Positions 1 through 64,000 of a DNA stretch of 64,000 nt are shown one piece after another. A program made the translations under genes and the position numbers. The DNA is from Polytrichum commune (taxonomy: Eukaryota > Streptophyta > Polytrichopsida > Polytrichales > Polytrichaceae): positions 49,347,169-49,411,168 of the forward strand of contig OX485806.1 in NCBI GenBank assembly GCA_950295325.1. Reading direction: 5' to 3'. Position 1 is the first letter of the stretch, and every line of letters begins with the position of its first letter. Under the pieces are notes generated by a model. That model had not been told where the DNA came from and searched no databases. It was given only the letters and a program-made list of their open reading frames with translations.

Positions 1-693
1 GCCGAAGGGGTTGGACCTAACAAAAAATGGTATGCTACCGGCGTGGAGCACGAGCCTTCTAAGGTAGGGGGCTAGCCTATCGACCAAAAATGTGTCTTGC
101 CTATCGCCGGTCCAAGTGTCCGGGAAGATGACGTTGCCCGGGGGGTTCAAGACGCTCTTGGTGGGGTTGTCGTCGATGAAGACGGTGTTATCTGGAGTCG
201 GCCACCACCCGTGCGGCGTCCCTTGCAGACGGGGGACGCCTCGCCAGAGTCTCGAGCGGAGGACCTTGAGGAACTGTTGTCCTCCGCCCCGACCGCCAAA
301 CTTGGGCACCGGTTGACCTTTCTCGTCGAGCAGCTCGTCGCAGTCCTCTTGGCCGAGGACGAGGCAAGGGCTCGGGAGATCGTGGAACAAGAAGTGCATG
401 ATGGGCTCGGTGTTCTCCATGACCATGGAGCTCCACACAATGACGTGAGCGAACTCGGCCACCTCGCGAAGGAAGTCACGCAAGCCGGGACGGGCGCGGA
501 CAGCCTTGCGGTTAATGAGGGTGTCGAGCTCGCCGTCGTAGTCCCTTTGGTCGGGGTGACGAAAGGGACGCGTGGGGATCCTTGGGATGTGTTGGGTGTG
601 ACACAACACCCCGTTGAGGTCAAAAACGATGAAAGGTTTGTTCCGGGTGGGAGGTCCACTGGTCGAGGGGTTGCGACCAATCTCCAGGGGGTC
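1..693 (-). CDS. FCP1/NLI-interacting-factor-like HAD phosphatase, partial exon
   Basis: Read on the minus strand from 693 to the window edge, one open frame gives about 230 residues of an FCP1 homology (HAD-type) phosphatase. These enzymes dephosphorylate serine/threonine, classically the RNA polymerase II C-terminal tail. Visible landmarks in order are the nucleophile strand FDLNGVLCHT, a middle segment VIVWSSMVMENTEP, GQEDCDELLDEKG, and the distal acidic strand VFIDDNPTKSVLNP. The usual DxDxT/V motif reads DLNGV, so the second (general acid) aspartate is asparagine, which argues for reduced or altered catalysis. The exon opens just after a good acceptor (TCATCACAG, minus strand) at 694, so at least one upstream exon exists. 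It lies downstream of, and in the same orientation as, the ParB/methyltransferase-like gene. It could be a captured host fragment or another gene of the same element. Fold confidence is fair; function is inferred. Confidence 0.7.
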
Positions 694-769
694 CTGTGAT
701 GAACAACTCGACTAGTTTAATTCTATGATCCAATAATGAAATTTTGCGTAGAAAATGAAGACGGTGCAT

Positions 770-1290
770 TATGGGGAAAGACGAGGAACTGAGGAGAGTG
801 CAAGGAAAATGTGCTCAAGGGCACACTTGCGAACGAGCGTTCGTGAATGAAGGCTACCGGGGCGGTGCGCATCATTTACGAGCGCTCGTTCGTGAGCGCG
901 GCTACACGTACATTTACGAGCGGTCGTTCGCGAATGAGGTGGACAGTGGGTCGCAGCCTTTCACGAACGAGCGTTCGCGAATGAGGTGGGTATGCAAGAA
1001 TCAACATAATCTCATCAACATATACAACATACGAGAAGGGGTCGAGGGCAGAGAATTTGAAGCAACGCGATGCAGATAACATAGGCTCATATATTAATCC
1101 CTTGAATATTTACATTTCTCACGTGATAGTCTATCACATTTTCCTAAGGCAAAATGATGCTGTGTCCTACAAAATTGTTCGGCCCTAAGGGGGACCGCTG
1201 AAGAGGGCTCTCGCAAGGCCACTGGATGTCGATGAAGAGAAAAACATCGCGATGTTAGAGAGGTTACGAACGCGCGTTCGTAAAAAAATG
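770..1290. repeat. Palindrome cluster between phosphatase exon and large gene
   Basis: This spacer holds five copies of the dispersed palindrome (near 829, 874, 911, 961 and 1264), several imperfect (GAGCG or GCGA in place of GAACG or GTAA). No convincing ORF is present. It is either the 3' UTR and flank of the large gene or intron/5' sequence of the phosphatase gene. A degenerate relative of about 980-1390 occurs at 17340-17830. Confidence 0.7.
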
Positions 1291-1296
1291 GTATTC

Positions 1297-2745
1297 TCAG
1301 AGGAGAGTTACCTCGTCATCGGGGGGAGGGGCAGCGGCGGTGGACCGAGCAGCAGGTCCCTCCTCAACGATTAATGAACGCGCGTTCGTAACCTCCATAG
1401 CTACAGCCGCCTCTGTCTCCATGGCCTCTGCCTCACGCTCCGGTTGAGAGGCCTGTGTCGCCTGGATGCGCAGCGCGTCTTCTTCCTCGGCGCCTAGGTC
1501 GAGCGCGTCCATCCTGACATCCTCCATCCACGCCGCATGGGTTTCTTCCACGTCCATCCCATGCACCCCTGGTGCGTCATTGGGGCTCCCCTGCGTGTCC
1601 TCCACAATGACCATGTCAGTGTGTCGCGCAGAGTCATCGCCATGTCTGTCTACTACCCTGGGGACGACGGTGAAAGACAACGCATCGGTGTATGAGGGCA
1701 GTCCTACCCTTGAAGGGGGAGGGGTGAGGACTGGAGGACCTGAAGATTCACGAACGCGCGTTCGTAAAACCTCGTCCTCCTGGATGGCCGCCGCCACAGC
1801 ATCGTGGGAGGTGGTTGAGGGAACCTCTGGTGGCGGAGGAGTGCCAACAAGCGTAGGGTGGGGCGCCTGTTGGCGGGAAGGCCCTCCGGTGAACATGCCC
1901 GGTGGAGGGGATTGGGAGGGGTATCCTCCAGGGAAGGGGTAGGCCGGCTGGGGGGGCACCGAGAAGCTCTGCATACGCTGGAGCATGGCGAGGATGGCGT
2001 CCGTCTTCTCGTTCAACTGCCTCAGCTCCTCCTGAATTGCGAACATTTTCTTGGCATTCTCCTCTGCCGCCTTCGCCATGTCCTCCTTCATATTTTGCTC
2101 GAGCTTGGCGTTAAGCTCGGCGACGGACAATGCCTCCTCTTTGACCCTCTTGTTTTTGTCAAAGTCTACCCCCAGCTCGACCATGATCTCCATGTCGCCC
2201 TCGTCCTCATCGGAGACCTCGATGATTGCCCCCGGAGGCAGCTCCACGTAGGGGGTCTTCTTCATCCTCCGCCTCGTGTTGCGGTACTGGTCCAACGTCG
2301 GTCGGGACCGTTGGTCCAGAAGGTCGAGGTTCTCCATCTTGGGAACCACGATCGGCCTGGGCGACACGGATGTCGAGCATCCCCCGGGAGTGCCGAATGC
2401 CTCCGCTCTAGACGTTCTCGCGGGGAGGACATCTTGGGTTGTCCCCGCCGACGACCCCGTGTATCCACCCGGAGTCCCTTGCACGTCGGATGGATTTCCC
2501 GATAGCGCCAAAATGCGGAGAGGAGTGACGTCCAAGGATCGGAGGATCGCCTCGACGTTGTAGGAGGGCGCGGGCTCGTCGTCGTCCGTCTCCATGGCGG
2601 GCATGCCTTCGTCGACGGGCATGTTGATGTCTGTGCTCGGGAGGGACATGTCCTCCAGGTCCATCGTGGAGGCCTTCGCCCTGTGCACGTGGAAGTCCTC
2701 CTCGTCGATGGCTTCAATGAAGCTGTTGACGACCAGCCCCAGCAT
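1297..2745 (-). CDS. Exon 3 of large gene: acidic coiled-coil C-terminal tail
   Basis: About 482 codons ending at a stop at 1297-1299. It begins MLGLVVNSFIEAIDEEDF, completing the methyltransferase-like domain. A low-complexity acidic/proline/threonine region follows, then a charged helix (KEEALSVAELNAKLEQNMKE ... IQEELRQLNEKTDAIL) at about residues 1070-1130 of the whole protein that should form a coiled coil, then a Pro/Gly-rich stretch (PYPFPGGYPSQSPPPGMF). Two copies of the dispersed palindrome lie inside the coding frame (1371-1391 encoding VTNARS; 1749-1768 encoding RTRVR) without breaking it. No recognised domain in the tail. Confidence 0.68.
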   Translation of the reverse strand: MLGLVVNSFIEAIDEEDFHVHRAKASTMDLEDMSLPSTDINMPVDEGMPAMETDDDEPAPSYNVEAILRSLDVTPLRILALSGNPSDVQGTPGGYTGSSAGTTQDVLPARTSRAEAFGTPGGCSTSVSPRPIVVPKMENLDLLDQRSRPTLDQYRNTRRRMKKTPYVELPPGAIIEVSDEDEGDMEIMVELGVDFDKNKRVKEEALSVAELNAKLEQNMKEDMAKAAEENAKKMFAIQEELRQLNEKTDAILAMLQRMQSFSVPPQPAYPFPGGYPSQSPPPGMFTGGPSRQQAPHPTLVGTPPPPEVPSTTSHDAVAAAIQEDEVLRTRVRESSGPPVLTPPPSRVGLPSYTDALSFTVVPRVVDRHGDDSARHTDMVIVEDTQGSPNDAPGVHGMDVEETHAAWMEDVRMDALDLGAEEEDALRIQATQASQPEREAEAMETEAAVAMEVTNARSLIVEEGPAARSTAAAPPPDDEVTLL

Positions 2746-2886
2746 CTGAGATTCAAGCAAATACGTTAGAATATACGAACGTGCGTTCGTAAACATCAAC
2801 GACGAGAAACAATGTCATCAAAACCCAAGACAAATTGAGGTGAACTTTACGAACGAGCGTTCGTAAATATTAGTTGGAGAGCTTAC
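2746..2886 (-). other. Intron 2 of large gene with two palindromes
   Basis: A 141-bp GT-AG intron (GTAAGC ... CTCAG) holding palindromes at 2774-2793 and 2845-2866. Splicing joins ...YAAM to MLGLVVNSFIEAI in phase 0. Confidence 0.72.
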
Positions 2887-3048
2887 CATCGCAGCGTACA
2901 TGAACTTGCTGCCGCCACAAACGTTGTACAGGGTCTCTCCGCTTATTGCCACGCTCTGCAAAACGGAGACGTAGAACTCCAACCTGAGTTCCATCGTCGG
3001 GAAGACAGTGTACAAGGTCTCCTGCAGCAGATCCTTGGGAGGGGGATG
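2887..3048 (-). CDS. Exon 2 (3' part) of large gene, beyond the retrotransposon
   Basis: Continuation of exon 2 on the far side of the inserted chromovirus. It encodes PPPKDLLQETLYTVFPTM, then LRLEFYVSVLQSVAISGE and LYNVCGGSKFMYAAM. The GGSKF turn aligns with the D-C-T-x-A-T-G-S turn of the A and B genes, i.e. the SAM-binding motif I. It ends at a GTAAGC donor at 2886. In plus-strand shadow frames part of this reads into the LTR, which is not coding. Confidence 0.7.
3044..3048. other. Target-site duplication GGATG (left)
   Basis: Direct repeat GGATG immediately before the left LTR, matched by GGATG at 10104-10108 immediately after the right LTR. Confidence 0.92.
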
Positions 3049-4024
3049 TGTCGCGCACCTCTCCATGAGGAGTGCCCGAAACACCATGGGCACAAGGGGG
3101 ACCCCGGAGTGACACCCGGGACTTGTGGCGCCGTTGGTGAGAGGGCCCAAGTGATCCTAGTGTGGGTGAGGGCCCCGGGCGTTGGGAACGCCTCCCACCC
3201 ACAAAGACTAGGAGGCATGAGGGTGAGGCCATGAGCTATGCGTAGCTCATGGCGTGGTGATTCTAGAATGCTCAAGATCACCTCAATCGGAGGTGTGAGC
3301 TAGGAGTTATGGCCATTTGAGTGGGGTGCTGTCCCGGGACAGCGCCCTGGTACAGCAGTGCCTGGGAGTGATTCCCGGGACTGCCAAGGTTCAAACAGGC
3401 ATAACTTCCTCATGACTTGCCCGAATGGGGCAAGCGAGGAGTCCATCGGCATCTACGTGAAGCGTAGATGAGGATGGAGTGGTTGGTTGTTATGATCAGA
3501 TATCATACAAGGAAGTCATGATGGTCTGAAGCTGCTGGGGGGGTTCTAGGCCCAGCAGCTAAGGGAAAATGTCCACTTGGCCCCAACTCTTGGTAGAGAG
3601 ACAAGAGGTTGGTTGGCGGTGGGGTAGGGGCTCCGTGTAGAGTCATAGAGGCTTATATGGGTGAGGTGGTGTGGCCTCACCCACCCGAGGCCGAACGGCA
3701 AGGCCTCCATGGGCTTTGGCCTATTGTGAGGCCATAGTTGCCTAGTATGCTTCGGGTTGTTGTAGTGTTGCTCCGGCAACGCGATGATCAACATAGGATT
3801 GGACTTCCATGGATGGAAGTCCACATTGGGGAAATGGGTTACCGATTAAGGGGTGAGTCCCGAAAGCAAAGTAGGAGGGTTGGTTCCCTCCTATGAACTA
3901 TTGGTCCGGGGTTAGAGGAGCTAACCATTAGCATGGCGGTATGCGAAGGGTTAGCCACTCGTAACCTTTGCTAGAATTGAAAATTGGCAAGATGGTCAAG
4001 GGGGGGCTAGCAAGGGTTGCGACA
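3049..4024 (+). repeat. 5' LTR of chromovirus
   Basis: 976 bp, TG...CA bounded. It contains a perfect 16-bp hairpin GCTGTCCCGGGACAGC near 3329 and a near-palindrome around ACTTCCATGGATGGAAGT near 3800. A TATA-like CTTATATGGG lies near 3653, a candidate promoter for the element transcript. Confidence 0.93.
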
Positions 4025-4026
4025 CT

Positions 4027-4038
4027 TGGTATCAGAGC
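4027..4038 (+). other. Primer-binding site, initiator tRNA-Met
   Basis: TGGTATCAGAGC two bases after the 5' LTR is the standard plant LTR-retrotransposon complement of the 3' end of initiator methionine tRNA. Confidence 0.93.
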
Positions 4039-4321
4039 AGGGTTCCAATATTTAAGCTAGCACTTTGAGGGAAACATGGCTATCAAACCTGAGGGTTATT
4101 ATGGTGAGCCCGGGGTTTCCAAAAGGTTGTGAGGCTCAAATTGGAACAAAGATCATGTGTAAATGGAATTTGACCATACCATTAGTTCTAACGACAATGG
4201 TGGGCATGATGGTAGATTGAGTAAGGAAAATGGAGGAGTGCTTTGAAAAGGGCTCCCGCAAACCTCAACAAACATTTGGGGCCTAGAATACCAAAAGCAC
4301 CCAAAACCTTGGAGGGTATTA

Positions 4322-5120
4322 ATGTTGGATTGGAATTTCAATTCGAGATGCTTTGAAGGTTCGGATGTTGAAATGAACTTGATGCTAATGAGGCACCCGG
4401 GGCCTCTTAAGGCCTATGTGCGCTATTCAAACGCACAAATGAAGGATACACCTAAAACGGACGAGCTTTTTAAGAAATGCATCGTTTTAGGTGGGGTTTT
4501 AAAAGCGGGTGGTGGATGCCTTGTTTAAGTCCCTAAGGCTTCTTGAGGACATGGTGGGGACCATCAAGTTTGCAAGAGCATTGAAGCCGATGGTCCCAAA
4601 GAGAAGTTGGCGGCGCATCACCACAAGTGGCTTTAGCCAAAGTAGGTCCCAAAGAAATGAGTGCAAATTGTTTGGTCCATTTTACTTAGGCAAAACATAT
4701 TGGTGCCGCAGACGGAATGTTGAAAGGTGGCTTTATGCTTCCAAAGCAAATCATACTTGTGCCGCGGACGGAATGTTGGGAGGTGGGTTTGTCCTACCAA
4801 GGCAATTCATGTTTGTGCCATGGACGGAGTGTGAGAAGGTGGCTTTGTGCTACCAAGGCAAAACATGTTTGTTTTGCGGACAAATTATGAGAAATTGGTT
4901 TTGTGGCACCAAACCAATTTGTCCCGCGGACGAAATGTTTAAAGTTGGCTTTGCGGACCAAGCCAAGCCAAGTTGCCGAGGACCAAATGTTGGACGATGG
5001 CTTTGTGGCCAAGGCTAGTAGCCTTAAGCCGAGGCCAAGTATTTTGTACCTTGAGGCTCAAATGAATGGGAGAAATGTCTCATGTGTTGACAAAGAGGCT
5101 ATTACTCCTTCTTGAGCCCA
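4322..5120 (+). pseudogene. Degenerate gag region with internal tandem repeat
   Basis: Broken frames with no intact capsid motif. Between about 4690 and 5010, five to six imperfect 50-60-bp repeats each contain a GCGGACGGAATGTT-like core (4706, about 4766, 4820, 4877, 4928, 4978), encoding a repeated C-A-D-E/G-M-F peptide. The position just after the PBS identifies it as the gag part. Confidence 0.6.
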
Positions 5121-5142
5121 AAACTCACAAGGGAGTTGGGGC

Positions 5143-5640
5143 TTGCCGATTGATAGAGAAAGCAAGCCCACCAAGGTGCGGTTTGGAAAGGGCGAACCGC
5201 ATGAGACAAAGGAGGCCGCGATGCATGTAACCTTTCAATGTGGGACATTGGATTTTTGTCAAAATTTCACACCATGTGAAATAGATGAAATGCATGTCAT
5301 TGTGAAGGCCGCCTACGTTGAAACTCACATGATAGATGTGAGGTGCAAGCCGGTGAGCTTGCGGTGCATTATGATGGGTCATAATGGCAAAGAATTGAGG
5401 TTCAAATTGACAAGGACTCCTATGTTAGGAGGACCCAAGTTGAATTTGGTCTTAATGGACCAAATGAAAAATAGAAAACATAATGGTCGTGGTTCAATTG
5501 GAGCAACTCCAAGGAATGTATGGGGAGGCTAGGAAAGATGGGCCTCCTCCAAACCACATTGGTGGGATGTTGGTGAGATACAAGGATGTATTCACCAATG
5601 TGTTGCCCAAAAAAATTACCGCCAAGAAGTGAAAAATAAC
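5143..5640 (+). pseudogene. Retropepsin-like protease and linker remnant
   Basis: Frames encode VTFQCGTLDFCQNFTPCEID, KPVSLRCIMMGHNGKELRFK and RTPMLGGPKLNLVLMDQM, which resemble the segment following the retropepsin active site in plant chromovirus polyproteins. The catalytic D-T/S-G is not visible. It runs into YKDVFTNVLPKK, after which the reverse-transcriptase palm is absent. Confidence 0.5.
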
Positions 5641-5689
5641 TTTGCTCAACGAGAGATTGAGTTCTTCAGGTATGTGGTGACAAAGGAAG

Positions 5690-6850
5690 TTGGTGGACGA
5701 ACATGAAGAATGTCAAGGCAATCCAAAAAGAGAATTGGCCCTTGACTCAAGAAAATGGCTTAGGTCATTTGTTGGCCTAGCCAACTACTACCACCACTTC
5801 ATTCATGGTTTTGCTAAGGTTGCTAGAACCTTAGTCAACATGTTGGAAAAAAATGGCTATCCCCAAGAGTGGGATGAGCCTTGTCACCAAGCCTTTGGGG
5901 AGCTCAAGAGTAAGTTCTCTTCACAAGATGTGGTTAAGTTTCCGGGTTTTCATGAGCATGTTGAGGTGCACATGAAGGCGAAGGACTTTACCATTGGCGG
6001 ATGTTGATCCAAGATGGATGACCATTGCTTATGGGAGCATTAAGCTCCATGGTTGTAGAAGCTTATCGAACTTGTGCAAGAAATGGCTATCCCAAGAGTG
6101 GGATGAGCCTTGCCACCAAGTCTTTGAGGAGCTTAAGACCAAGTTCCTCTTTACCACCCGTGTTCAAGTTCGCGGAGCTTGAAAAACCTTTTGAGGTGCA
6201 TACGGGGGGTGAGTGACTTTACCATTGGCGGCTGTTGATGCAAGATGGATGGCCATTGCATATGAGAGCATGAAGCTCGATGGTTCGACTTGTGAAAGAA
6301 ATGGCTATCCCAAGAGTGGGATGATGTTTGTCACGAGTCTTTGGGGAGCTTAAGACCAAGTTCTCTTCGCCGCCCGTGCTCAAGTTCGCGGAGCTTGACA
6401 AACCTTTTGAGGGGTGCATACGGGGGTGAATGACTTTGCCAATGATGGATTGTTAATGTAAGATGGATGGCCATTGCATATGCGAGCATGAAGCTCGATG
6501 GTTGTCAAAGAAGACAACCAACTCATGACAAAGAATTTCTTTGCCGTAGTGCATTGCTTGAAGATGTGGCGACACTAGTTGGGGTCGCACAAAGTAAAGG
6601 TCTACATGGACAATGTGTCCTAAAAGTATTTTGACATACAAGCGCAAGTGACCGCCAAGTCATTGCGTTGGCATGATAGCTTGGCACTTATGAAGGTGGA
6701 TCTAATCCACAAACCGGACCGTGGAAATGTGGTGCCGGATGCGCGAAGTAGACCAGAAGAGTTCCAAGCAATGAGAACCATCCAAAACTTGTGGCTAATG
6801 TGTGCGGCGAAGGAAACTTGTGATGCAAGATACGGGAGGGGTAAATTAAT
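5690..6850 (+). pseudogene. RNase H remnant with tandem triplication
   Basis: RSFVGLANYYHHFIHGFAKV and HQAFGELKSKFSSQDVVKFP are the conserved tether leading into the Ty3/gypsy RNase H. The following block (GYPQEWDEPCHQAFEELK ... ESMKLDG) occurs three times in tandem (about 5850-6060, 6078-6290, 6297-6500; units of 205-220 bp) with different stops in each. RWHDSLALMKVDLIHKPDRG downstream closes the RNase H/connection region. None of the copies is open. Confidence 0.75.
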
Positions 6851-6899
6851 TACCCCAAAGCACAAAAGCTTTTAGGTGAGCTTCGCAAGAGCAAGGTGC

Positions 6900-8313
6900 T
6901 CAAAGAGGTTTAGTTGGTGGACGGATTGTTCAAGTGCAAACAAAGTCGGGTATTGGTGCCACAAGGCAAGTTGAGGCTATCGGTTTTGAAGGAAAAATGT
7001 GATAGCCCTATTGCCGGCCATAGAGGAGAAAGAAAAAAAAACCGCCATAGAATGGTGTCATGGAGGTACCATTGGCGGTGCATAAAGGAAGATATAGCCC
7101 ACTTTGTGAAGGCTTGAATCAAGGTTCAAATGAACCGAGCCTCTTACCAAAAGCAAGGCGGTTTCTTGCAACCGTTGCCTATCCCGTCGGCGCCATGGCA
7201 TAGTATGTGCATGGACTTGATCACAACTTTGCCGGAGTCACATGGGTATGATGCCATCTTGTTGATGGTAGAGCGGTTTGTCAAGTTGGCACACATGGTG
7301 CTGATTGTGGGAGCCACCACCGCGTTGAAGACCGCATAGCCTTTTCTCAAAGGATGGTTGAGGCACCACGGGTTGCCAAGAGTGATTGTGTGGGATCAAG
7401 ATCCAAAGTTCACAAGTGCATTTTCAATGCATTTCTCTAAGGAGGTCGGAAGGAAACTAAGGTTTAGCACGGCCTTGCATTCCTAAATGGATGGGAAACG
7501 GAGCGTGTGAATGGAGTCTTGAAGCAATACTTGAGGAACTTGGTGGGGGCGGACCAAGGAGATTGGGCGGACTATGTGGGTCGAGCGGAGTGTAATTGCA
7601 ATGTAGCCACGCACTTGGCTACCAAGGGGTGGTCTTTCGTGGTGGCTTATGGAGTGGATGCGCTCCAACCTATTAACCTAGCTCTCGAGGGGGCACATTC
7701 AACACTAGAGTTCAACCAAGATGGTGAGGACTTGGCCAAGAATGTAAACAAGTCTTGGAGATGACCAAGTTGTTGGTGGAGAAAGCCCGAATGTGCTACG
7801 AAGTGCAAGTCAATGCCGGAAGACGCGAAGTGGAGAATGAGGTGGGCCAAAATATGTTGTTGAATGTGAAAAACTTCACTTAGCCGGAAGGCCTCACTCC
7901 AAAGGTCATGTCCAAAATTGGAGCTTCATTTCCCATTGTGGAACAAGTGTTCAAGGACATGTATAAGTTGGAATTACCGCCCGAGATCAAAGTGCATCCA
8001 ACATTTCATGTCTCATTCCTAAAGCCATTTCAGGACGACACCTTGTGGCCCAATTACAAGCAAGTGATTAGGCCACCTCCCGACCTTGTGGATGTCATTT
8101 GGAACATGAGGTAGGAGGGCATCATCAAGTGTAGGAAGCCCAAGTGAAAAAGAAAGAAAATGAACAAAGGAGTACTTGGTGAAATGGTGAGGATACCATG
8201 AGAAAGAAGCCGTTTGGGTAGCGGCAAGAGACATGATGAACGGCAAGGAATTGGTAAAGCACTTTGAAGAAATTAAGGCTAGACATTTCAATAAAATGAA
8301 GCGTAGGCATTGA
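6900..8313 (+). pseudogene. Integrase core and C-terminal chromodomain remnant
   Basis: Pieces of a Ty3/gypsy integrase in several frames: SMCMDLITTLPESHGYDAI (first catalytic Asp), RVIVWDQDPKFTSAF (second Asp) and ERVNGVLKQYLRNLVG (glutamate helix). These are followed by YKLELPPEIKVHPTFHVSFL and then a chromodomain reading EYLVKW-(stop)-GYHEKEAVWVAARDM near 8170-8240. The chromodomain places the element among chromoviruses, which target modified chromatin. Multiple stops and frameshifts; ends at TGA 8311-8313. Confidence 0.8.
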
Positions 8314-9112
8314 TGAGGACATCAATCTCCTTTAGTGGGGGAGAGACGCTAGTAGCACACTTAGCTTCGAGGCTAATTGCTCCACAACATTAACTTGTTC
8401 TTTGGCTTGAGGGAATAAAGTCCAAACTTTAGTGGTGCAAAGAGAAAAGTATGAGATGAGGTCCTAGTCTTGTACTTGTGCTTGGTTAATGGAAGAGGGG
8501 AAATAGATATGCCAAACTAGGTTGGGTAAGCCGAGTAATTGGGGGCCATGGCTTCGAGGGGCCTTGGATAAAACCAAGAAACTTCTTAGTTGTGGGCTTG
8601 TCCGGGCGGGGACAAGGTGATGGCGCGTGCTCATAAAAGTGCTACCCGCGAGCTAACGAGAGTTGGCGCATGGGAGTCATGAACCCATGTCTCGAAAGAG
8701 CAAAGTGGGAACCGAGTCGGGCGGGACTTGGCATCACCCCCGTGCGATCGAGGCGTGGCTTAACAATGGAAAGCCATCTCGGAGTTGCAACCGAGACAAC
8801 TTAGTGGAAGCGTTGAGGTCTCGCCTAGATGTGTCACGTTAGGCTAGTGGAGCCTAATGGGGGAGGCCCCAAAGGAGGGGCAACCCAAGTGAGTCCCAAA
8901 GTAGGTGGGTCTAGTGTAGGTTAGGTCCTTGGAGGAGAGATCCAAGGTCGCTAACAGACCACCTAGGAACGACACCTTTGGGACTATGCCAAATTTGAAG
9001 ATGCATTGTGGGGGTCGCGCCCTAAGGTAAACACAATGCCGCACCATAGAGGATGGCAACTTGAGAATTGGTGTGCCGACTACGAGTATAGTCGATGAGG
9101 GCATCGACTCCG
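8314..9112 (+). other. Untranslated tail of the chromovirus, with duplicated polypurine tract
   Basis: No coding frame of note. A polypurine-like TTTAGTGGGGGAGAG at about 8331 is preceded by GATGAGGACATCAATCTCC, and nearly the same arrangement (GATGAGGGCATCGACTCC then TTTGGTGGGGGTGAG) recurs right before the 3' LTR at about 9095-9127. The intervening 780 bp looks like an addition between an old and a current polypurine tract. Confidence 0.5.
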
Positions 9113-9127
9113 TTTGGTGGGGGTGAG
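9113..9127 (+). other. Polypurine tract
   Basis: TTTGGTGGGGGTGAG immediately precedes the 3' LTR, the expected plus-strand primer position. Confidence 0.8.
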
Positions 9128-10103
9128 TGTCGCGCACCTCTCCATGAGGAGTGCCCGAAACACCATGGGCACAAGGGGGACCCCGGAGTGACACCCGGGA
9201 CTTGTGGCGCCGTTGGTGAGAGGGCCCAAGTGATCCTAGTGTGGGTGAGGGCCCCGGGCGTTGGGAACGCCTCCCACCCACAAAGACTAGGAGGCATGAG
9301 GGTGAGGCCATGAGCTATGCGTAGCTCATGGCGTGGTGATTCTAGAATGCTCAAGATCACCTCAATCGGAGGTGTGAGCTAGGAGTTATGGCCATTTGAG
9401 TGGGGTGCTGTCCCGGGACAGCGCCCTGGTACAGCAGTGCCTGGGAGTGATTCCCGGGACTGCCAAGGTTCAAACAGGCATAACTTCCTCATGACTTGCC
9501 CGAATGGGGCAAGCGAGGAGTCCATCGGCATCTACGTGAAGCGTAGATGAGGATGGAGTGGTTGGTTGTTATGATCAGATATCATACAAGGAAGTCATGA
9601 TGGTCTGAAGCTGCTGGGGGGGTTCTAGGCCCAGCAGCTAAGGGAAAATGTCCACTTGGCCCCAACTCTTGGTAGAGAGACAAGAGGTTGGTTGGCGGTG
9701 GGGTAGGGGCTCCGTGTAGAGTCATAGAGGCTTATATGGGTGAGGTGGTGTGGCCTCACCCACCCGAGGCCGAACGGCAAGGCCTCCATGGGCTTTGGCC
9801 TATTGTGAGGCCATAGTTGCCTAGTATGCTTCGGGTTGTTGTAGTGTTGCTCCGGCAACGCGATGATCAACATAGGATTGGACTTCCATTGATGGAAGTC
9901 CACATTGGGGAAATGGGTTACCGATTAAGGGGTGAGTCCCGAAAGCAAAGTAGGAGGGTTGGTTCCCTCCTATGAACTATTGGTCCGGGGTTAGAGGAGC
10001 TAACCATTAGCATGGCGGTATGCGAAGGGTTAGCCACTCGTAACCTTTGCTAGAATTGAAAATTGGCAAGATGGTCAAGGGGGGGCTAGCAAGGGTTGCG
10101 ACA
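9128..10103 (+). repeat. 3' LTR of chromovirus
   Basis: 976 bp, the same length as the 5' LTR and identical apart from one substitution near 9889; followed directly by the target duplication GGATG at 10104-10108. Confidence 0.93.
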
Positions 10104-11272
10104 GGATGGGGGATGCTGTAGATCTTCTTGAACGTAGTGTTCGCCTTGACAGGGGCTCGCCCATTCCGAAGCGCGTTGTACGTCAAGAAGACGAGGCTGA
10201 CCGCCCCCACCTATTTGTTTCCCGTGGCCTCGTTGATGGTCACGATCCCTTCCGTCTTGGCGGGCACGTAAGTGCTGTGGAAGATGCTGTACTCGAATTT
10301 GATCATCTTCTCGTACAGGTCGACTACAGCAGAGAGCTTTTCCTGCTCCACTATCCACAGCCAAACGTGAGGCTCCCTCATGTCCGGAGACTTGTGCTCC
10401 TTGAACTTGGCCATGAAGGGGTCGTAGAAAGGTATGTCCTTCCCCCCCTGCCTCGACGCACCGGGAATCCCCCTGAAATCGATCAGGGCAAATGGGCACC
10501 CCCGTCGATCCTCCCTCACCTCGGCCCTGCTCATGGTCCGGTCCCACTTGGAAAATGTCACCCTCTCCACTCCGGTTGTCACCAAACAAAATCTGGCCAC
10601 TCCTTCGAATGTGGCCAACCTCTTCCGCGCCAAAAAGCTTCTGTATTGCTCCACCTCCTGGGGATCCGTCTCGGTTTTCTTTGTCCTCTTGTTCCCCTTC
10701 TGCTTCAAAATGGAGGCGTGCTCCTTGACAAGACAACGCATTGAGGGTCCGGAGATGTTGTAGTCGACCTTGAACATCTTCCAGCTGGCCCAATTAATGT
10801 CCCCGTCGGCTAGGATGAGTGCGTACTCTGGTATTAGGGTGCTCAACTCCCTCATTGCAGCAGTCTTCAGCTTGCGGTGTTCGCACCATTCTTTGATGGA
10901 ATACGTGTCGGGCTTGTGTCTTGGCCTCTTCAAAAATATCTTCGGGTATGGGATGGTTCTTCCCACTGTGTTCCCAAGAAGATGCACCGCGCACCTCTGC
11001 AACTCGGACTCTGTTAACCCTTGAAGGGACCTGAAGAACTCCCTCAGTAGTGGAGGGGCCTCCCCGGTCTTCTCCGCGCTGTACTTCTCCTCGGTGTCGG
11101 GGTTGACCAGATCGCCCGAGCTGTGCGCATCAAAAAATTGTGTCCACAACTCCCAAGTGTCCATGTTGCAACAGATGAGGCGGAGCTCACCCTTGAGCTC
11201 CAGGACAAACTTGGTTGTTGTAGACTTCATGTCGATGGAGGAGAACTTGTCCACCATCGCGTCGCAGAATGC
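10104..11272 (-). CDS. Exon 2 (5' part) of large gene, up to the retrotransposon
   Basis: About 388 codons opening AFCDAMVDKFSSIDM. It includes a basic linker KQKGNKRTKKTETDPQE, and then GCPFALIDFRGIPGASRQGG, which sits where the permuted methyltransferase motif IV strand and loop should be, followed by HVWLWIVEQEKLSAVVDLYEK, a plausible next strand and helix. A TAG at 10211-10213 interrupts ...NEATGNK / VGAVSLVFLTYNALRNG, and the same frame continues to the insertion at 10104-10108. The frame then resumes across the element at 3048 (SIPHPPPKDLLQETLY) when one copy of the target duplication is dropped, which shows the element landed in an exon. Confidence 0.72.
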
Positions 11273-11393
11273 CTGCAGCAAGAAAGACATCAGTAACGCA
11301 CAAAATACGAACGCACGTTCGTAAATTTGAATGTCAAAGAACTTGAAATTTTGAATGTCAAAGATATTTACGAACGTTCGTTCGTAAACTCAC
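11273..11393 (-). other. Intron 1 of large gene with two palindromes
   Basis: A 121-bp GT-AG intron (donor GTGAGT, acceptor TTGCTGCAG). Palindromes at 11306-11325 and 11367-11388 fill about one third of it. Removing it joins ...QWK to AFCDAMVDKF in frame, and the A/B genes have a structurally comparable junction. Confidence 0.75.
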
Positions 11394-12688
11394 CTTCCAT
11401 TGTGGAGACGGCGTCTTCGTGTTCTCCCTTTCTTTAGGGGGGCACCCGTGGGCGACCCAGACGTCCCTTGCAGCCACTATGTTGGCTGCCCACGACGCCT
11501 CGAAGGCCTTGATCTTGTTGCCAGAGTTGAGGAAGGTGGATATCTTCCGCAGTTTGTCCCAATCGTCCGACCACACCAAGAACGCCTTCCAGTAGCGCAA
11601 GTCCTCCTTCAGCTCATGCTGGAAGTTGTCGTCCTTGAGAATTATCTGGGACGCCTTTAAGCTGTGTTGGCCATCTATGATCCAGAACTCTCCATTCTGG
11701 ATCCGTGGCCAGTCCTTCTCCGTCGGACGGGATGTCAGCCCTTTCGGCATGACGCAGACGGTATGCCTGTCCCACTTGACGTTGTTCATTAGATTATTTA
11801 TCTGCCACTTCACACCACCGCTTTCGCGAGAGCGAACCACCCATTTGTTGGGGGACATCTCGCACTTGAAACAGTCCACGTTGAATGTGAAGTGGCGTCC
11901 CATGGGCCAGCAATCCTTCGAGTAGTTGTTGAAGTCTCGAAGGATCCTCATGGCCTTCACAGCGTCAGGGTTCTCACCCTTTTTCAAGGGGGTGGGCATT
12001 ACGACAGGCAAGGTCACCTCTGCGGTCTCCGTTACTCCCGATTTCTCCATCTCCTCCTTTGTCCTCTTCGATGGCGTGGAGTGTCTACTGGGGCCCTCCG
12101 TCGCCCTGCTAGCGGAAGGCACAGGCCTGGGTGCACTTCTAGATCTACTGCCCCTGATGTGGATGGTTTCTTGGGGCTCGTCTTCTTCTTGTTTGCCTCA
12201 GTGACCACACTGTTGTATTTGGAGATGTTCAATGCAAGGGCGGTCAATTTCCTTGCCGTCCAGTATGGGCTCAACGCATATTTGGAGAAGAGGCCGTCCA
12301 GGTCGAAGTGTTTGGCATCTTCCGCTACGTTATTGGTGGCGTATTGGTAGGAGAAGGTATTTTTCTGAAAATGCAACAAGAGGTTGATATGATCCTTCTT
12401 GTTCTTCATGTCCAGAATTACATACTCCCCCTGGGCCTCTATGGACTCTATCTCCCACGTCTTCATTTGAACCCACTGTTCGGGCTGGTCCGGTCTTGTC
12501 TCCAGCTCGTAGGTGAAGCGCATGCAGAAGAGGTCGTCCCCGATCTTCTCTGGCAGTGCCGTCCACTCCCCCATGAAGTCTTCCTTGGGGACATAGTTGT
12601 CGTTGCCGTTATCGTCTAACACCGACTCTGGGAGGCCATCGACCTTCACCGCGAACATCTCAATGGCACTTCTGCTTGATCTTGCCAT
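11394..12688 (-). CDS. Exon 1 of large gene: ParB/DGQHR-like domain
   Basis: About 431 codons on the minus strand. The first half (MARSSRSAIEMF..., with DFMGEWTALPEK and FTYELETRP) runs to a C4 run at 12151-12154, after which coding continues in another frame (PSASRATEGPSRHSTPSKRTKEE...). A single missing base there explains the shift; it may be a true deletion or an assembly error. The second half carries PMGRHFTFNVDCFKCEMSP and WIIDGQHSLKAS followed by FLNSGNKIKAFEASW, the arrangement seen in ParB/DGQHR-superfamily proteins, where the DG(Q/N)H(R) strand-helix turn lines the nucleotide or DNA pocket. The exon ends ...SPQWK before GTGAGT at 11393, phase 0. Confidence 0.72.
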
Positions 12689-12699
12689 CTGCAATAGAA

Positions 12700-13410
12700 T
12701 ATAAACAATTAGTGACTTTACGAACGAACGTTCGTAAGTGACATGCATATCCCACAGACTACGCAGTGTTAATGCGTTTTTGCAATTGATGTAATTATAT
12801 TTACGAACGTTCGTTCGTAAATGAGGGGTTGCAAGATCATATAAATTTTTAGTATTGAGTTTACGAACGAGCGTTCGTAAATGAGGGGTTGCAAGATCAT
12901 ATAAATTTTTAGTATTGAGTTTACGAACGAGCGTTCGTAAAAGATATGAAGATCAAAGAGACTACTCGTCATGAATGTGTTTGTAATATATTTGGTTATT
13001 TTTACGAACGATCGTTCGTAAAAGATATGGGTTTTATAGATTTGGATTCATTTACGAACGTGCGTTCGTAAGTATGTCCATTTGGTCTATCTTTTCGGAC
13101 ATTTGGTTGATTTATCTTTCGTAAGTACATGTGATTTGTCTTATTGGTGTTCGCAAAATTATATTTGTTCTTTAGATATTCATAGAGGTTCATATTAAAG
13201 TTAAGGTTCCTTCTGAGTGATATTTTGAGTATATTTACGAACGTGCGTTCGTAAATATAGATCATTTCAAAGAACGTGGAGTGCGTATTTACGAACGCAC
13301 GTTCGTAAATGGAGGTTCGGTATGCAGTGTATGTCCATTTACGAACGAGCGTTCGTAAATGGAGGTGGGTATGCAGTGTATGTCCATTTACGAACGAGCG
13401 TTCATAAATG
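12700..13410. repeat. Palindrome array upstream of the large gene
   Basis: Ten copies of the 22-bp palindrome (TTTACGAACG, 2-bp centre, CGTTCGTAAA) at 12717, 12800, 12860, 12920, 13001, 13051, 13234, 13288, 13338 and 13387. Two are embedded in a direct 60-bp duplication (12821-12940) and two more in a 49-bp duplication (13310-13408). The DNA between is AT-rich and non-coding. This is the 5' side of the large gene, probably promoter, leader or 5' intron. Confidence 0.88.
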
Positions 13411-13860
13411 TGATGGTTTTGGGATCCCCTGTCCGTACATATATGTATTCGTATATATACGTATATGTATATAACTCACTTATTAGCTACTCTGCTTGCA
13501 GCCGTGCCTGCAAAATTTTGGTCAGAATGATGCAAATCTTCAATCATAAAGCAATTGAGATGCATAATGAGATGCAGAATGAAACATGAAGAAGAAAGTG
13601 ATAATTCACATTGCATGTAACAAAAGAAATTGAATTCAAGAAGCAACATTTTCAGAATGTAAGAGGAGTTGGAAAGGATAACAAATTACATTGAAATGTT
13701 GCACACTTCAAACCCTGCTTCTTCTCTCTCTGAAAATCCCAGAAATCCTCACAACTGCACACTCAATTGCCTTTCAAATGCACACTCAGATTACTCTCTA
13801 ATGTAGACCTCAAGCCTTCACAGCTTATATACAAACCCTAGTATACTCCGATGTACACAA
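13410..13860. other. AT-rich gap, no gene seen
   Basis: Contains a short TATATACGTATATGTATAT-type stretch near 13440-13470 and no supportable ORF. Confidence 0.4.
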
Positions 13861-13869
13861 AACTCACAA

Positions 13870-14180
13870 CCTTGTAGCTCTCAAGCTTCTGAACTCTTAA
13901 GCAAACCCTTAACTCTCAAGCTTCCCTAAACTCTCAAGCTTCACTTCCGAAGCTTCCCTAAACTCTCAAGCTTCAACTCCGAAGCTTCCTTAAACTCTTA
14001 AGCTTCTAAAGATCACCCTCAAGCTCTCAATCCGAAACTTTGAAGCTTTCCTACTCAAGCTCTCAAGCTTTTGAAACTCACAAACTCTCACACTGAAAGC
14101 TTTCACAAACTCACAAGCTTTCACAATGAAAGCTTTCACAAACTCAAAAGCTTTCACACAAGCTTTCAATCTGAAATCTC
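13870..14180. repeat. AAGCTT-rich imperfect tandem repeat
   Basis: About 14 AAGCTT hexamers in roughly 310 bp. They sit in imperfect 20-30-bp units, first of type CTCTCAAGCTTCC and later of type GAAAGCTTTCACAAACTC. Low-complexity; no coding evidence. Confidence 0.8.
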
Positions 14181-14374
14181 TCAAAACTTGCAACAAAACT
14201 AATTTAAAACTTCAAGACTAAAAAAAGCAAGAGCTTCGCTCTCTAAGCGCTCCGCTCCTCCTCTCCTCGAAATGACAAATGAGGAGAAGAGGAAGGGGCG
14301 CGGGGAGGTAGGTACGCTGCTAGGGTTTCCCAGCACCTGCCACGTGGCACAACTCCACTGGCTAGGGCTGGGAG

Positions 14375-14455
14375 GGAGATGGGATGGGATGGTATGGGAG
14401 GTGATGGGAAGGGATGGGATGGGATGGGATGGGATGGGAGATGGGAGATGGTTGT
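14375..14455 (+). repeat. (GGGAT)n microsatellite
   Basis: A run of GGGAT/TGGGA pentamers with a few GGAGAT variants. Confidence 0.9.
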
Positions 14456-15004
14456 ATATTGGAACCCTTCATGTTATTCTCATGCTTTGACATATTTATA
14501 TGTAATGGACGCGTTTAGGGCATTAACTTGAAAAGCTTAGTTCAAATACATGAATTTTACTCGTTTTATTTCCTTAGTAACTCTACATTTGGATTCCTTG
14601 TAAACATATTTTAGGAAAATATGCTCAGTTAATTCGTAATAAACAATGCATGTCATTTCCTAGGTTGTCAATGTAGAATCCACCCCCAAAGATATGTATA
14701 TGGTGTTTTAAAATATAGTTTATGTAAGAGCTAGATATCTTTCAATTAATTCGATGGTTCCTCAAATAAATATTACATGCAAAAAAGAATTCATAATAAT
14801 ATGAGATTGCGTAGAGTTGCTATACGATAGGATGTCAATTCAAGTTCCAATATTAGGTGTTAGCTTGAACTAATGCATTTCTGGAGTGGTCAACTATTTT
14901 GCTAGCATCAACTACGAGCTTGCGATGAATGAAGTTAGTGCAATTACAAGGGTTTTTGAGGAGTCAATATTATTTGTGTGTGTAATGTATCCTAGTAACA
15001 ATCT

Positions 15005-15092
15005 AAAACCTAAACCCAAATACCACATACACAACTTTCACAAACCCTAAACCCCTAAACCCTACCCCCAAACCCTAACCCTAAACCCTACA
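15005..15092 (-). repeat. Interstitial plant-telomere-like tract
   Basis: Degenerate CCCTAAA units (AAACCCTAAACCCCTAAACC and AACCCTAACCCTAAACCC) match the Arabidopsis-type telomere heptamer on the complementary strand. The tract is short and imperfect, so an internal relic and not a chromosome end. Confidence 0.75.
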
Positions 15093-16069
15093 TCCCTGTA
15101 TCTTTTTATCTTACCAACCTTTCTTATATGTGGCCATGTTGTTTTCTGAGGGCAGGTCAAATTGGTCTACCAATGTTGGTTGGATGGAGAATGCTTAATT
15201 CCGTTCATAACAACTATAATAATTGATAATGATGCCAATTGTCATTTTCACATTCCAAATTAATAGATTTGAGATAAAACTTTGGTTTAGGTGATAAGTG
15301 AAATTTCAAATATTCTCACTTTCACCTTAATAGTTCTGAGTGAAATTTCATCACACAATCCACGATCTTATTATAATAACATGCATGTCTTAAGACTTCA
15401 ATTTATATCAACACTTTAAGCTATGATGATGCACATCTTTCTCATAGGATGCAAAACATATATTAATTGTAAGTACATACTATTGTATGCACCATTCCAA
15501 ATTAATAGTGCATTTCCCCAAACCCTAAAAGTCTATTTCCAATAGGACCTCAACTCATTTAATCATGTGTCAACTTAAACTAACAATCGAACAATGCATT
15601 CAACTATAAATATCACCAATGATCTAATAAACATTTAACCAATGTGTATCCGTACCCTTACAACAAGTGGACGAAAATTCAATTTCCAATAGGACGTCAT
15701 ACACATAATAATTGTAACTATGATTCAACGATACGGTAGCTAGTATGGTTTCAAGTCTCAATGATCATTACGCTATCATACTATGCAGCATTACAAATTG
15801 ATTAATCCTTCCTACTCATGCCATTTTAATTCCTTATTTTCACATCTAGATACCATTTGAAAGAAGACCTAACTTACATATATTATTAGGTATAATTAGT
15901 TCATAGTGTCCTCAATCTACCCTAGTGCAAGCCATTATGGATTAACCCGATTTTTTAATTGTATTTATGCACTTGGTGACCATATTACGGTCATTTTTTC
16001 ATGTGAAACATATGATACCTATAATTTTAGGGGCGTCCGCAACATGTTTCTTAGCCACTCTGACCTCAT

Positions 16070-16073
16070 TGTG

Positions 16074-16116
<43 letters not shown>
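16070..16116 (+). repeat. (GT)n(AT)n microsatellite
   Basis: GT repeat passing into an AT repeat; a second AT run lies at about 16234-16265. Confidence 0.9.
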
Positions 16117-16639
16117 CTATGACTTTGACATTCATAACTTTATTAGGCATCAATTGTCAATTAACTTGGACTTCATACCTTAGTCGCAAATCATTAAATA
16201 TTCAATGTTAACCATCTCCATATTTAGACATTATGTATATATATATATATATATGTATATACATATATTTCGATGAGACCTTGGTCACAACTAAGGTGTG
16301 CAACCGATTTATATATTTTCAATATGTTGGCGTGCATGCAAGGCATGTTCCATACATGACAGTGCTATTTATATAATTCCGCATGGATGGAATGGGAGAT
16401 TGTTAGGTCAAAGAAGGCGGCGGGAATCCGCTTTTTAAAGAGCATCCAAGGGATTTTGAACCAGCGGGGTGAAGTACTTAAAGCTCTTCCCCCCACAACA
16501 AAGCTCTTTTCAGCGGCACATGCAAGTGTGCGCTCTACAGACCTCACCGAACGCGCTAAAGCCATTTCGTGTGCGCCAACCCTACACCACCCAGGTACAG
16601 TACAGGCTGTACCTACCGCATATACCGCCGTAAATACCG

Positions 16640-17450
16640 GAACTTTACGAACGCACGTTCGTAAAGATGAAGAGCTTCAGGTTTAGACAAACGATTCGGA
16701 CCTGGACATGGCAAGGATTTACGAACGCGCGTTCGTAAATTCCACATGAGAGCATGTTCTGGATTGAGCTACTCATATGGATAGTCACATGCACGTAATC
16801 CATCTCAGTTATTTACGAACGTGCATTCGTAAATATGCCTTCGAGGATCATACATACATATTTGACCCGTATCTATTGGTACCTGATGGTCGGTAATTTT
16901 ACGAACGTGCGTTCGTAAATCCCACAGGAGATCATGTTTTGGATTGAGCTACTCATGGATAGTCACATGCACATCATCCATGGCATTTATTTACGAACGT
17001 GCGTTGATAAATATGCCTTCGAGGTTCATACATACATATTTGACCCTTGTCTATTGGTATCTGATGGTCGGTAATTTACGAACGTGCGTTCGTAAATCCC
17101 ACATGAGAGCATGTTCTGGATTGAGGTACTCATATGGTTAGTCACATGCACTTAATCCATGACAGTCATTTATGAACGTGCGTTCGTAAATATGCCTTCG
17201 AGGATCATACATACTTATTTGACCCGTATCTATTGGTACCTGATGGTCGGGAATTTACGAACGTTCGTTCGTAAATACATGTCATTATTGTCTACGCATC
17301 CAGCAACACATCTTCATTCATGCACATCAGTATGGCAGTAATTTACGAACACAGAATAGCAAGAAAAATATGCTCATCGCTCGTCCGTGAAGGATGTGAA
17401 GGATGTGAACACGGGGTCGCACCCATTTACGAACGTCCGTTCGTAAATGG
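16640..17450. repeat. Tandem repeat of ~178 bp, two palindromes per unit
   Basis: Three units (about 16718-16897, 16898-17074, 17075-17253) plus a partial one. Each carries the 22-bp palindrome twice, giving sites at 16718, 16812, 16898, 16990, 17075, 17169 and 17254 with alternating spacing of about 93 and 85 bp. Further copies lie at 16644 and 17426. Three copies have one or two substitutions in an arm. No coding potential beyond reading through the repeat. Confidence 0.88.
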
Positions 17451-17830
17451 GTAGGTACGCAAAAGTCAACATAATCAAATTCACAATATGGAGGTGCTCA
17501 GTGTTCAAAATATTGTTGGAGTTGATTCAGGCATCATCTGCAGATTTACTAATTTTGTACGTATGGACAAGTGTTCTCTTGTGAGAGTATATCGCGCAGG
17601 TTCCTAAGTCAACATGGTACTTTGACCTACAAAACCGATATTCCTCAGGGTGCTCTCATTTGAGGGATCTCGAAGGCCGCCGGATGTACATGGAGAAGTT
17701 ACTGAGGTCACGTACGCGCGTTCGTAAATGCATGTGGCGTTCTCGAATTTCTGATCTCGTCGTCGGTTGTATGGAGACATGCGCTGGTCCGAACAGCAGG
17801 GCCCTCCTGGACGACTAACGAGTGTTCTCC
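17340..17830 (-). pseudogene. Degenerate relic of the large gene's 3' end and flank
   Basis: Stretches here match 980-1390 in the same order and orientation: GGTACGCAAAAGTCAACATA against GGTATGCAAGAATCAACATA; TTCCTAAGTCAACATGGTAC against TTCCTAAGGCAAAATGATGC; and a block CGAACAGCAGGGCCCTCCTG against CGAGCAGCAGGTCCCTCCTC. A palindrome at 17708-17728 sits where 1264 does. It is therefore a second, decayed copy of the terminal exon and 3' flank, implying that the left gene belongs to a repeated family. Confidence 0.65.
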
Positions 17831-17996
17831 TCTTTGTCCATGTATTGTTTACATTAGTGAACAACCTAGACGTATGCTTAAAACATTTTTTTGGGACGCG
17901 CGTTCATCTTTGTGCGTGAGGTTCTCCAATGGTGCACCAAAATTTGTTTGTCAATTTTGGGCCATTTATCTCCACATATATTTTATCCTCTCTTGT

Positions 17997-20900
17997 ATGC
18001 ATTGCGGTGGTGGTTGCGTTGATCATTTCCTGGTGGTTGGTCTAGACTGTATGGCGTTGCATGTGGGTGATAGTTCATTGGAGTTGTCGACGTATGCATC
18101 GTCATCCGATGCTGAATGTGAACTGTCTTCCCCGTCGGCAGATAGTATTGGTGTGCCAAACGTGAGGGGGGTGTTTGTGGATACATCCTCCCATGAATCT
18201 TTGGAAGTCCACGAACAATCTCTCCATTCCGGAGATGACCACGATGACATTCCGTTGTGTGCCGGTTTCGGGAGGGAGCAATGGGTTGGCCTTGATGTCG
18301 TTCTAGTCAACGAGGTTGGTGTCCCGGTGGCAGATGGCATATGTAGAAACTCCAATCCCCGTGATTGTGTCGATGCCAACGCCCTAGGTCTCGATGATGT
18401 TGGCGTGTGCATCTTGAACTCTTTGCTTCCGGTAGAGGTCCCGGTGACATGGAGATTTTCCTTGCGTCGATGGCCGCTTCGTCAAGTTCTACATGAGGAA
18501 GTGAGTTTGTGGGATCATGAGCGGTGGCATAAGCAAACACAATTAGCTTTGTTGGCCACAACACGTCCTCGCAAAGGCCTCCGTAGATATGATTCAAACC
18601 GTGTGCCTCGCGGAGATAAGGAGTGTCGACGGGATCGGCTTTTGGGGGACGAATCTATCCGTCTAGTGTCCGGCAAGGATTGTTGCGCGAGGAAATGTTG
18701 CCAATTTTTCCCGCGGGAGAAAATTAGATCTCTGCGTCAAGGGATGTGGCTTGCGGATTTTCGTATGAGGTCGGCTAAGAAACTCGAGGTCCACAGAAAT
18801 TTGCACCTTGATACCCATGGGCATAAGGTGGTGACACTTGAGAATGTTGATGTGTGTTGTACAGCGTGGTATACCATCCACGCCGTCTCCAAGGCTGACT
18901 TTTATAGGTTTTGAAAGTATTCATCGTTGGGTTGCCGCTCTCGATTTCATGGCAACTTGGGCACAAAGAAACCTAGGGAGGCTACATTGCAAGCGTCCGC
19001 GACACTATCCACCATCATAGTGCCATTGGCCGATGCAATGCCCCACAAAACGAGGACATTGTCGTCAGGGGAGAAGGTTGTTCAAATGGTGGTGCCCACG
19101 GGCACAAAATGGAAGAACATCTTAACGGACATCAATGAAGTGGGTTGCATAGCGGGATGTGGGCCCATTTCTTTGTCCAAGTTGAGTGTGATTAAAAACC
19201 AGCAGTTTGCGGAATACATTCTGAAAAGACCCGGGGACAAGTTCGCTAGATGTACGACGTGTGAAAAATACAAAGGTCTTCGAGACGCCCACCCCATAGG
19301 CACTGAATCTCATTCCAGACACCAGAAAAAATATATTGAACATGTCAACAATCAAGAGGCACACCGTCAAGATTACTATAAGAATCGTGCTCTATCCATA
19401 ATAAGGCCCACAGAGGTTCTAACAGTCATCCATGATAAAATGGACCACGCCAAAACCGCATGCCCTTGTTATGCACGCAAAATAAAGGCCACGGATGGTC
19501 TCTTCAAGTTGCCCGTAGCTGTCACAGGTTTGTATGAAATCACAACTACGTGTTTAAAGTCTATCCAATTTTCTTGGGTGTGTTTGGCAAATGTCCAACT
19601 CCATACATCCGTTTAGTGGTTATTTGATTATTTTGGTCACGCATCGTTTGTTTTTTCCAGGTATGATTGCCCACGGCCATGGGGACGTAAAGTATGCCCA
19701 TTATGGTTTGGACTTTTACCCTGGGGATGCTAACCACACGGTGGGTTCATTTGCAAAACTGTTGCGCGATCTTGAGAAGCCACCGGTACATTTTTCCCGT
19801 GCACTTTTTGATGGTTGTGGAACCACATCCCTTTATGAGGCAGTGCTTGCGGGGAAGGAGGTTTGTATGTCGTCATTGCCAGAACCACCCGGAGAGCCCA
19901 TTTGTGCAAAACCATTGCCTCCAACTCTCCACGTTCAACTTGATAATTGTACGAAGGACAACAAATGTCGATACGTATTTTGTTTTTGGTCATTGCTCGT
20001 GGCGAAAGGAATCTTCAAGGAGGTGTTTGTGTCTTTCTTGATGGTGGGACATACACACGACGACATTGATGCATCATTTGGACGGTGGAGCATGAAGTTG
20101 CATGAAGAAGATTTTCCAACCATACCTCTTCTTATGAAATCGTATATGGATTTGGACCATATGCCAGTAATTCCGCACTTGATTGAGGAAGTACCAGATT
20201 TCAAGGCCTTCATCAAGCCATACATGTTGAAGGGAGGGGACCGTTTGGTGGGGCATACCAAAGCACAACAATTCCGATTTTATATGAGGGACGATGGTCT
20301 CCCGGCCATGCAATTCAAGCTTTTGTGCACATCTCCTAATTGGGGCCCGGATGATGGTATACTCGTATGGCGTCAAGACAATGATGGAAAATGTTTGGTC
20401 CCGGATGGGGAACCAAAGCCTTGCAAACCCGAACCCATGAGGAATGGGCCGGAAATCATCAAAGGCATATCCGGATTCATTGAATATTGGAAAGAGTTGT
20501 GCGAGGAGGACATCACAAGACGTGTTAGAGATACCCATGAACCGTTGATCGCGTATTGGGATCGCATTCGCTCAGCCTTGATGACACTTGGTGGCGACAC
20601 CCGTACGACTTTGACACAAGGATTTTGGCCACAAAGTCGTTTGACGGTTGTCGAGTCCGATACTATGTTTTTCAGCAATGGAGACGTTCGTGAAGAGTTC
20701 GCAATGGACGAGCATTACGTTGGCCCTGCCCGCAATCGACCGGCACCGTCGTTTCGTGTAGGTGTTGATTGCCATGAAGGGTATTTGGTCCTCGTACGAG
20801 CAGGGGATGAGGAGCATCCCAAGCCAATTTGGTTGGTAAAAGCATTGTCTTCACCCAATTTTGTTCGAACTAGCCCCAACTTTCGTCAAATTGAGGTGGA

Positions 20901-21180
20901 ATATTGTCGTCCAAGCACTAAAGACCACAACGTGCTCCGCACTTATTTAGGTTGGGACACCAAAAAGAATTTTAAGTGGACAGTGGACTCAGCGTACACA
21001 CCGGTTTGGATAAACACGGATACTATACTTTGTGCTTGGAAGCCGCGCAAAGGTTCCAACACAGAAGCAATGACCATCCCCCAAAAACATATAGATTTTG
21101 CCAAAGACAACTTGGCACGTATTGCAGCTGCGGAAAATGACGCCGAGAATGGATATGAAGCGGAAGATGGAGTTGGGTAA
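17997..21180 (+). CDS. DUF7869-type putative transposase (two exons, one nonsense codon)
   Basis: Exon 1 runs to 19527 (donor GTTTGT) and exon 2 spans 19661-21180 (acceptor TTTTTTCCAG); the junction reads VTG / MIAHGHGDVKYAHYGLDFYP in frame. The C-terminal half has the signature of the family: LHVQLDNCTKDNKCRYVFCF, SLLVAKGIFKEVFVSF and MVGHTHDDIDASFGRWSMKL. The paired Asp in LDNCTKDN and the GHTHDDID block look like RNase H-fold transposase carboxylates; that reading is inference. A CxxC pair (ARCTTCEKYKG) and CPCYARKIK suggest zinc binding. One in-frame TGA (18912-18914) interrupts ...ADFYRF / KYSSLG; CGA to TGA would be the simplest origin. The start is uncertain (17997 or 18051). Length about 1,010-1,018 residues. 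The gene lies next to, but is distinct from, element A. Confidence 0.75.
19528..19660 (+). other. Intron of DUF7869-type gene
   Basis: A 133-bp GT-AG intron with a T-rich tract ending TTTTTTCCAG; both flanking frames rejoin in phase 1. Confidence 0.75.
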
Positions 21181-21590
21181 ACATAACATAGGTGAAAGTT
21201 AACGGCGGGAAAAAACATTAGTGCTTAGTAGTCTTGGTTTTTAATAGACTTAGTAGACTTGTCACACTCCATTGTGGTATACGTTTGGGATGTGCCATCC
21301 AAAACCATAAGAACCTTACTTATAGGATGCGCACCCCAAACTCTATAATGACATAAACCATTTGTTTTTTAGATTCGCTTGTTATTTTCCACATGGAGTT
21401 CACGTTTTCATTATAATTGCAATTTTCTATTTTTAGTATTAGGAATATTCTTTACGTGCGAATTTTTAAATTGTCATGTTCTTGATGTTCCCAACATTCC
21501 ATATGCCCACAATATTGGCATCCCAAACTATGGGCATATTTTATTTTGAGACTTTCAAAAGTCTCCGATTAACGAATATAGTGTTATTTG
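21181..21590. other. 3' flank of DUF7869 gene up to a truncation breakpoint
   Basis: AT-rich, no gene. Similarity of the next (minus-strand) transposase gene to its sister copy stops at about 21575-21593, marking the left breakpoint of element A. Confidence 0.5.
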
Positions 21591-21592
21591 TT

Positions 21593-23020
21593 TTCTTGCA
21601 TATAAGGCCAACTGCTATGACCTCTCAGTCCGGTGATGCTGTCAATGATCCCCCCTCGCCCAATGCGCTTGAAGGAAGTGACTGTGTTTCGAATACTCGG
21701 GGTGCTGAGGTGTTGGTACCTATCCATGACAAACTTCATGGACTCCAGGTCCATAACTTTATTGGGATCAGATCCCGTGCGTAGAAGATACTTGGCCAGG
21801 AACTCTTTACTTGCAGCCAATGCAATGGCAGAGTTGGTGGCGGTGGGAGTCCTCTCAACCTCTCTACCAATGAGATCATGAATTTCGACCTTAGACTCTC
21901 TACATACACCTTGCGAAACGGGGTGATGGTGATGACCCATATGGATGCATGCACGGGTCATGTCACCTTTGCCAAGAACATAGTACATCTTAGCTTGGCA
22001 AGTATCAAGACAGTAGGGTGGTGTTTTACAGACCTTACAAACGAGAGATGACCCAGCTGGAGGATCAGCTCCTGCGGAGAAGGGTGAGGCGGTACAGCCT
22101 TCCCATTCGGTCTCATTGATGGTAGTGGCCCGATTGGGGCGGTTGAGGTAATCACAACCCTCGTTATTACAACGTAGATGGCCAACACAACATGAAAACC
22201 GGAAGGTCAAGCCGAGATCATTGGTAATGTTAGACGTCTTTGTCCTACACCAAGCATGACCGTCGAAACGTTTGTCCATTCCGAACATGAATCTAGCATG
22301 GGAATGGGGAGCATCAGCTCCCAGAGGAGGGAACTCAAAGATGACGTCGCCGTCAAAAACAGAAGGGATGAACTCAACCTTCTCATGCCTAACAGATTCA
22401 TAATCAATACTCTTGAGGATGTTCTTGGACCCTGGTCGGGTTGCAAGCAACTTCAAGTGGTGGACAACACTGGGACGATCTATAGACACACCTGGGTGAA
22501 CTGGGGGTCTGGAAGTAGATGGTTGACTTACAGTAGGCGAGTGTGGAATCCTGGGAGGATTGATGAAGGGTTGATCCTGCGATGGAGGTGGGGTAAGTGA
22601 GGCAAAGTCAGAGGCAGGTGGCACATCATCATCAGAGTCATCGCTGAGATAGGTAACCTCTTGGATGTCGGGCTCCTTCTTGACCATCGCCAGAAGAGGA
22701 GCCTGCGTGGTGGACGTGAGGGACACGCCTGGTGTTAGCAACACAGTTGTGGTGGCCATCTCCGACTCGGTGACGCCTATGGCCTTGTATGTTCCAGGGA
22801 GCAAGAACCAAACTCTACCATCGTTAATGCGAAAGGACATCTGAAGGACAGTGTGACTCAAGTCACCGTTGTCATTAAAGACCTCTTCCTCAACATGAAT
22901 TGAGTCTGGGTGGAATCTAAACCTCAAACTAAGGAATGACTCTGCGACTTTGGCTAGACCATCATCTCCTAGAGGGATCATAAGGGGGATGGAATGGTGC
23001 AGTGCTCGGATGGTGGCCAT
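21593..23020 (-). pseudogene. MULE-like transposase with WRKY-GCM1 finger, 3'-truncated (copy A)
   Basis: An open frame of about 476 codons from ATG 23020: MATIRALHHSIPLMIPLGDD, LRFRFHPDSIHVEEEVF, an acidic VTYLSDDSDDDVPPAS and a proline-rich linker. A DNA-binding finger follows, with DGHAWCRTKTSNITNDLGL and CCVGHLRCNNEGCDYLNR, typical of the WRKY-GCM1 zinc fingers attached to MULE transposases. Next come CKVCKTPPYC and TRACIHMGHHHHPV. It stops after SITGLRGHSSWPYMQENK exactly where the sister copy (58918-63966) continues into the catalytic domain, so the catalytic core and the SWIM finger are missing. No internal stops, so the truncation may be fairly recent. Start supported by alignment with the sister copy. 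Confidence 0.75.
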
Positions 23021-23250
23021 TGTAGAAGGAATGTAAATGCGAGTTGGCCAAACGGGCAATGGACTTAAGCTGAGCAGAAAGTGGGCTGTGTATATAGTGA
23101 TGTGATGAGCAGGCCATGGCAAGAGGGAATATGTGAAAGACGGCGGAGACTTGGATTAGTAGTGGAATAATAAGCCGACTCATGATAGCAACATGATTAA
23201 GAACTAAAAATGCACTGTAGCAATTACTTAAGTTAGTCATGATCATATGC

Positions 23251-23930
23251 CAATCCAATGTACATATATTAAGAAAAAACATGAGGTTGAATGCCGAGTG
23301 CCGTAATTATAAATACACCAGAGACCACGTGAACCATTTAGTGGATGTAAAGGACATTATAATATATATATAGGCAAATATATAGGGCATGTAGGATTAC
23401 AGTGTACTACAATAAAGCTATATCAAACTAATCCCACCCCAAGCCTAGCCTAAATCCTCTCTGGCCTCACTAATTGAACCTGAAAAGAGCGTATCGAGGC
23501 CGAGACTAGGAATTCCAGACATCAAAATCAAAATCTATCCCTTACTAATCCCACCCAAGCCTAGCCCAAACCCTCTCTGGCCTCACTGATTGAACCTGAA
23601 AGGAGCGTATCGGGGCCGAGACTAGGAATTCCATAAATCAAAATCAAAATCTATCCCTTACTAATCCCACCCAAGCCTAGCCTAAACCCTCTCTGGCCTC
23701 ACTAATTGAACCTGAAAATAGCGTATCGGGGCCGAGACAAGGAATTCCAGAAATCAAAATCAAAATCTATCCCTGACTAATCCCTCCCTGACCTACTAGC
23801 CATTCCAATATAGATATATTAAGAACAAACATGAGGCTGAAAGGCGAGTGCCGTAATTATAAATACACTAGAGACCACGTGAACCATTTAGTGGATGTAA
23901 GGGACATTATAATATATATTGGCAAATAAG
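23251..23930. repeat. Nested direct repeats in spacer of element A
   Basis: Outer direct repeat: about 23251-23378 and 23803-23928 (shared GAGTGCCGTAATTATAAATA and GAGACCACGTGAACCATTTA). Between them are three tandem units of about 118 bp (from about 23425, 23541 and 23659) that each contain GGCCGAGAC next to GGAATTCC, related to the intron palindrome described for the methyltransferase-like gene. Confidence 0.82.
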
Positions 23931-24022
23931 GTCATAAGAATAACGGCCGCCACGAATATTGTGGAGTGCATGATAGTAGCTATGCAATAATAAATTCTAA
24001 ACACTAGAATGCTACATTCTGA

Positions 24023-24469
24023 TTAGCGACGAAGACGCTTATGGGGACCTTTGCCATTTTTGTCACCGTCATGTTTATGACAATGGTCAATCCCTAAACT
24101 ATGAACTGCAGTGCATCCTTCGCAACCCAGTCCCTGACCTTTGGGACGTGGGGCACTCCTTAATAGAGATCTAGAGTAAGTGCCCGGTTTAATAATCCCT
24201 ACTCTAGAATAGGCATGAGTCTGTAAAGTAGATTTGTCCTCTATCAGCATTGCAACATCCTCTTGCGAAGATGGAGTCCGTGCATGTGGACTCTGAACCA
24301 TGACGGCCGGAGTAACTGAGTAGTCATGTGGGACGATCGCCGGAGTCAACTGAGCAATCTTCATGTTGTTGACGTCTGCAGAACCATCGATGGACAACGT
24401 GGTGTGAATTTGAGATGAACTAGGGGCACGTAAAGGAGCAAGGCTTGGGAAACTTGAGTCAGTACCCAT
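24023..24469 (-). CDS. Small basic-tailed protein of element A
   Basis: 148 residues from ATG 24469 (MGTDSSFPSLAPLRAP) to a stop at 24023. The start is set by the sister gene at 57057, which begins MGTDSSLPRLAPLG, and by a conserved leader ending TTCTTCTCCA. No known domain. A serine/threonine/proline-rich N-terminus leads to a strongly conserved block IEDKSTLQTHAYSRVG / KPGTYSR, then Cys/His residues (GCEGCTAVHSLGIDHCHKHD) that could bind metal, and a basic tail KGPHKRLRR resembling a nuclear localisation signal. Transcribed divergently from the 13-exon gene through a shared 439-bp promoter. Conservation in both copies argues for function within the element. In three-gene VANDAL MULEs a comparable accessory slot is held by VANB, but there is no sequence evidence for homology. 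Confidence 0.78.
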   Translation of the reverse strand: MGTDSSFPSLAPLRAPSSSQIHTTLSIDGSADVNNMKIAQLTPAIVPHDYSVTPAVMVQSPHARTPSSQEDVAMLIEDKSTLQTHAYSRVGIIKPGTYSRSLLRSAPRPKGQGLGCEGCTAVHSLGIDHCHKHDGDKNGKGPHKRLRR

Positions 24470-24908
24470 TGGAGAAGAATATGATGAGATGACATGATGG
24501 AATGGGTACAAGTAATCGGATATTATATACACCAAGGGTAAACACCAATACCCGAATATTTGACAACTTGTTAGATCAATACATAGTCAATATTTATTTA
24601 TGGAAATGCTGGACAATTTGTTTCATGTAGGAATAGAATGTAAGACAACAATAGTCAATCCTTTAGCACCACCAAATATCTGACATGGCAAGATTGGAAT
24701 ATGTAAAAGAGGTTTTAGCGGCGCCTTTTGTAGTGTACTAATGCAGTGTGGATTAACCGAGGGATTATTTAAGAAGCCTCAGATTAATTATCTAAAACCA
24801 ATGAGAACATAATTATCCAAAATGTGAACATAATGATGGCGCAAAGATGTAAATTATGACAGACTTGACAATGATATATAAGAACTGTTTGCTTCGGTAT
24901 TGTTAGAT
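24470..24908. promoter_or_regulatory. Divergent promoter between small gene and 13-exon gene (copy A)
   Basis: 439 bp separating two divergent ATGs. It shares with 56673-57056 (in inverted orientation) the blocks CCACCAAATATCTGACATGG and AGCGGCGCCTTTT and a TTGATTATTTATTTATG-like block. Conserved non-coding DNA at the same place in both copies is what a bidirectional promoter would look like; no transcription start can be assigned. Confidence 0.6.
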
Positions 24909-27900
24909 ATGAACACTAGGTCGAGAGCGAGAGCAGATCGAGAAGTTAGAAGGAATATTGAAAAACAGAGGCGTATTGAGAGAAGGCAAAGGTTCGAATC
25001 ACGAGAGAGCATAGGGACGCCGTACAACTTGCGGACAACAATGGGTAGACGAGGGCTTAATTCTGCTAGGGGCACAGGTAGAGGTTCCAAAGGAGAAAAA
25101 ACGTTTGATGTCTCAACGGTAGCTCCCATCATTTTATTTCCTGTATTGGAGGAAGAGAACCAAGTTGACAAAGGGGGCAGTGAGGTGTTGATTATCTGCA
25201 AGCCTAATGCCATTTTTTTTATGTGTATTCACGGTAATTAGAATAGTTGACAAACATTAACTTCCATCGGCTCCTTTATATTGTATTTTATCTTTGGTGT
25301 GGGATTGTGAATTGGGTTTGGGTTGGGCATCTGGAACAACGACTTATGCAGACACAGCTTCAACCTGGGGCAGCCTCAAGTGCCTCCACATCAGATGAGA
25401 GTGAGGAGCAGGTTTGTAAAGATTGGACTCAATTGGTGATTTTTAGGGCTATTGGTGTAGGATTAGGTAGCTTTGCAAAGCTAACGCTGTCTCAGGCCAA
25501 CTTCATAGCTAATGAGCACAGGACATATACACTTGACACACCCTAGGAGAATTTGATTGCGGCGCTGATGTGGGTGATCTTCGAGAAGCCAGCATGGACA
25601 ATGAAGAGCAACACTTTGGGGAAGAGGTAGGTTGTCCCACCCATAAATAATTGAATGTAAATTTTTGGTGTGAATTGAAATATTATGGAACCTATACTCG
25701 GAACCTATATTCTGGAACCTATACTCGGCGAAGGTGAGGGTGAGGGTTGAGGGTTGAGCTTATGGGTGCGGGTGAACGGCTTTAGGGATGGCGGACCAAA
25801 GAACGGAATTTGACAACGTGGGGGCCGAGACTAAGGACCGGGTACTGTACTTCCATTGATTTGAGTCTCAGGGTGGGTGAGGGAAGAAGGGATTCTGGTA
25901 GGGGGTAGATGTGTCAAGTTTTGATTTTTCTAAAAATCTGAGACTGAAATGTAGGACTCATAAAAGGTGTTTTGGCCTCGACACACATTTTTTGGGGTCT
26001 AATATGTTAGTGAGTTTGATATGACTATGAGGTTGACTTGGGGTTGAGGGAATATGGTTCGGGGGTTAGGAGTTGATATGTGACTGAATTTGATTTGAGT
26101 CTCAGGGTGGGTGAAGGAAGAGGGGATTCTGGTAGGGGGTAGATGTGTCAAATTTTGAATTTTCTAAAAATCTGAGATTGAAATGTAGGACTCATAAAAG
26201 GTGTCTCGGCCCCGACACACATTTTTTGGGGTTTATTATGTTAGTGAGTTTGATATGACTATGAAGTTGACTTGGGGTTGAGGGAATCTGGTTCAGGGGT
26301 TAGGAGTTGATATGTGACTGAATTTGATTTGAGTCTCAGGGTGGGTGAGGGAAGAGGGGATTCTGGTAGTGGATAGATGTGTCAAGTTTTGATTTTTCTA
26401 AAAATCTGAAATTGAAATGTAGGACTCATATAAGGTGTCTCGGCCCCGACACACATTTTTTGGGGTTTAATATGTTAGTGAGTTTGATATGACTATGAGG
26501 TTGACTTGGGGTTGAGGGAATATGGTTCGTGGGTTAGGAGTTGATATGTGACTAAATTTGATTTGAGTCCAAGGGTGGCTGGGGGTTGAGGGAAATCTGG
26601 TAGGTGGTTAGGTGGTAGTGTTGATTTTCAATTGATCGAGGTGAATATATGGATCTGCTAAAAGCGTTTATGTGTACTGCCGAGGAAGTGATTCTTATTT
26701 TCTTAAAAATAAAATTTCTAAATTGTAGGTACATGCTGCATCTTCGCCACCTTCTACACAAGTATCAGAAAGAATGCAGCCAGATTTGGAAATCCTTGAG
26801 GACGGGCTTGAGGGAGAGGAAGATATTCTTGGGGATGATGCTCAATTTATGGCTGATAAGGATGAGATTCGGACTCGGCAGAAACTTAACTCAGTGTCCA
26901 CGATCACAAGCTTGAGATTGCAACCCGTCAGTTTCTCGCGATTTTGTATTCCTTTGTGCAGAATGCTTGCAATGCCAATGGTAAGGACAACTCTATCATC
27001 CGATCTTGCTAAGCTCGAGCAAGAGTTTGTTCATGGATATAGGGAGGGCGCTTCAGTTTTTTATGTCACAACCACCAATGAAGACGGTAAGACACAAGAA
27101 GTGTTAGAAGCTGATAAAGCTTCTTGGGGTCCTATTGGAACGCCAAAAACGACGTTTTCAACACGTTCCTCCTATCAGATCCAAATTTGGCACACTTAAC
27201 AAATATAATGATTTTTGTGTGTGACGGAAACCATAGGCGTCAAGCATGGTTAAATCACATTGACAGACTTCACCGAACTGAGGAGTCTTGGCATTATTTG
27301 GTGGACTTGATTCTCCTTGAAATAAATGGGAAAGTTGGACTTGTTATGCAAATCATGCACAACATTAACAAGTAATACATTTTCTTTTCATATGCATTCT
27401 ATCATATTCATTTCGAGCAAATTTTCACTTATTTTCATTTCAATAATCTAATATCTTTCACTTGATTTTGATTTTAGACATACCGAGGACTCGCACGTGA
27501 AGACCAACATTGTCCATACCATGTTCAGGATTTAGAAATATGGTCTGATGTCAATTGATCAGTTTAGTGACCTTTTGAGTCATGCAGATTTCAAAAGATG
27601 TAAGAAGTCACAAAAATGACTTGGTATTCGTTGCCATTAAATGTGTTTACAAACTTCACATTTCAGGTGATTTGTTAGTTTGATTTCACATTTTTTTTAA
27701 GTCATGAATAATGATTTTCTATTGATCGCAACCGGCTAATTTCGTGAATCTTCAAATCTTGTTTTCATTTTCTTATGACATTTTGGTTTATGTATTCTTG
27801 TTCTCTCTTTGTGCAGCACGAAGTGGGTCTCGCTGCGGACGATGGTGTACGTCAGCTTGTGGAGCAAACAAAAGGAGAAGTCTCCCCTGCTGACAAGGCG

Positions 27901-29520
27901 GCTGCAATGAATGCCGCAATTGAGAAGAAAGTTGTGGCACTTCGCATCAAGATGGGAAAACTTGTTGTTGTGGCTAACCCGGAGCTTACCGACGGTTGGC
28001 TTTGTGAGGTAGGTACCCTACACCTTTGGCCATATCAATTTGTTCAGCTTATCCTTGAGAAGATGACTCAGGAACTCACAAACCCTCTGTCACACAGATC
28101 GAGCGACATTACACCCTAAACTCACTCTCACCGGAACTCAACTTAGAGAAGCTCCAGCTCATTGCAACTTCTAGGGCGTCTCCCGCATTCAAAATAAAAT
28201 GGCTAGAATACTTTAATTCATCTGCTTCCACTCGCGAGGCCCGCAGGCTACCTCCCAAGCCCATCAACGAAGAGAGATTGGCAAATTTCCTGGCTAAAGC
28301 AAGTTTTTGGGCAGGAGTAAGTCTACTGATTTCATGAATTTTCAATTATTTGAGTTTCTCGTTGGCATATCTTTTATCTACATCACATTCTAAATTTCAT
28401 TGACGCAATCGTGCATTTGCTATTTTGCTTATGCAATTCGTGCAGCTAATGCTTATTGTCTTGGTTACTAGATTTCTGAGCAGGCCAGTATTGTTTTTGA
28501 CGAGACCATGCATCAAGACCGACTTCCAATCAACATGAATCTTGCCAGTGAGCCAATGTTGTTGCCCGCGTATATCGAAGACTGTCGCATGAAGTTATAG
28601 GACCATGCGTTCAACACATATTTCAAAAGACACGATTCCTTCAAGAAAGGTGACGACTTTGTTGGATTTGACGGATCTGACCTAGTTGTCCGCAGAGTTC
28701 TTTTTAGGTACGTCTCAAATCTTGAAGTAATTCTCATTAATTTCAATAATTGTTTCAGTTGATATTATGTGACTTGCTACTTCAGGAATTCAAGAATTTA
28801 ATGTTATGTGCTATGTCGTAACCCAGGTACTTTAAGTACGAGCTTTTGGCGAAAGATGCTATTTCCAAAGAAGACCTTCCTGTATTCTTGACCACATGGC
28901 TTGATAGATCAAATTTAGCGTGCATGTTCTCAGCTCATCAACAATGCACGTGGACAACTTCTCACCTTGCCGGCGGTGCCTGGTATCTTGATTGCGCTGC
29001 AAGTTTTACGCCTGCTTTTGAGACTGAGCTCAGAAAGTCAAGGGAGGATGTAGGTGATTCTGGAATTGAAATGTTGGACTTACAGGCCATTGAAGATGAG
29101 AATGAGAGGGCAAAGGCAATGAAACGACGCATCGAAGAGGACCGAAAGAAAGCGCTGAGGGTCAAAGAGGCTGAGGAGAGAGCTGATCAAAAAGAGCGAG
29201 AGAAGCTACAAAAGTCACTAGAGAAGTCCACCAAGAAGGGCAAAAGGAAAATGAACCCCCCTCCAGAGCCAGAAGGTAAGAGTCCCGTTGCTCCTAGTCC
29301 AACATATGAATATGGCTCTCATGCTCCAACATTTTCTAGAGGAACAAAACGCGATTCCTCCTACGAGCAGTTGAATCAAATTCCTATTTTGACACCGGTG
29401 GAGGAGCTTGAGATCCAACTTGAAGAGCTCATTCTCAACTCCTCAATGGAGGACATTATTGGGGGTGACACGGGTGAATTCACCCCTTCCTACAACGAGT
29501 TGAAAAGATTCATGCTTAAG
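24909..29520 (+). CDS. N-terminal and ParB-like exons 1-9 (copy A)
   Basis: Exon 1 (ATG 24909) is rich in Arg/Glu and ends at GAG/GTGTTG. Exons 2-3 are tiny (49 and 80 nt) and were recognised because both copies keep them with the same phase (SDEREFDCGADVGDL here, SDHREFDRNAHVVDL in copy B). Exon 4 holds RTRQKLNSVSTI, RMLAMPMVRTTLSSDLAKLE, EFVHGYREGASVFYVTTTNE and the DGNHRRQAWLNHI motif. Exon 6 (EVGLAADDGVRQLVEQTKGE) and exon 7 (KIKWLEYFNSSASTREARRL) are open. Exon 8 has a TAG at 28598 where copy B has tryptophan. Exon 9 is fully open and carries the coiled coil and LQKSLEKSTKKGKRKM basic patch. Confidence 0.78.
25627..26728 (+). repeat. Intron 3 of copy A: ~232-bp minisatellite
   Basis: A 1.1-kb intron made largely of about three 230-bp units (GAGTCTCAGGGTGGGTGAGG ... 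GGAGTTGATATGTGACTGAA). Each carries one GTGTCTCGG-CC-CCGACACAC-type inverted repeat followed by ATTTTTTGGGG (near 25970, 26201 and 26437). Confidence 0.85.
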
Positions 29521-31317
29521 GTACTGCCCTTCCATAATGTTGTCATCACAGGTTGGGCTTCACATTTATGCACTTCAATATGGTCCACATTTATCATTAA
29601 GTAGTTACTGCCTTTCATATCTCAGCAATCGGAACCGAAACATGGATAGAGTACCTGTGATTCATATGTAGAGTAGCAAAACTACATGAGGGTACAAAAA
29701 TGTGTAATGAAATTTGAGTCCAAGTACAAGGTTTCGGACCTGATATTTAAGTTTCAGTCCAAGTAATCTGATTTGAGTTTAAGGATAAGTGTGGGTTTGG
29801 TAGAATCTGGTAGGGGGTAAGGGTGTCATTTTCGAATTCAGTTAGTAATCTGAAATTGAAATGTAGGTCTCAGGAAGACTGTGGGTTGAGGGAATCTGGT
29901 TCGGGGGTTAGGAGTTGATATTTGACTGATTATGATTTGAGTCTAAGGGTGGGTGAGGGAAGAGGGAAATCTGGTAGGGGGTAGAAGTGTCAAGTTTTGG
30001 TTTTTCTAGAAATTTGAAATTGAAATGTAGGACTCATAAAAGGTGTCTCGGCCCCGACACACTCTTTTTGGGGTCTAATATGTTAGTGAGTTTGCTATGA
30101 CTGTGAGCTTGACTGTGGGTTGAGGGAATCTAGTTCGGGAGTTAGGAGTTGATATGTGACTGAATTTGATTTGAGTCTAAGGGTGGCAGGGGGTTGAGGG
30201 AAATCTGGTAGGGGGTAGAAGTGTCAAGTTTTGATTTTTCTAAAAATCTGAAATTGAAATGTAGGATTCATATAAGGTGTCTCGGCCCCGATACACATTT
30301 TTTGGGGTCTAATATGTTAGTGAGTTTGATATGACTGTGGGTTGAGGGAATCTGGTTAGGGGGTTGGGAGTTGATATTTGACTGAATTTGATTTGAGTCT
30401 AAGGGTGGCTGGGGGTTGAGGAAAATCTGGTAGGGGGTATAAGTGTCATGTTTTGATTTTTCTAAAAATTTGAAATTAAAATGTAGGACTCATAAAAGGT
30501 GTCTCGGCCCCGACACACTCTTTTTGGGGTCTAATATGTTAGTGAGTTTGATATGACTATGAGGTTGACTTGGGGTTGAGGGAATCTAGTTCGGGGGTTA
30601 GGAGTTGATATGTGACTGAATTTGATTTGAGTCTAAGGGTGGCTGGGGGTTGAGGGAAATCTGGTAGGGGGTAGAAGTGTCAAGTTTTGATTTTTCTAGA
30701 AATTTGAAATTGAAATGTAGGACTCATAAAAGGTGTCTTGGCCCCGATACACATTTTTTGGGGTCTAACATGTTAGTGAGTTTGATATGACTGTGAGCTT
30801 GACTGTGGGTTGAGGGAATCTGGTTAGGAATTAGGAGTTGATATTTGACTGAATTTGATTTGAGTCTAAGGGTGGCTGGGGGTTGAGGAAAATCTGGTAG
30901 GGGATTAAGAGTTGATATTTTAACTGAATTTGATTTGAGTCTGAGGGTAGGTGGGGGTTTAGGGAATCTGGTAGGGGGTAGGGTGTTATTATTTAGTTTT
31001 GGTTTTAATCTGAAATTGAAATGTACGTCTCAGAAAGCTTGTCTCTTTTTGGCCTTTGATATTTGAGTGACTTTGATATGTCTGTGAGGGTATGTGGGGG
31101 TTGAGGGGAACCTTGTAGGGGGTTCGTTGTTTGATATTTGAGTGAATTTGATTTCAGTCTGGTAGGTGGTTAAGGGTTTTCCTATTAAACTTGGTTTTTA
31201 ATTTTGAGTCAAGTATAAGGGTCCGAAACCTGGTTTTTAAGTTTGAGTCCAAGTTAGGAATCAGTCTCATTCCTATATTTCATTATGAATGTTTTTTTCG
31301 GTCCTTTGATTGTGCAG
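29521..31317 (+). repeat. Intron 9 of copy A: minisatellite of the same family
   Basis: A 1.8-kb intron containing at least four more units of the intron-3 repeat, with GTCTCGGCCCCGACAC-like cores near 30042, 30275, 30499 and 30735, decaying toward 31200. The same repeat in two separate introns of one gene is not explained by a single insertion. Confidence 0.85.
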
Positions 31318-32801
31318 CACTCAAAAAACAAAGCCCGGCACTACAAGGGTTCTCCGGAGGACCATCCCTGTTTGGACTTGATTCTTGCAGATATACCGGA
31401 AGGTCTTCCTGTTCCTGGCATATTAGACCCACCGTCGTCCATTCCCGCTTGGAATCAAGAATCGAAAGAGTGGTTACAACCACTCTTTGACTTTGCCGAC
31501 GAACATCTGCACGACGACGGGGCAATTATTTTGTTTCACCCTTTTCGCATGAGTACGAAGTCCAATATTCTTGGATATTGCAAATCGTATGGTTTTGCAA
31601 TTCGGAAAGAGTGGTGGGGAATGAACCACCTTCATCTCACATCCCCAATAAATCCAGCATCAACTGTAAGATAAAGCTTATGTCTTCTTGTTGATCACCG
31701 CATTCAGTTTCAATTTAATCCTTGAGGTAGTTCTGAGTGTAGACCCACCTAAGTATTATACTCACGTTGTTGTGTTGTTTACTTTGTAAAGTAATATTGT
31801 TCTTTATGTCTGGTACATTGTAGACCATGAGGTTCGGTATTTCATTGGCGGTCAGGAGCGTGCCGGGTTCACCTGCATCGAAGTTTTCATTTCGCCATGT
31901 CCCTGCATTGGATCCTTATGGGGTGGATGTTGCACGGGATGATATTCTCCAGAACTTGGTCTCTCATGAGGACCAGCTAACTAATGGATCCACACCATGG
32001 CGAGGGCCTCGTGAAAAGTCCATGTTTCTAATGCAAATGCTAATTGAAGCATGTAGCTCCCCATGGGATATTATTCTAGACTGCACGGTAGCGACCGGTA
32101 TGTCTTTGTAATCTTCCATTTTAGTTGGTTAATCGTTAATATTGTTTTGGTCTACAAAATTCATAGTTGTTTTTGTACTAAGTATTTTTCAACTTCTTTA
32201 TTTGCAGGATCTTCCATTCATGCATGCCGCAATGTGCACCGTCACATTGTGGCATTAGACGCTGATGTTGATATTTTTGAGGCCTTACTTGCTCCATTGA
32301 TTATCTCTAGAGCAGCCTCTGAAGTCACTCTTGAAGACCGTGTCACCAGTTTAGAGGATCCTGAGGGTGAAGATATCCCCGTAGAGAGGATTGTGAAAAG
32401 ATCTCGGTTTACTAAGTGAGTAAGGTCCACAAATTCTCTTACCTCTGTTATGTTTTTTACTGTCATTTCTTATAAAGTTGAGTTATGAACATGGTACCAT
32501 TGGCATTTGCAGATGCGATAAATTGAGCTATCCTATTCACCGGCCTTTTTTTTGTGACCCTAAATTCTATCCCAGCCCTCCAAAGTCTTGGCAACTTCCT
32601 ACATATGCAAATGGTATTGCTAATCAACTAGCTGGAGGTTCTTATCAGACTTTTACATCTAAATATCATCCGGGAAGAGTTTTAGAGTTTTTGGATATAG
32701 AAGCTTTAGAATCTGATGGTCAGGCCTCCTCTGATGCAGATATTAGTGATTCTAGAATGTCTTCATCATCAGGTGATCACAGTGATTCGGATCTGATGTA
32801 A
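31318..32801 (+). CDS. Methyltransferase-like exons 10-13 (copy A)
   Basis: Four exons (31318-31665, 31824-32097, 32208-32415, 32513-32801), all open. They encode CLDLILADIPEGLPVPG, then EWLQPLFDFADEHLHDDGAI, KEWWGMNHLHLTSPI, TMRFGISLAVRSV, NGSTPWRGPREKSMFLMQML, WDIILDCTVATG / SSIHACRNVHRHIVALDAD, and a tail HRPFFCDPKFYPSPPKSWQL ending in an acidic Ser/Asp stretch. The hydrophobic strand then ADIP, a second strand DDGAIILFHP, and a later D-x-x-x-A-T-G-S...ALDAD give a permuted Rossmann methyltransferase layout. DPPY is replaced by DIPE, so catalytic competence is uncertain. Stop TAA at 32799. Confidence 0.78.
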
Positions 32802-33993
32802 TAGCTTCATGTGAATGTCTGTGTACTATTTAATATACCATTTTTTCTTCCGTTGGTTTTTCAGTTTGTGCACTCATTCCGCATGGAATTCATTGTATGT
32901 GTATCACTTTCGGAGTTTTTGGGATTGCATATATGAAATTGCATATTTAAGTTAACTTTTGACTTCGTTTTTTTTTATATTGTTCAAAATATTTTCTAAC
33001 ACCACTTGGTTACTTGTTAATGTTTGAATTTATGATTAATTGGATTGTTCATCACTTAATTCCATAATCGGCCTATTAATTCATACCCTTCTTTTTTAAA
33101 TTTAAGGGTTTCCACTCTTCTTCTATTATCGTTTTCATACATTTTTTTAATGATTGCTTGCGATTTTAGGCGAATGCTGGTTTGAATAAATGACCCTAAA
33201 CCATTACTGTCACCTCATGAAACTTGGCATTCAAGTGTCTTTACTAATATCTCTGCATGAGTATGTTCAACAATGATATGAGGTGCACACCTATATTACA
33301 CAATGGTCTACAAGTTGATTAAAGTGTACACCAACGACACTAAACTCTAAACATAAAACCCCTAGGCCTTGTCCAAAGCGGCCATGCCAAGACCGAACAT
33401 GAAATCTAAGCCATTGGGCATGTCGAGACCCAAATTGAAACCAATAATTCGATTTCAAATTTATGGAGTCAGGTTGAATGTAACTAAACATGAAACCCAA
33501 ACATGGCATGCCTACATTCAACCTGAAACCATAAACTTGACCTCAAATCAAACAACAAACCCCAAGGCCAGCAGACCTCGGATCCGAGGCCTTTTGCAAA
33601 GTAGCCCCTCCACTTGAAATGCCGAGACCCACCCAGAAACCACCAACTTTATACACAATCAGAATTTAGGGGCTCAAGCCATGAGGCCTGGGATCCGAGG
33701 CGTTCTCCAAGTGGGACTTAGTCCACCTCAAATGACAACCTGTAACCATCCGAAACCCATTCCCAACCTACAAACCTTATAAGAAAAGGTGCAAGCAAAT
33801 ACAATATAGGTTCCTCCACCACGGATATAGGTTCTTTTTGGCAATAAATTTGGGAAATATGCTTGAAATATGTGCAAAATCCACGGTCATAAGGGTCCTA
33901 ACTTTCGAACAATAGAGTTTTAAATTAACATTTTCTGCTCACGAGATCTGCTCACCGCTTACCGCTCACATCGTAGCATTCCTGCTAGTGGTT
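32802..33993 (+). other. 3' flank and probable terminus of element A
   Basis: Non-coding. Contains CCTCGGATCCGAGG at 33576-33589 and a variant at 33687-33700. At 33810-33993 it matches the reverse complement of 45745-45920 (ACCACGGATATAGG, CCACGGTCATAAGG) and ends in CTGCTCACCGCTTACCGCTCAC. Similarity between copies stops there, so this is the likely element end. Confidence 0.6.
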
Positions 33994-35280
33994 GGAGAGA
34001 ACTCTTTCATGGAGAAGGGGTTTTCAAAAATAGTGGGAAGGAGAGGTTGAGAGGGATGAAGCCTCCCGTGCAAAGATCTGTTGTTGGATTGCGAGTGCAA
34101 ATGTTGGATTAGTGAAGGAGAGATGCCATGCAGGAGAGGGGCATCGCTTCCCTAGTGGGAGCTCACAACGAACTCCACAAACCATTCTTGAGACTCGAGG
34201 TCGTGCAAGGATGCAGTTGGAGGGAAGAAGCAAAGTCCCGGTAGCTAGGAAGGAGCAATGCTCACACCGAAAACTTCGGAGTGGACACCCAGGTAATCTA
34301 CCTCAGCACCCAATGCAGAGGGAGGATAAATGTAGCTGTTGTTCTCAGGGTGTTTGAATGTAGTCGGTTCGAGGCGGGGACTTAACCGTTCTAGTAACAA
34401 AGCTTTGGATTGAGGGGGATTCTTGTTGGGAGAAGTTGGAAATTCGCTCTTGTCAAGATTTGAGGTTCCTCGAGCAAGCTGGAGGAGTGTCTGCAGGTCG
34501 GTGAGGAATGGGCAGCAGGGTGAAGTCGACAACGTGGATGGTAGCCACTGAGTGGAGTGTCGATCCGGTTGACCCCGTGCCCTGTAATGAGAGGAGAATG
34601 CTGGCAACTTAGGCTGCTGATTGACCTGAATGGCCCTGCCGCTGCGAAGGTTCGAAGTGCGGAAATTTTCAACAGCAACAAAAAAACATTCTGCATGATA
34701 ATAGGTGATTGCACCAGGCGAGTACTGCACCAGTGTTACCTTGGCACAAACATTTTTCCGAGTATTTCGCAGGAGCCTGCTTCTTGATTCTGGAGGTTTC
34801 GGCAGCAGCAAATATATATTTAAAAGGCAACCTTCACCTGATCTTCGTTGAGGTGGAAGTACTTGAAGGCGGTAAGTACACCGGTGTTGTAGGAGGGAAA
34901 ATGATTAGAAAAGGGTGTGCAGGCTAAGTTGGGACCTTGCTGGATCAAAGGCAGGGCATTCTGTGAGCTTGGCAGTGAGCAGTGGAGGGTCAGACTTGAC
35001 AATGGGACTTGCTGGGTTGAAGGTCGGGGAGCCGAGATGAAGCAGAAGGCTAGGGGAACGAGCTGTAAGGGAAGGAAGTACAATGGACCAGCACAGGGGA
35101 CATCCCACGGAGTGTGAGATTAGCTAAGTCAAAGGACAGAGGATTAAGTACCAGTTAGTTGTGTGGCTGTGTGATTAGGGCTTAGGAGTGATTGAGTGGC
35201 AAACACAATTTAAAGTGTTGTCGAGGTCACCTTCAACCCTGAGCCTTAGATGGTGTAACTCGCTGCTGAACCGGTGTGGG
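33994..35280. other. Gap without recognised gene
   Basis: Overlapping short ORFs on both strands, the longest minus 34245-34811, with no recognisable motif. Possibly LTR or UTR sequence of an old retroelement. Confidence 0.4.
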
Positions 35281-38200
35281 AACACGCGAACACCAAAATA
35301 TCCGGATTGGCATTTTTAAGTGCCTAATCCGGTTTTGTCCGGATGACCCTAGTATCGTCTAGGGATTCTGTGAAGTGTAGGAGGTTTAGAACTCTCCGTA
35401 CCCGCTTATCTTCTACTCCTTAGCTGAATTTCCGGAAACCCCGGTTTCCGAACTTTCGGTATTTTGGGCTCTCTTCTTCTTCCGGAGTTTGCCTTTCCGG
35501 ATTGCACCTTTAGGTCCTAATTATAATACTTACTCGCCCCTCTGATCCAGATTTACCCCTCTACGTTATACCCTCTAGAATAGGTGGTTTCTTCCTGTGA
35601 AGACGTCCCTTATAAGATTGGGATCTGGATATTCCCTCACAACCAATCCGGATTGGCCAAATCCGTCTTAGCATGTCACACAGGGAGTTCCGGATTATAT
35701 CTTAGGACCACAACGACCGGAGTATTCCGGATTCCAACCGGAGATCTGACTCGACGGGATAAGTGGGTGATCCGTACCATTTTCCGGATTGTCCCGCCCA
35801 CAAGCGGTGAGACCTCTTCAGTAGATCAAATTGGCGCAAGTCCGGATCCCTTCCGAATCTTTGCCCAGTCCTCCCCACGGCTATCTCACCTAGGCGTTAC
35901 CCAGACATCTGGAACAATGAGGTTCCCTTCCCACTACACTTCGGAGATGGCCTCCAACCCGGAATCCTAATTGTTCCGGTCCTCCCCTCCTCTTTCTGAC
36001 GGATCGATCCGGCTACCACTTCCTGGGACTCTATTCAATCTGAGCTAACTGGGTGATCCGTACTACTTTCCGGATTGGTCCGTCTAAGGGCGGTGGGACC
36101 TCTGCAGAAGCTCGGATGGCGCAAGTCCGGATCCCTTCCGGATCTCACCCAATCCTCCCAGCGGCTATCCCACCTAGACGTTACTCAACCATCCAGAATA
36201 GTGAGGTTTCCTTCCCACTACACACAGAGAGGATCCGCAAGGTAATAACTAGGTCTGATCCGGGTCTCCTCTCCTATGCCCTATCCGGAACTCCTATCCC
36301 CTCATGCTTTCCCTCCTCCGCTAACAATCTCAGAATCATTCATACGAAAAATCAAGCAAGGACAGTCAAGGAGTGAGAGATCAAAAGAATTTATTAGAGT
36401 AGGAGCAATCAAAATACAACAATGGAGAAGGAACCCTTCTCCAACTCCTTATTCAGCCTTAAGAAGAGGCCCAAAATCCCTAACCTGAGGGCGGCCGCCG
36501 CTACGAAAAAAACCCTAACTGCATCCGTTCTCCCGGTTTTCCCGGATCAAGATCCGGATTTTTCGCTGACAAAACCCAAGGGAGAATTTTATTCCTCATC
36601 TTCAAAAACTCCTAAGTCCTATCTTCCTACCTCTATTTTGCCTAACTAATCTAACTACTATCCTAAGCTAAGAAGAGTGGTGCTTCTTCTGAGCTGCTCC
36701 CTCCTTTGAATGGTTGCCGAGTCCACTGACAGTGGATGATCCCCCTCCCGGCGATGCCTTCTGTAGCCGCGTGAGCATCCTCCTCATGTTCGGAGAAGGG
36801 GCAATCTCATCCTCTGAGTCCGCTGCTTTCTCGGTCCGCGGTGTTCCGGATCCTGGTGTTCCGGAAACTATACTACCCTTCCGGACGCTCCGGATCGGGG
36901 AAGGATTGCTTCCGGTGCGCTGTTCCGGATTATGTCCGCCCGAGATCGAGGCAGTCCGTGGATCCCTATTGGAAGTCGCCCTCGAGGGTGGCGGAGGGAA
37001 TGGGCTAACCATTTGGCAGTCCGGAGGAGACGACAGCGAGGCCTGGGTCATAGGGGTCTTGCCCCTGCTCGGAATTGCCTCTCGATCCGAAGTCTGGTGC
37101 CTTATCGGCGTCCTAGCCCTGTCCGGAGTCCGGGACAGATCCGAAGTCCGCGGGACAGGGGACTGGCCTCGTCCGGATCTAACAGACCCGGTGCTCTTCC
37201 GCCTCACCTAGGGAGAGCGGATCCTTTCTGGAGCTCTTCCGGAACTAGCAGGCCGAGAGCCGCCTCCTTGCTGGCTGGGTCCTGCAGACGTTGGCGGATT
37301 CTGGACCAGGGCGACTTCACCAACCACCTCGTAGAGGGTTCCGGTTGGAGACCCAGGCGGACCCGGATAGAGTACCCGCCGGGGTGTTCCGCTTGGCGGA
37401 ACCACCTTCTGGATTTCCGCCAGGAGATCCTTCATCGTCCGTGAGTATTTCACGAGGATGGGGAGGGTCTGCCTAGCGGAAGCGGGTTTCCGGACTCCAT
37501 CATCCGGTCGTAGAGATGCGCCTTGTTGACAATCTCTGCCGGATGCCCCACCAGCTCCCGGATCCGACTGAAGACCACTACCTGCTCTGCGTGGTACTTT
37601 CGGATCTCGTCGCTCTTCTGACTCAGCTCCTGAGTCATGGCCGCTACCTGCGCGGTGAGGTGAGCATTCTCCGTCTTGGCTTGCTCGAGCTCCTTCCTAT
37701 CTGCCCTCTTTGCCAACTCCCAAAGAATATTTCCGGGTCCGCAGTCGTCCAGGGCCTGGTTCGCTCCTCGGACGATGTGTTCCAGCCGGTAGTACTGGTT
37801 CTGCAGGTCCTCCATCCCCTCCTGGACCCGCTTGAAAGGATTTTCCGGAAAATCCCAAGCGGAGAGATCCACATTCCGCCAAGTGGTCTCCCGGCTGGGT
37901 CCTGGGTCCGGATGATGATGAGGGGGAGGAGAGATTGGCCTTTGGAGGGTCGGCGGCGGGCTTCCGGGTGAAGAGGGAGGTGCTTCCGAAATGATGGGGT
38001 CGCTGGAGGTCTCCATCTCGAGGTCTCCGGCTTCCGGATGGAGCTTGTAGGTGACCTCGTCCGCCGCTATCGTCAGTAGGTCCTCTTCTTCGGCCGTGAT
38101 GCAGTCGAAGTGCTGATAGAGGTGCAAAATGAAGGGGAAGAGGAAGGAGGGTTTCCGGCCTATATGGGGGAGGGCCCGCCCTACTATCTCTTAAATTATC

Positions 38201-39120
38201 AGCCCCCAATTCATAGGCCGGACTCCGGACATAGCTCCGAATAGGGTGTTAGCCATGGTAAGGCTAATCCGCTTCGGCTTGTCCGGGTTAAGGATGGGCA
38301 GGAGGAACTCTAACACCCTCCGCTCCCTAAGGTTTCGGTAGTTTCCGGGGTGAAAGTCGTCCTTTGGGTCCGCGTCCCCTCTAAACTTTCCGGCGAACAG
38401 GCCATCGCGGCAGCCGGCCCATCCCTCCGTAATTCCCCTTGGAAACCCGTAGACCCTATTTCAAACATCCGGAGTCCAACTATCCCGATCCGTCCTCTTG
38501 GTTTCTAACCACTGATTCCCTCTCTCGAACTTGAATTCTCGGAGGGTATCTTCCGCTCGGAGGTTCCAGGGTTTGGCGAGCAACCCCGCGCAACCCATAA
38601 CCCGGAGATCCTCCGCTAGCTCTTACAACTCCCCGTCCTCCCTCGGAATTGCAGGGATGAGGGCTTTGAGCAGAACCGGGATGGGTTCCCTCCGATCCTC
38701 TTCCCGTGCTTCCGGCATTTTCCGGCTTTCGGTCTCAACCACGGAAATTCTCTCCCCTCCGGATTCCCTCTCTTCCACTCAACTACTACGGAGTCCCGGC
38801 AAGCCAACTGTCGGTGACTGGAAATTACGGAGTCCCAGCAATCCAACTGCTGGCGGCTCGAAAAAAAAACAGCCTTGCCACTTGTTCTCTCAACAATTTT
38901 TCTTCTTGCAAAAAGTGGGGAGGAGAAGGAAGGGACCCTTAGATATCCTTCCTCCCTCTTCTTTCTCCTGTTACCGTTAGTGTTTAACGAAAAACGGTTG
39001 CCAACCGTTTTCCGACGGTTTTCCCCCAACCGTCATAAATCCGTTGTAACCGCCACTTCCGGGCCGTTGGTTAATCTTGGCGCAACCGTTATTTGGTCCA
39101 GACCAGCGGTCCGGACCATG
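35281..39120. repeat. TCCGGA-saturated retroelement body
   Basis: I count about 32 TCCGGA hexamers in 3.84 kb, where one would be expected by chance; elsewhere in the window they are rare (one seen at about 54066). They occur in both coding and non-coding parts and typically read TTCCGGAT. The segment includes the gag-like ORF on the minus strand. I found no matching LTRs, so boundaries are approximate. Confidence 0.75.
36668..38600 (-). pseudogene. Gag-like retroelement protein, broken
   Basis: One long minus-strand reading frame with lesions. From about 38560: VYGFPRGITEGWAGCRDGLF, FHPGNYRNLRERRVLEFLLP, LTMANTLFGAMSGVRPMNWG, stop TAA 38191, then EIVGRALPHIGRKPSF and HLYQHFDCITAEEEDLLTIA. 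After that come a long coiled coil (ELEQAKTENAHLTAQVAAMT...LSQKSDEIRKYHAEQVVVFS), a one-base frameshift near 37482, KYSRTMKDLLAEIQKV, TPRRVLYPGPPGSPTGTLYE, TAG at 37208, and a basic Ser/Pro-rich tail to 36668. A further TGA interrupts near 38460. Proteins with this block order are frequent repeat-encoded, gag-like predictions in early-diverging plants (recollection, unverified). No protease or polymerase follows, so the element is non-autonomous or truncated. Confidence 0.6.
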
Positions 39121-41256
39121 ATCAAATGGTCACCCTAATCCAATTTGACGGACCGGTAATAATACTCATTTTTATCCTATTTATCGTGCGAGGCGGATTT
39201 AGAATGCCCTATTCCCTAGTACAATTAATTTAACCTAAGAGACCCTATCATCCTCACACAAGTAGGGTAAAATACGGAAAATGGATCCGTATTTCCGTAT
39301 TTCCGTCGAATATTGGACTCCCACAACCGGTTTACATGGAAGTGAGTCCCACCAAAATTAGACCATTTTTGGTTTCCTTTTTTGTGAAGGTAGTTGCTTG
39401 CATACTAATATTGATTTCCTAGATTTGTAACACATTGCTTTAGTGCTCCTTTGAATTCTCAAGGAGTAATTGCCCTAAGTTTGCAAGGTTATGTTCCCCT
39501 AAATCCTAATGTCGAGGTTAAGTGTCATAGAGACATTCCATTCTTGTAAACCATATCTTTCATGGTTTGAATACTTAGCCCTGTTCCTATCTTCTCAAAT
39601 ATTCCAAGATTGCGTTAATAAAAGAGCATGTGGCTTTGATACATCTCAAGCATACTTCCTCACTAACGCAATTTGATTAGAAAGTATTTGTTTATGTAAA
39701 TTTGCGTATTTCAATCATTCATCAAGTATATGTTACTTTCATCACAGTCTTTAATCACTACTCAACATTTTACATTTGTATGTTTGAAATCACAATTGTC
39801 AATGTCTCTCTTATATTCTTTTCATGATATTCTTATCTATCTCCAATCCTTGATGATTTGAGATCTTAATTGAGTATGGTGATGTGGATCCTCTTGGTGT
39901 TTTTTCCTAGATGCCCGTTGATTATGCTCCTGTCGTCATTTGTTATTTAGAACGGTCCTTGATTCTGCCGGTGCTTGAGTATTCTTCTGTAAGTGTATTA
40001 TCCTACTTTTCTTCTTCCCAGTTTCATGCAATTTGTCGGAGCTCTATTTTTGTATTTTTCTTTTGATATTTGTGGAATCTTCTTCCTCTCTTGTGTTGAC
40101 TCCGATTTCCGGTCCTGTTGATGTTTTCTCTTTGGTGGCTTATGTTTCCCACTTATCACTTTAGCTTCTGTCTCAATTGCCAAAGTAACTGGTTCAAATA
40201 TTGATTCAGGTCTTATGTCCAATATTTGGTTCTAGCTCATTTCCATTTCCGAGTTAATCATGTCTTTCTGAGTTCTCCGAATCTCATGAATTGCTTAAGT
40301 GTAGGAGTGCAATTTCATAAACATTTTTTTTTTTCCGAAAAAAAATGTTGTAAGTGTTCAAATATTGTTTGAGTTTGAGTTTTGCAATTATCCTTAGCTC
40401 AAACTAAATGGCCTTAGGAATTACTCTTTTTTGCCCGATCCAATCGGCTCTGAAATAAACTCGTCTCAATGTCCGGAATTACCTTTTCAGGTTTTACTTT
40501 TCATTTCTATCTTTGTTTTGTTCGAGTGGTTTCCCACTTTCCTATCTTTCTAATTTCCAAGGCTTGAGTGGTTTCCCACGTTACTATCTTTCTAAACTCC
40601 AAGTTTTGAGTGGTTTCCCACGTTACCAAGCTCTTGTTGACACTTCACGTTAATTGTATCCGCGGCAAATGAAGTGTAATAAGGCCTCCTAGTGCCCTCT
40701 TATATATAGTCTTTCAAATCTACCAATTGTCTAATTTCAACAAATATTGGTCTCGGCTATAATTAGCATTGTGTGAGCCCAAAATGGTGCCTACATGTGT
40801 TCTTAAGTCTTTTGAGACCATTAGAAGTTATGTTTTAATGTTTTATTGATTATTCACAAAAATATAAAAAAGAGTGAAGCTTGAAGGAAGTTATGTTTAA
40901 GCATTAGGCTTGTGTGGAGTGGATTGATTAGAAGATTAGTAGTGTGAGGAAGCTCCTTAGTTGGTGAGCATAGTAGGTAGAGAACCAAGGATAGTTCCTT
41001 GAGTTAAATGTTTGAATTAGGATCTATGTTGTTCATTTGAAGGACAAAGGCTTAGAAGATAAGATGAGAGCCTACAAAGTAGGGGAGGATAACGAAGGCT
41101 TATCTTGAGCCTTGAGGGTGCTCACCTCCTCAAACGCAGTATATAAGCCCTCATTCTTCCCTCTCTCTTCCTCTTTCCTTCGTGCTCCTTGGCACCCAAC
41201 GTGTTATAAGTGTGGGTGTATAGGAAGCAAGATAGGAGCACGTGTGTGTGCATGGG
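39121..41256. other. AT-rich gap with short repeats, no gene seen
   Basis: About 2.1 kb with no supportable ORF. GAGTGGTTTCCCACGTTAC is repeated three times at about 40527-40636 in units of about 50 bp. Confidence 0.5.
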
Positions 41257-41261
41257 TTTAA

Positions 41262-42234
41262 TGTCGCGCACCTCTCCATGAGGAGTGCCCGAAACACCAT
41301 GGGCACAAGGGGGACCCCGGAGTGACACCCGGGACTTGTGGCGCCGTTGGTGAGAGGGCCCAAGTGATCCTAGTGTGGGTGAGGTCCTCGGGCGTTGGGA
41401 ACGCCTCCCATCCACGAAGACTAGGAGGCACAAGGGTAAGGCCATGAGTTATGCGTAGCTCATGGCGTGGTGATTCTAGAAAGCTCAAGAACACCTCAAT
41501 CGGAGGTGTGAGCTAGGAGTTATGGCCATTTGAGTGGGGCGCTGTCCCGGGACAGCGCCCTGGTACAGCAGTGCCTGGGAGTGATTCCCGGGACTGCCAA
41601 GGTTCAAACAGGCATAACTTCCTCAAGACTTGCTCAAATGGAGCAAGTGAGGAGTCCATCGGCATCTACGTGAAGCGTAGATGAAGATAGAGTGGTTGGT
41701 TGTTATGATCAGACATCATACAAGGAAGTTATGATGGTCTGAAGCTGCTGGGGGGGTTCTAGGCCCAGCAGCTAAAGGAAAATGTCCACTTGGCCCCAAC
41801 TCTTGGTAGAGAGACAAGAGGTTGGTTGACGGTGGGTAGGGGCCCCGCGTGAAGTCCTAGAGGCTTATATGGGTGAGGTGGTGTGGCCTCACCCACCCGA
41901 GGCCGAACGGCAAGGCCTCCATGGGCATTGGCCCATTGTGAGGCCATATTTGCCTATATGGTTCGGGTTGTTGTAGTGTTGCTCCGGCAACGCGATGATC
42001 AACATGGAATTGGACTTCCATGGACGGAAGTCCACACCTAGGAATGGGTTACCGATTAAGGGGTGAGTCCCGAAAGCAAAGTAGGAGGGTTGGTTCCCTC
42101 CTATGAACTATAAGGTCCGGGGTAGGAGGAGCTAACCATTAGCATGGCGGAATGCGAATGGTTAGCGCTCGTAACCTTTGCTAAAAATTAAAAATTGGCA
42201 AGATTATCAAGGGGGCTTAGCAAGGGTTGCGACA
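41262..42234 (+). mobile_element. Solo LTR of the chromovirus family
   Basis: 973 bp aligned end to end with the LTRs at 3049 and 9128, TG...CA bounded, flanked by a 5-bp target duplication TTTAA (41257-41261 and 42235-42239). No internal region, so it was formed by LTR-LTR recombination. More diverged than the full element. Confidence 0.93.
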
Positions 42235-42239
42235 TTTAA

Positions 42240-45008
42240 GGTGGAGAGCCAAGATTGGTTAGCCTTGAGGTGGGCTTGACCTCTTGTTAGTAGTAGCTTG
42301 GGTTTGAAGAATTTAGACTTTAGTTTATAGCCTTTAATTTGTAGTACTTGGATTTATATAATGATTTGAAATTACAAAGTTTTATGGATGAAATATTGAG
42401 CATTGAAATATCGTTGTGAAGTGCAAAAATTATATTTATAGAGGAGCAATTAGTTTCATGGTAAGATAATTATAAAAAGGCCGAATGGGATCAACAAAAT
42501 TGCTGGAACTAGGTAGTAGAGTTACTGGACCGAAGAGGGTCGTGAAGGCTTAGTCTGCTGGTCTCGGGTAGGCTTGCAGAGCTGCTGGTTCGAAGAGAGC
42601 AGCTGGACGGGTTGAGTTGAGTCTGCTGTCTGGTTCAAGTTAGCTACTGTTTTAGTTAGGCTGGAAGCCACGTCATTTGGACAGGCTCAGCTAATCAGCT
42701 GCATGGTTTAAGTGAGCTATTGTTTTACTTAGGCTGGGAAGCCACGGCAGTGGACAGGTCCAACTAATCAGCTGTTTGGTTTTAAGTTAGCTATTGTTTT
42801 ACTTAGGCTGGGAAACCACGCTAGTTGGACAGGCTCAGCTAATCAGCTGCATGGTTTAAGTGAGCTACTGTTTTACTTAGGTTGGGAAGCCACGTCAGTT
42901 GGACAGGCTCAGCTAATCAGCTGCATGGTTTAAGTGAGCTACTGTTTTACTGAGGCTGGGAAGCCACGGCAGTGGACAGGTCCAACTAATCAGCTGTTTG
43001 GTTTTGAGTTAGCTACTGTTTTACTTAGGCTGGGAAGCCACGGCAGTGGACAGGTCCAGCTAATCAGCTGTTTGGTTTTAAGTTAGCTACTGTTTTACTT
43101 AGGTTGGAAAGCCTCGGCGGCTGGGTAGGTTAAACTAATCAGTTGTCTGGTTTAAGTGGGTTGCCGTCTTACTTAGGCTGGGAGACCACAGCAGTTGAAA
43201 GGGTTAAAACTAATCAGCTGGCTGGTTTAAATTCGTTGCTGGTCTTGGGAGACCACGGCAGTTGGAAGGGGTGAACTAATTAGCCGAGTTTAATCTTTAG
43301 CTAGTTTCGTGGGGTAGTGGATCGAGTCAGATTAATTGGTTCAACTAATAATTTAATAACTCCATGAAAATGTTGAAATTGGGAAGGAGTGGTGAAGGCT
43401 CGTGAAGGGAAGACCACGATAAGTGATACAAGTATTTTTTAATACTTAAGCTTATGTACTTCATGGAACCAACATGCGAGGGTTCATGTAACAGTGAGGA
43501 ATCAACGGCAAAGACTCGATTCACAAGAGGAAAATCTTTGAAGGCATGTGTGGCAAAGGCGGCCGGGTGGACGTTGGAGAAAGCTAAGGATGTAACCTTA
43601 CTCGACATCAAGGAATATAAAATGACATGATGTGGGTTAAGTCGGAAGTCATTAAGTCGTGTACATTCCAATGGTATATTGGAATTATACATTGAAATAC
43701 TAAGGAGGGAGTTACTACGTGTCATCCCAACATTTCACACTCGGGCTAAGACGAAACCAAGGGTGGGGAACTTTGGGTGACACACTATATCTTTAAATAT
43801 CCTGAATTCAAAAGTCTTTAATCTAAATGCTAGAAATCTACCATCCTTAAGCTGTACTAACTAGGTACATCTCCTTCAGTTGAAAGTTCATCATAATCCT
43901 ATTCATCCATTGAATTAAACATGTGTCCTAATAGAAGGGTGTCCCTTCGACTCTCAGTCCGTTCCCGAGTTATTCCTGAGCCGCTCCCGCTCTCGGCCCA
44001 TTCCCAAGATGTTCCCGGTATGCTCCCGATGATCCTCCCCGTTCCTGGGGCGTTCTCGGTTCTCTCATACGTTCCCGGTTCTCTTGGCCCGTCCCCGAGC
44101 CGCTACCGCTCTCAGCTCGTGCCAGCCCTTGGTCACTTCAGTTGGTTCCTCAGTCGTGGTCCTTAACATGTCTCCCCCTTCACCCTCAATGCCCATCCTT
44201 GCAGGCCCTTCACTCCTGTCTCTCAATTCCTTTCGCTCGGCCGTGGTCACGCCCTTGGCCTCTCCGTCGTTCTTGATACCGCAGCCGGTGTGGGGTGCGA
44301 GCCTAAGTGGCTTCTCAAGTGTTGGCATTGTAGGTTCCTTCAATCGATAGGTAGCTTAGGTTAGTGAGGTGTATGCCCAAGTAGAGGTTAAGCATTAAGT
44401 GACCAACTTAGGATAGCTCATTGTGGTAGGGTTTAGGGCTTAAATGTGATGTGGGAGATTTAATTAGTAAGGGTATTGGGGAATACTCACAAGGGTAAGG
44501 AGCATTTCTAAATGCTTGTGACCTTGGAACCTTTTGAATAAAATTGTGTGCTTGATATTTATATTGTGAGAAATTTGGTACTGATTTACAACGGTGAAGT
44601 AAGGTCATCCAAGTGCATGTAAGCCATAGGCTTCCACACGGACTACGACACATAAGGGTGGAGGTTTAGGGCTCACACACGTTGTTGGATTCTCATCCAT
44701 CTGAATTTTATTTAGCATGTGTTCTTATAAACGGAAAAATGCCCATGCCTTTTCATTTTCCCAGACTAGTTGTGCCTTCAACCGTCACGAATCAGTCGTT
44801 CCCACTGGCTGTCCACGATCCTAAAATGAGCCATGTTCTCACTGGTCTTCCAAGCTCTTAAATTGTGCCCCGTTCTCACTGGTCTCCTTGGCATTCTCAT
44901 CTTCCTCCTACCACTTCCAGGGTTTCCTCGTCCTCTCTTTGCCTTCTTGCTGCTTTGGTGAAGGTTGCTCGGTGCCTCTACAGAAGTCCACATCTTACCA
45001 TCGGTCAC
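42240..45008. other. Gap with tandem repeats, no supported gene
   Basis: Contains the 42640-43270 tandem array and a C/T-rich stretch at 43960-44110 with repeated GTTCCCGGT-like words. The minus ORF 43345-43725 (126 codons) has no recognised motif. Confidence 0.4.
42640..43270 (+). repeat. Tandem array of ~85-bp units
   Basis: About seven imperfect units built on GAGCTACTGTTTTACTTAGG / CTGGGAAGCCACGGCAGT / GGACAGG / CTAATCAGCTG, with decay at the right edge. Confidence 0.88.
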
Positions 45009-45732
45009 CGATTAAGGAGCGGGTCGCAAATGCAAGTGTAGGAGGGTTGGTCCCCCTCCTATGAACTAAGAGGTCTATTGTATGGGAGCTAATCATTAGC
45101 ATGGCGGAATGCGGAGGGTGAGCGCTTGTGACTATTGCTAGAATTCAATAATAACCAAGTTAGTTAAGGGACCTTAGCAAGGGGTGCAACAATTAAGTAA
45201 CCCAAAGCACGAAGGCTTCTAGGTGAGCTTTGCAAGGGCAAAATGCTCAAAGAGGTCAAGTTAGTGGACATATTGCTCAAGTATAAGCAAAGTTGGGTGT
45301 ATGTACCACAAGGCAAGTTGAGGCTATTGGTTTTTAAGGAAAAATACCATAATTCCATTGCCGGCCATGGAGGAAAAAAAACCATCATAGAATGGTGTTA
45401 AAGAGGTATCATTGGTCATGCATGAAGGAGGACATAGCCTACTTTCTAAAGGCTTGGGTGGATGCCAAGTGAACCAAACCTCTTCCCAAAGGCAATTTGG
45501 CCTCTTGCAACCTTTGCCTATCCCGTTGGTGCCATGGCATGGTATGTGCATGGACTTCAACACAAGTTTGCCGGAGTCACAATGGTATGATGCCATCTTG
45601 GTGATGGTAGATTGGTTTGCCAAGTTGGCACACATGGTGCCGATTGTGGGAACCGCAACCACGTTGGAGATCGAATAGCCTTTTCTCAAAGGATTGTCGT
45701 GATTGTGTCATATCAAGATCCAAAGTTGGGAA
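45009..45732 (+). mobile_element. Truncated chromovirus-related piece: LTR end fused to integrase segment
   Basis: 45009-45190 resembles the last 170 bp of the LTR (ACCGATTAAGGAGCGGGTCG, CTAACC/AATCATTAGCATGGCGGAAT, ending GGGGTGCAACA). From about 45191 it continues as a diverged copy of about 6845-7410 (CACGAAGGCTTCTAGGTGAG; MCMDFNTSLPESQWYDAILV). Everything between LTR and integrase is deleted. It ends at CCAAAGTT where copy B begins. Confidence 0.75.
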
Positions 45733-46192
45733 AAGCTATTTAGTGAGCGATGAGCGGTGAGCGGTGAGCGGTAACTTTTCTGTAATTTTGGAAATGGTTG
45801 TCAACTGAATCATATCCTATGACCGCGGTTTTGATAATTGTTTTGAATATAATACAATATTTTAGGGAAAAAATCATGCCTATATCTGTGGTTCAGGTTT
45901 AGGGGTTAATTTCAGACTGCGAGGGTGTAATTATTATAATACAAAATAAGTAGTGCAATTTTTTAATTCTTCCATTATTCTTCCATTATTTATTTTTTTA
46001 GGATTTATTCTTCCATTCTTCTTCCAGTCTATTTTCTTATTTTTTGTAATTCTTAAAAATGTATTGATATTTTATATTTTTCAACTTTAATTTTTTGGTT
46101 TAGTTATTCCCGTTATACCCGCACTAAAAGGACACTGAACAATCAAATGCAAAAATATATTATTATGTAGGCAATAAGACACAAAATTCTAG
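45733..46192 (-). other. Terminus and 3' flank of element B
   Basis: Begins near a GAGCGATGAGCGGTGAGCGG repeat, the reverse complement of the CCGCTCAC-rich end of copy A, followed by AACCGCGGTCATAGG and CCACAGATATAGGC counterparts (minus strand). This marks the shared element end. AT-rich DNA lies up to the stop codon at 46193. Confidence 0.6.
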
Positions 46193-47743
46193 CTAAGTCA
46201 TATAATCAAAATCACAATTATCAGATAATGCTACAAAGACTTTAGAATCTGTACTATCTGCATCTGAGGAGCCTTCATCCTCATACTCAATAGCTTCTAA
46301 ATCAACATACTCTATACCTCTTAGCATCAAATTCTTAAGTCTAAATGTACGATATGAACCTTCCGCTAATTCATTGGCAACGTCATTTGCGTATGAAGGG
46401 AGTTGCCAGGACTTTGGAGGACTTGGATAAAACGTAGGGTCACAGAAGAAAGGGCGGTGACTAGGATAGTTCATTGCTCCATATCTGCAAATTCCAAAAG
46501 TACCATGTTTAGGACTCGATATTAGATACAATGACGCTCAAAAGTAAAACAAATGTATGAGAGAATGTTCAACAAACTCACTTACTGAATCGAGACTTCT
46601 TCACAATTCTCGGGACCACAAGTACATCGCCCTCCGGGTCCTCACTAGTTGCCGTTGCTCCAGAAGTGACCTCATGAGCAACACTCGAACGAATCAAGGG
46701 TTTAAGCAAGGCATGGAAGATGGCCTCATCAGCCTCTAATGCCACGATGTGACGCTGGACGTTGCGGGACGCAGGGATGGAAAAACCTACAATAAAAAGA
46801 ATGACAATAAAATTAGTGTGCTCTCTGTGGAACTAAAAATAAATAGTTAAAAATGTGAGTTGGCAGATTGAATTAACATACCCGTAGCAGCAGTGCAGTC
46901 TAAAACAACATCCCCAGGAGAGGAAGAACTTTGAATTAACATCTGCATTAAAAGAGTAGACTTTTCTCTTGGACCTCGCCACGGCGTGGGTCCATTCATG
47001 AGCTGATCATCACGAGAGACGAGGTTCTGTAGAATATCATCTCTTGATACATCTACCCCGTGTCGGTCAAGAGCGGGGACAGGCTGAAATGAGAAATTGG
47101 AAGCAGGTTTGCCAGGCATGGTCCTCACTACCAATGTAATCCCGAAACGCATAGTCTGCCATGGTCCAGAATTAATGAGTTCAATATACAAAACAAAGTA
47201 GTTCAGAACTCCACATCAGCCAATGAGATTCCAAGACCTATGGATTGAGTTAGGGTCCAGCCATTGCAAGCAACACTTGTCAACTGAGAACAATGAACCA
47301 AAAATATGAGAAAACCATTATGTAGCATTCGTCTCAAACAATGTTTTAAAATTGTTAGAAAATAAATAGTAAATTAAATTAGAGAATTAACTTACAGTGA
47401 CATTCTGGTTAATCGGGGACGTCAGATGAAGGCGGTTCATACCCCACCACTCCTTCTGAACTTGAAAACCGAAACACTCGCAATATCCAAGAATCATGGC
47501 TTTTGTAGTCATTCGAAAAGGGTGAAATAAAATGATGGCCCCATCATCATGCAAATGGTTATCTGCAAAATCAAAGATTGGCTGAAGCCACTCGCGAGTT
47601 TTTTTATTCCAGGCAGGAATCGACGTTGGTGGATTGGAGATCCCTGGAACGGGCAAGCCCTGCGGGATATCAGCAAGTATCAAGTCCAAACAGGGCTGGA
47701 CACCGGTAGTCCCCTTATACAATCGAACTTTGCCAGTGGAATA
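46193..47743 (-). CDS. Methyltransferase-like exons 10-13 (copy B)
   Basis: Exons 47743-47396, 47155-46882, 46786-46582 and 46484-46193, all open and consensus-spliced. Residues: CLDLILADIPQGLPVPG; EWLQPIFDFADNHLHDDGAI; KEWWGMNRLHLTSPI; TMRFGITLVVRTMPGKPASN; WRGPREKSTLLMQMLIQSSS; VVLDCTAATG joined to FSIPASRNVQRHIVALEAD; HRPFFCDPTFYPSPPKSWQL; acidic end. Conserved FHPFRM, WWGMN and PWRGPREK blocks mark residues worth testing as active-site or fold elements. Confidence 0.8.
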
Positions 47744-47849
47744 CTGCTCAGTTTACAAACACACCCAGAAATTAGTACATCTACATCTATTGGTCCATTT
47801 TTTGGCAATCAGGAACGAGTCCCACTACCCAAGTAGCTAATACACCTAA

Positions 47850-48470
47850 TACCCCTCCCAGTAGCTATCTCGGCACGGAGACACCCAAATGAAGTTCAAT
47901 CTAACTGCCTCACATATGATTCAGACCCCTACATTCTAACTTACAAACATGCAAACTAAGCTTAATCAGACCATTTCTAACCATTTCAGACCACCTAAGA
48001 CCCCTAATTTATAACTCACAAACCTGCAAACTAAGCTTAATATGACAATTTCTAACCACCTAATACCCCTCCTAGTAGCTATCTCGGCACGGAGACACCC
48101 AAATGAAGTTCAATCTAACTGCCTCACATATGATTTAGACCCCTAATCTCTAACTCATAAACATGCAAACTAAGCTTAATATGACCAGTTCAGACCATTT
48201 CAGACCACCTAAGACCCCTAATTCATAACTCACAAACCTGCAAACTAAGCTTAATATCACCATCCCTAACCACCTAATACCCCTCCCAGTAGCTATGACG
48301 GCACCGAGACACCCAAATGAATTTCATTCTAACTGCCTCACATTTGATTCAGACCCCTACTTTCTAACTTACAAACCTGCAAACTAAGCTTAATCAGACC
48401 ATTTCTAACCACCTAATACCCCTCACCTAATAACTCATTTTACTACTTGAATTTCTGTATGGCTATTATG
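47850..48470. repeat. Intron 9 of copy B: palindrome-bearing minisatellite
   Basis: Three units of about 210 bp with the order ACCTAATACCCCTCCCAGTA / GCTATCTCGGCACGGAGACA / CCCAAATGAAGTTCAATCTA / ACATGCAAACTAAGCTTAAT; inverted-repeat cores near 47868, 48078 and 48292. It is the reverse-strand counterpart of copy A intron 9. Confidence 0.88.
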
Positions 48471-48484
48471 AACCATATCCCAAC

Positions 48485-49421
48485 TGTCGCAACCTTTGCT
48501 AGTTTTCCTTCACTTAGCTTGACCGCCTTTCCAACCTAGCAAGTGCCACGAGCGCTAACCTGCACATCCCACGCACATGCATGGTTAGCTCCCAAAACCG
48601 CGGACTTCAAGCTCATGGCTAGGTCACCAAACCCTCCTACACATGCATTCGGGACTCTCCCCTTAGTAGGTAGCCAATGGCTAAGGTGGATTTCCATCCA
48701 TGGAAGTCCACTCTTGAGTTGATCATCGTGTTGCCAAAACAACACTACAACTACCCGGAGCACATTGCCAAGTATGCTCCGGGGGGGTCGGTCGGCTAAG
48801 CCGCCTCACCCATATAAGCCTCTAGGACTTTGGGCGGGGCCCCTACCCCACCATCAAGTATCCTTTTGTCTCTCTACAAGGGTTGGGGCCAAGTGGACAT
48901 TTTCCCTTAGCCACTGGGGCTAGAACCCCCCCAGCAGCTTCAGACCACCATAACTTCTACATATGATGTCTAATGCTATTAAGAAACCACTCTATCGTCA
49001 CCTACGCTTTGCAAAGATGCCGATGAACCCCTCACTTGCCTCATTCGGGCAAGTATTGAGGAAGTTATGGCTCTTCAAACCTTGGCAGTCCCGGGCACCA
49101 CTCCCAGGTCACTGCTGTCCCAGGGTGTTGTCCCGGGATAGCGCCCCACTCAAATGGCCATATCTCCTAGCTAGCACCTCCGATTGAGGTGTTCCTTAGC
49201 ATTCTAGAATTCCACCGCCATAAGCTACTCATAACTTATGGCCTTACCCTCATGACTCTTAGTCCCCGTGGGTGAGAGGTGTTCTCAACGCCTGGGGCCC
49301 TCACCCATGCTAAGAGTACTTGGGCCCTCTCACCAATGGCGCCACAAGTCCCGGGTGTCACTCCGGGGTCCCCCTTGTGCCCATGGTGTTGCGGGCACTC
49401 CTCATGGAGAGGTGCGCGACA
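48485..49421 (-). mobile_element. Solo LTR, minus orientation, in intron 9 of copy B
   Basis: 937 bp matching the family LTR on the opposite strand (starts TGTCGCAACC, ends GCGCGACA on the plus strand), with target duplication CCAAC at 48480-48484 and 49422-49426. Older than the other copies by divergence. Confidence 0.9.
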
Positions 49422-49705
49422 CCAACCATATACAAATCTTGTATAAGGTATGCATGCCTATAATGGACACTTCTAACTTCACGTGCACTTCTGGCTGCTG
49501 GATGGGATTAGAAATTGTCTCATCCAGTTAGCATTTGTGTATCATGAAGATTGTTGTTCCATGTGTTAAAATCAGAGCTGAGATGCAAAAATTATAAGAG
49601 GTAAAAAAGAAGATTCTTCTTTCGCTTAAAATGATCACGTCGCTTAAATTATAATATGAAAATAAAAATCGTTAATGTTGGCATAACAAATAAAAGAAAA
49701 AATAC

Positions 49706-52700
49706 CTTAATCATGAATCTTTTTAAGTCCTTGTAATAAGAGGTATAGTCATCTGAGCTACCGCCAAGGACTTCCATCATGGAGGCATTGAGAATGAGCT
49801 CGTCAATCTGGCTTTCGTTCTCCTCTCCCAAATTAAAAACAGTACTCAACTGGTCGTATGAAGAATCCCGCTTTGTACCTCGGGAAAAAATAGGAGCTTG
49901 AGATCCAAAATCATTAGTCGGGCTTGGAGAAACAAGACTTCTACCTTCTGGCTCAGAATGGGGGTTCATCTTCTTTTTCCCCCTCATGCAAATCTTCTCC
50001 AATGACTTCTAAAGTTTTTCCATATCTTTCTGTGCCGCTTTCTCCTCTACTTCCTTTACTCTAAGCGCCTTCTTCCTATCCTCTTCAAGACGTCGCGAGA
50101 GGGCCTTTGCCCTCTCATGCTCGTCTTCTATGCCCTGTAAGTCAACCATCTCAACACCAGATTCTCCAATTGCCTCCCTTGACATCCTAAGTTCAGTTTC
50201 AAAAGAAGGAGTGAAACTAGGAGCACAGTCAAGGTACCAACCACCTCCTGTGAGATGTGAGGTTGACCATGTACGCTGTTGATTTGCTGAGAACATGCAC
50301 GTTGAGTTAGACCTGACCAGCCATGCAGAGAGAAATACGGGGAGATCTTCTTTTGTTATTGCTCCTTTTGCAAGGAGCTCGTACTTGAAATACCTGCGGG
50401 TAAGACACAACTCATCATTATATACCTTGCAATGGAAATAATTGTCATGTGAAAAACCAAAACACTATGCCAAATATAAGAGAGTACTAGTAGTTAAAGG
50501 AGAAAACGCACCGAAAGAGTACTCTTCGCACAATTAAGTCAGTCCCGTTAAATCCCACAAATTCGAGAGTTTTGTTAAAAGCCTTCTGCCCTCGGAAGAA
50601 GGTGGGAAACGTATTGTCCCATAATTTCATTCTACAGTCCTCGATGTATGCAGCCAAGGTCAAGGGCTCGCTGGGTATATCAAAGTTGATAGCCAGTCTG
50701 TCTTGGCGCAAAGTGTCTTCAAAGATAATGGAAGCCTGATCGGATATCTGTAAAAATAGAGTGAGCAAGGCCGAGAGCAAGAATGAGAACAAAACTTATT
50801 CATATATTGAAATCAGAGTGAGCAAGACCAAGAGAAAGGCCGAATTAATGTAAGTGCTCAAATCAGGTCACACATAACTAAAGGGTACATAGGGGGATAT
50901 GTACTCACTCCTTCCCAAAAAAATGCCTTGGATACGAATGCCTGCAATTTCTCCTCGTTGGTGGGCTTGGTTGGCAGTTTGCGGGCCTCACGGGTTGATG
51001 CAGAGGAATTGAAATATTCCAACCATTTGATTTTAGAAGCGGGTGATGCTTTTGCAATAGCGATCAACTGCAATTTCTCTAAGTTGAGCTCCGGTGTAAT
51101 TGAGTTAAGAGTATAGTGACGCGCAATCTGTGAACCATAGAGCAATATATTAGAATCATGGAGTTCATTGAATTACTTGAGGAATGAAAAATGGGTCTTA
51201 AAGTAGTGGGCATACCTCTCGAAGCCATCCATCTGTCAACTCTGGGTTTGCCACACAAACTAGTTTTGACATTTTCTTATGAAGTGCCTCGGCTCTCTTT
51301 GAAGCAGCTACCTTCATGGCAGCTGCTTTCTCAGCAGCACACACCTCTCCATCCGTTTGTTCAACAAGTTGACGAACACCCTCATCTGCAGCTTGTGCCA
51401 GTTCGTGCTGCAAAAGGATTACCTTAGTTAGTTTGTCATCAAGATGGTGAATTGGATCAAGAGCAGTATAATGTTGAAATAGATAACAAGAAGGTAAGAC
51501 GTATGCATATGAAATTTTGACATCCAGAGCTAGTGTAGAAACTATATCTCGGTCCCGAGATTCAACAATTGATATATGGCCAAAACAAAAAGTAACACAG
51601 GCGGTCTTTATACGTGAGCAGAGCAACTTAGTCTAATAACCCAAATTTCCCACTTCCAGCCAAACGGAAACAGAAAGAATAAAAATAAAATAGAGATCAT
51701 ACCTGGAATATGAAGTTCATAAAAACATGTAGATTTAATGAATACCACGTCTTCTTCCTATTTTGAGAATTCTTGCACCTTTTAATGTCCGCTGGAGTCA
51801 ATATGTCTTGGTACTGTTCGAGCGGCAGAAGTCCATATTTCTGCACCCTAAATAGAGTGTGAACTGTGTTGGTCTTGACGTGAGAGTCTTCAGTATGTCT
51901 ATAATCAACAATCATAGAGTAAAGATTAGCACATCATAATATTTGTAGATTCAAAGTAGTGTACATAGATGAAAACATTACATAATGAAAACTTACTTGT
52001 TGATGTTATGCATAACTTGCATAACAACATCAATTTTTCCCTTCGTGTCAAGTAGGATGCTATCCACCGAACAATGCCAAGCCTCTTCGGTTTTGTGAAG
52101 TCTTTGAATATGATTGAGCCAAGCCTGCCGCCTATGGTTCCCGTCACAAACAAAAAACATCAAATTCTTAAAATTTGCTAACTCCGGAATGGACTGAAGA
52201 AAGGAATTGAATTCTTCATTTTTGGCACTCCAACTGGGACCCCACGATGTCTTATGCGCTTCAGTCACCTCATGTGTTTTGCCTTCTTCATCCGTTATTG
52301 TGACATAAAATACTGAGGCACCCTCTCTATACCCATGGACAAACTCCTGCTCCAATTTAGCAAGATCACTTGAGAGAGTTGGCCTCACCATAGGCATGGC
52401 CAACATTCTGCACAAGGGAATATGGAACCTTGACGACCTCAGGGGTTGGACTCTCAGTCGAAAAATCGTGGCAACGGAATTAAGTTTCTGTCGAGTCCTA
52501 ATATCATCTTCATCACCTTCATATGGATCTCTATCTCCAAGCCCCTCTTCAACTTCATCTTGCCCCTCTTCAGAATTTTCCATAGAAACCTGAGAAACAC
52601 CAGGAACAATATCCTTTGCGTTGTTCTCAACTTGCAGGTTCGATACTTTCTATGTGTAAACAAGTTATACAGCGTATAACAATATTTCATTGAAAATCGG

Positions 52701-55700
52701 GTTGGCATTGCTAATATATCGCACAATGTATACCATACATGCAAACCAAGCTTAATATGACCATTTCAGACCACCTAAGACCCCTAATTTCTAACTCAGA
52801 AACTTGCAAACTAAGCTTAATATGACAATTTCTAACCACCTAAGACCCCTCCTTGCAGCTGTCTCAGGACCGAGACACCCAAATGAAGTTCTATCTAACT
52901 GCCTCACATATGATTCAGACCCCTACTTTCTAACTCACAAACATGCAAACTAAGCTTAATATGACCATTTCATACTACCTAAGACCCCTAATTTCTAACT
53001 CACAAACCTGCAAACTAAGCTTAATATGACAATTTCTAACCACCTAAGACCCCTCCTTGCAGCTGTCTCGGGACCGTGACACCCAAATGAGGTTCTATCT
53101 AACTGCCTCACATATGATTCAGACCCCTACTTTCTAACTCACAAACATGCAAACTAAGCTTAATATGACCATTTCAGACCACCTAAGACCCCTAATTTCT
53201 AACTCACAAACTTGCAAACTAAGCTTAATATGACAATTTCTAACCACCTAATACCCCTCCTTGCAGCTGTCTCGGTCTCGAGACACTCATACTCACAACT
53301 AGGAAATCATTTCAGACCTATCTATCCTCATATCAGAATACACTTTTTACACACAAATTTGTTCCAAAAAAGTGTCTCGGTCCCGAGACACTCATACTCA
53401 CAACTCAAAGAAAAAGAAAGCTGAAGAACGAAACGAAACGAAACGAACCGCACCGCCTCGCCTGGCCCGCGCCCGCTCTAGCTTCTTGTCCTTCTCCGTC
53501 TTTTTCTTTCTTTAAGGATGCCTGGTGGTTTTGAAGCAATGGTTATGGGTTCGCCTCTCCGCTCACACAGACTTCGCCGCCTACAGACTTCGCCGCTCAC
53601 ATAGGTTTCTCCGCTCACAAGTATCACAACTCACATGTATCACAACTAACATATTTCACAACTCAAAGAGGCCGGTCCCTCACAAATCTCACAGGTACTA
53701 CGACGACACAACAACTCTCTCACAAAAGTAACAACAAATTTAGGGTCCAGGTGCTTGCTTGTGAAACCAACAACGAAAATGGAACCTCCACTACTACGGA
53801 GTCAAAGCTGGTTTAGGGAAGCAAGGGGAGCCCTAAACCACAAGCCACTCTAACCCTAAAGGGCCTAAACCACAAGCCAACAAGGCATAGTCTCCAACTA
53901 TGCATAGTATTAAAATCCTTACCTAAAATATATATATTTGGTCGGCTGCCCGCCGTGAAATTTTTTCTCAATCGGCAATTTGCCGTGGATACTCAAGGGG
54001 AGGTTGCCGAAATGCCGGCATTTTATTTTTCTAATCGGCCCCTTTCCGTCAACCTTCATTTTTCTTCCGGAACCGCTGCCTAAACTTTCCAATTGCATTC
54101 GGAAATTCTCAAAATCAACCGGGTAGCTCGTAACTAACTGCCGGCACTACCCGTTCATTGCTCCTAGTAGCTATCTCGGCACCGAGACACCCAAATGAAG
54201 TTCAATCTAATTACCCCACATATGATTCAGACCCCTAATCTCTAACTCACAAACATGCAAACTAAGCTTAATGTGACCATTTCAGACCATTTCAGACCAC
54301 CTAAGACCCCTAATTTCTAACTCAGAAACATGCAAACTAAACTTAATATGACGATTTCTAACCACTTAATACCCCTCCTAGTACCTATCTTGGCACTGAG
54401 ACACCCAAATGAAGTTCAATATAACTGCCTTACATATGATTCAGACCCCTACTATCTAACTAAGTAACATGCAAACTAAGCTTAATCGGACCATTCCAGA
54501 CCATTTCAGACCACCTAAGACCCCTAATTTCTAACTCAAAAACATGCAAACTAAGCTTAATATGACCATTTCTAACCACCTAATACCCCTCCTTGCAGCT
54601 GTCTCGGGACCGAGACACCCAAATGAAGTTCAATCTAACTGCCCCACATATGATTCACACCCCTAATCTCTAACTCACAAACATGCAAACTAAGCTTAAT
54701 CAGACCATTTCTAACCACCTAATACCCCTCCTTGCAGCTGTCTCCGGACCGAGACACCCGAATAAAGTTAAATCTAACTGCCCCACATATGATTCACACC
54801 CCTAATCTCTAACTCAGAAACATGCAAACTAAGCTTAATCAGACCATTTCTAACCACCTAATACCCCTCCTTGCAGCTGTCTCGGGACCGAGACACCCAA
54901 ATGAAGTTCAATGTAACTGCCTCACATATGATTCAGACCCCTACTATCTAACTAAGTAACATGCAAACTAAGCTTAATATGACTATTTCGGACCATTTCA
55001 AACCACCTAAGACCCCTAATCTCTAACTCAGAAACATGCAAACTAAGCTTAATGAAACCATTTCAGACCACCTCATACCCCTCCCAGTAGCTATCTCGGG
55101 ACCGAGACACCCAAATGAAGTTCAATCTAACTGTCCCACATATGATTCAGACCCCTAATATCTAACTAAGTAACATGCAAAGTAAGCTTAATCGGACCAT
55201 TCCAGACCATTTCAGACCACCTAAGACCCCTAATCTCTAACTCAAAACCATCACTAACCACCTAATACCCCTCCCAGTAGCTATCTCGGGACCGAGACAC
55301 CCAAATGAAGTTCAATCTAACTGCCCCACATATGATTCAGACCCTACTATCTAACTAAGTAACATGCAAACTAAGCTTAATCGGACCATTCCAGACCATT
55401 TCAGACCACCTAAGACCCCTAATCTCTAACTCAGAAACATGCAAACTAAGCTTAATGAGACCATTTCAGACCACCTCATACCCCTCCCATTAGCTATCTC
55501 GGGATCGAGACACCCACATGAAGTTCAATCTAACTGCCCCACATTTGATTCAGACCCCTACTTTCTAAGTAAGAAACACGCATACTAAGCTTAATATGAC
55601 AATTTCAGACCATTTCATAACCCCTCCGAGTAGCTATCTCGGGACCGAGACACCCACATGAATTTCAATCTAACTGCCTCACATATGATTCAGACCCCTA

Positions 55701-56672
55701 AATTCTAACTTGGAAACATGCAAAGTAAGCTTACTTCGCCCATTTCAGACCACCGAATTGACTTGGATTCCTCAAATGTCCCCCTCGGCACCGATATGGA
55801 TAAACAAGCTCAGAAAGTCTCTCTCGGGTCTAATAGTACAATTTTAGGTCACACCTTCGATCTTCGAACCCTACGGGGTGTGGGAATGTGGGAAACCCTA
55901 CCTCTTCCCCGAAGTGCCTCTCCTCATTATCCATGCTCCCTTCACAAAGATCTACCACATGAGCATTGCGATCAAATTCTCCTAGGTTTAAATCAGCAAC
56001 CTCAACGTCCCCATCGAAATCTCCAAGGCTCTGTTAAGTGGATATGTCCTGTCCTCATTAGCTAAGAAGTTGGCCTAATAAATTGTTGGCATTTGAAATA
56101 AACATTACCCTAAACCCAAAATCCTAAAAGTCACCAATTGAAAACATTCTTCACAAACATGCTGCTCACTATGATCTGATGTTGAGGCACTCGAGGCTAC
56201 CCCAGGTTGAAGTTGTGTCTGCGTCATTCCCTGTTCCAGATGCCCAAGCCAAATCCTAGTTACATTCCATCACCAAAGATAAAAAAACTACATAAAGGGA
56301 AGTAAATGGGTCTCAATTGTTCTAACTATCCGTGAGAGTGGTTAACATTACGATTGCAAAGAAAATAATATCATTAGGAATGCAGATAAACAACACCTCA
56401 CTGCCTCCTTTGTCAACTTGGTTGTCTTCCTCTGATATAGGAAATAAAACGATGGGAGCTACCGCTGCGACATCAAACGTGTTTTCCCCTTTTGAACCTC
56501 TACCTGTACCCCTGGAAGAATTAACCCCTCTTCTACCCATTGTTGTCCGCAAGTTGTACGGCATTTCTAAGCTCTCTCTTGATTCTAACCTTTGCCTTCT
56601 CTCAATACGCCTCTGTTTTTCAATAGTCCTCCTAACTTCTTGATCTGCTCTCGCTCTCAACCTAGTGATCAT
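49706..56672 (-). CDS. N-terminal and ParB-like exons 1-9 (copy B)
   Basis: The start at 56672 (MITRLRARADQEVRRTIEKQ) aligns with copy A's MNTRSRARADREVRRNIEKQ. Exon 4 (52649-51997) has ENSEEGQDEVEEGL, EFVHGYREGASVFYVTITDE, the ParB-like FVCDGNHRRQAWLNHI and MQVMHNINK. Exon 5 adds HTEDSHVKTNTVHTLFRVQK and WYSLNLHVFMNFIFQ, which in ParB-like folds could be the helical partner. Exon 9 contains MFSANQQRTWSTSHLTGGGW, the coiled coil, and TAG at 50009-50011 just before a basic patch. Synonymous-looking differences from copy A dominate, suggesting past selection on the protein. Confidence 0.8.
52740..53395. repeat. Intron 3 of copy B, right array of palindrome minisatellite
   Basis: Three units of about 205 bp; inverted repeats near 52857, 53061 and 53266. 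A perfect one lies at 53372-53391 with 9-bp arms GTGTCTCGG and CCGAGACAC around TC. Confidence 0.9.
53396..54150. other. Non-repeat insert inside the intron 3 array
   Basis: About 750 bp without the minisatellite, with GAAACGAAACGAAACG near 53430, several CCGCTCACA words at 53560-53625, and CGGC-rich DNA near 53945-54130. The CCGCTCAC words recall the element terminus. No gene supported. Confidence 0.4.
54150..55745. repeat. Intron 3 of copy B, left array of palindrome minisatellite
   Basis: About ten units of roughly 140-215 bp. Each bears a GTCTCGG/TATCTCGG-NN-CCGAGACACCC core (near 54171, 54388, 54601, 54740, 54879, 55091, 55281, 55495, 55634). Most cores are perfect over at least 6-bp arms, while the surrounding unit varies in length by deletion. 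Confidence 0.9.
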
Positions 56673-57056
56673 CTCTACCAACACTGAATCAGACAGATCT
56701 TATATATCATTGTCTAGTCTGTCATAATTAACATCCATGCGCAATCATTTGATTTAGAAAATTAATCTACGGTTTCTTAAATTAATGCAGGGTTAATCCT
56801 CACTGCAATAATACACTTAAAAAGGCGGCGCTAAAGTCTAATCAAGATATGCCATGTCAGATATTTGGTGGCTATTGTGGTAGTACATTCTAATCCTTGA
56901 TGAAACAGCTTGTCCTGAATTTTCATAAATAAATGTTGATTATTAATTGATGTAACAAGTTCTCATAGATTCGGGCATTGGTGTCTACCCTAGGTGTATA
57001 TATTACCCGATTACTTGTACCCATTCCTTCATGTCATCTCATCATATTCTTCTCCA
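56673..57056. promoter_or_regulatory. Divergent promoter (copy B)
   Basis: 384 bp between divergent ATGs at 56672 (-) and 57057 (+), sharing conserved blocks with 24470-24908 in inverted orientation, including AAAAGGCGGCGCTAAAG and CCATGTCAGATATTTGGTGG. Confidence 0.6.
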
Positions 57057-57479
57057 ATGGGTACGGACTCAAGTCTCCCACGCCTTGCTCCTTTAGGTTC
57101 TCCTAGTTCATCTCAAATTCATACCACATTGTCCATCGATGGTTTTGCAGACGTCAACAACATGAAGATTGCCAACCCACCTGACTGCTCAGTTACTCCG
57201 GCGTTTGTGGTTCACACTCCACATCCACAGACTCCATCTTTGCATGCAGATGATGCAACGTTGATAGAGGACAAGTCTACTTTACAGACTCATGCCTATT
57301 CTAGAGTAGGTGTTATTAAACCGGGCACGTACTCTAGATCTCTACATCCCCCACGTCCCAAACGACAGAAACTCGGTTCAGCAGGATGCACTGCAGTTCA
57401 TAGTTTAGGGTTGGACCATTGTCATAACAATGACGGTGACAATAATGGCAAAGGGCCCCATAAGCGTCTTCGTCGTTAA
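57057..57479 (+). CDS. Small basic-tailed protein of element B
   Basis: 140 residues, MGTDSSLPRLAPLGSPSSSQ to a TAA at 57477. About 75-80 percent of residues appear shared with the copy at 24023-24469. Most conserved: SSSQIHTTLSIDG, DVNNMKIA, IEDKSTLQTHAYSRVG, GCTAVHSLGLDHCH and the terminal KGPHKRLRR. Eight fewer residues by in-frame deletions (after MKIA and in the RSLH region), so the frame has been kept despite indels, which favours a real protein. Function unknown; nuclear location inferred from the basic tail. Confidence 0.8.
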   Translation: MGTDSSLPRLAPLGSPSSSQIHTTLSIDGFADVNNMKIANPPDCSVTPAFVVHTPHPQTPSLHADDATLIEDKSTLQTHAYSRVGVIKPGTYSRSLHPPRPKRQKLGSAGCTAVHSLGLDHCHNNDGDNNGKGPHKRLRR

Positions 57480-57862
57480 TCACAATGTAGCATTCTAATG
57501 TTTGGAAATTTTTATTCCATAGCTACTATCATGTTTAGAATGTATGCATGTTATTGGATTCTACTATTTGAAAACATGTAAACATAACAACTTATGTATA
57601 TGATACGACCACATCTATAGCTTTATTTATATTGGACTACTATTTTAAAATAGATATTGGTTTCTTACATATCTCGGACCTACATCTAAAATTGGTTTTT
57701 CAGCCGTCTTTCTGCTTACTCTGCATGACTCTCTATTAACTTCTGAAATTCCGCTTATTGTGACATAAATTGCCAGTTTGCACTGTAATTTCTTGCCTGT
57801 TATATATTCATGCCATTTTAATGTTCAGAGTACTTGTTTTGTTCAAAGTTTTGTGGAATACT
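57480..57862. other. Spacer between small gene and transposase gene of element B
   Basis: AT-rich, non-coding; no feature seen. Confidence 0.4.
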
Positions 57863-57867
57863 ATGGC

Positions 57868-58917
57868 TGTCGCGCACCTCTCCATGAGGAGTGTCCAAAA
57901 CACCATGGGCACAAGGGGGACCCTGGAGTGACACCCGGCATTTGTGGCGCCGTTGGTGTGTCGCGCACCGCTCCATGAGGAGTGCCCGAAACACCATGGG
58001 CACAAGGGGGACCCCGGAGTGACACCCGGGACTTGTGGCGCCGTTGGTGAGAGGGCCCAAGTGATCCTAGTGTGGGTGAGGGCCCTGGGCGTTGGGAACG
58101 CCTCCCACCCACGAAGACTAGGAGGCATGAGGGTAAGGCCATGAGCTACGCGTAGTTCATGGCGTGGTGATTCTAGAATGCTCAAGATCACCTCAAGCGG
58201 AGGTGTGAGCTAGGAGTTATGGCCATTTGAGTGGGGCGCTGTCCCGGGACAGCGCCCTGGTACAGCAGTGCCTGGGAGTGATTCCCGGAACTGCCAAGGT
58301 TCAAACAGGCATAACTTCCTCAAGACTTGCCCGAATGGGGCAAGTGAGGAGTCCATCGGCATCTACGTGAAGCGTACATAAAGATGGAGTGGTTGGTTGT
58401 TATGATCAGACATTTTACAAGGAAGTTATGATGGTATGAAGCTGCTGGGGGAGTTCTAGGAAAATGTCCACTTGGCCCCAACTCTTGGTAGAGAGACAAG
58501 AGGTCTCATGATGGTGGGGTAGGGGCCCCGCGGAGAGTCCTAGAGGCTTATATGGGTGAGGTGGTGTGGCCTCACCCACCCGAGGCCGAACGGCACGGCC
58601 TCCATGGGCTTTGGCCCATTGTGAGGCCATAGTTGCCTAGTATGCTTTGGGTTGTTGTAGTGTTGCTCCGGCAATGCGATGATCAACATAAGATGGGACT
58701 TCCATGGATGGAAATCCACATCTAAGAATGGGTTACCGATTAAGGGGTGAGTCCCGAAAGCAAAGTAGGAGGGTTGGTTCCCAACCTATGAACTATATGG
58801 TCCGGGGTAGGAGGAGCTAACCATTAGCATGGCGGAATACGAATGGTTAGCGCTCGTAACCTTTGCTAGAATTGAAAATTGGCAAGATTGTCAAGGGGGC
58901 TAGCAAAGGTTGCGACA
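57868..58917 (+). mobile_element. Solo LTR with tandem duplication of its first 91 bp
   Basis: The family LTR (57959-58917, ends TTGCGACA) is preceded by a second copy of its first 91 bp (57868-57958). The target duplication ATGGC lies outside the duplicated piece (57863-57867 and 58918-58922), so the partial copy arrived with, or arose within, one insertion. The target is the start codon of the transposase gene. Confidence 0.9.
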
Positions 58918-61900
58918 ATGGCCCTGCTTCATGCTGAACATCATTCTGTTCCGGTCCTCTTTGCATTAGGTGAAGACGGTCATGCTATAGTCACTTGTAC
59001 AGCGGTGAAGGTTTATTTTGATTCCTTTATCGAATTAACCTAATATAAGTGGTAAATAGACTTTAGATAGTAAATATGAGGTCGGTTAGGTAAGTTGGGA
59101 GTTAGAAACTAGCCTAGTAAGTAAATCCTAATAGGACAAGCATTAACGGAATATTATAGGACTATGTGAGGATTGACTTAGCTAGGGCAAGATTTAAGTG
59201 GTTGGTAAGGCTAAGATTGACTTAGCTAAGGGCTAAATCCAAAGTGACTACGCGACAACGGGTTAAAGGAGTGGAGCAAAACAACGTGGACTAGATGGAT
59301 GCACGTTTGACCAAGCCGATTCGCTTCGACGAGAGAAGATCCAAGTTGACAAGTGTCTTTGGGCACTACTAAGTCAAAATGGATCTAAGCGGATCCAATG
59401 CGAGGGTAGACGTGGCAAGACGGAATACCACGGAGTGTCTACCTCGACCACCTATTTAAGAGGCGTCGAAACTCCATCAAGCATTACCACTATTCCACTT
59501 CATCGGTCTCGGGCCCTTAGAGCCTCAACCTTCTCAACGCTTAGTTATTTATCTCGCCAACTTAGGTGTCCCCGACTTCTATTAGTAGTTAGTAGTTAGT
59601 AGTTAGTAGGGGGAGTGGTTGTACTCCTTGAGAAGGAGTAAGTGTTTCTATCTTTCAAATAAAATATTCTCTTATAGTTTTATTAGTATTTTCCTCTTTG
59701 TATGACATTCACATTCCTCACCTCTTCTTTACTTGTTAGTGAAGCAACCTTAGTTTATATAGAATGAAAATTAGTTAGCAACTTGAATCATATAGGACAG
59801 CGTACTTTAGAGGCTTGCCACGTCTTACTAATAAATCTGATTTCAATTTATTTTATATGCATAGATAGATAATAAAATTGTCTTTCCAAAAAAATTAGTT
59901 TCATGCACATCTAAAATTCTGTCTAGAAGTTATAAGTGTTTCCGTGAGACAGCTCCTGATGTAGCACTGCTGACTTTGAAGCTTCACCCCGGTTAGCTGG
60001 TTGGGCCATTTTCTACAAGTTTTATATTTCTAGGTAGGACTTGAAGTTATCTATCCTTGCGTCCTAATCTTGCGTAAAACTAAAACGTTGTCCAAAAGTT
60101 ATGAGGGTTTCCGTGAGGCAGCTCATATATTTCTTCTTTCTTCATATTCCTTTTTGATTAGTTAGAAGTTTTATTAGCATTTGGTATTCTTTGCATTGAT
60201 TTTTAGTAGTTTAGCTACATTAAAAGGGTCTAGGTTGCCTATTCCAAGGTAACTAAGCTTAAGTTGGACTAATCGGATACTTAAGAGGCTAACTATTATC
60301 TTTTCTCTCAAAAAGACTTTCGAATCTTATAAAATGTATTTGTGAACGAAAAGTAAGCACGACTCAACCCTTTGGCTTGGAAACCAAGGGGGTTGCGTAC
60401 TTTACCTCACAACAGCATTAAGTTTGAGGTTTCAGTATCGTGATGTCACTATCTTTGTCGAAGAAGAAGTTTTTGACGATCAAACCGGTCTACTTTCACA
60501 TGCAGTTTGTCAAACTAGAGGAGAAAATGACGTCGGTTCGTTCTGGTTGCTAAAGCCTGGAAAATATCGTGTATATGGAGTCTCAGAGTCTATGTTAGAG
60601 TGTTCGACTGAACTTCTAACACCTAAGGAGTCGTCCACTGTTAGCATTGAGAGACCGGTGCTGTCTAGGGTCAAAATTGAGCCCGGTCTAGAAACAATTT
60701 ATAAGTTGAGTGATGATTCCGACGGCGATGTTGAAGTTCTAAGATCAGAGAGTAAGCTTCATTGTCTCCACAAGTAGTTCACAAGGAAACAACTCCTCCT
60801 GTTGGTCCGTCTCGTAATCCTGGTCAGTCCAAGGTTGTGTCAAGTCTTGTTGTCAGTATCATTCATTCATTGATGCGCCTTGGAGCTCGTAAGCGGTCCA
60901 AAAGTGTGTTGTCTCGAATTAACTTTGATGCAATTAGACTCTAGCAGGTTGATTACCTTCCCCCTCGATACGATGGGGACGTTATCTTCAAATTTCCACC
61001 TTTAGGTGACCATGGCCAAAATACAAAGGCCAAGCAGCTTCCTGGAATGGATAGAAGGTACGATGGCCATGCTTGGTCTCGCACGATTACAAACATTATT
61101 CAGAATGATCTGAAACTTTTGTTTCATACATCTTCTTGTTTGGGCCACCTCCGTTGCGACAATCATGCCTGTGAGTATCTTCAGTGAGACCACGGGACTT
61201 CCAAAGTAAATGAAACAGAGTGGGAAGGATTATCTGAGAAAATGTTTGAAGTGGGGTCCAAGCCTCCCACTGGTTCAACCGTTGTTTGCAAATCCTGTAA
61301 CGTCCCTCCCACTTGTGTTGTTGTCTGCCCTTCCAAGATCTACTATGTTACTGCGACACCTCACATGACGAGGGCTTGTGTGCATTTGGGATCTTACGAC
61401 CATCCCGTCAAGTCAGGTGATCATCGGGACTTCATCGATTTGACAGACAACTTGATTGGGGAGCAAATCGAACGCACCCCATCAACCACTCGCTCAGCTA
61501 TTGTGCTTGAAACTGCAAAGGAAGTACTGGGCCCACTCCTCCTTGCTAAAGAAGGTGAACCATAGAAGATCTTGGAGTTGGACGAGCTGCAAGTTATTTT
61601 CGATCGGTGTAAGCACCTCACCTCACCCAACATTCGTAACGTAGTCACCACGTTCAAGACTATCCGTCGCTTTGGAGTCATGGACAGTATTACCAAGTTA
61701 CACGGTGCTAGCAATTGGAAGTTCGTGCAACATAATAGGTTTCCAGGGCAAGGAGCGGACATGGACAAGGTCTTTGTCTTCAAGATGTCTGAAGTTGGAC
61801 CGGGCAGCAGAGTCGACCTGGTCAAACGAATGCAGTCCAGTGGTGATCTAGAGAACTCTTGGATAATGTTTGACCATGTCAAACGTGTCAGGTCGTGGAC

Positions 61901-63966
61901 GACAATGGCTTGCCATGTGTACGATTCCACATATTGCCGTGTCATGACCATCGCAGTATGCGACATGCAGTCTGAAGATGTTGCAGCCCAGTCAGTCGTA
62001 TGGAAGAACCTGAACGCTCTCATGGCTCAACATGGAGTAGACAAAGTAAATTTTAAAGGTTTCATAGCCAACAGTGCCCAAGCCAACTGGAATGCTGTTC
62101 GAATCATATACGGAAGTGGAGATGCGTCTGAGAAGATGGTGGACAGAGAGAGGACTTGTCTTTTCCATTGGACGCAGTCCTTGGAGAAACATACCAAGGC
62201 CGATATCCGTCAAGACCTGCAATATCAGCATCGAATACTATGCCAGCAATACAAGAATGCAAAATCGATGGCGGAGGCCGAGACAAAGTATCTGGCAATT
62301 CGGGCATGGTGGATGTCATCCGGTGCAGCAACTGAACAAGCTCTACCTCGACTGGAGCTCTGGCTGCCTTCTGGCATTTCCGTTACCGCCAATGGGGTGG
62401 ATTTATGGAGTTGGTAAGTCTATACTTGCCTATATATTTCCTCTATAGTTCAATCTTTATAGTTCAACTACATTGATTCCACCATTATTTTAATTTCAGA
62501 CTGTATTCTCATTGCAGGATCTAAGTGAAGATGAATTAGCGGAAATGCTATCCTGTAACCTTGCTGAATCTATTCATAACAAGTGGAAGCAGTAATCTGG
62601 CGATCGAGGCAGCGACCTTTATGTGGCAACAGTCGATGACTTCGTGCGTGCTTTCATGCAGTGCTCAGCATATTCCCAATTCCTGAAGGGAGAGAACCCT
62701 GGAACTGGACCGTCGAAGGAGGAATTGAAGCTGAGGCGTGCTCAAAGGTCAGTTGCAAAAACAAGAAACTCGAAACCGTTGCATGAGGCCATCTTGTGAA
62801 TGCCTGGCGGTGACGAGTGGTGTACCAGGACTCCCCACCTCGAAGGGGAAGAGGTATTTGTTTCTCTAAAGCGTAAACCAGATATTGTGTTCGGTGACGA
62901 ACGTGAATCTCACAGGCCAGACAAGATCAGTATATCCCGACCACGCGTCCAAACCAGATCTGCCCGACTGAACGATTCTCCACCTCCTGCGACAACTCCA
63001 CATTCTCCCACAACTACAAATGAAGGGCAACCACAACTTCCAACACATGACGCTCCGCAGCAGGTGGATCGATACCACGTCACCGCAATTGAGGAGATAT
63101 TATGCAATCCTGCCCAATGGCACATCGCACGGCTGCCTAAGATATCTGCGAAGGCTTGCTTTGCTCTACAAGCAATCACCAAGAAGAAGTGCGTCGCTCG
63201 GATTGTACAAGACGGGAAGAGCACCGCTGCACCTAACTACTCGGGCCTCATGGACAACTATCGGAAGAAGAGATTGGACCCTCAAGACTTCTTTTTCTGC
63301 AGTGACGACATTGAGAGATGCATTAAGGGTACAAAAAGGAGATGGGTGGTCTCAGTCCCGAACGTTCCGGAGGTATGGCCGGTTAAGTTGGGGACCAACT
63401 TAACCTGCAAAGAGATCATCTCTTTAGAAAACGCATGATTTAGACTGCCCCAGCGGAAGGAGATGACACCTTCCAAACTTTTTCAGGACCACCCGTTACC
63501 TTTGGACTTAGCAAGCTACACGACTCCTGCATATCCGGATGAGTTTCCCATCCGCCATTCAGGGAAGTTGATTAGGCGCAACAAAAAGGCCCCGTCAACA
63601 AAACACGCCAATAATTGTGCCTCGGCCCTATCACTGAATGCCAAAGTGCACAATTTGTGCATGCTTCCAGCCCCTGCCTTAGGATGCATTGTCTCATTGG
63701 ATTCCGGCACGCCCCCAAAGGTTCAGCAATACTACTTGACGATTTCGCATCTGCCAGCATGCACTTGTCCTAACTTCAAGGATATGGCGACTAAAGCAAT
63801 TGGAAAACGGGGTCAATGGGCCAACTGTAAGCATTTGTACTATTTATTTACTGTAGTCTGTGGTTTGGACTCAGAATCAGACATGTTCATTCATGCAACT
63901 AGTTTTAGCTTCAACGAAGTGAAGTGAGTTTTGGAAGGTGGGTTACTGAAGTACCTTGACTCTTAG
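58918..63966 (+). pseudogene. MULE-like transposase with WRKY-GCM1 and SWIM fingers (copy B)
   Basis: Coding begins at ATG 58918 (MALLHAEHHSVPVLFALGED), is interrupted at 59004-60411, and resumes LSLRFQYRDVTIFVEEEVFD. It follows copy A through YDGHAWSRTITNI and CLGHLRCDNHACEYL, then goes on where A is truncated: a MULE catalytic region with MACHVYDSTYCRVMTIAVCD, GFIANSAQANWNAVRIIYG and DRERTCLFHWTQSLEKHTK. After a GTAAGT donor at about 62416 and a GCAG acceptor near 62519 come a helical region and a C-terminal SWIM zinc finger, HLPACTCPNF...ANCKHLYYLF, used for DNA or protein contact. Lesions: frameshifts near 60755, 62360 and 63440; stops at 60942, 61185, 61563, 62593, about 62797 and 63925. 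The catalytic-looking D of the family's AxDSAQANW block is N here. A transposase of this type would cut at the element ends. Confidence 0.82.
59004..60411 (+). mobile_element. 1.4-kb LTR-like insertion in the transposase gene
   Basis: Removing 59004-60411 plus one copy of ACAGC (58999-59003 / 60412-60416) restores the open frame (VTCTA-LSLRFQ). Inside are a TATA-like CTATTTAAGAGG near 59450, a (TTAGTAG)n run near 59585-59610 and an AATAAAATATTC polyadenylation-like site near 59658, as expected for a solo LTR. The left end reads GGTGAAGG and not TG, so family assignment is open. Confidence 0.7.
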
Positions 63967-64000
63967 AGTTTTCTGTTTCTTTAAATAAACATATGTATGC

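Follow-up and report, generated by a model that had tools for sequence, protein, structure and literature searches.

The window, that is, the whole 64-kb stretch of DNA analysed, contains two divergent genes surrounded by copies of a palindrome. These palindromes are part of a DNA transposon about 23 kb long, which has inverted ends AACACTATATTCG with a 4-bp target site duplication (TSD) and encodes a protein with predicted ParB and methyltransferase (MTase)-like folds, a DUF7869 protein and an NIF phosphatase. Its left terminal inverted repeat (TIR) begins outside the window, 1575 bp beyond the left edge (L027:695). The features of this element are as follows.

1..711, minus strand: part of the element, ORF for NIF (CTD-phosphatase-like), extending past the left edge of the window
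826..1284, no strand assigned: 3' array of five sites (826, 875, 913, 960 and 1263), four with 3 mismatches
1300..2745, minus strand: ParB/MTase-like gene, exon 3, two palindromes within the coding sequence, coiled-coil/Pro-rich by eye
2746..2886, minus strand: intron 2 (GT..AG), palindromes at 2772 and 2846
2887..3048, minus strand: exon 2, 3' part, end of the putative MTase-like fold, GETLYNVCGGSKFMYAAMV
3049..10103, no strand assigned: degenerate LTR retrotransposon in exon 2, LTRs from 3049 and 9128, TSD GGATG
10104..11272, minus strand: exon 2, 5' part, helical region and putative MTase-like fold, with DFRGIPG at the place of motif IV
11273..11393, minus strand: intron 1 (GT..AG), palindromes at 11304 and 11367
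11394..12688, minus strand: exon 1, N-terminal domain (weakly PH/FERM-like in the model) and predicted ParB/Srx-fold domain, FWIIDGQHS
12717..13408, no strand assigned: 5' array of the ParB/MTase-like gene, ten palindromes just upstream of it
13500..16500, no strand assigned: site-free spacer between the two divergent genes
16644..17728, no strand assigned: array upstream of the DUF7869 gene, ten palindromes, most in a tandem repeat
17883..21180, plus strand: DUF7869 gene region, candidate transposase
21548..21585, minus strand: right TIR, AACACTATATTCG..GGAGACTTTTGAAAGTCTC

The element is a DNA transposon by its TIRs and TSDs. Both the window element (TSD ATTT) and its relative E (TSD CATA) have AACACTATATTCG ends, while a TIR pair in locus T had no matching TSD, leaving 2 of the 3 pairs examined with one. 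CACTA/EnSpm elements are defined by a CACTA terminus and a 3-bp TSD, and membership of this group was rejected. CACTA is present but is preceded by AA at 9/9 element ends (a tally that left out 3 further one-mismatch matches as unrelated), and the 3 bases beside CACTA mismatch in both two-ended elements, the match being the 4 bp outside AACACTA. The DUF7869 domain, conserved across element copies, lies in an ORF at 19558-21180 (Pfam PF25273, E 1.9e-40). The degenerate LTR retrotransposon at 3049..10103 is not part of the palindrome system.

With up to 3 mismatches allowed over the 20 arm positions, 31 palindrome sites were found in the window, all confined to 826-17728; the rest of the 64 kb held none at this threshold. 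Each is a 22-bp dyad of two 10-bp arms and a free 2-bp centre. The initial annotation had described about 30 copies of one palindrome with a varying centre. Its number holds and the centre indeed varies, taking ten different dinucleotides across the 31 sites, while "one" is strictly true of 15 sites and approximately so of the other 16, six of which (826, 875, 913, 960, 1371 and 17707) have 3 mismatches. The described layout was recovered as well: each intron holds two sites, as does coding exon 3 (3 mismatches at 1371 and 1 at 1747), ten lie upstream, and ten lie in or around the tandem repeat, which has a unit of about 179 bp, extends over 16717-17276 and bears most of that array. The largest palindrome count in 100 dinucleotide shuffles of the window was 0, and the surroundings of the 31 sites fall into 17 unrelated flank groups. 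The palindrome array is real, and stronger than was originally reported. The CpG ratio was 0.66-0.86 in array DNA versus 0.45 in the site-free spacer. As a sign of protection, this weak and partly contrary difference is only suggestive, because the exons (0.72-0.84) and the DUF7869 gene (0.88) are likewise high.

Other copies of the element were then compared for constraint on the arms. Among 155 site-by-copy pairs sought in five copies, 94 could be aligned and 61 could not, copy E giving none. The aligned arms carried 47/1880 mismatches (2.5%) versus 448/5634 (8.0%) in the flanks; arm divergence was about three times slower, in agreement with the earlier remark that arms stay intact while surroundings drift. 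In the most diverged copy the values were 6.0% for arms versus 28.7% for flanks, and in 17 of the 94 pairs the arms had diverged more than the flanks. Relative E measures 9491 bp (~9.5 kb) between its TIRs, and its two expanded arrays hold 43 sites. Neither the ParB/MTase-like protein nor the DUF7869 protein had a match there; an 84-aa NIF fragment remains. With the palindromes masked, the arrays of E showed no similarity to those of the window element at E 0.01; the two resemble each other through the palindrome alone.

The ParB/MTase-like gene has a frame break near 12190 in exon 1 and one in-frame TAG in the 5' part of exon 2 (10104..11272). Its structure model points to a ParB/Srx fold (ParB N-domain), with the transcriptional repressor KorB among the ParB-fold matches, and suggests an MTase-like fold. 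No Foldseek match of the model reaches E 0.001, residues 384-440 and 639-659 are of low confidence, and no DNA-binding element could be tied to the half-sites. Pfam and PHROGs searches on the homologues gave nothing above cut-offs, the best PHROG being ParB-like (E 0.096). At the position of MTase motif IV, as inferred from the structure model, DFRxxP replaces the catalytic DPPY/W (DPP[WYF]) motif in 18/18 homologues covering the region, and [DNS]PP[WYF] was found in 0/32 homologues. Hence the protein appears to lack the catalytic motif of an amino-DNA methyltransferase, [DNS]PP[YWF]. The window gene reads DGQHS at what is presumably the place of the ParB P-motif arginine. DGQHS or DGQHT occurs in 16 homologues and GGQHS in P0014 (17/17 with the region), so the arginine position reads S/T in this protein family. 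According to the accessible part of PMC12704722, the conserved arginine of the NTP-binding P motif is needed for the ParB CTPase clamp, for which the protein thus seems unsuited. With the motifs of both a DNA methylase and a canonical CTP clamp changed, the protein is more likely to act by binding or on chromatin than by modification.

The genome-wide scan for the arms, proposed in the initial annotation, gave 2909 exact copies of the window palindrome, compared with 0 for the reversed control and 0 for a control palindrome one base per arm away. Elsewhere, 0 matches were found in viral_contigs and 2, taken as chance, in the prokaryote genome collection, both of which may omit near records. 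An Rfam scan returned nothing at gathering scores, and among the matches listed by a paper-library search for the four half-sites, all were unrelated.

The palindrome changes with the protein. P0028-type proteins are 39-43% identical to the window type in the ParB region, and a homologue search with P0028 as query returned only P0026 and P0028 itself. Genes of the P0028 type carry GTTTGGGTCG-NN-CGACCCAAAC in introns and flanks, at places matching those of the window element. This second palindrome was predicted beforehand from translated introns of homologues, then found at L015, and has 9231 copies genome-wide. Each of the 30 gene loci carries its own palindrome type only (17/17 of window type and 13/13 of P0028 type), with site tallies of 212:0 and 0:171 respectively; the 30 loci form two groups only, and therefore few independent switches are recorded. 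Such pairing of palindrome with protein suggests a private address tag by which every transposon labels copies of itself. For the P0003/P0029 subtype, a TTTACGACCG-type palindrome deduced by codon logic from the P0029 tail gave 0 matches in the genome; this unconfirmed inference doubles as the one-base-per-arm control given above.

A second repeat family in the window bears a third palindrome, TGTCTCGG-NN-CCGAGACA, with 1310 genome copies.

25856..31036, no strand assigned: family-2 element A, TGTCTCGG-NN-CCGA(G/C)ACA-like arrays on both sides of a gene
47843..55758, no strand assigned: family-2 element B (inverted), same palindrome as A in unrelated repeat units

Both elements contain a gene with a ParB-like motif (26729-29604, plus strand, in A; 49652-52649, minus strand, in B), and in B too the arrays surround the gene. 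When the arrays of A and B were compared, the twelve best local matches proved to be the palindrome. No terminal repeats were found for these elements. The resemblance of the family-2 protein is confined to its DGNHRRQAW motif (hhalign probability 0.4%), and its poor model (pLDDT 58) gave no convincing fold match. The CpG ratio of 0.28-0.47 in the family-2 arrays misfits a simple protection picture.

It is on balance probable that the palindromes act in cis as sites recognised by the ParB/MTase-like protein that the transposon itself encodes, serving a VANC-like anti-silencing function. The initial annotation had called them cognate sites of this protein, an interpretation that is partly supported; the palindrome changes with protein subtype, the arms are conserved, and relative E keeps the sites although the ParB-like and DUF7869 genes are undetected in it. 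A dimer of the protein would bind each pair of 10-bp half-sites and load densely on the two promoters, along the introns and in the 3' flank. The bound protein might then exclude or remove silent chromatin, so that element copies stay expressed or mobile. This would be a sequence-specific anti-silencing system like VANC, built from a different protein family.

The anti-silencing role is inferred by analogy. VANDAL elements carry a Mutator-type transposase, encoded by VANA. Pfam returned DUF7869 as the transposase candidate in the window element and nothing else. In the accessible part of PMC5735166, VANC motif arrays are placed in introns of accessory genes and upstream of VANA in Arabidopsis VANDAL transposons. 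Shared features are an element-encoded protein, a short motif arrayed in introns and upstream of the transposase gene, growth by tandem repeats, and a motif and protein that diverge together (excerpts of PMC5735166 and PMC10398659). In the same excerpts the VANDAL21 motif, YAGTATTAY, is 9 bp long and lies in one orientation, unlike the 22-bp dyad with free 2-bp centre found here. Predicted ParB and MTase-like folds, DUF7869, AACACTATATTCG ends and 4-bp TSDs also set the moss element apart.

The ParB/MTase-like protein could instead use the sites as operators, repressing or activating transcription of its own gene and of the divergent DUF7869 gene as in KorB- or TnpA-like regulation, and have no chromatin role. 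Clustering of sites ahead of each gene and within the introns of the ParB/MTase-like gene would fit, as would the KorB match. We nevertheless regard this as unlikely: relative E keeps its 43 sites with both genes undetectable, and the separate site groups exceed the needs of operator control. The DUF7869 gene co-travels with the array, and therefore the reader could be the DUF7869 protein, binding the palindromes to assemble a transposition complex. CACTA elements have subterminal repeats bound for such assembly, DUF7869 is the sole candidate transposase found, and non-autonomous copies would need to retain the sites. This is a still poorer fit, since the window element is free of sites (up to 3 mismatches) for 3.8 kb from its right TIR and for 2.3 kb from its left TIR, E is free of them for 0.8 kb from both its TIRs, and palindromes occur in introns and exons of the other, ParB/MTase-like gene. 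The initial annotation had also offered a modification-site array, in which the protein methylates its own palindromes. Despite the MTase-like fold in the model and a published proposal for algal ParB-MTase transposon proteins (excerpt of PMC12477816), this is highly improbable given the altered catalytic motif. That the sites belong to a host transcription factor and were captured by the transposon is equally implausible; transposons often borrow host motifs, but the palindrome differs with protein subtype inside one genome, and none of the 13 P0028-type loci examined has the window palindrome.

Recognition by the transposon's own protein has further parallels. Bacterial ParB-type sites are inverted repeats. 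ParB-parS, Noc, KorB and VirB share the ParB fold predicted here (excerpts of PMC12704722; see also PMC10770331 and PMC10653881), and VirB is an anti-silencer that relieves silencing in bacteria; the moss protein differs in its S/T at the arginine position and its place in a eukaryotic nuclear transposon. Giant DNA transposons of algae (Ectocarpus Sola1-1_Ec32; green and red algae) encode a ParB-like and MTase protein on the strand opposite the transposase, and its binding to its own element was proposed. The accessible part of that source (PMC12477816) reports no binding site, whereas candidate sites differing with the protein are present here, and the catalytic motif is altered in the moss protein. 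Fungal DNA transposons carrying TET/JBP likewise have an accessory gene thought to aid escape from silencing, with a different enzyme type and no site array described in the excerpt available (PMC12730594).

Here one genome holds candidate sites of two sequence versions, each paired with its own version of the protein, which makes specificity directly testable by swapping proteins and sites. More tentatively, plant transposons may have evolved a general form of self/non-self addressing from a phage-like ParB-methyltransferase protein with altered catalytic motifs. Each lineage would then place its private dyad, whose 2-bp centre is free, in promoters, introns, exons and flanks, with at least one joint change of protein and address inside a single genome. 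Such array design may be widespread, because the second repeat family, whose gene has a ParB-like motif, built the same kind of array. If the anti-silencing role is true, the VANC strategy would have been invented a second time by convergence, and the system could serve as a source, in plants, of compact DNA-binding dimers that recognise 22 bp.

A script scan and pattern search of the window, allowing at most 3 mismatches in the 20 arm bases, gave 31 palindromes of two 10-bp arms around a free 2-bp centre. Fifteen were exact, all lay inside 826-17728, and 100 dinucleotide shuffles of the window gave none. The initial annotation had described about 30 copies around the large ParB/MTase-like gene, with two in each intron, two in exon 3, about ten upstream and a variable centre, and this layout held. 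As regards placement, each intron holds two sites and coding exon 3 another two; five more follow the gene on its 3' side, ten precede it, and a last ten stand upstream of the neighbouring divergent gene. The centres comprise ten different dinucleotides. Comparison of the 25-nt flanks distinguished 17 unrelated contexts, so tandem duplication alone does not account for the sites.

Comparison of copies and reading of their ends identified the carrier of the sites as a DNA transposon bounded by AACACTATATTCG...GGAGACTTTT and flanked by 4-bp target duplications. The window copy, about 23.2 kb with its insert, carries a NIF-phosphatase-like ORF, the ParB/MTase-like gene (minus strand) and a DUF7869 gene (plus strand). 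Its ParB/MTase-like gene is broken: the reading frame is lost near 12190, a single TAG interrupts it in frame, and an LTR retroelement has inserted.

Features of the window and of a shorter relative, E
L027:695 (in the stretch adjoining on the left, 1575 bp outside the window): left end of the window element, duplication ATTT
1-711, minus strand, continuing into L027: NIF/CTD-phosphatase-like ORF (PF03031, E 8e-17)
3049-10103: LTR retroelement in exon 2, duplication GGATG
3049-4024, 9128-10103, 41262-42234, 48477-49422, 57958-58917: members of a single LTR family
61566-63927, plus strand, and L027:1-700: open frames, Mutator-type transposase-like
~23.9-32.8 kb and ~46.2-57.6 kb: elements of a second family, by self-comparison (gene plus palindromes 23427-31036 and 47843-55758)
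C1:639070-648560 (L007:1071 to L031:660, within C1:638000-656900): relative E, 9491 bp between terminal inverted repeats, duplication CATA

Stretches of the same LTR family also occur within other copies of the transposon that were compared, and the LTRs contain a perfect hairpin, GCTGTCCCGGGACAGC, at window 3328, 9407, 41537 and 58234. The open frames at 61566-63927 and L027:1-700 resemble transposases of the Mutator type and their SWIM-like zinc motif; those at 61566-63927 had no Pfam match. At another locus (L032 and L033, C6:14052000-14068900), AACACTATATTCG ends occur at 3406 and 13960 without a matching target duplication, and a palindrome array and a DUF7869 fragment lie outside them.

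Across the 408-Mb genome (64 contigs; window G000:C4:49347169-49411168), 2909 exact window-type palindromes were found, while the reversed pattern and a half-site differing by one base each gave none. An exon-1 piece of the gene had at least 139 genome matches, 85-100% identical, scored from 1055 first-look candidates. A test for enrichment near gene homologues had been proposed initially. Among the matches listed (C1, first 2.54 Mb), 59 of 86 distinct exact sites fell in four gene-bearing clusters, 26 in E and one in a minor group, L016. Each of the four gene matches scored in this region has sites, and two arbitrary 9.9-kb stretches contained none. Contig C1 begins with CCCTAAA repeats, the plant-type telomere repeat, which makes a green plant the likely host.

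The arms had been said to stay intact while surrounding DNA diverges, and equal drift was not observed. Between the window element and its copies A-D, mismatches numbered 47/1880 in arms, 9/188 in centres and 448/5634 in flanks, for the 94 of 155 site-by-copy pairs that could be aligned (none from E) and with noise from possible out-of-register alignment of tandem arrays. Arm divergence was below flank divergence in 67 of these pairs, above it in 17 and equal in the rest; the most diverged copy, A, differed at 12/200 arm and 172/600 flank positions. CpG changes affected 8/722 in arms versus 188/3142 at other CpGs.

Relative E contains 43 palindrome sites, and tblastn with the ParB/MTase-like and DUF7869 proteins gave no match in it. 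It retains a NIF-like fragment (84 aa, 69% identity) and short stretches that resemble the window element's ends and spacer. Also within it are a 142-aa and a 172-aa ORF, the longer crossing an array. Once the palindromes were masked, its arrays no longer matched the window element's arrays at E 0.01. Since the sites were kept and multiplied in E without the genes, they would act in cis through protein supplied by other copies.

The palindrome changes with the protein subtype. Homologues P0026, P0028, P0031 and P0032 are gene calls reading through introns, and their odd peptides (e.g. VWVGRPKP, SLGRSTQT) back-translate to TTTGGGTCG-NN-CGACCCAAA, subsequently found at L015, a locus already obtained whose ParB region is 39% identical. 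This palindrome has 9231 genome copies (reversed control 0) and shares 5 of 10 half-site bases with the window type. All 30 gene loci carried only their own palindrome: 212 versus 0 sites at 17 window-type loci and 0 versus 171 at 13 P0028-type loci; the loci make two groups, so few independent switches are counted. The window element and A-D (5/17) were chosen from the finding or palindrome clusters, the other 12/17 and 12/13 P0028-type loci by protein match alone, from at least 139 and at least 75 matches respectively. In a de novo count of 2-bp-centred palindromes, the commonest half-site was TACGAACG at window-type and TTGGGTCG at P0028-type loci. At the T locus, intron 1 and the 3' flank hold sites, as do the region upstream of the gene and the stretch following the MTase-like part (the expected place of intron 2); a further array adjoins a DUF7869 fragment that may belong to the same element.

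The second family carries its own palindrome. The twelve best mutual matches between arrays of its two elements are just TGTCTCGG-NN-CCGAGACA, which sits in unrelated repeat units, occurs 25 times in the window (at most 3 mismatches; none in 20 first-order Markov simulations) and has 1310 exact genome copies (reversed control 0). Its gene carries a ParB-like CDGNHR motif, invariant in 50 aligned sequences; modelling, fold search and profile alignment gave no convincing ParB match for the protein, and no terminal repeats were found for the elements.

In Arabidopsis VANDALs, VANC proteins bind to a short motif whose tandem repeats lie in VANB21 and VANC21 introns as well as upstream of VANA21; the motif and its protein co-evolve (PMC5735166, PMC10398659). 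The site layout of the window element is strikingly alike, whereas its protein fold and element type differ. An Ectocarpus transposon encodes a ParB-MTase accessory protein with proposed self-binding, and green and red algal transposons encode such proteins according to the references of the same paper (PMC12477816); its accessible account gives no site, whereas the window element offers candidates. ParB-like VirB is described as a bacterial anti-silencer. Among the open-access matches listed, no publication describing these palindromes as motifs of transposons was found.

The palindrome arrays are real, not ordinary, and testable. The sites, initially proposed as cognate to the encoded ParB/MTase-like protein, probably do belong to the element's own protein, as they follow protein subtype at all 30 loci. 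By plausible though tentative analogy with the VANC arrays, the sites may serve anti-silencing.
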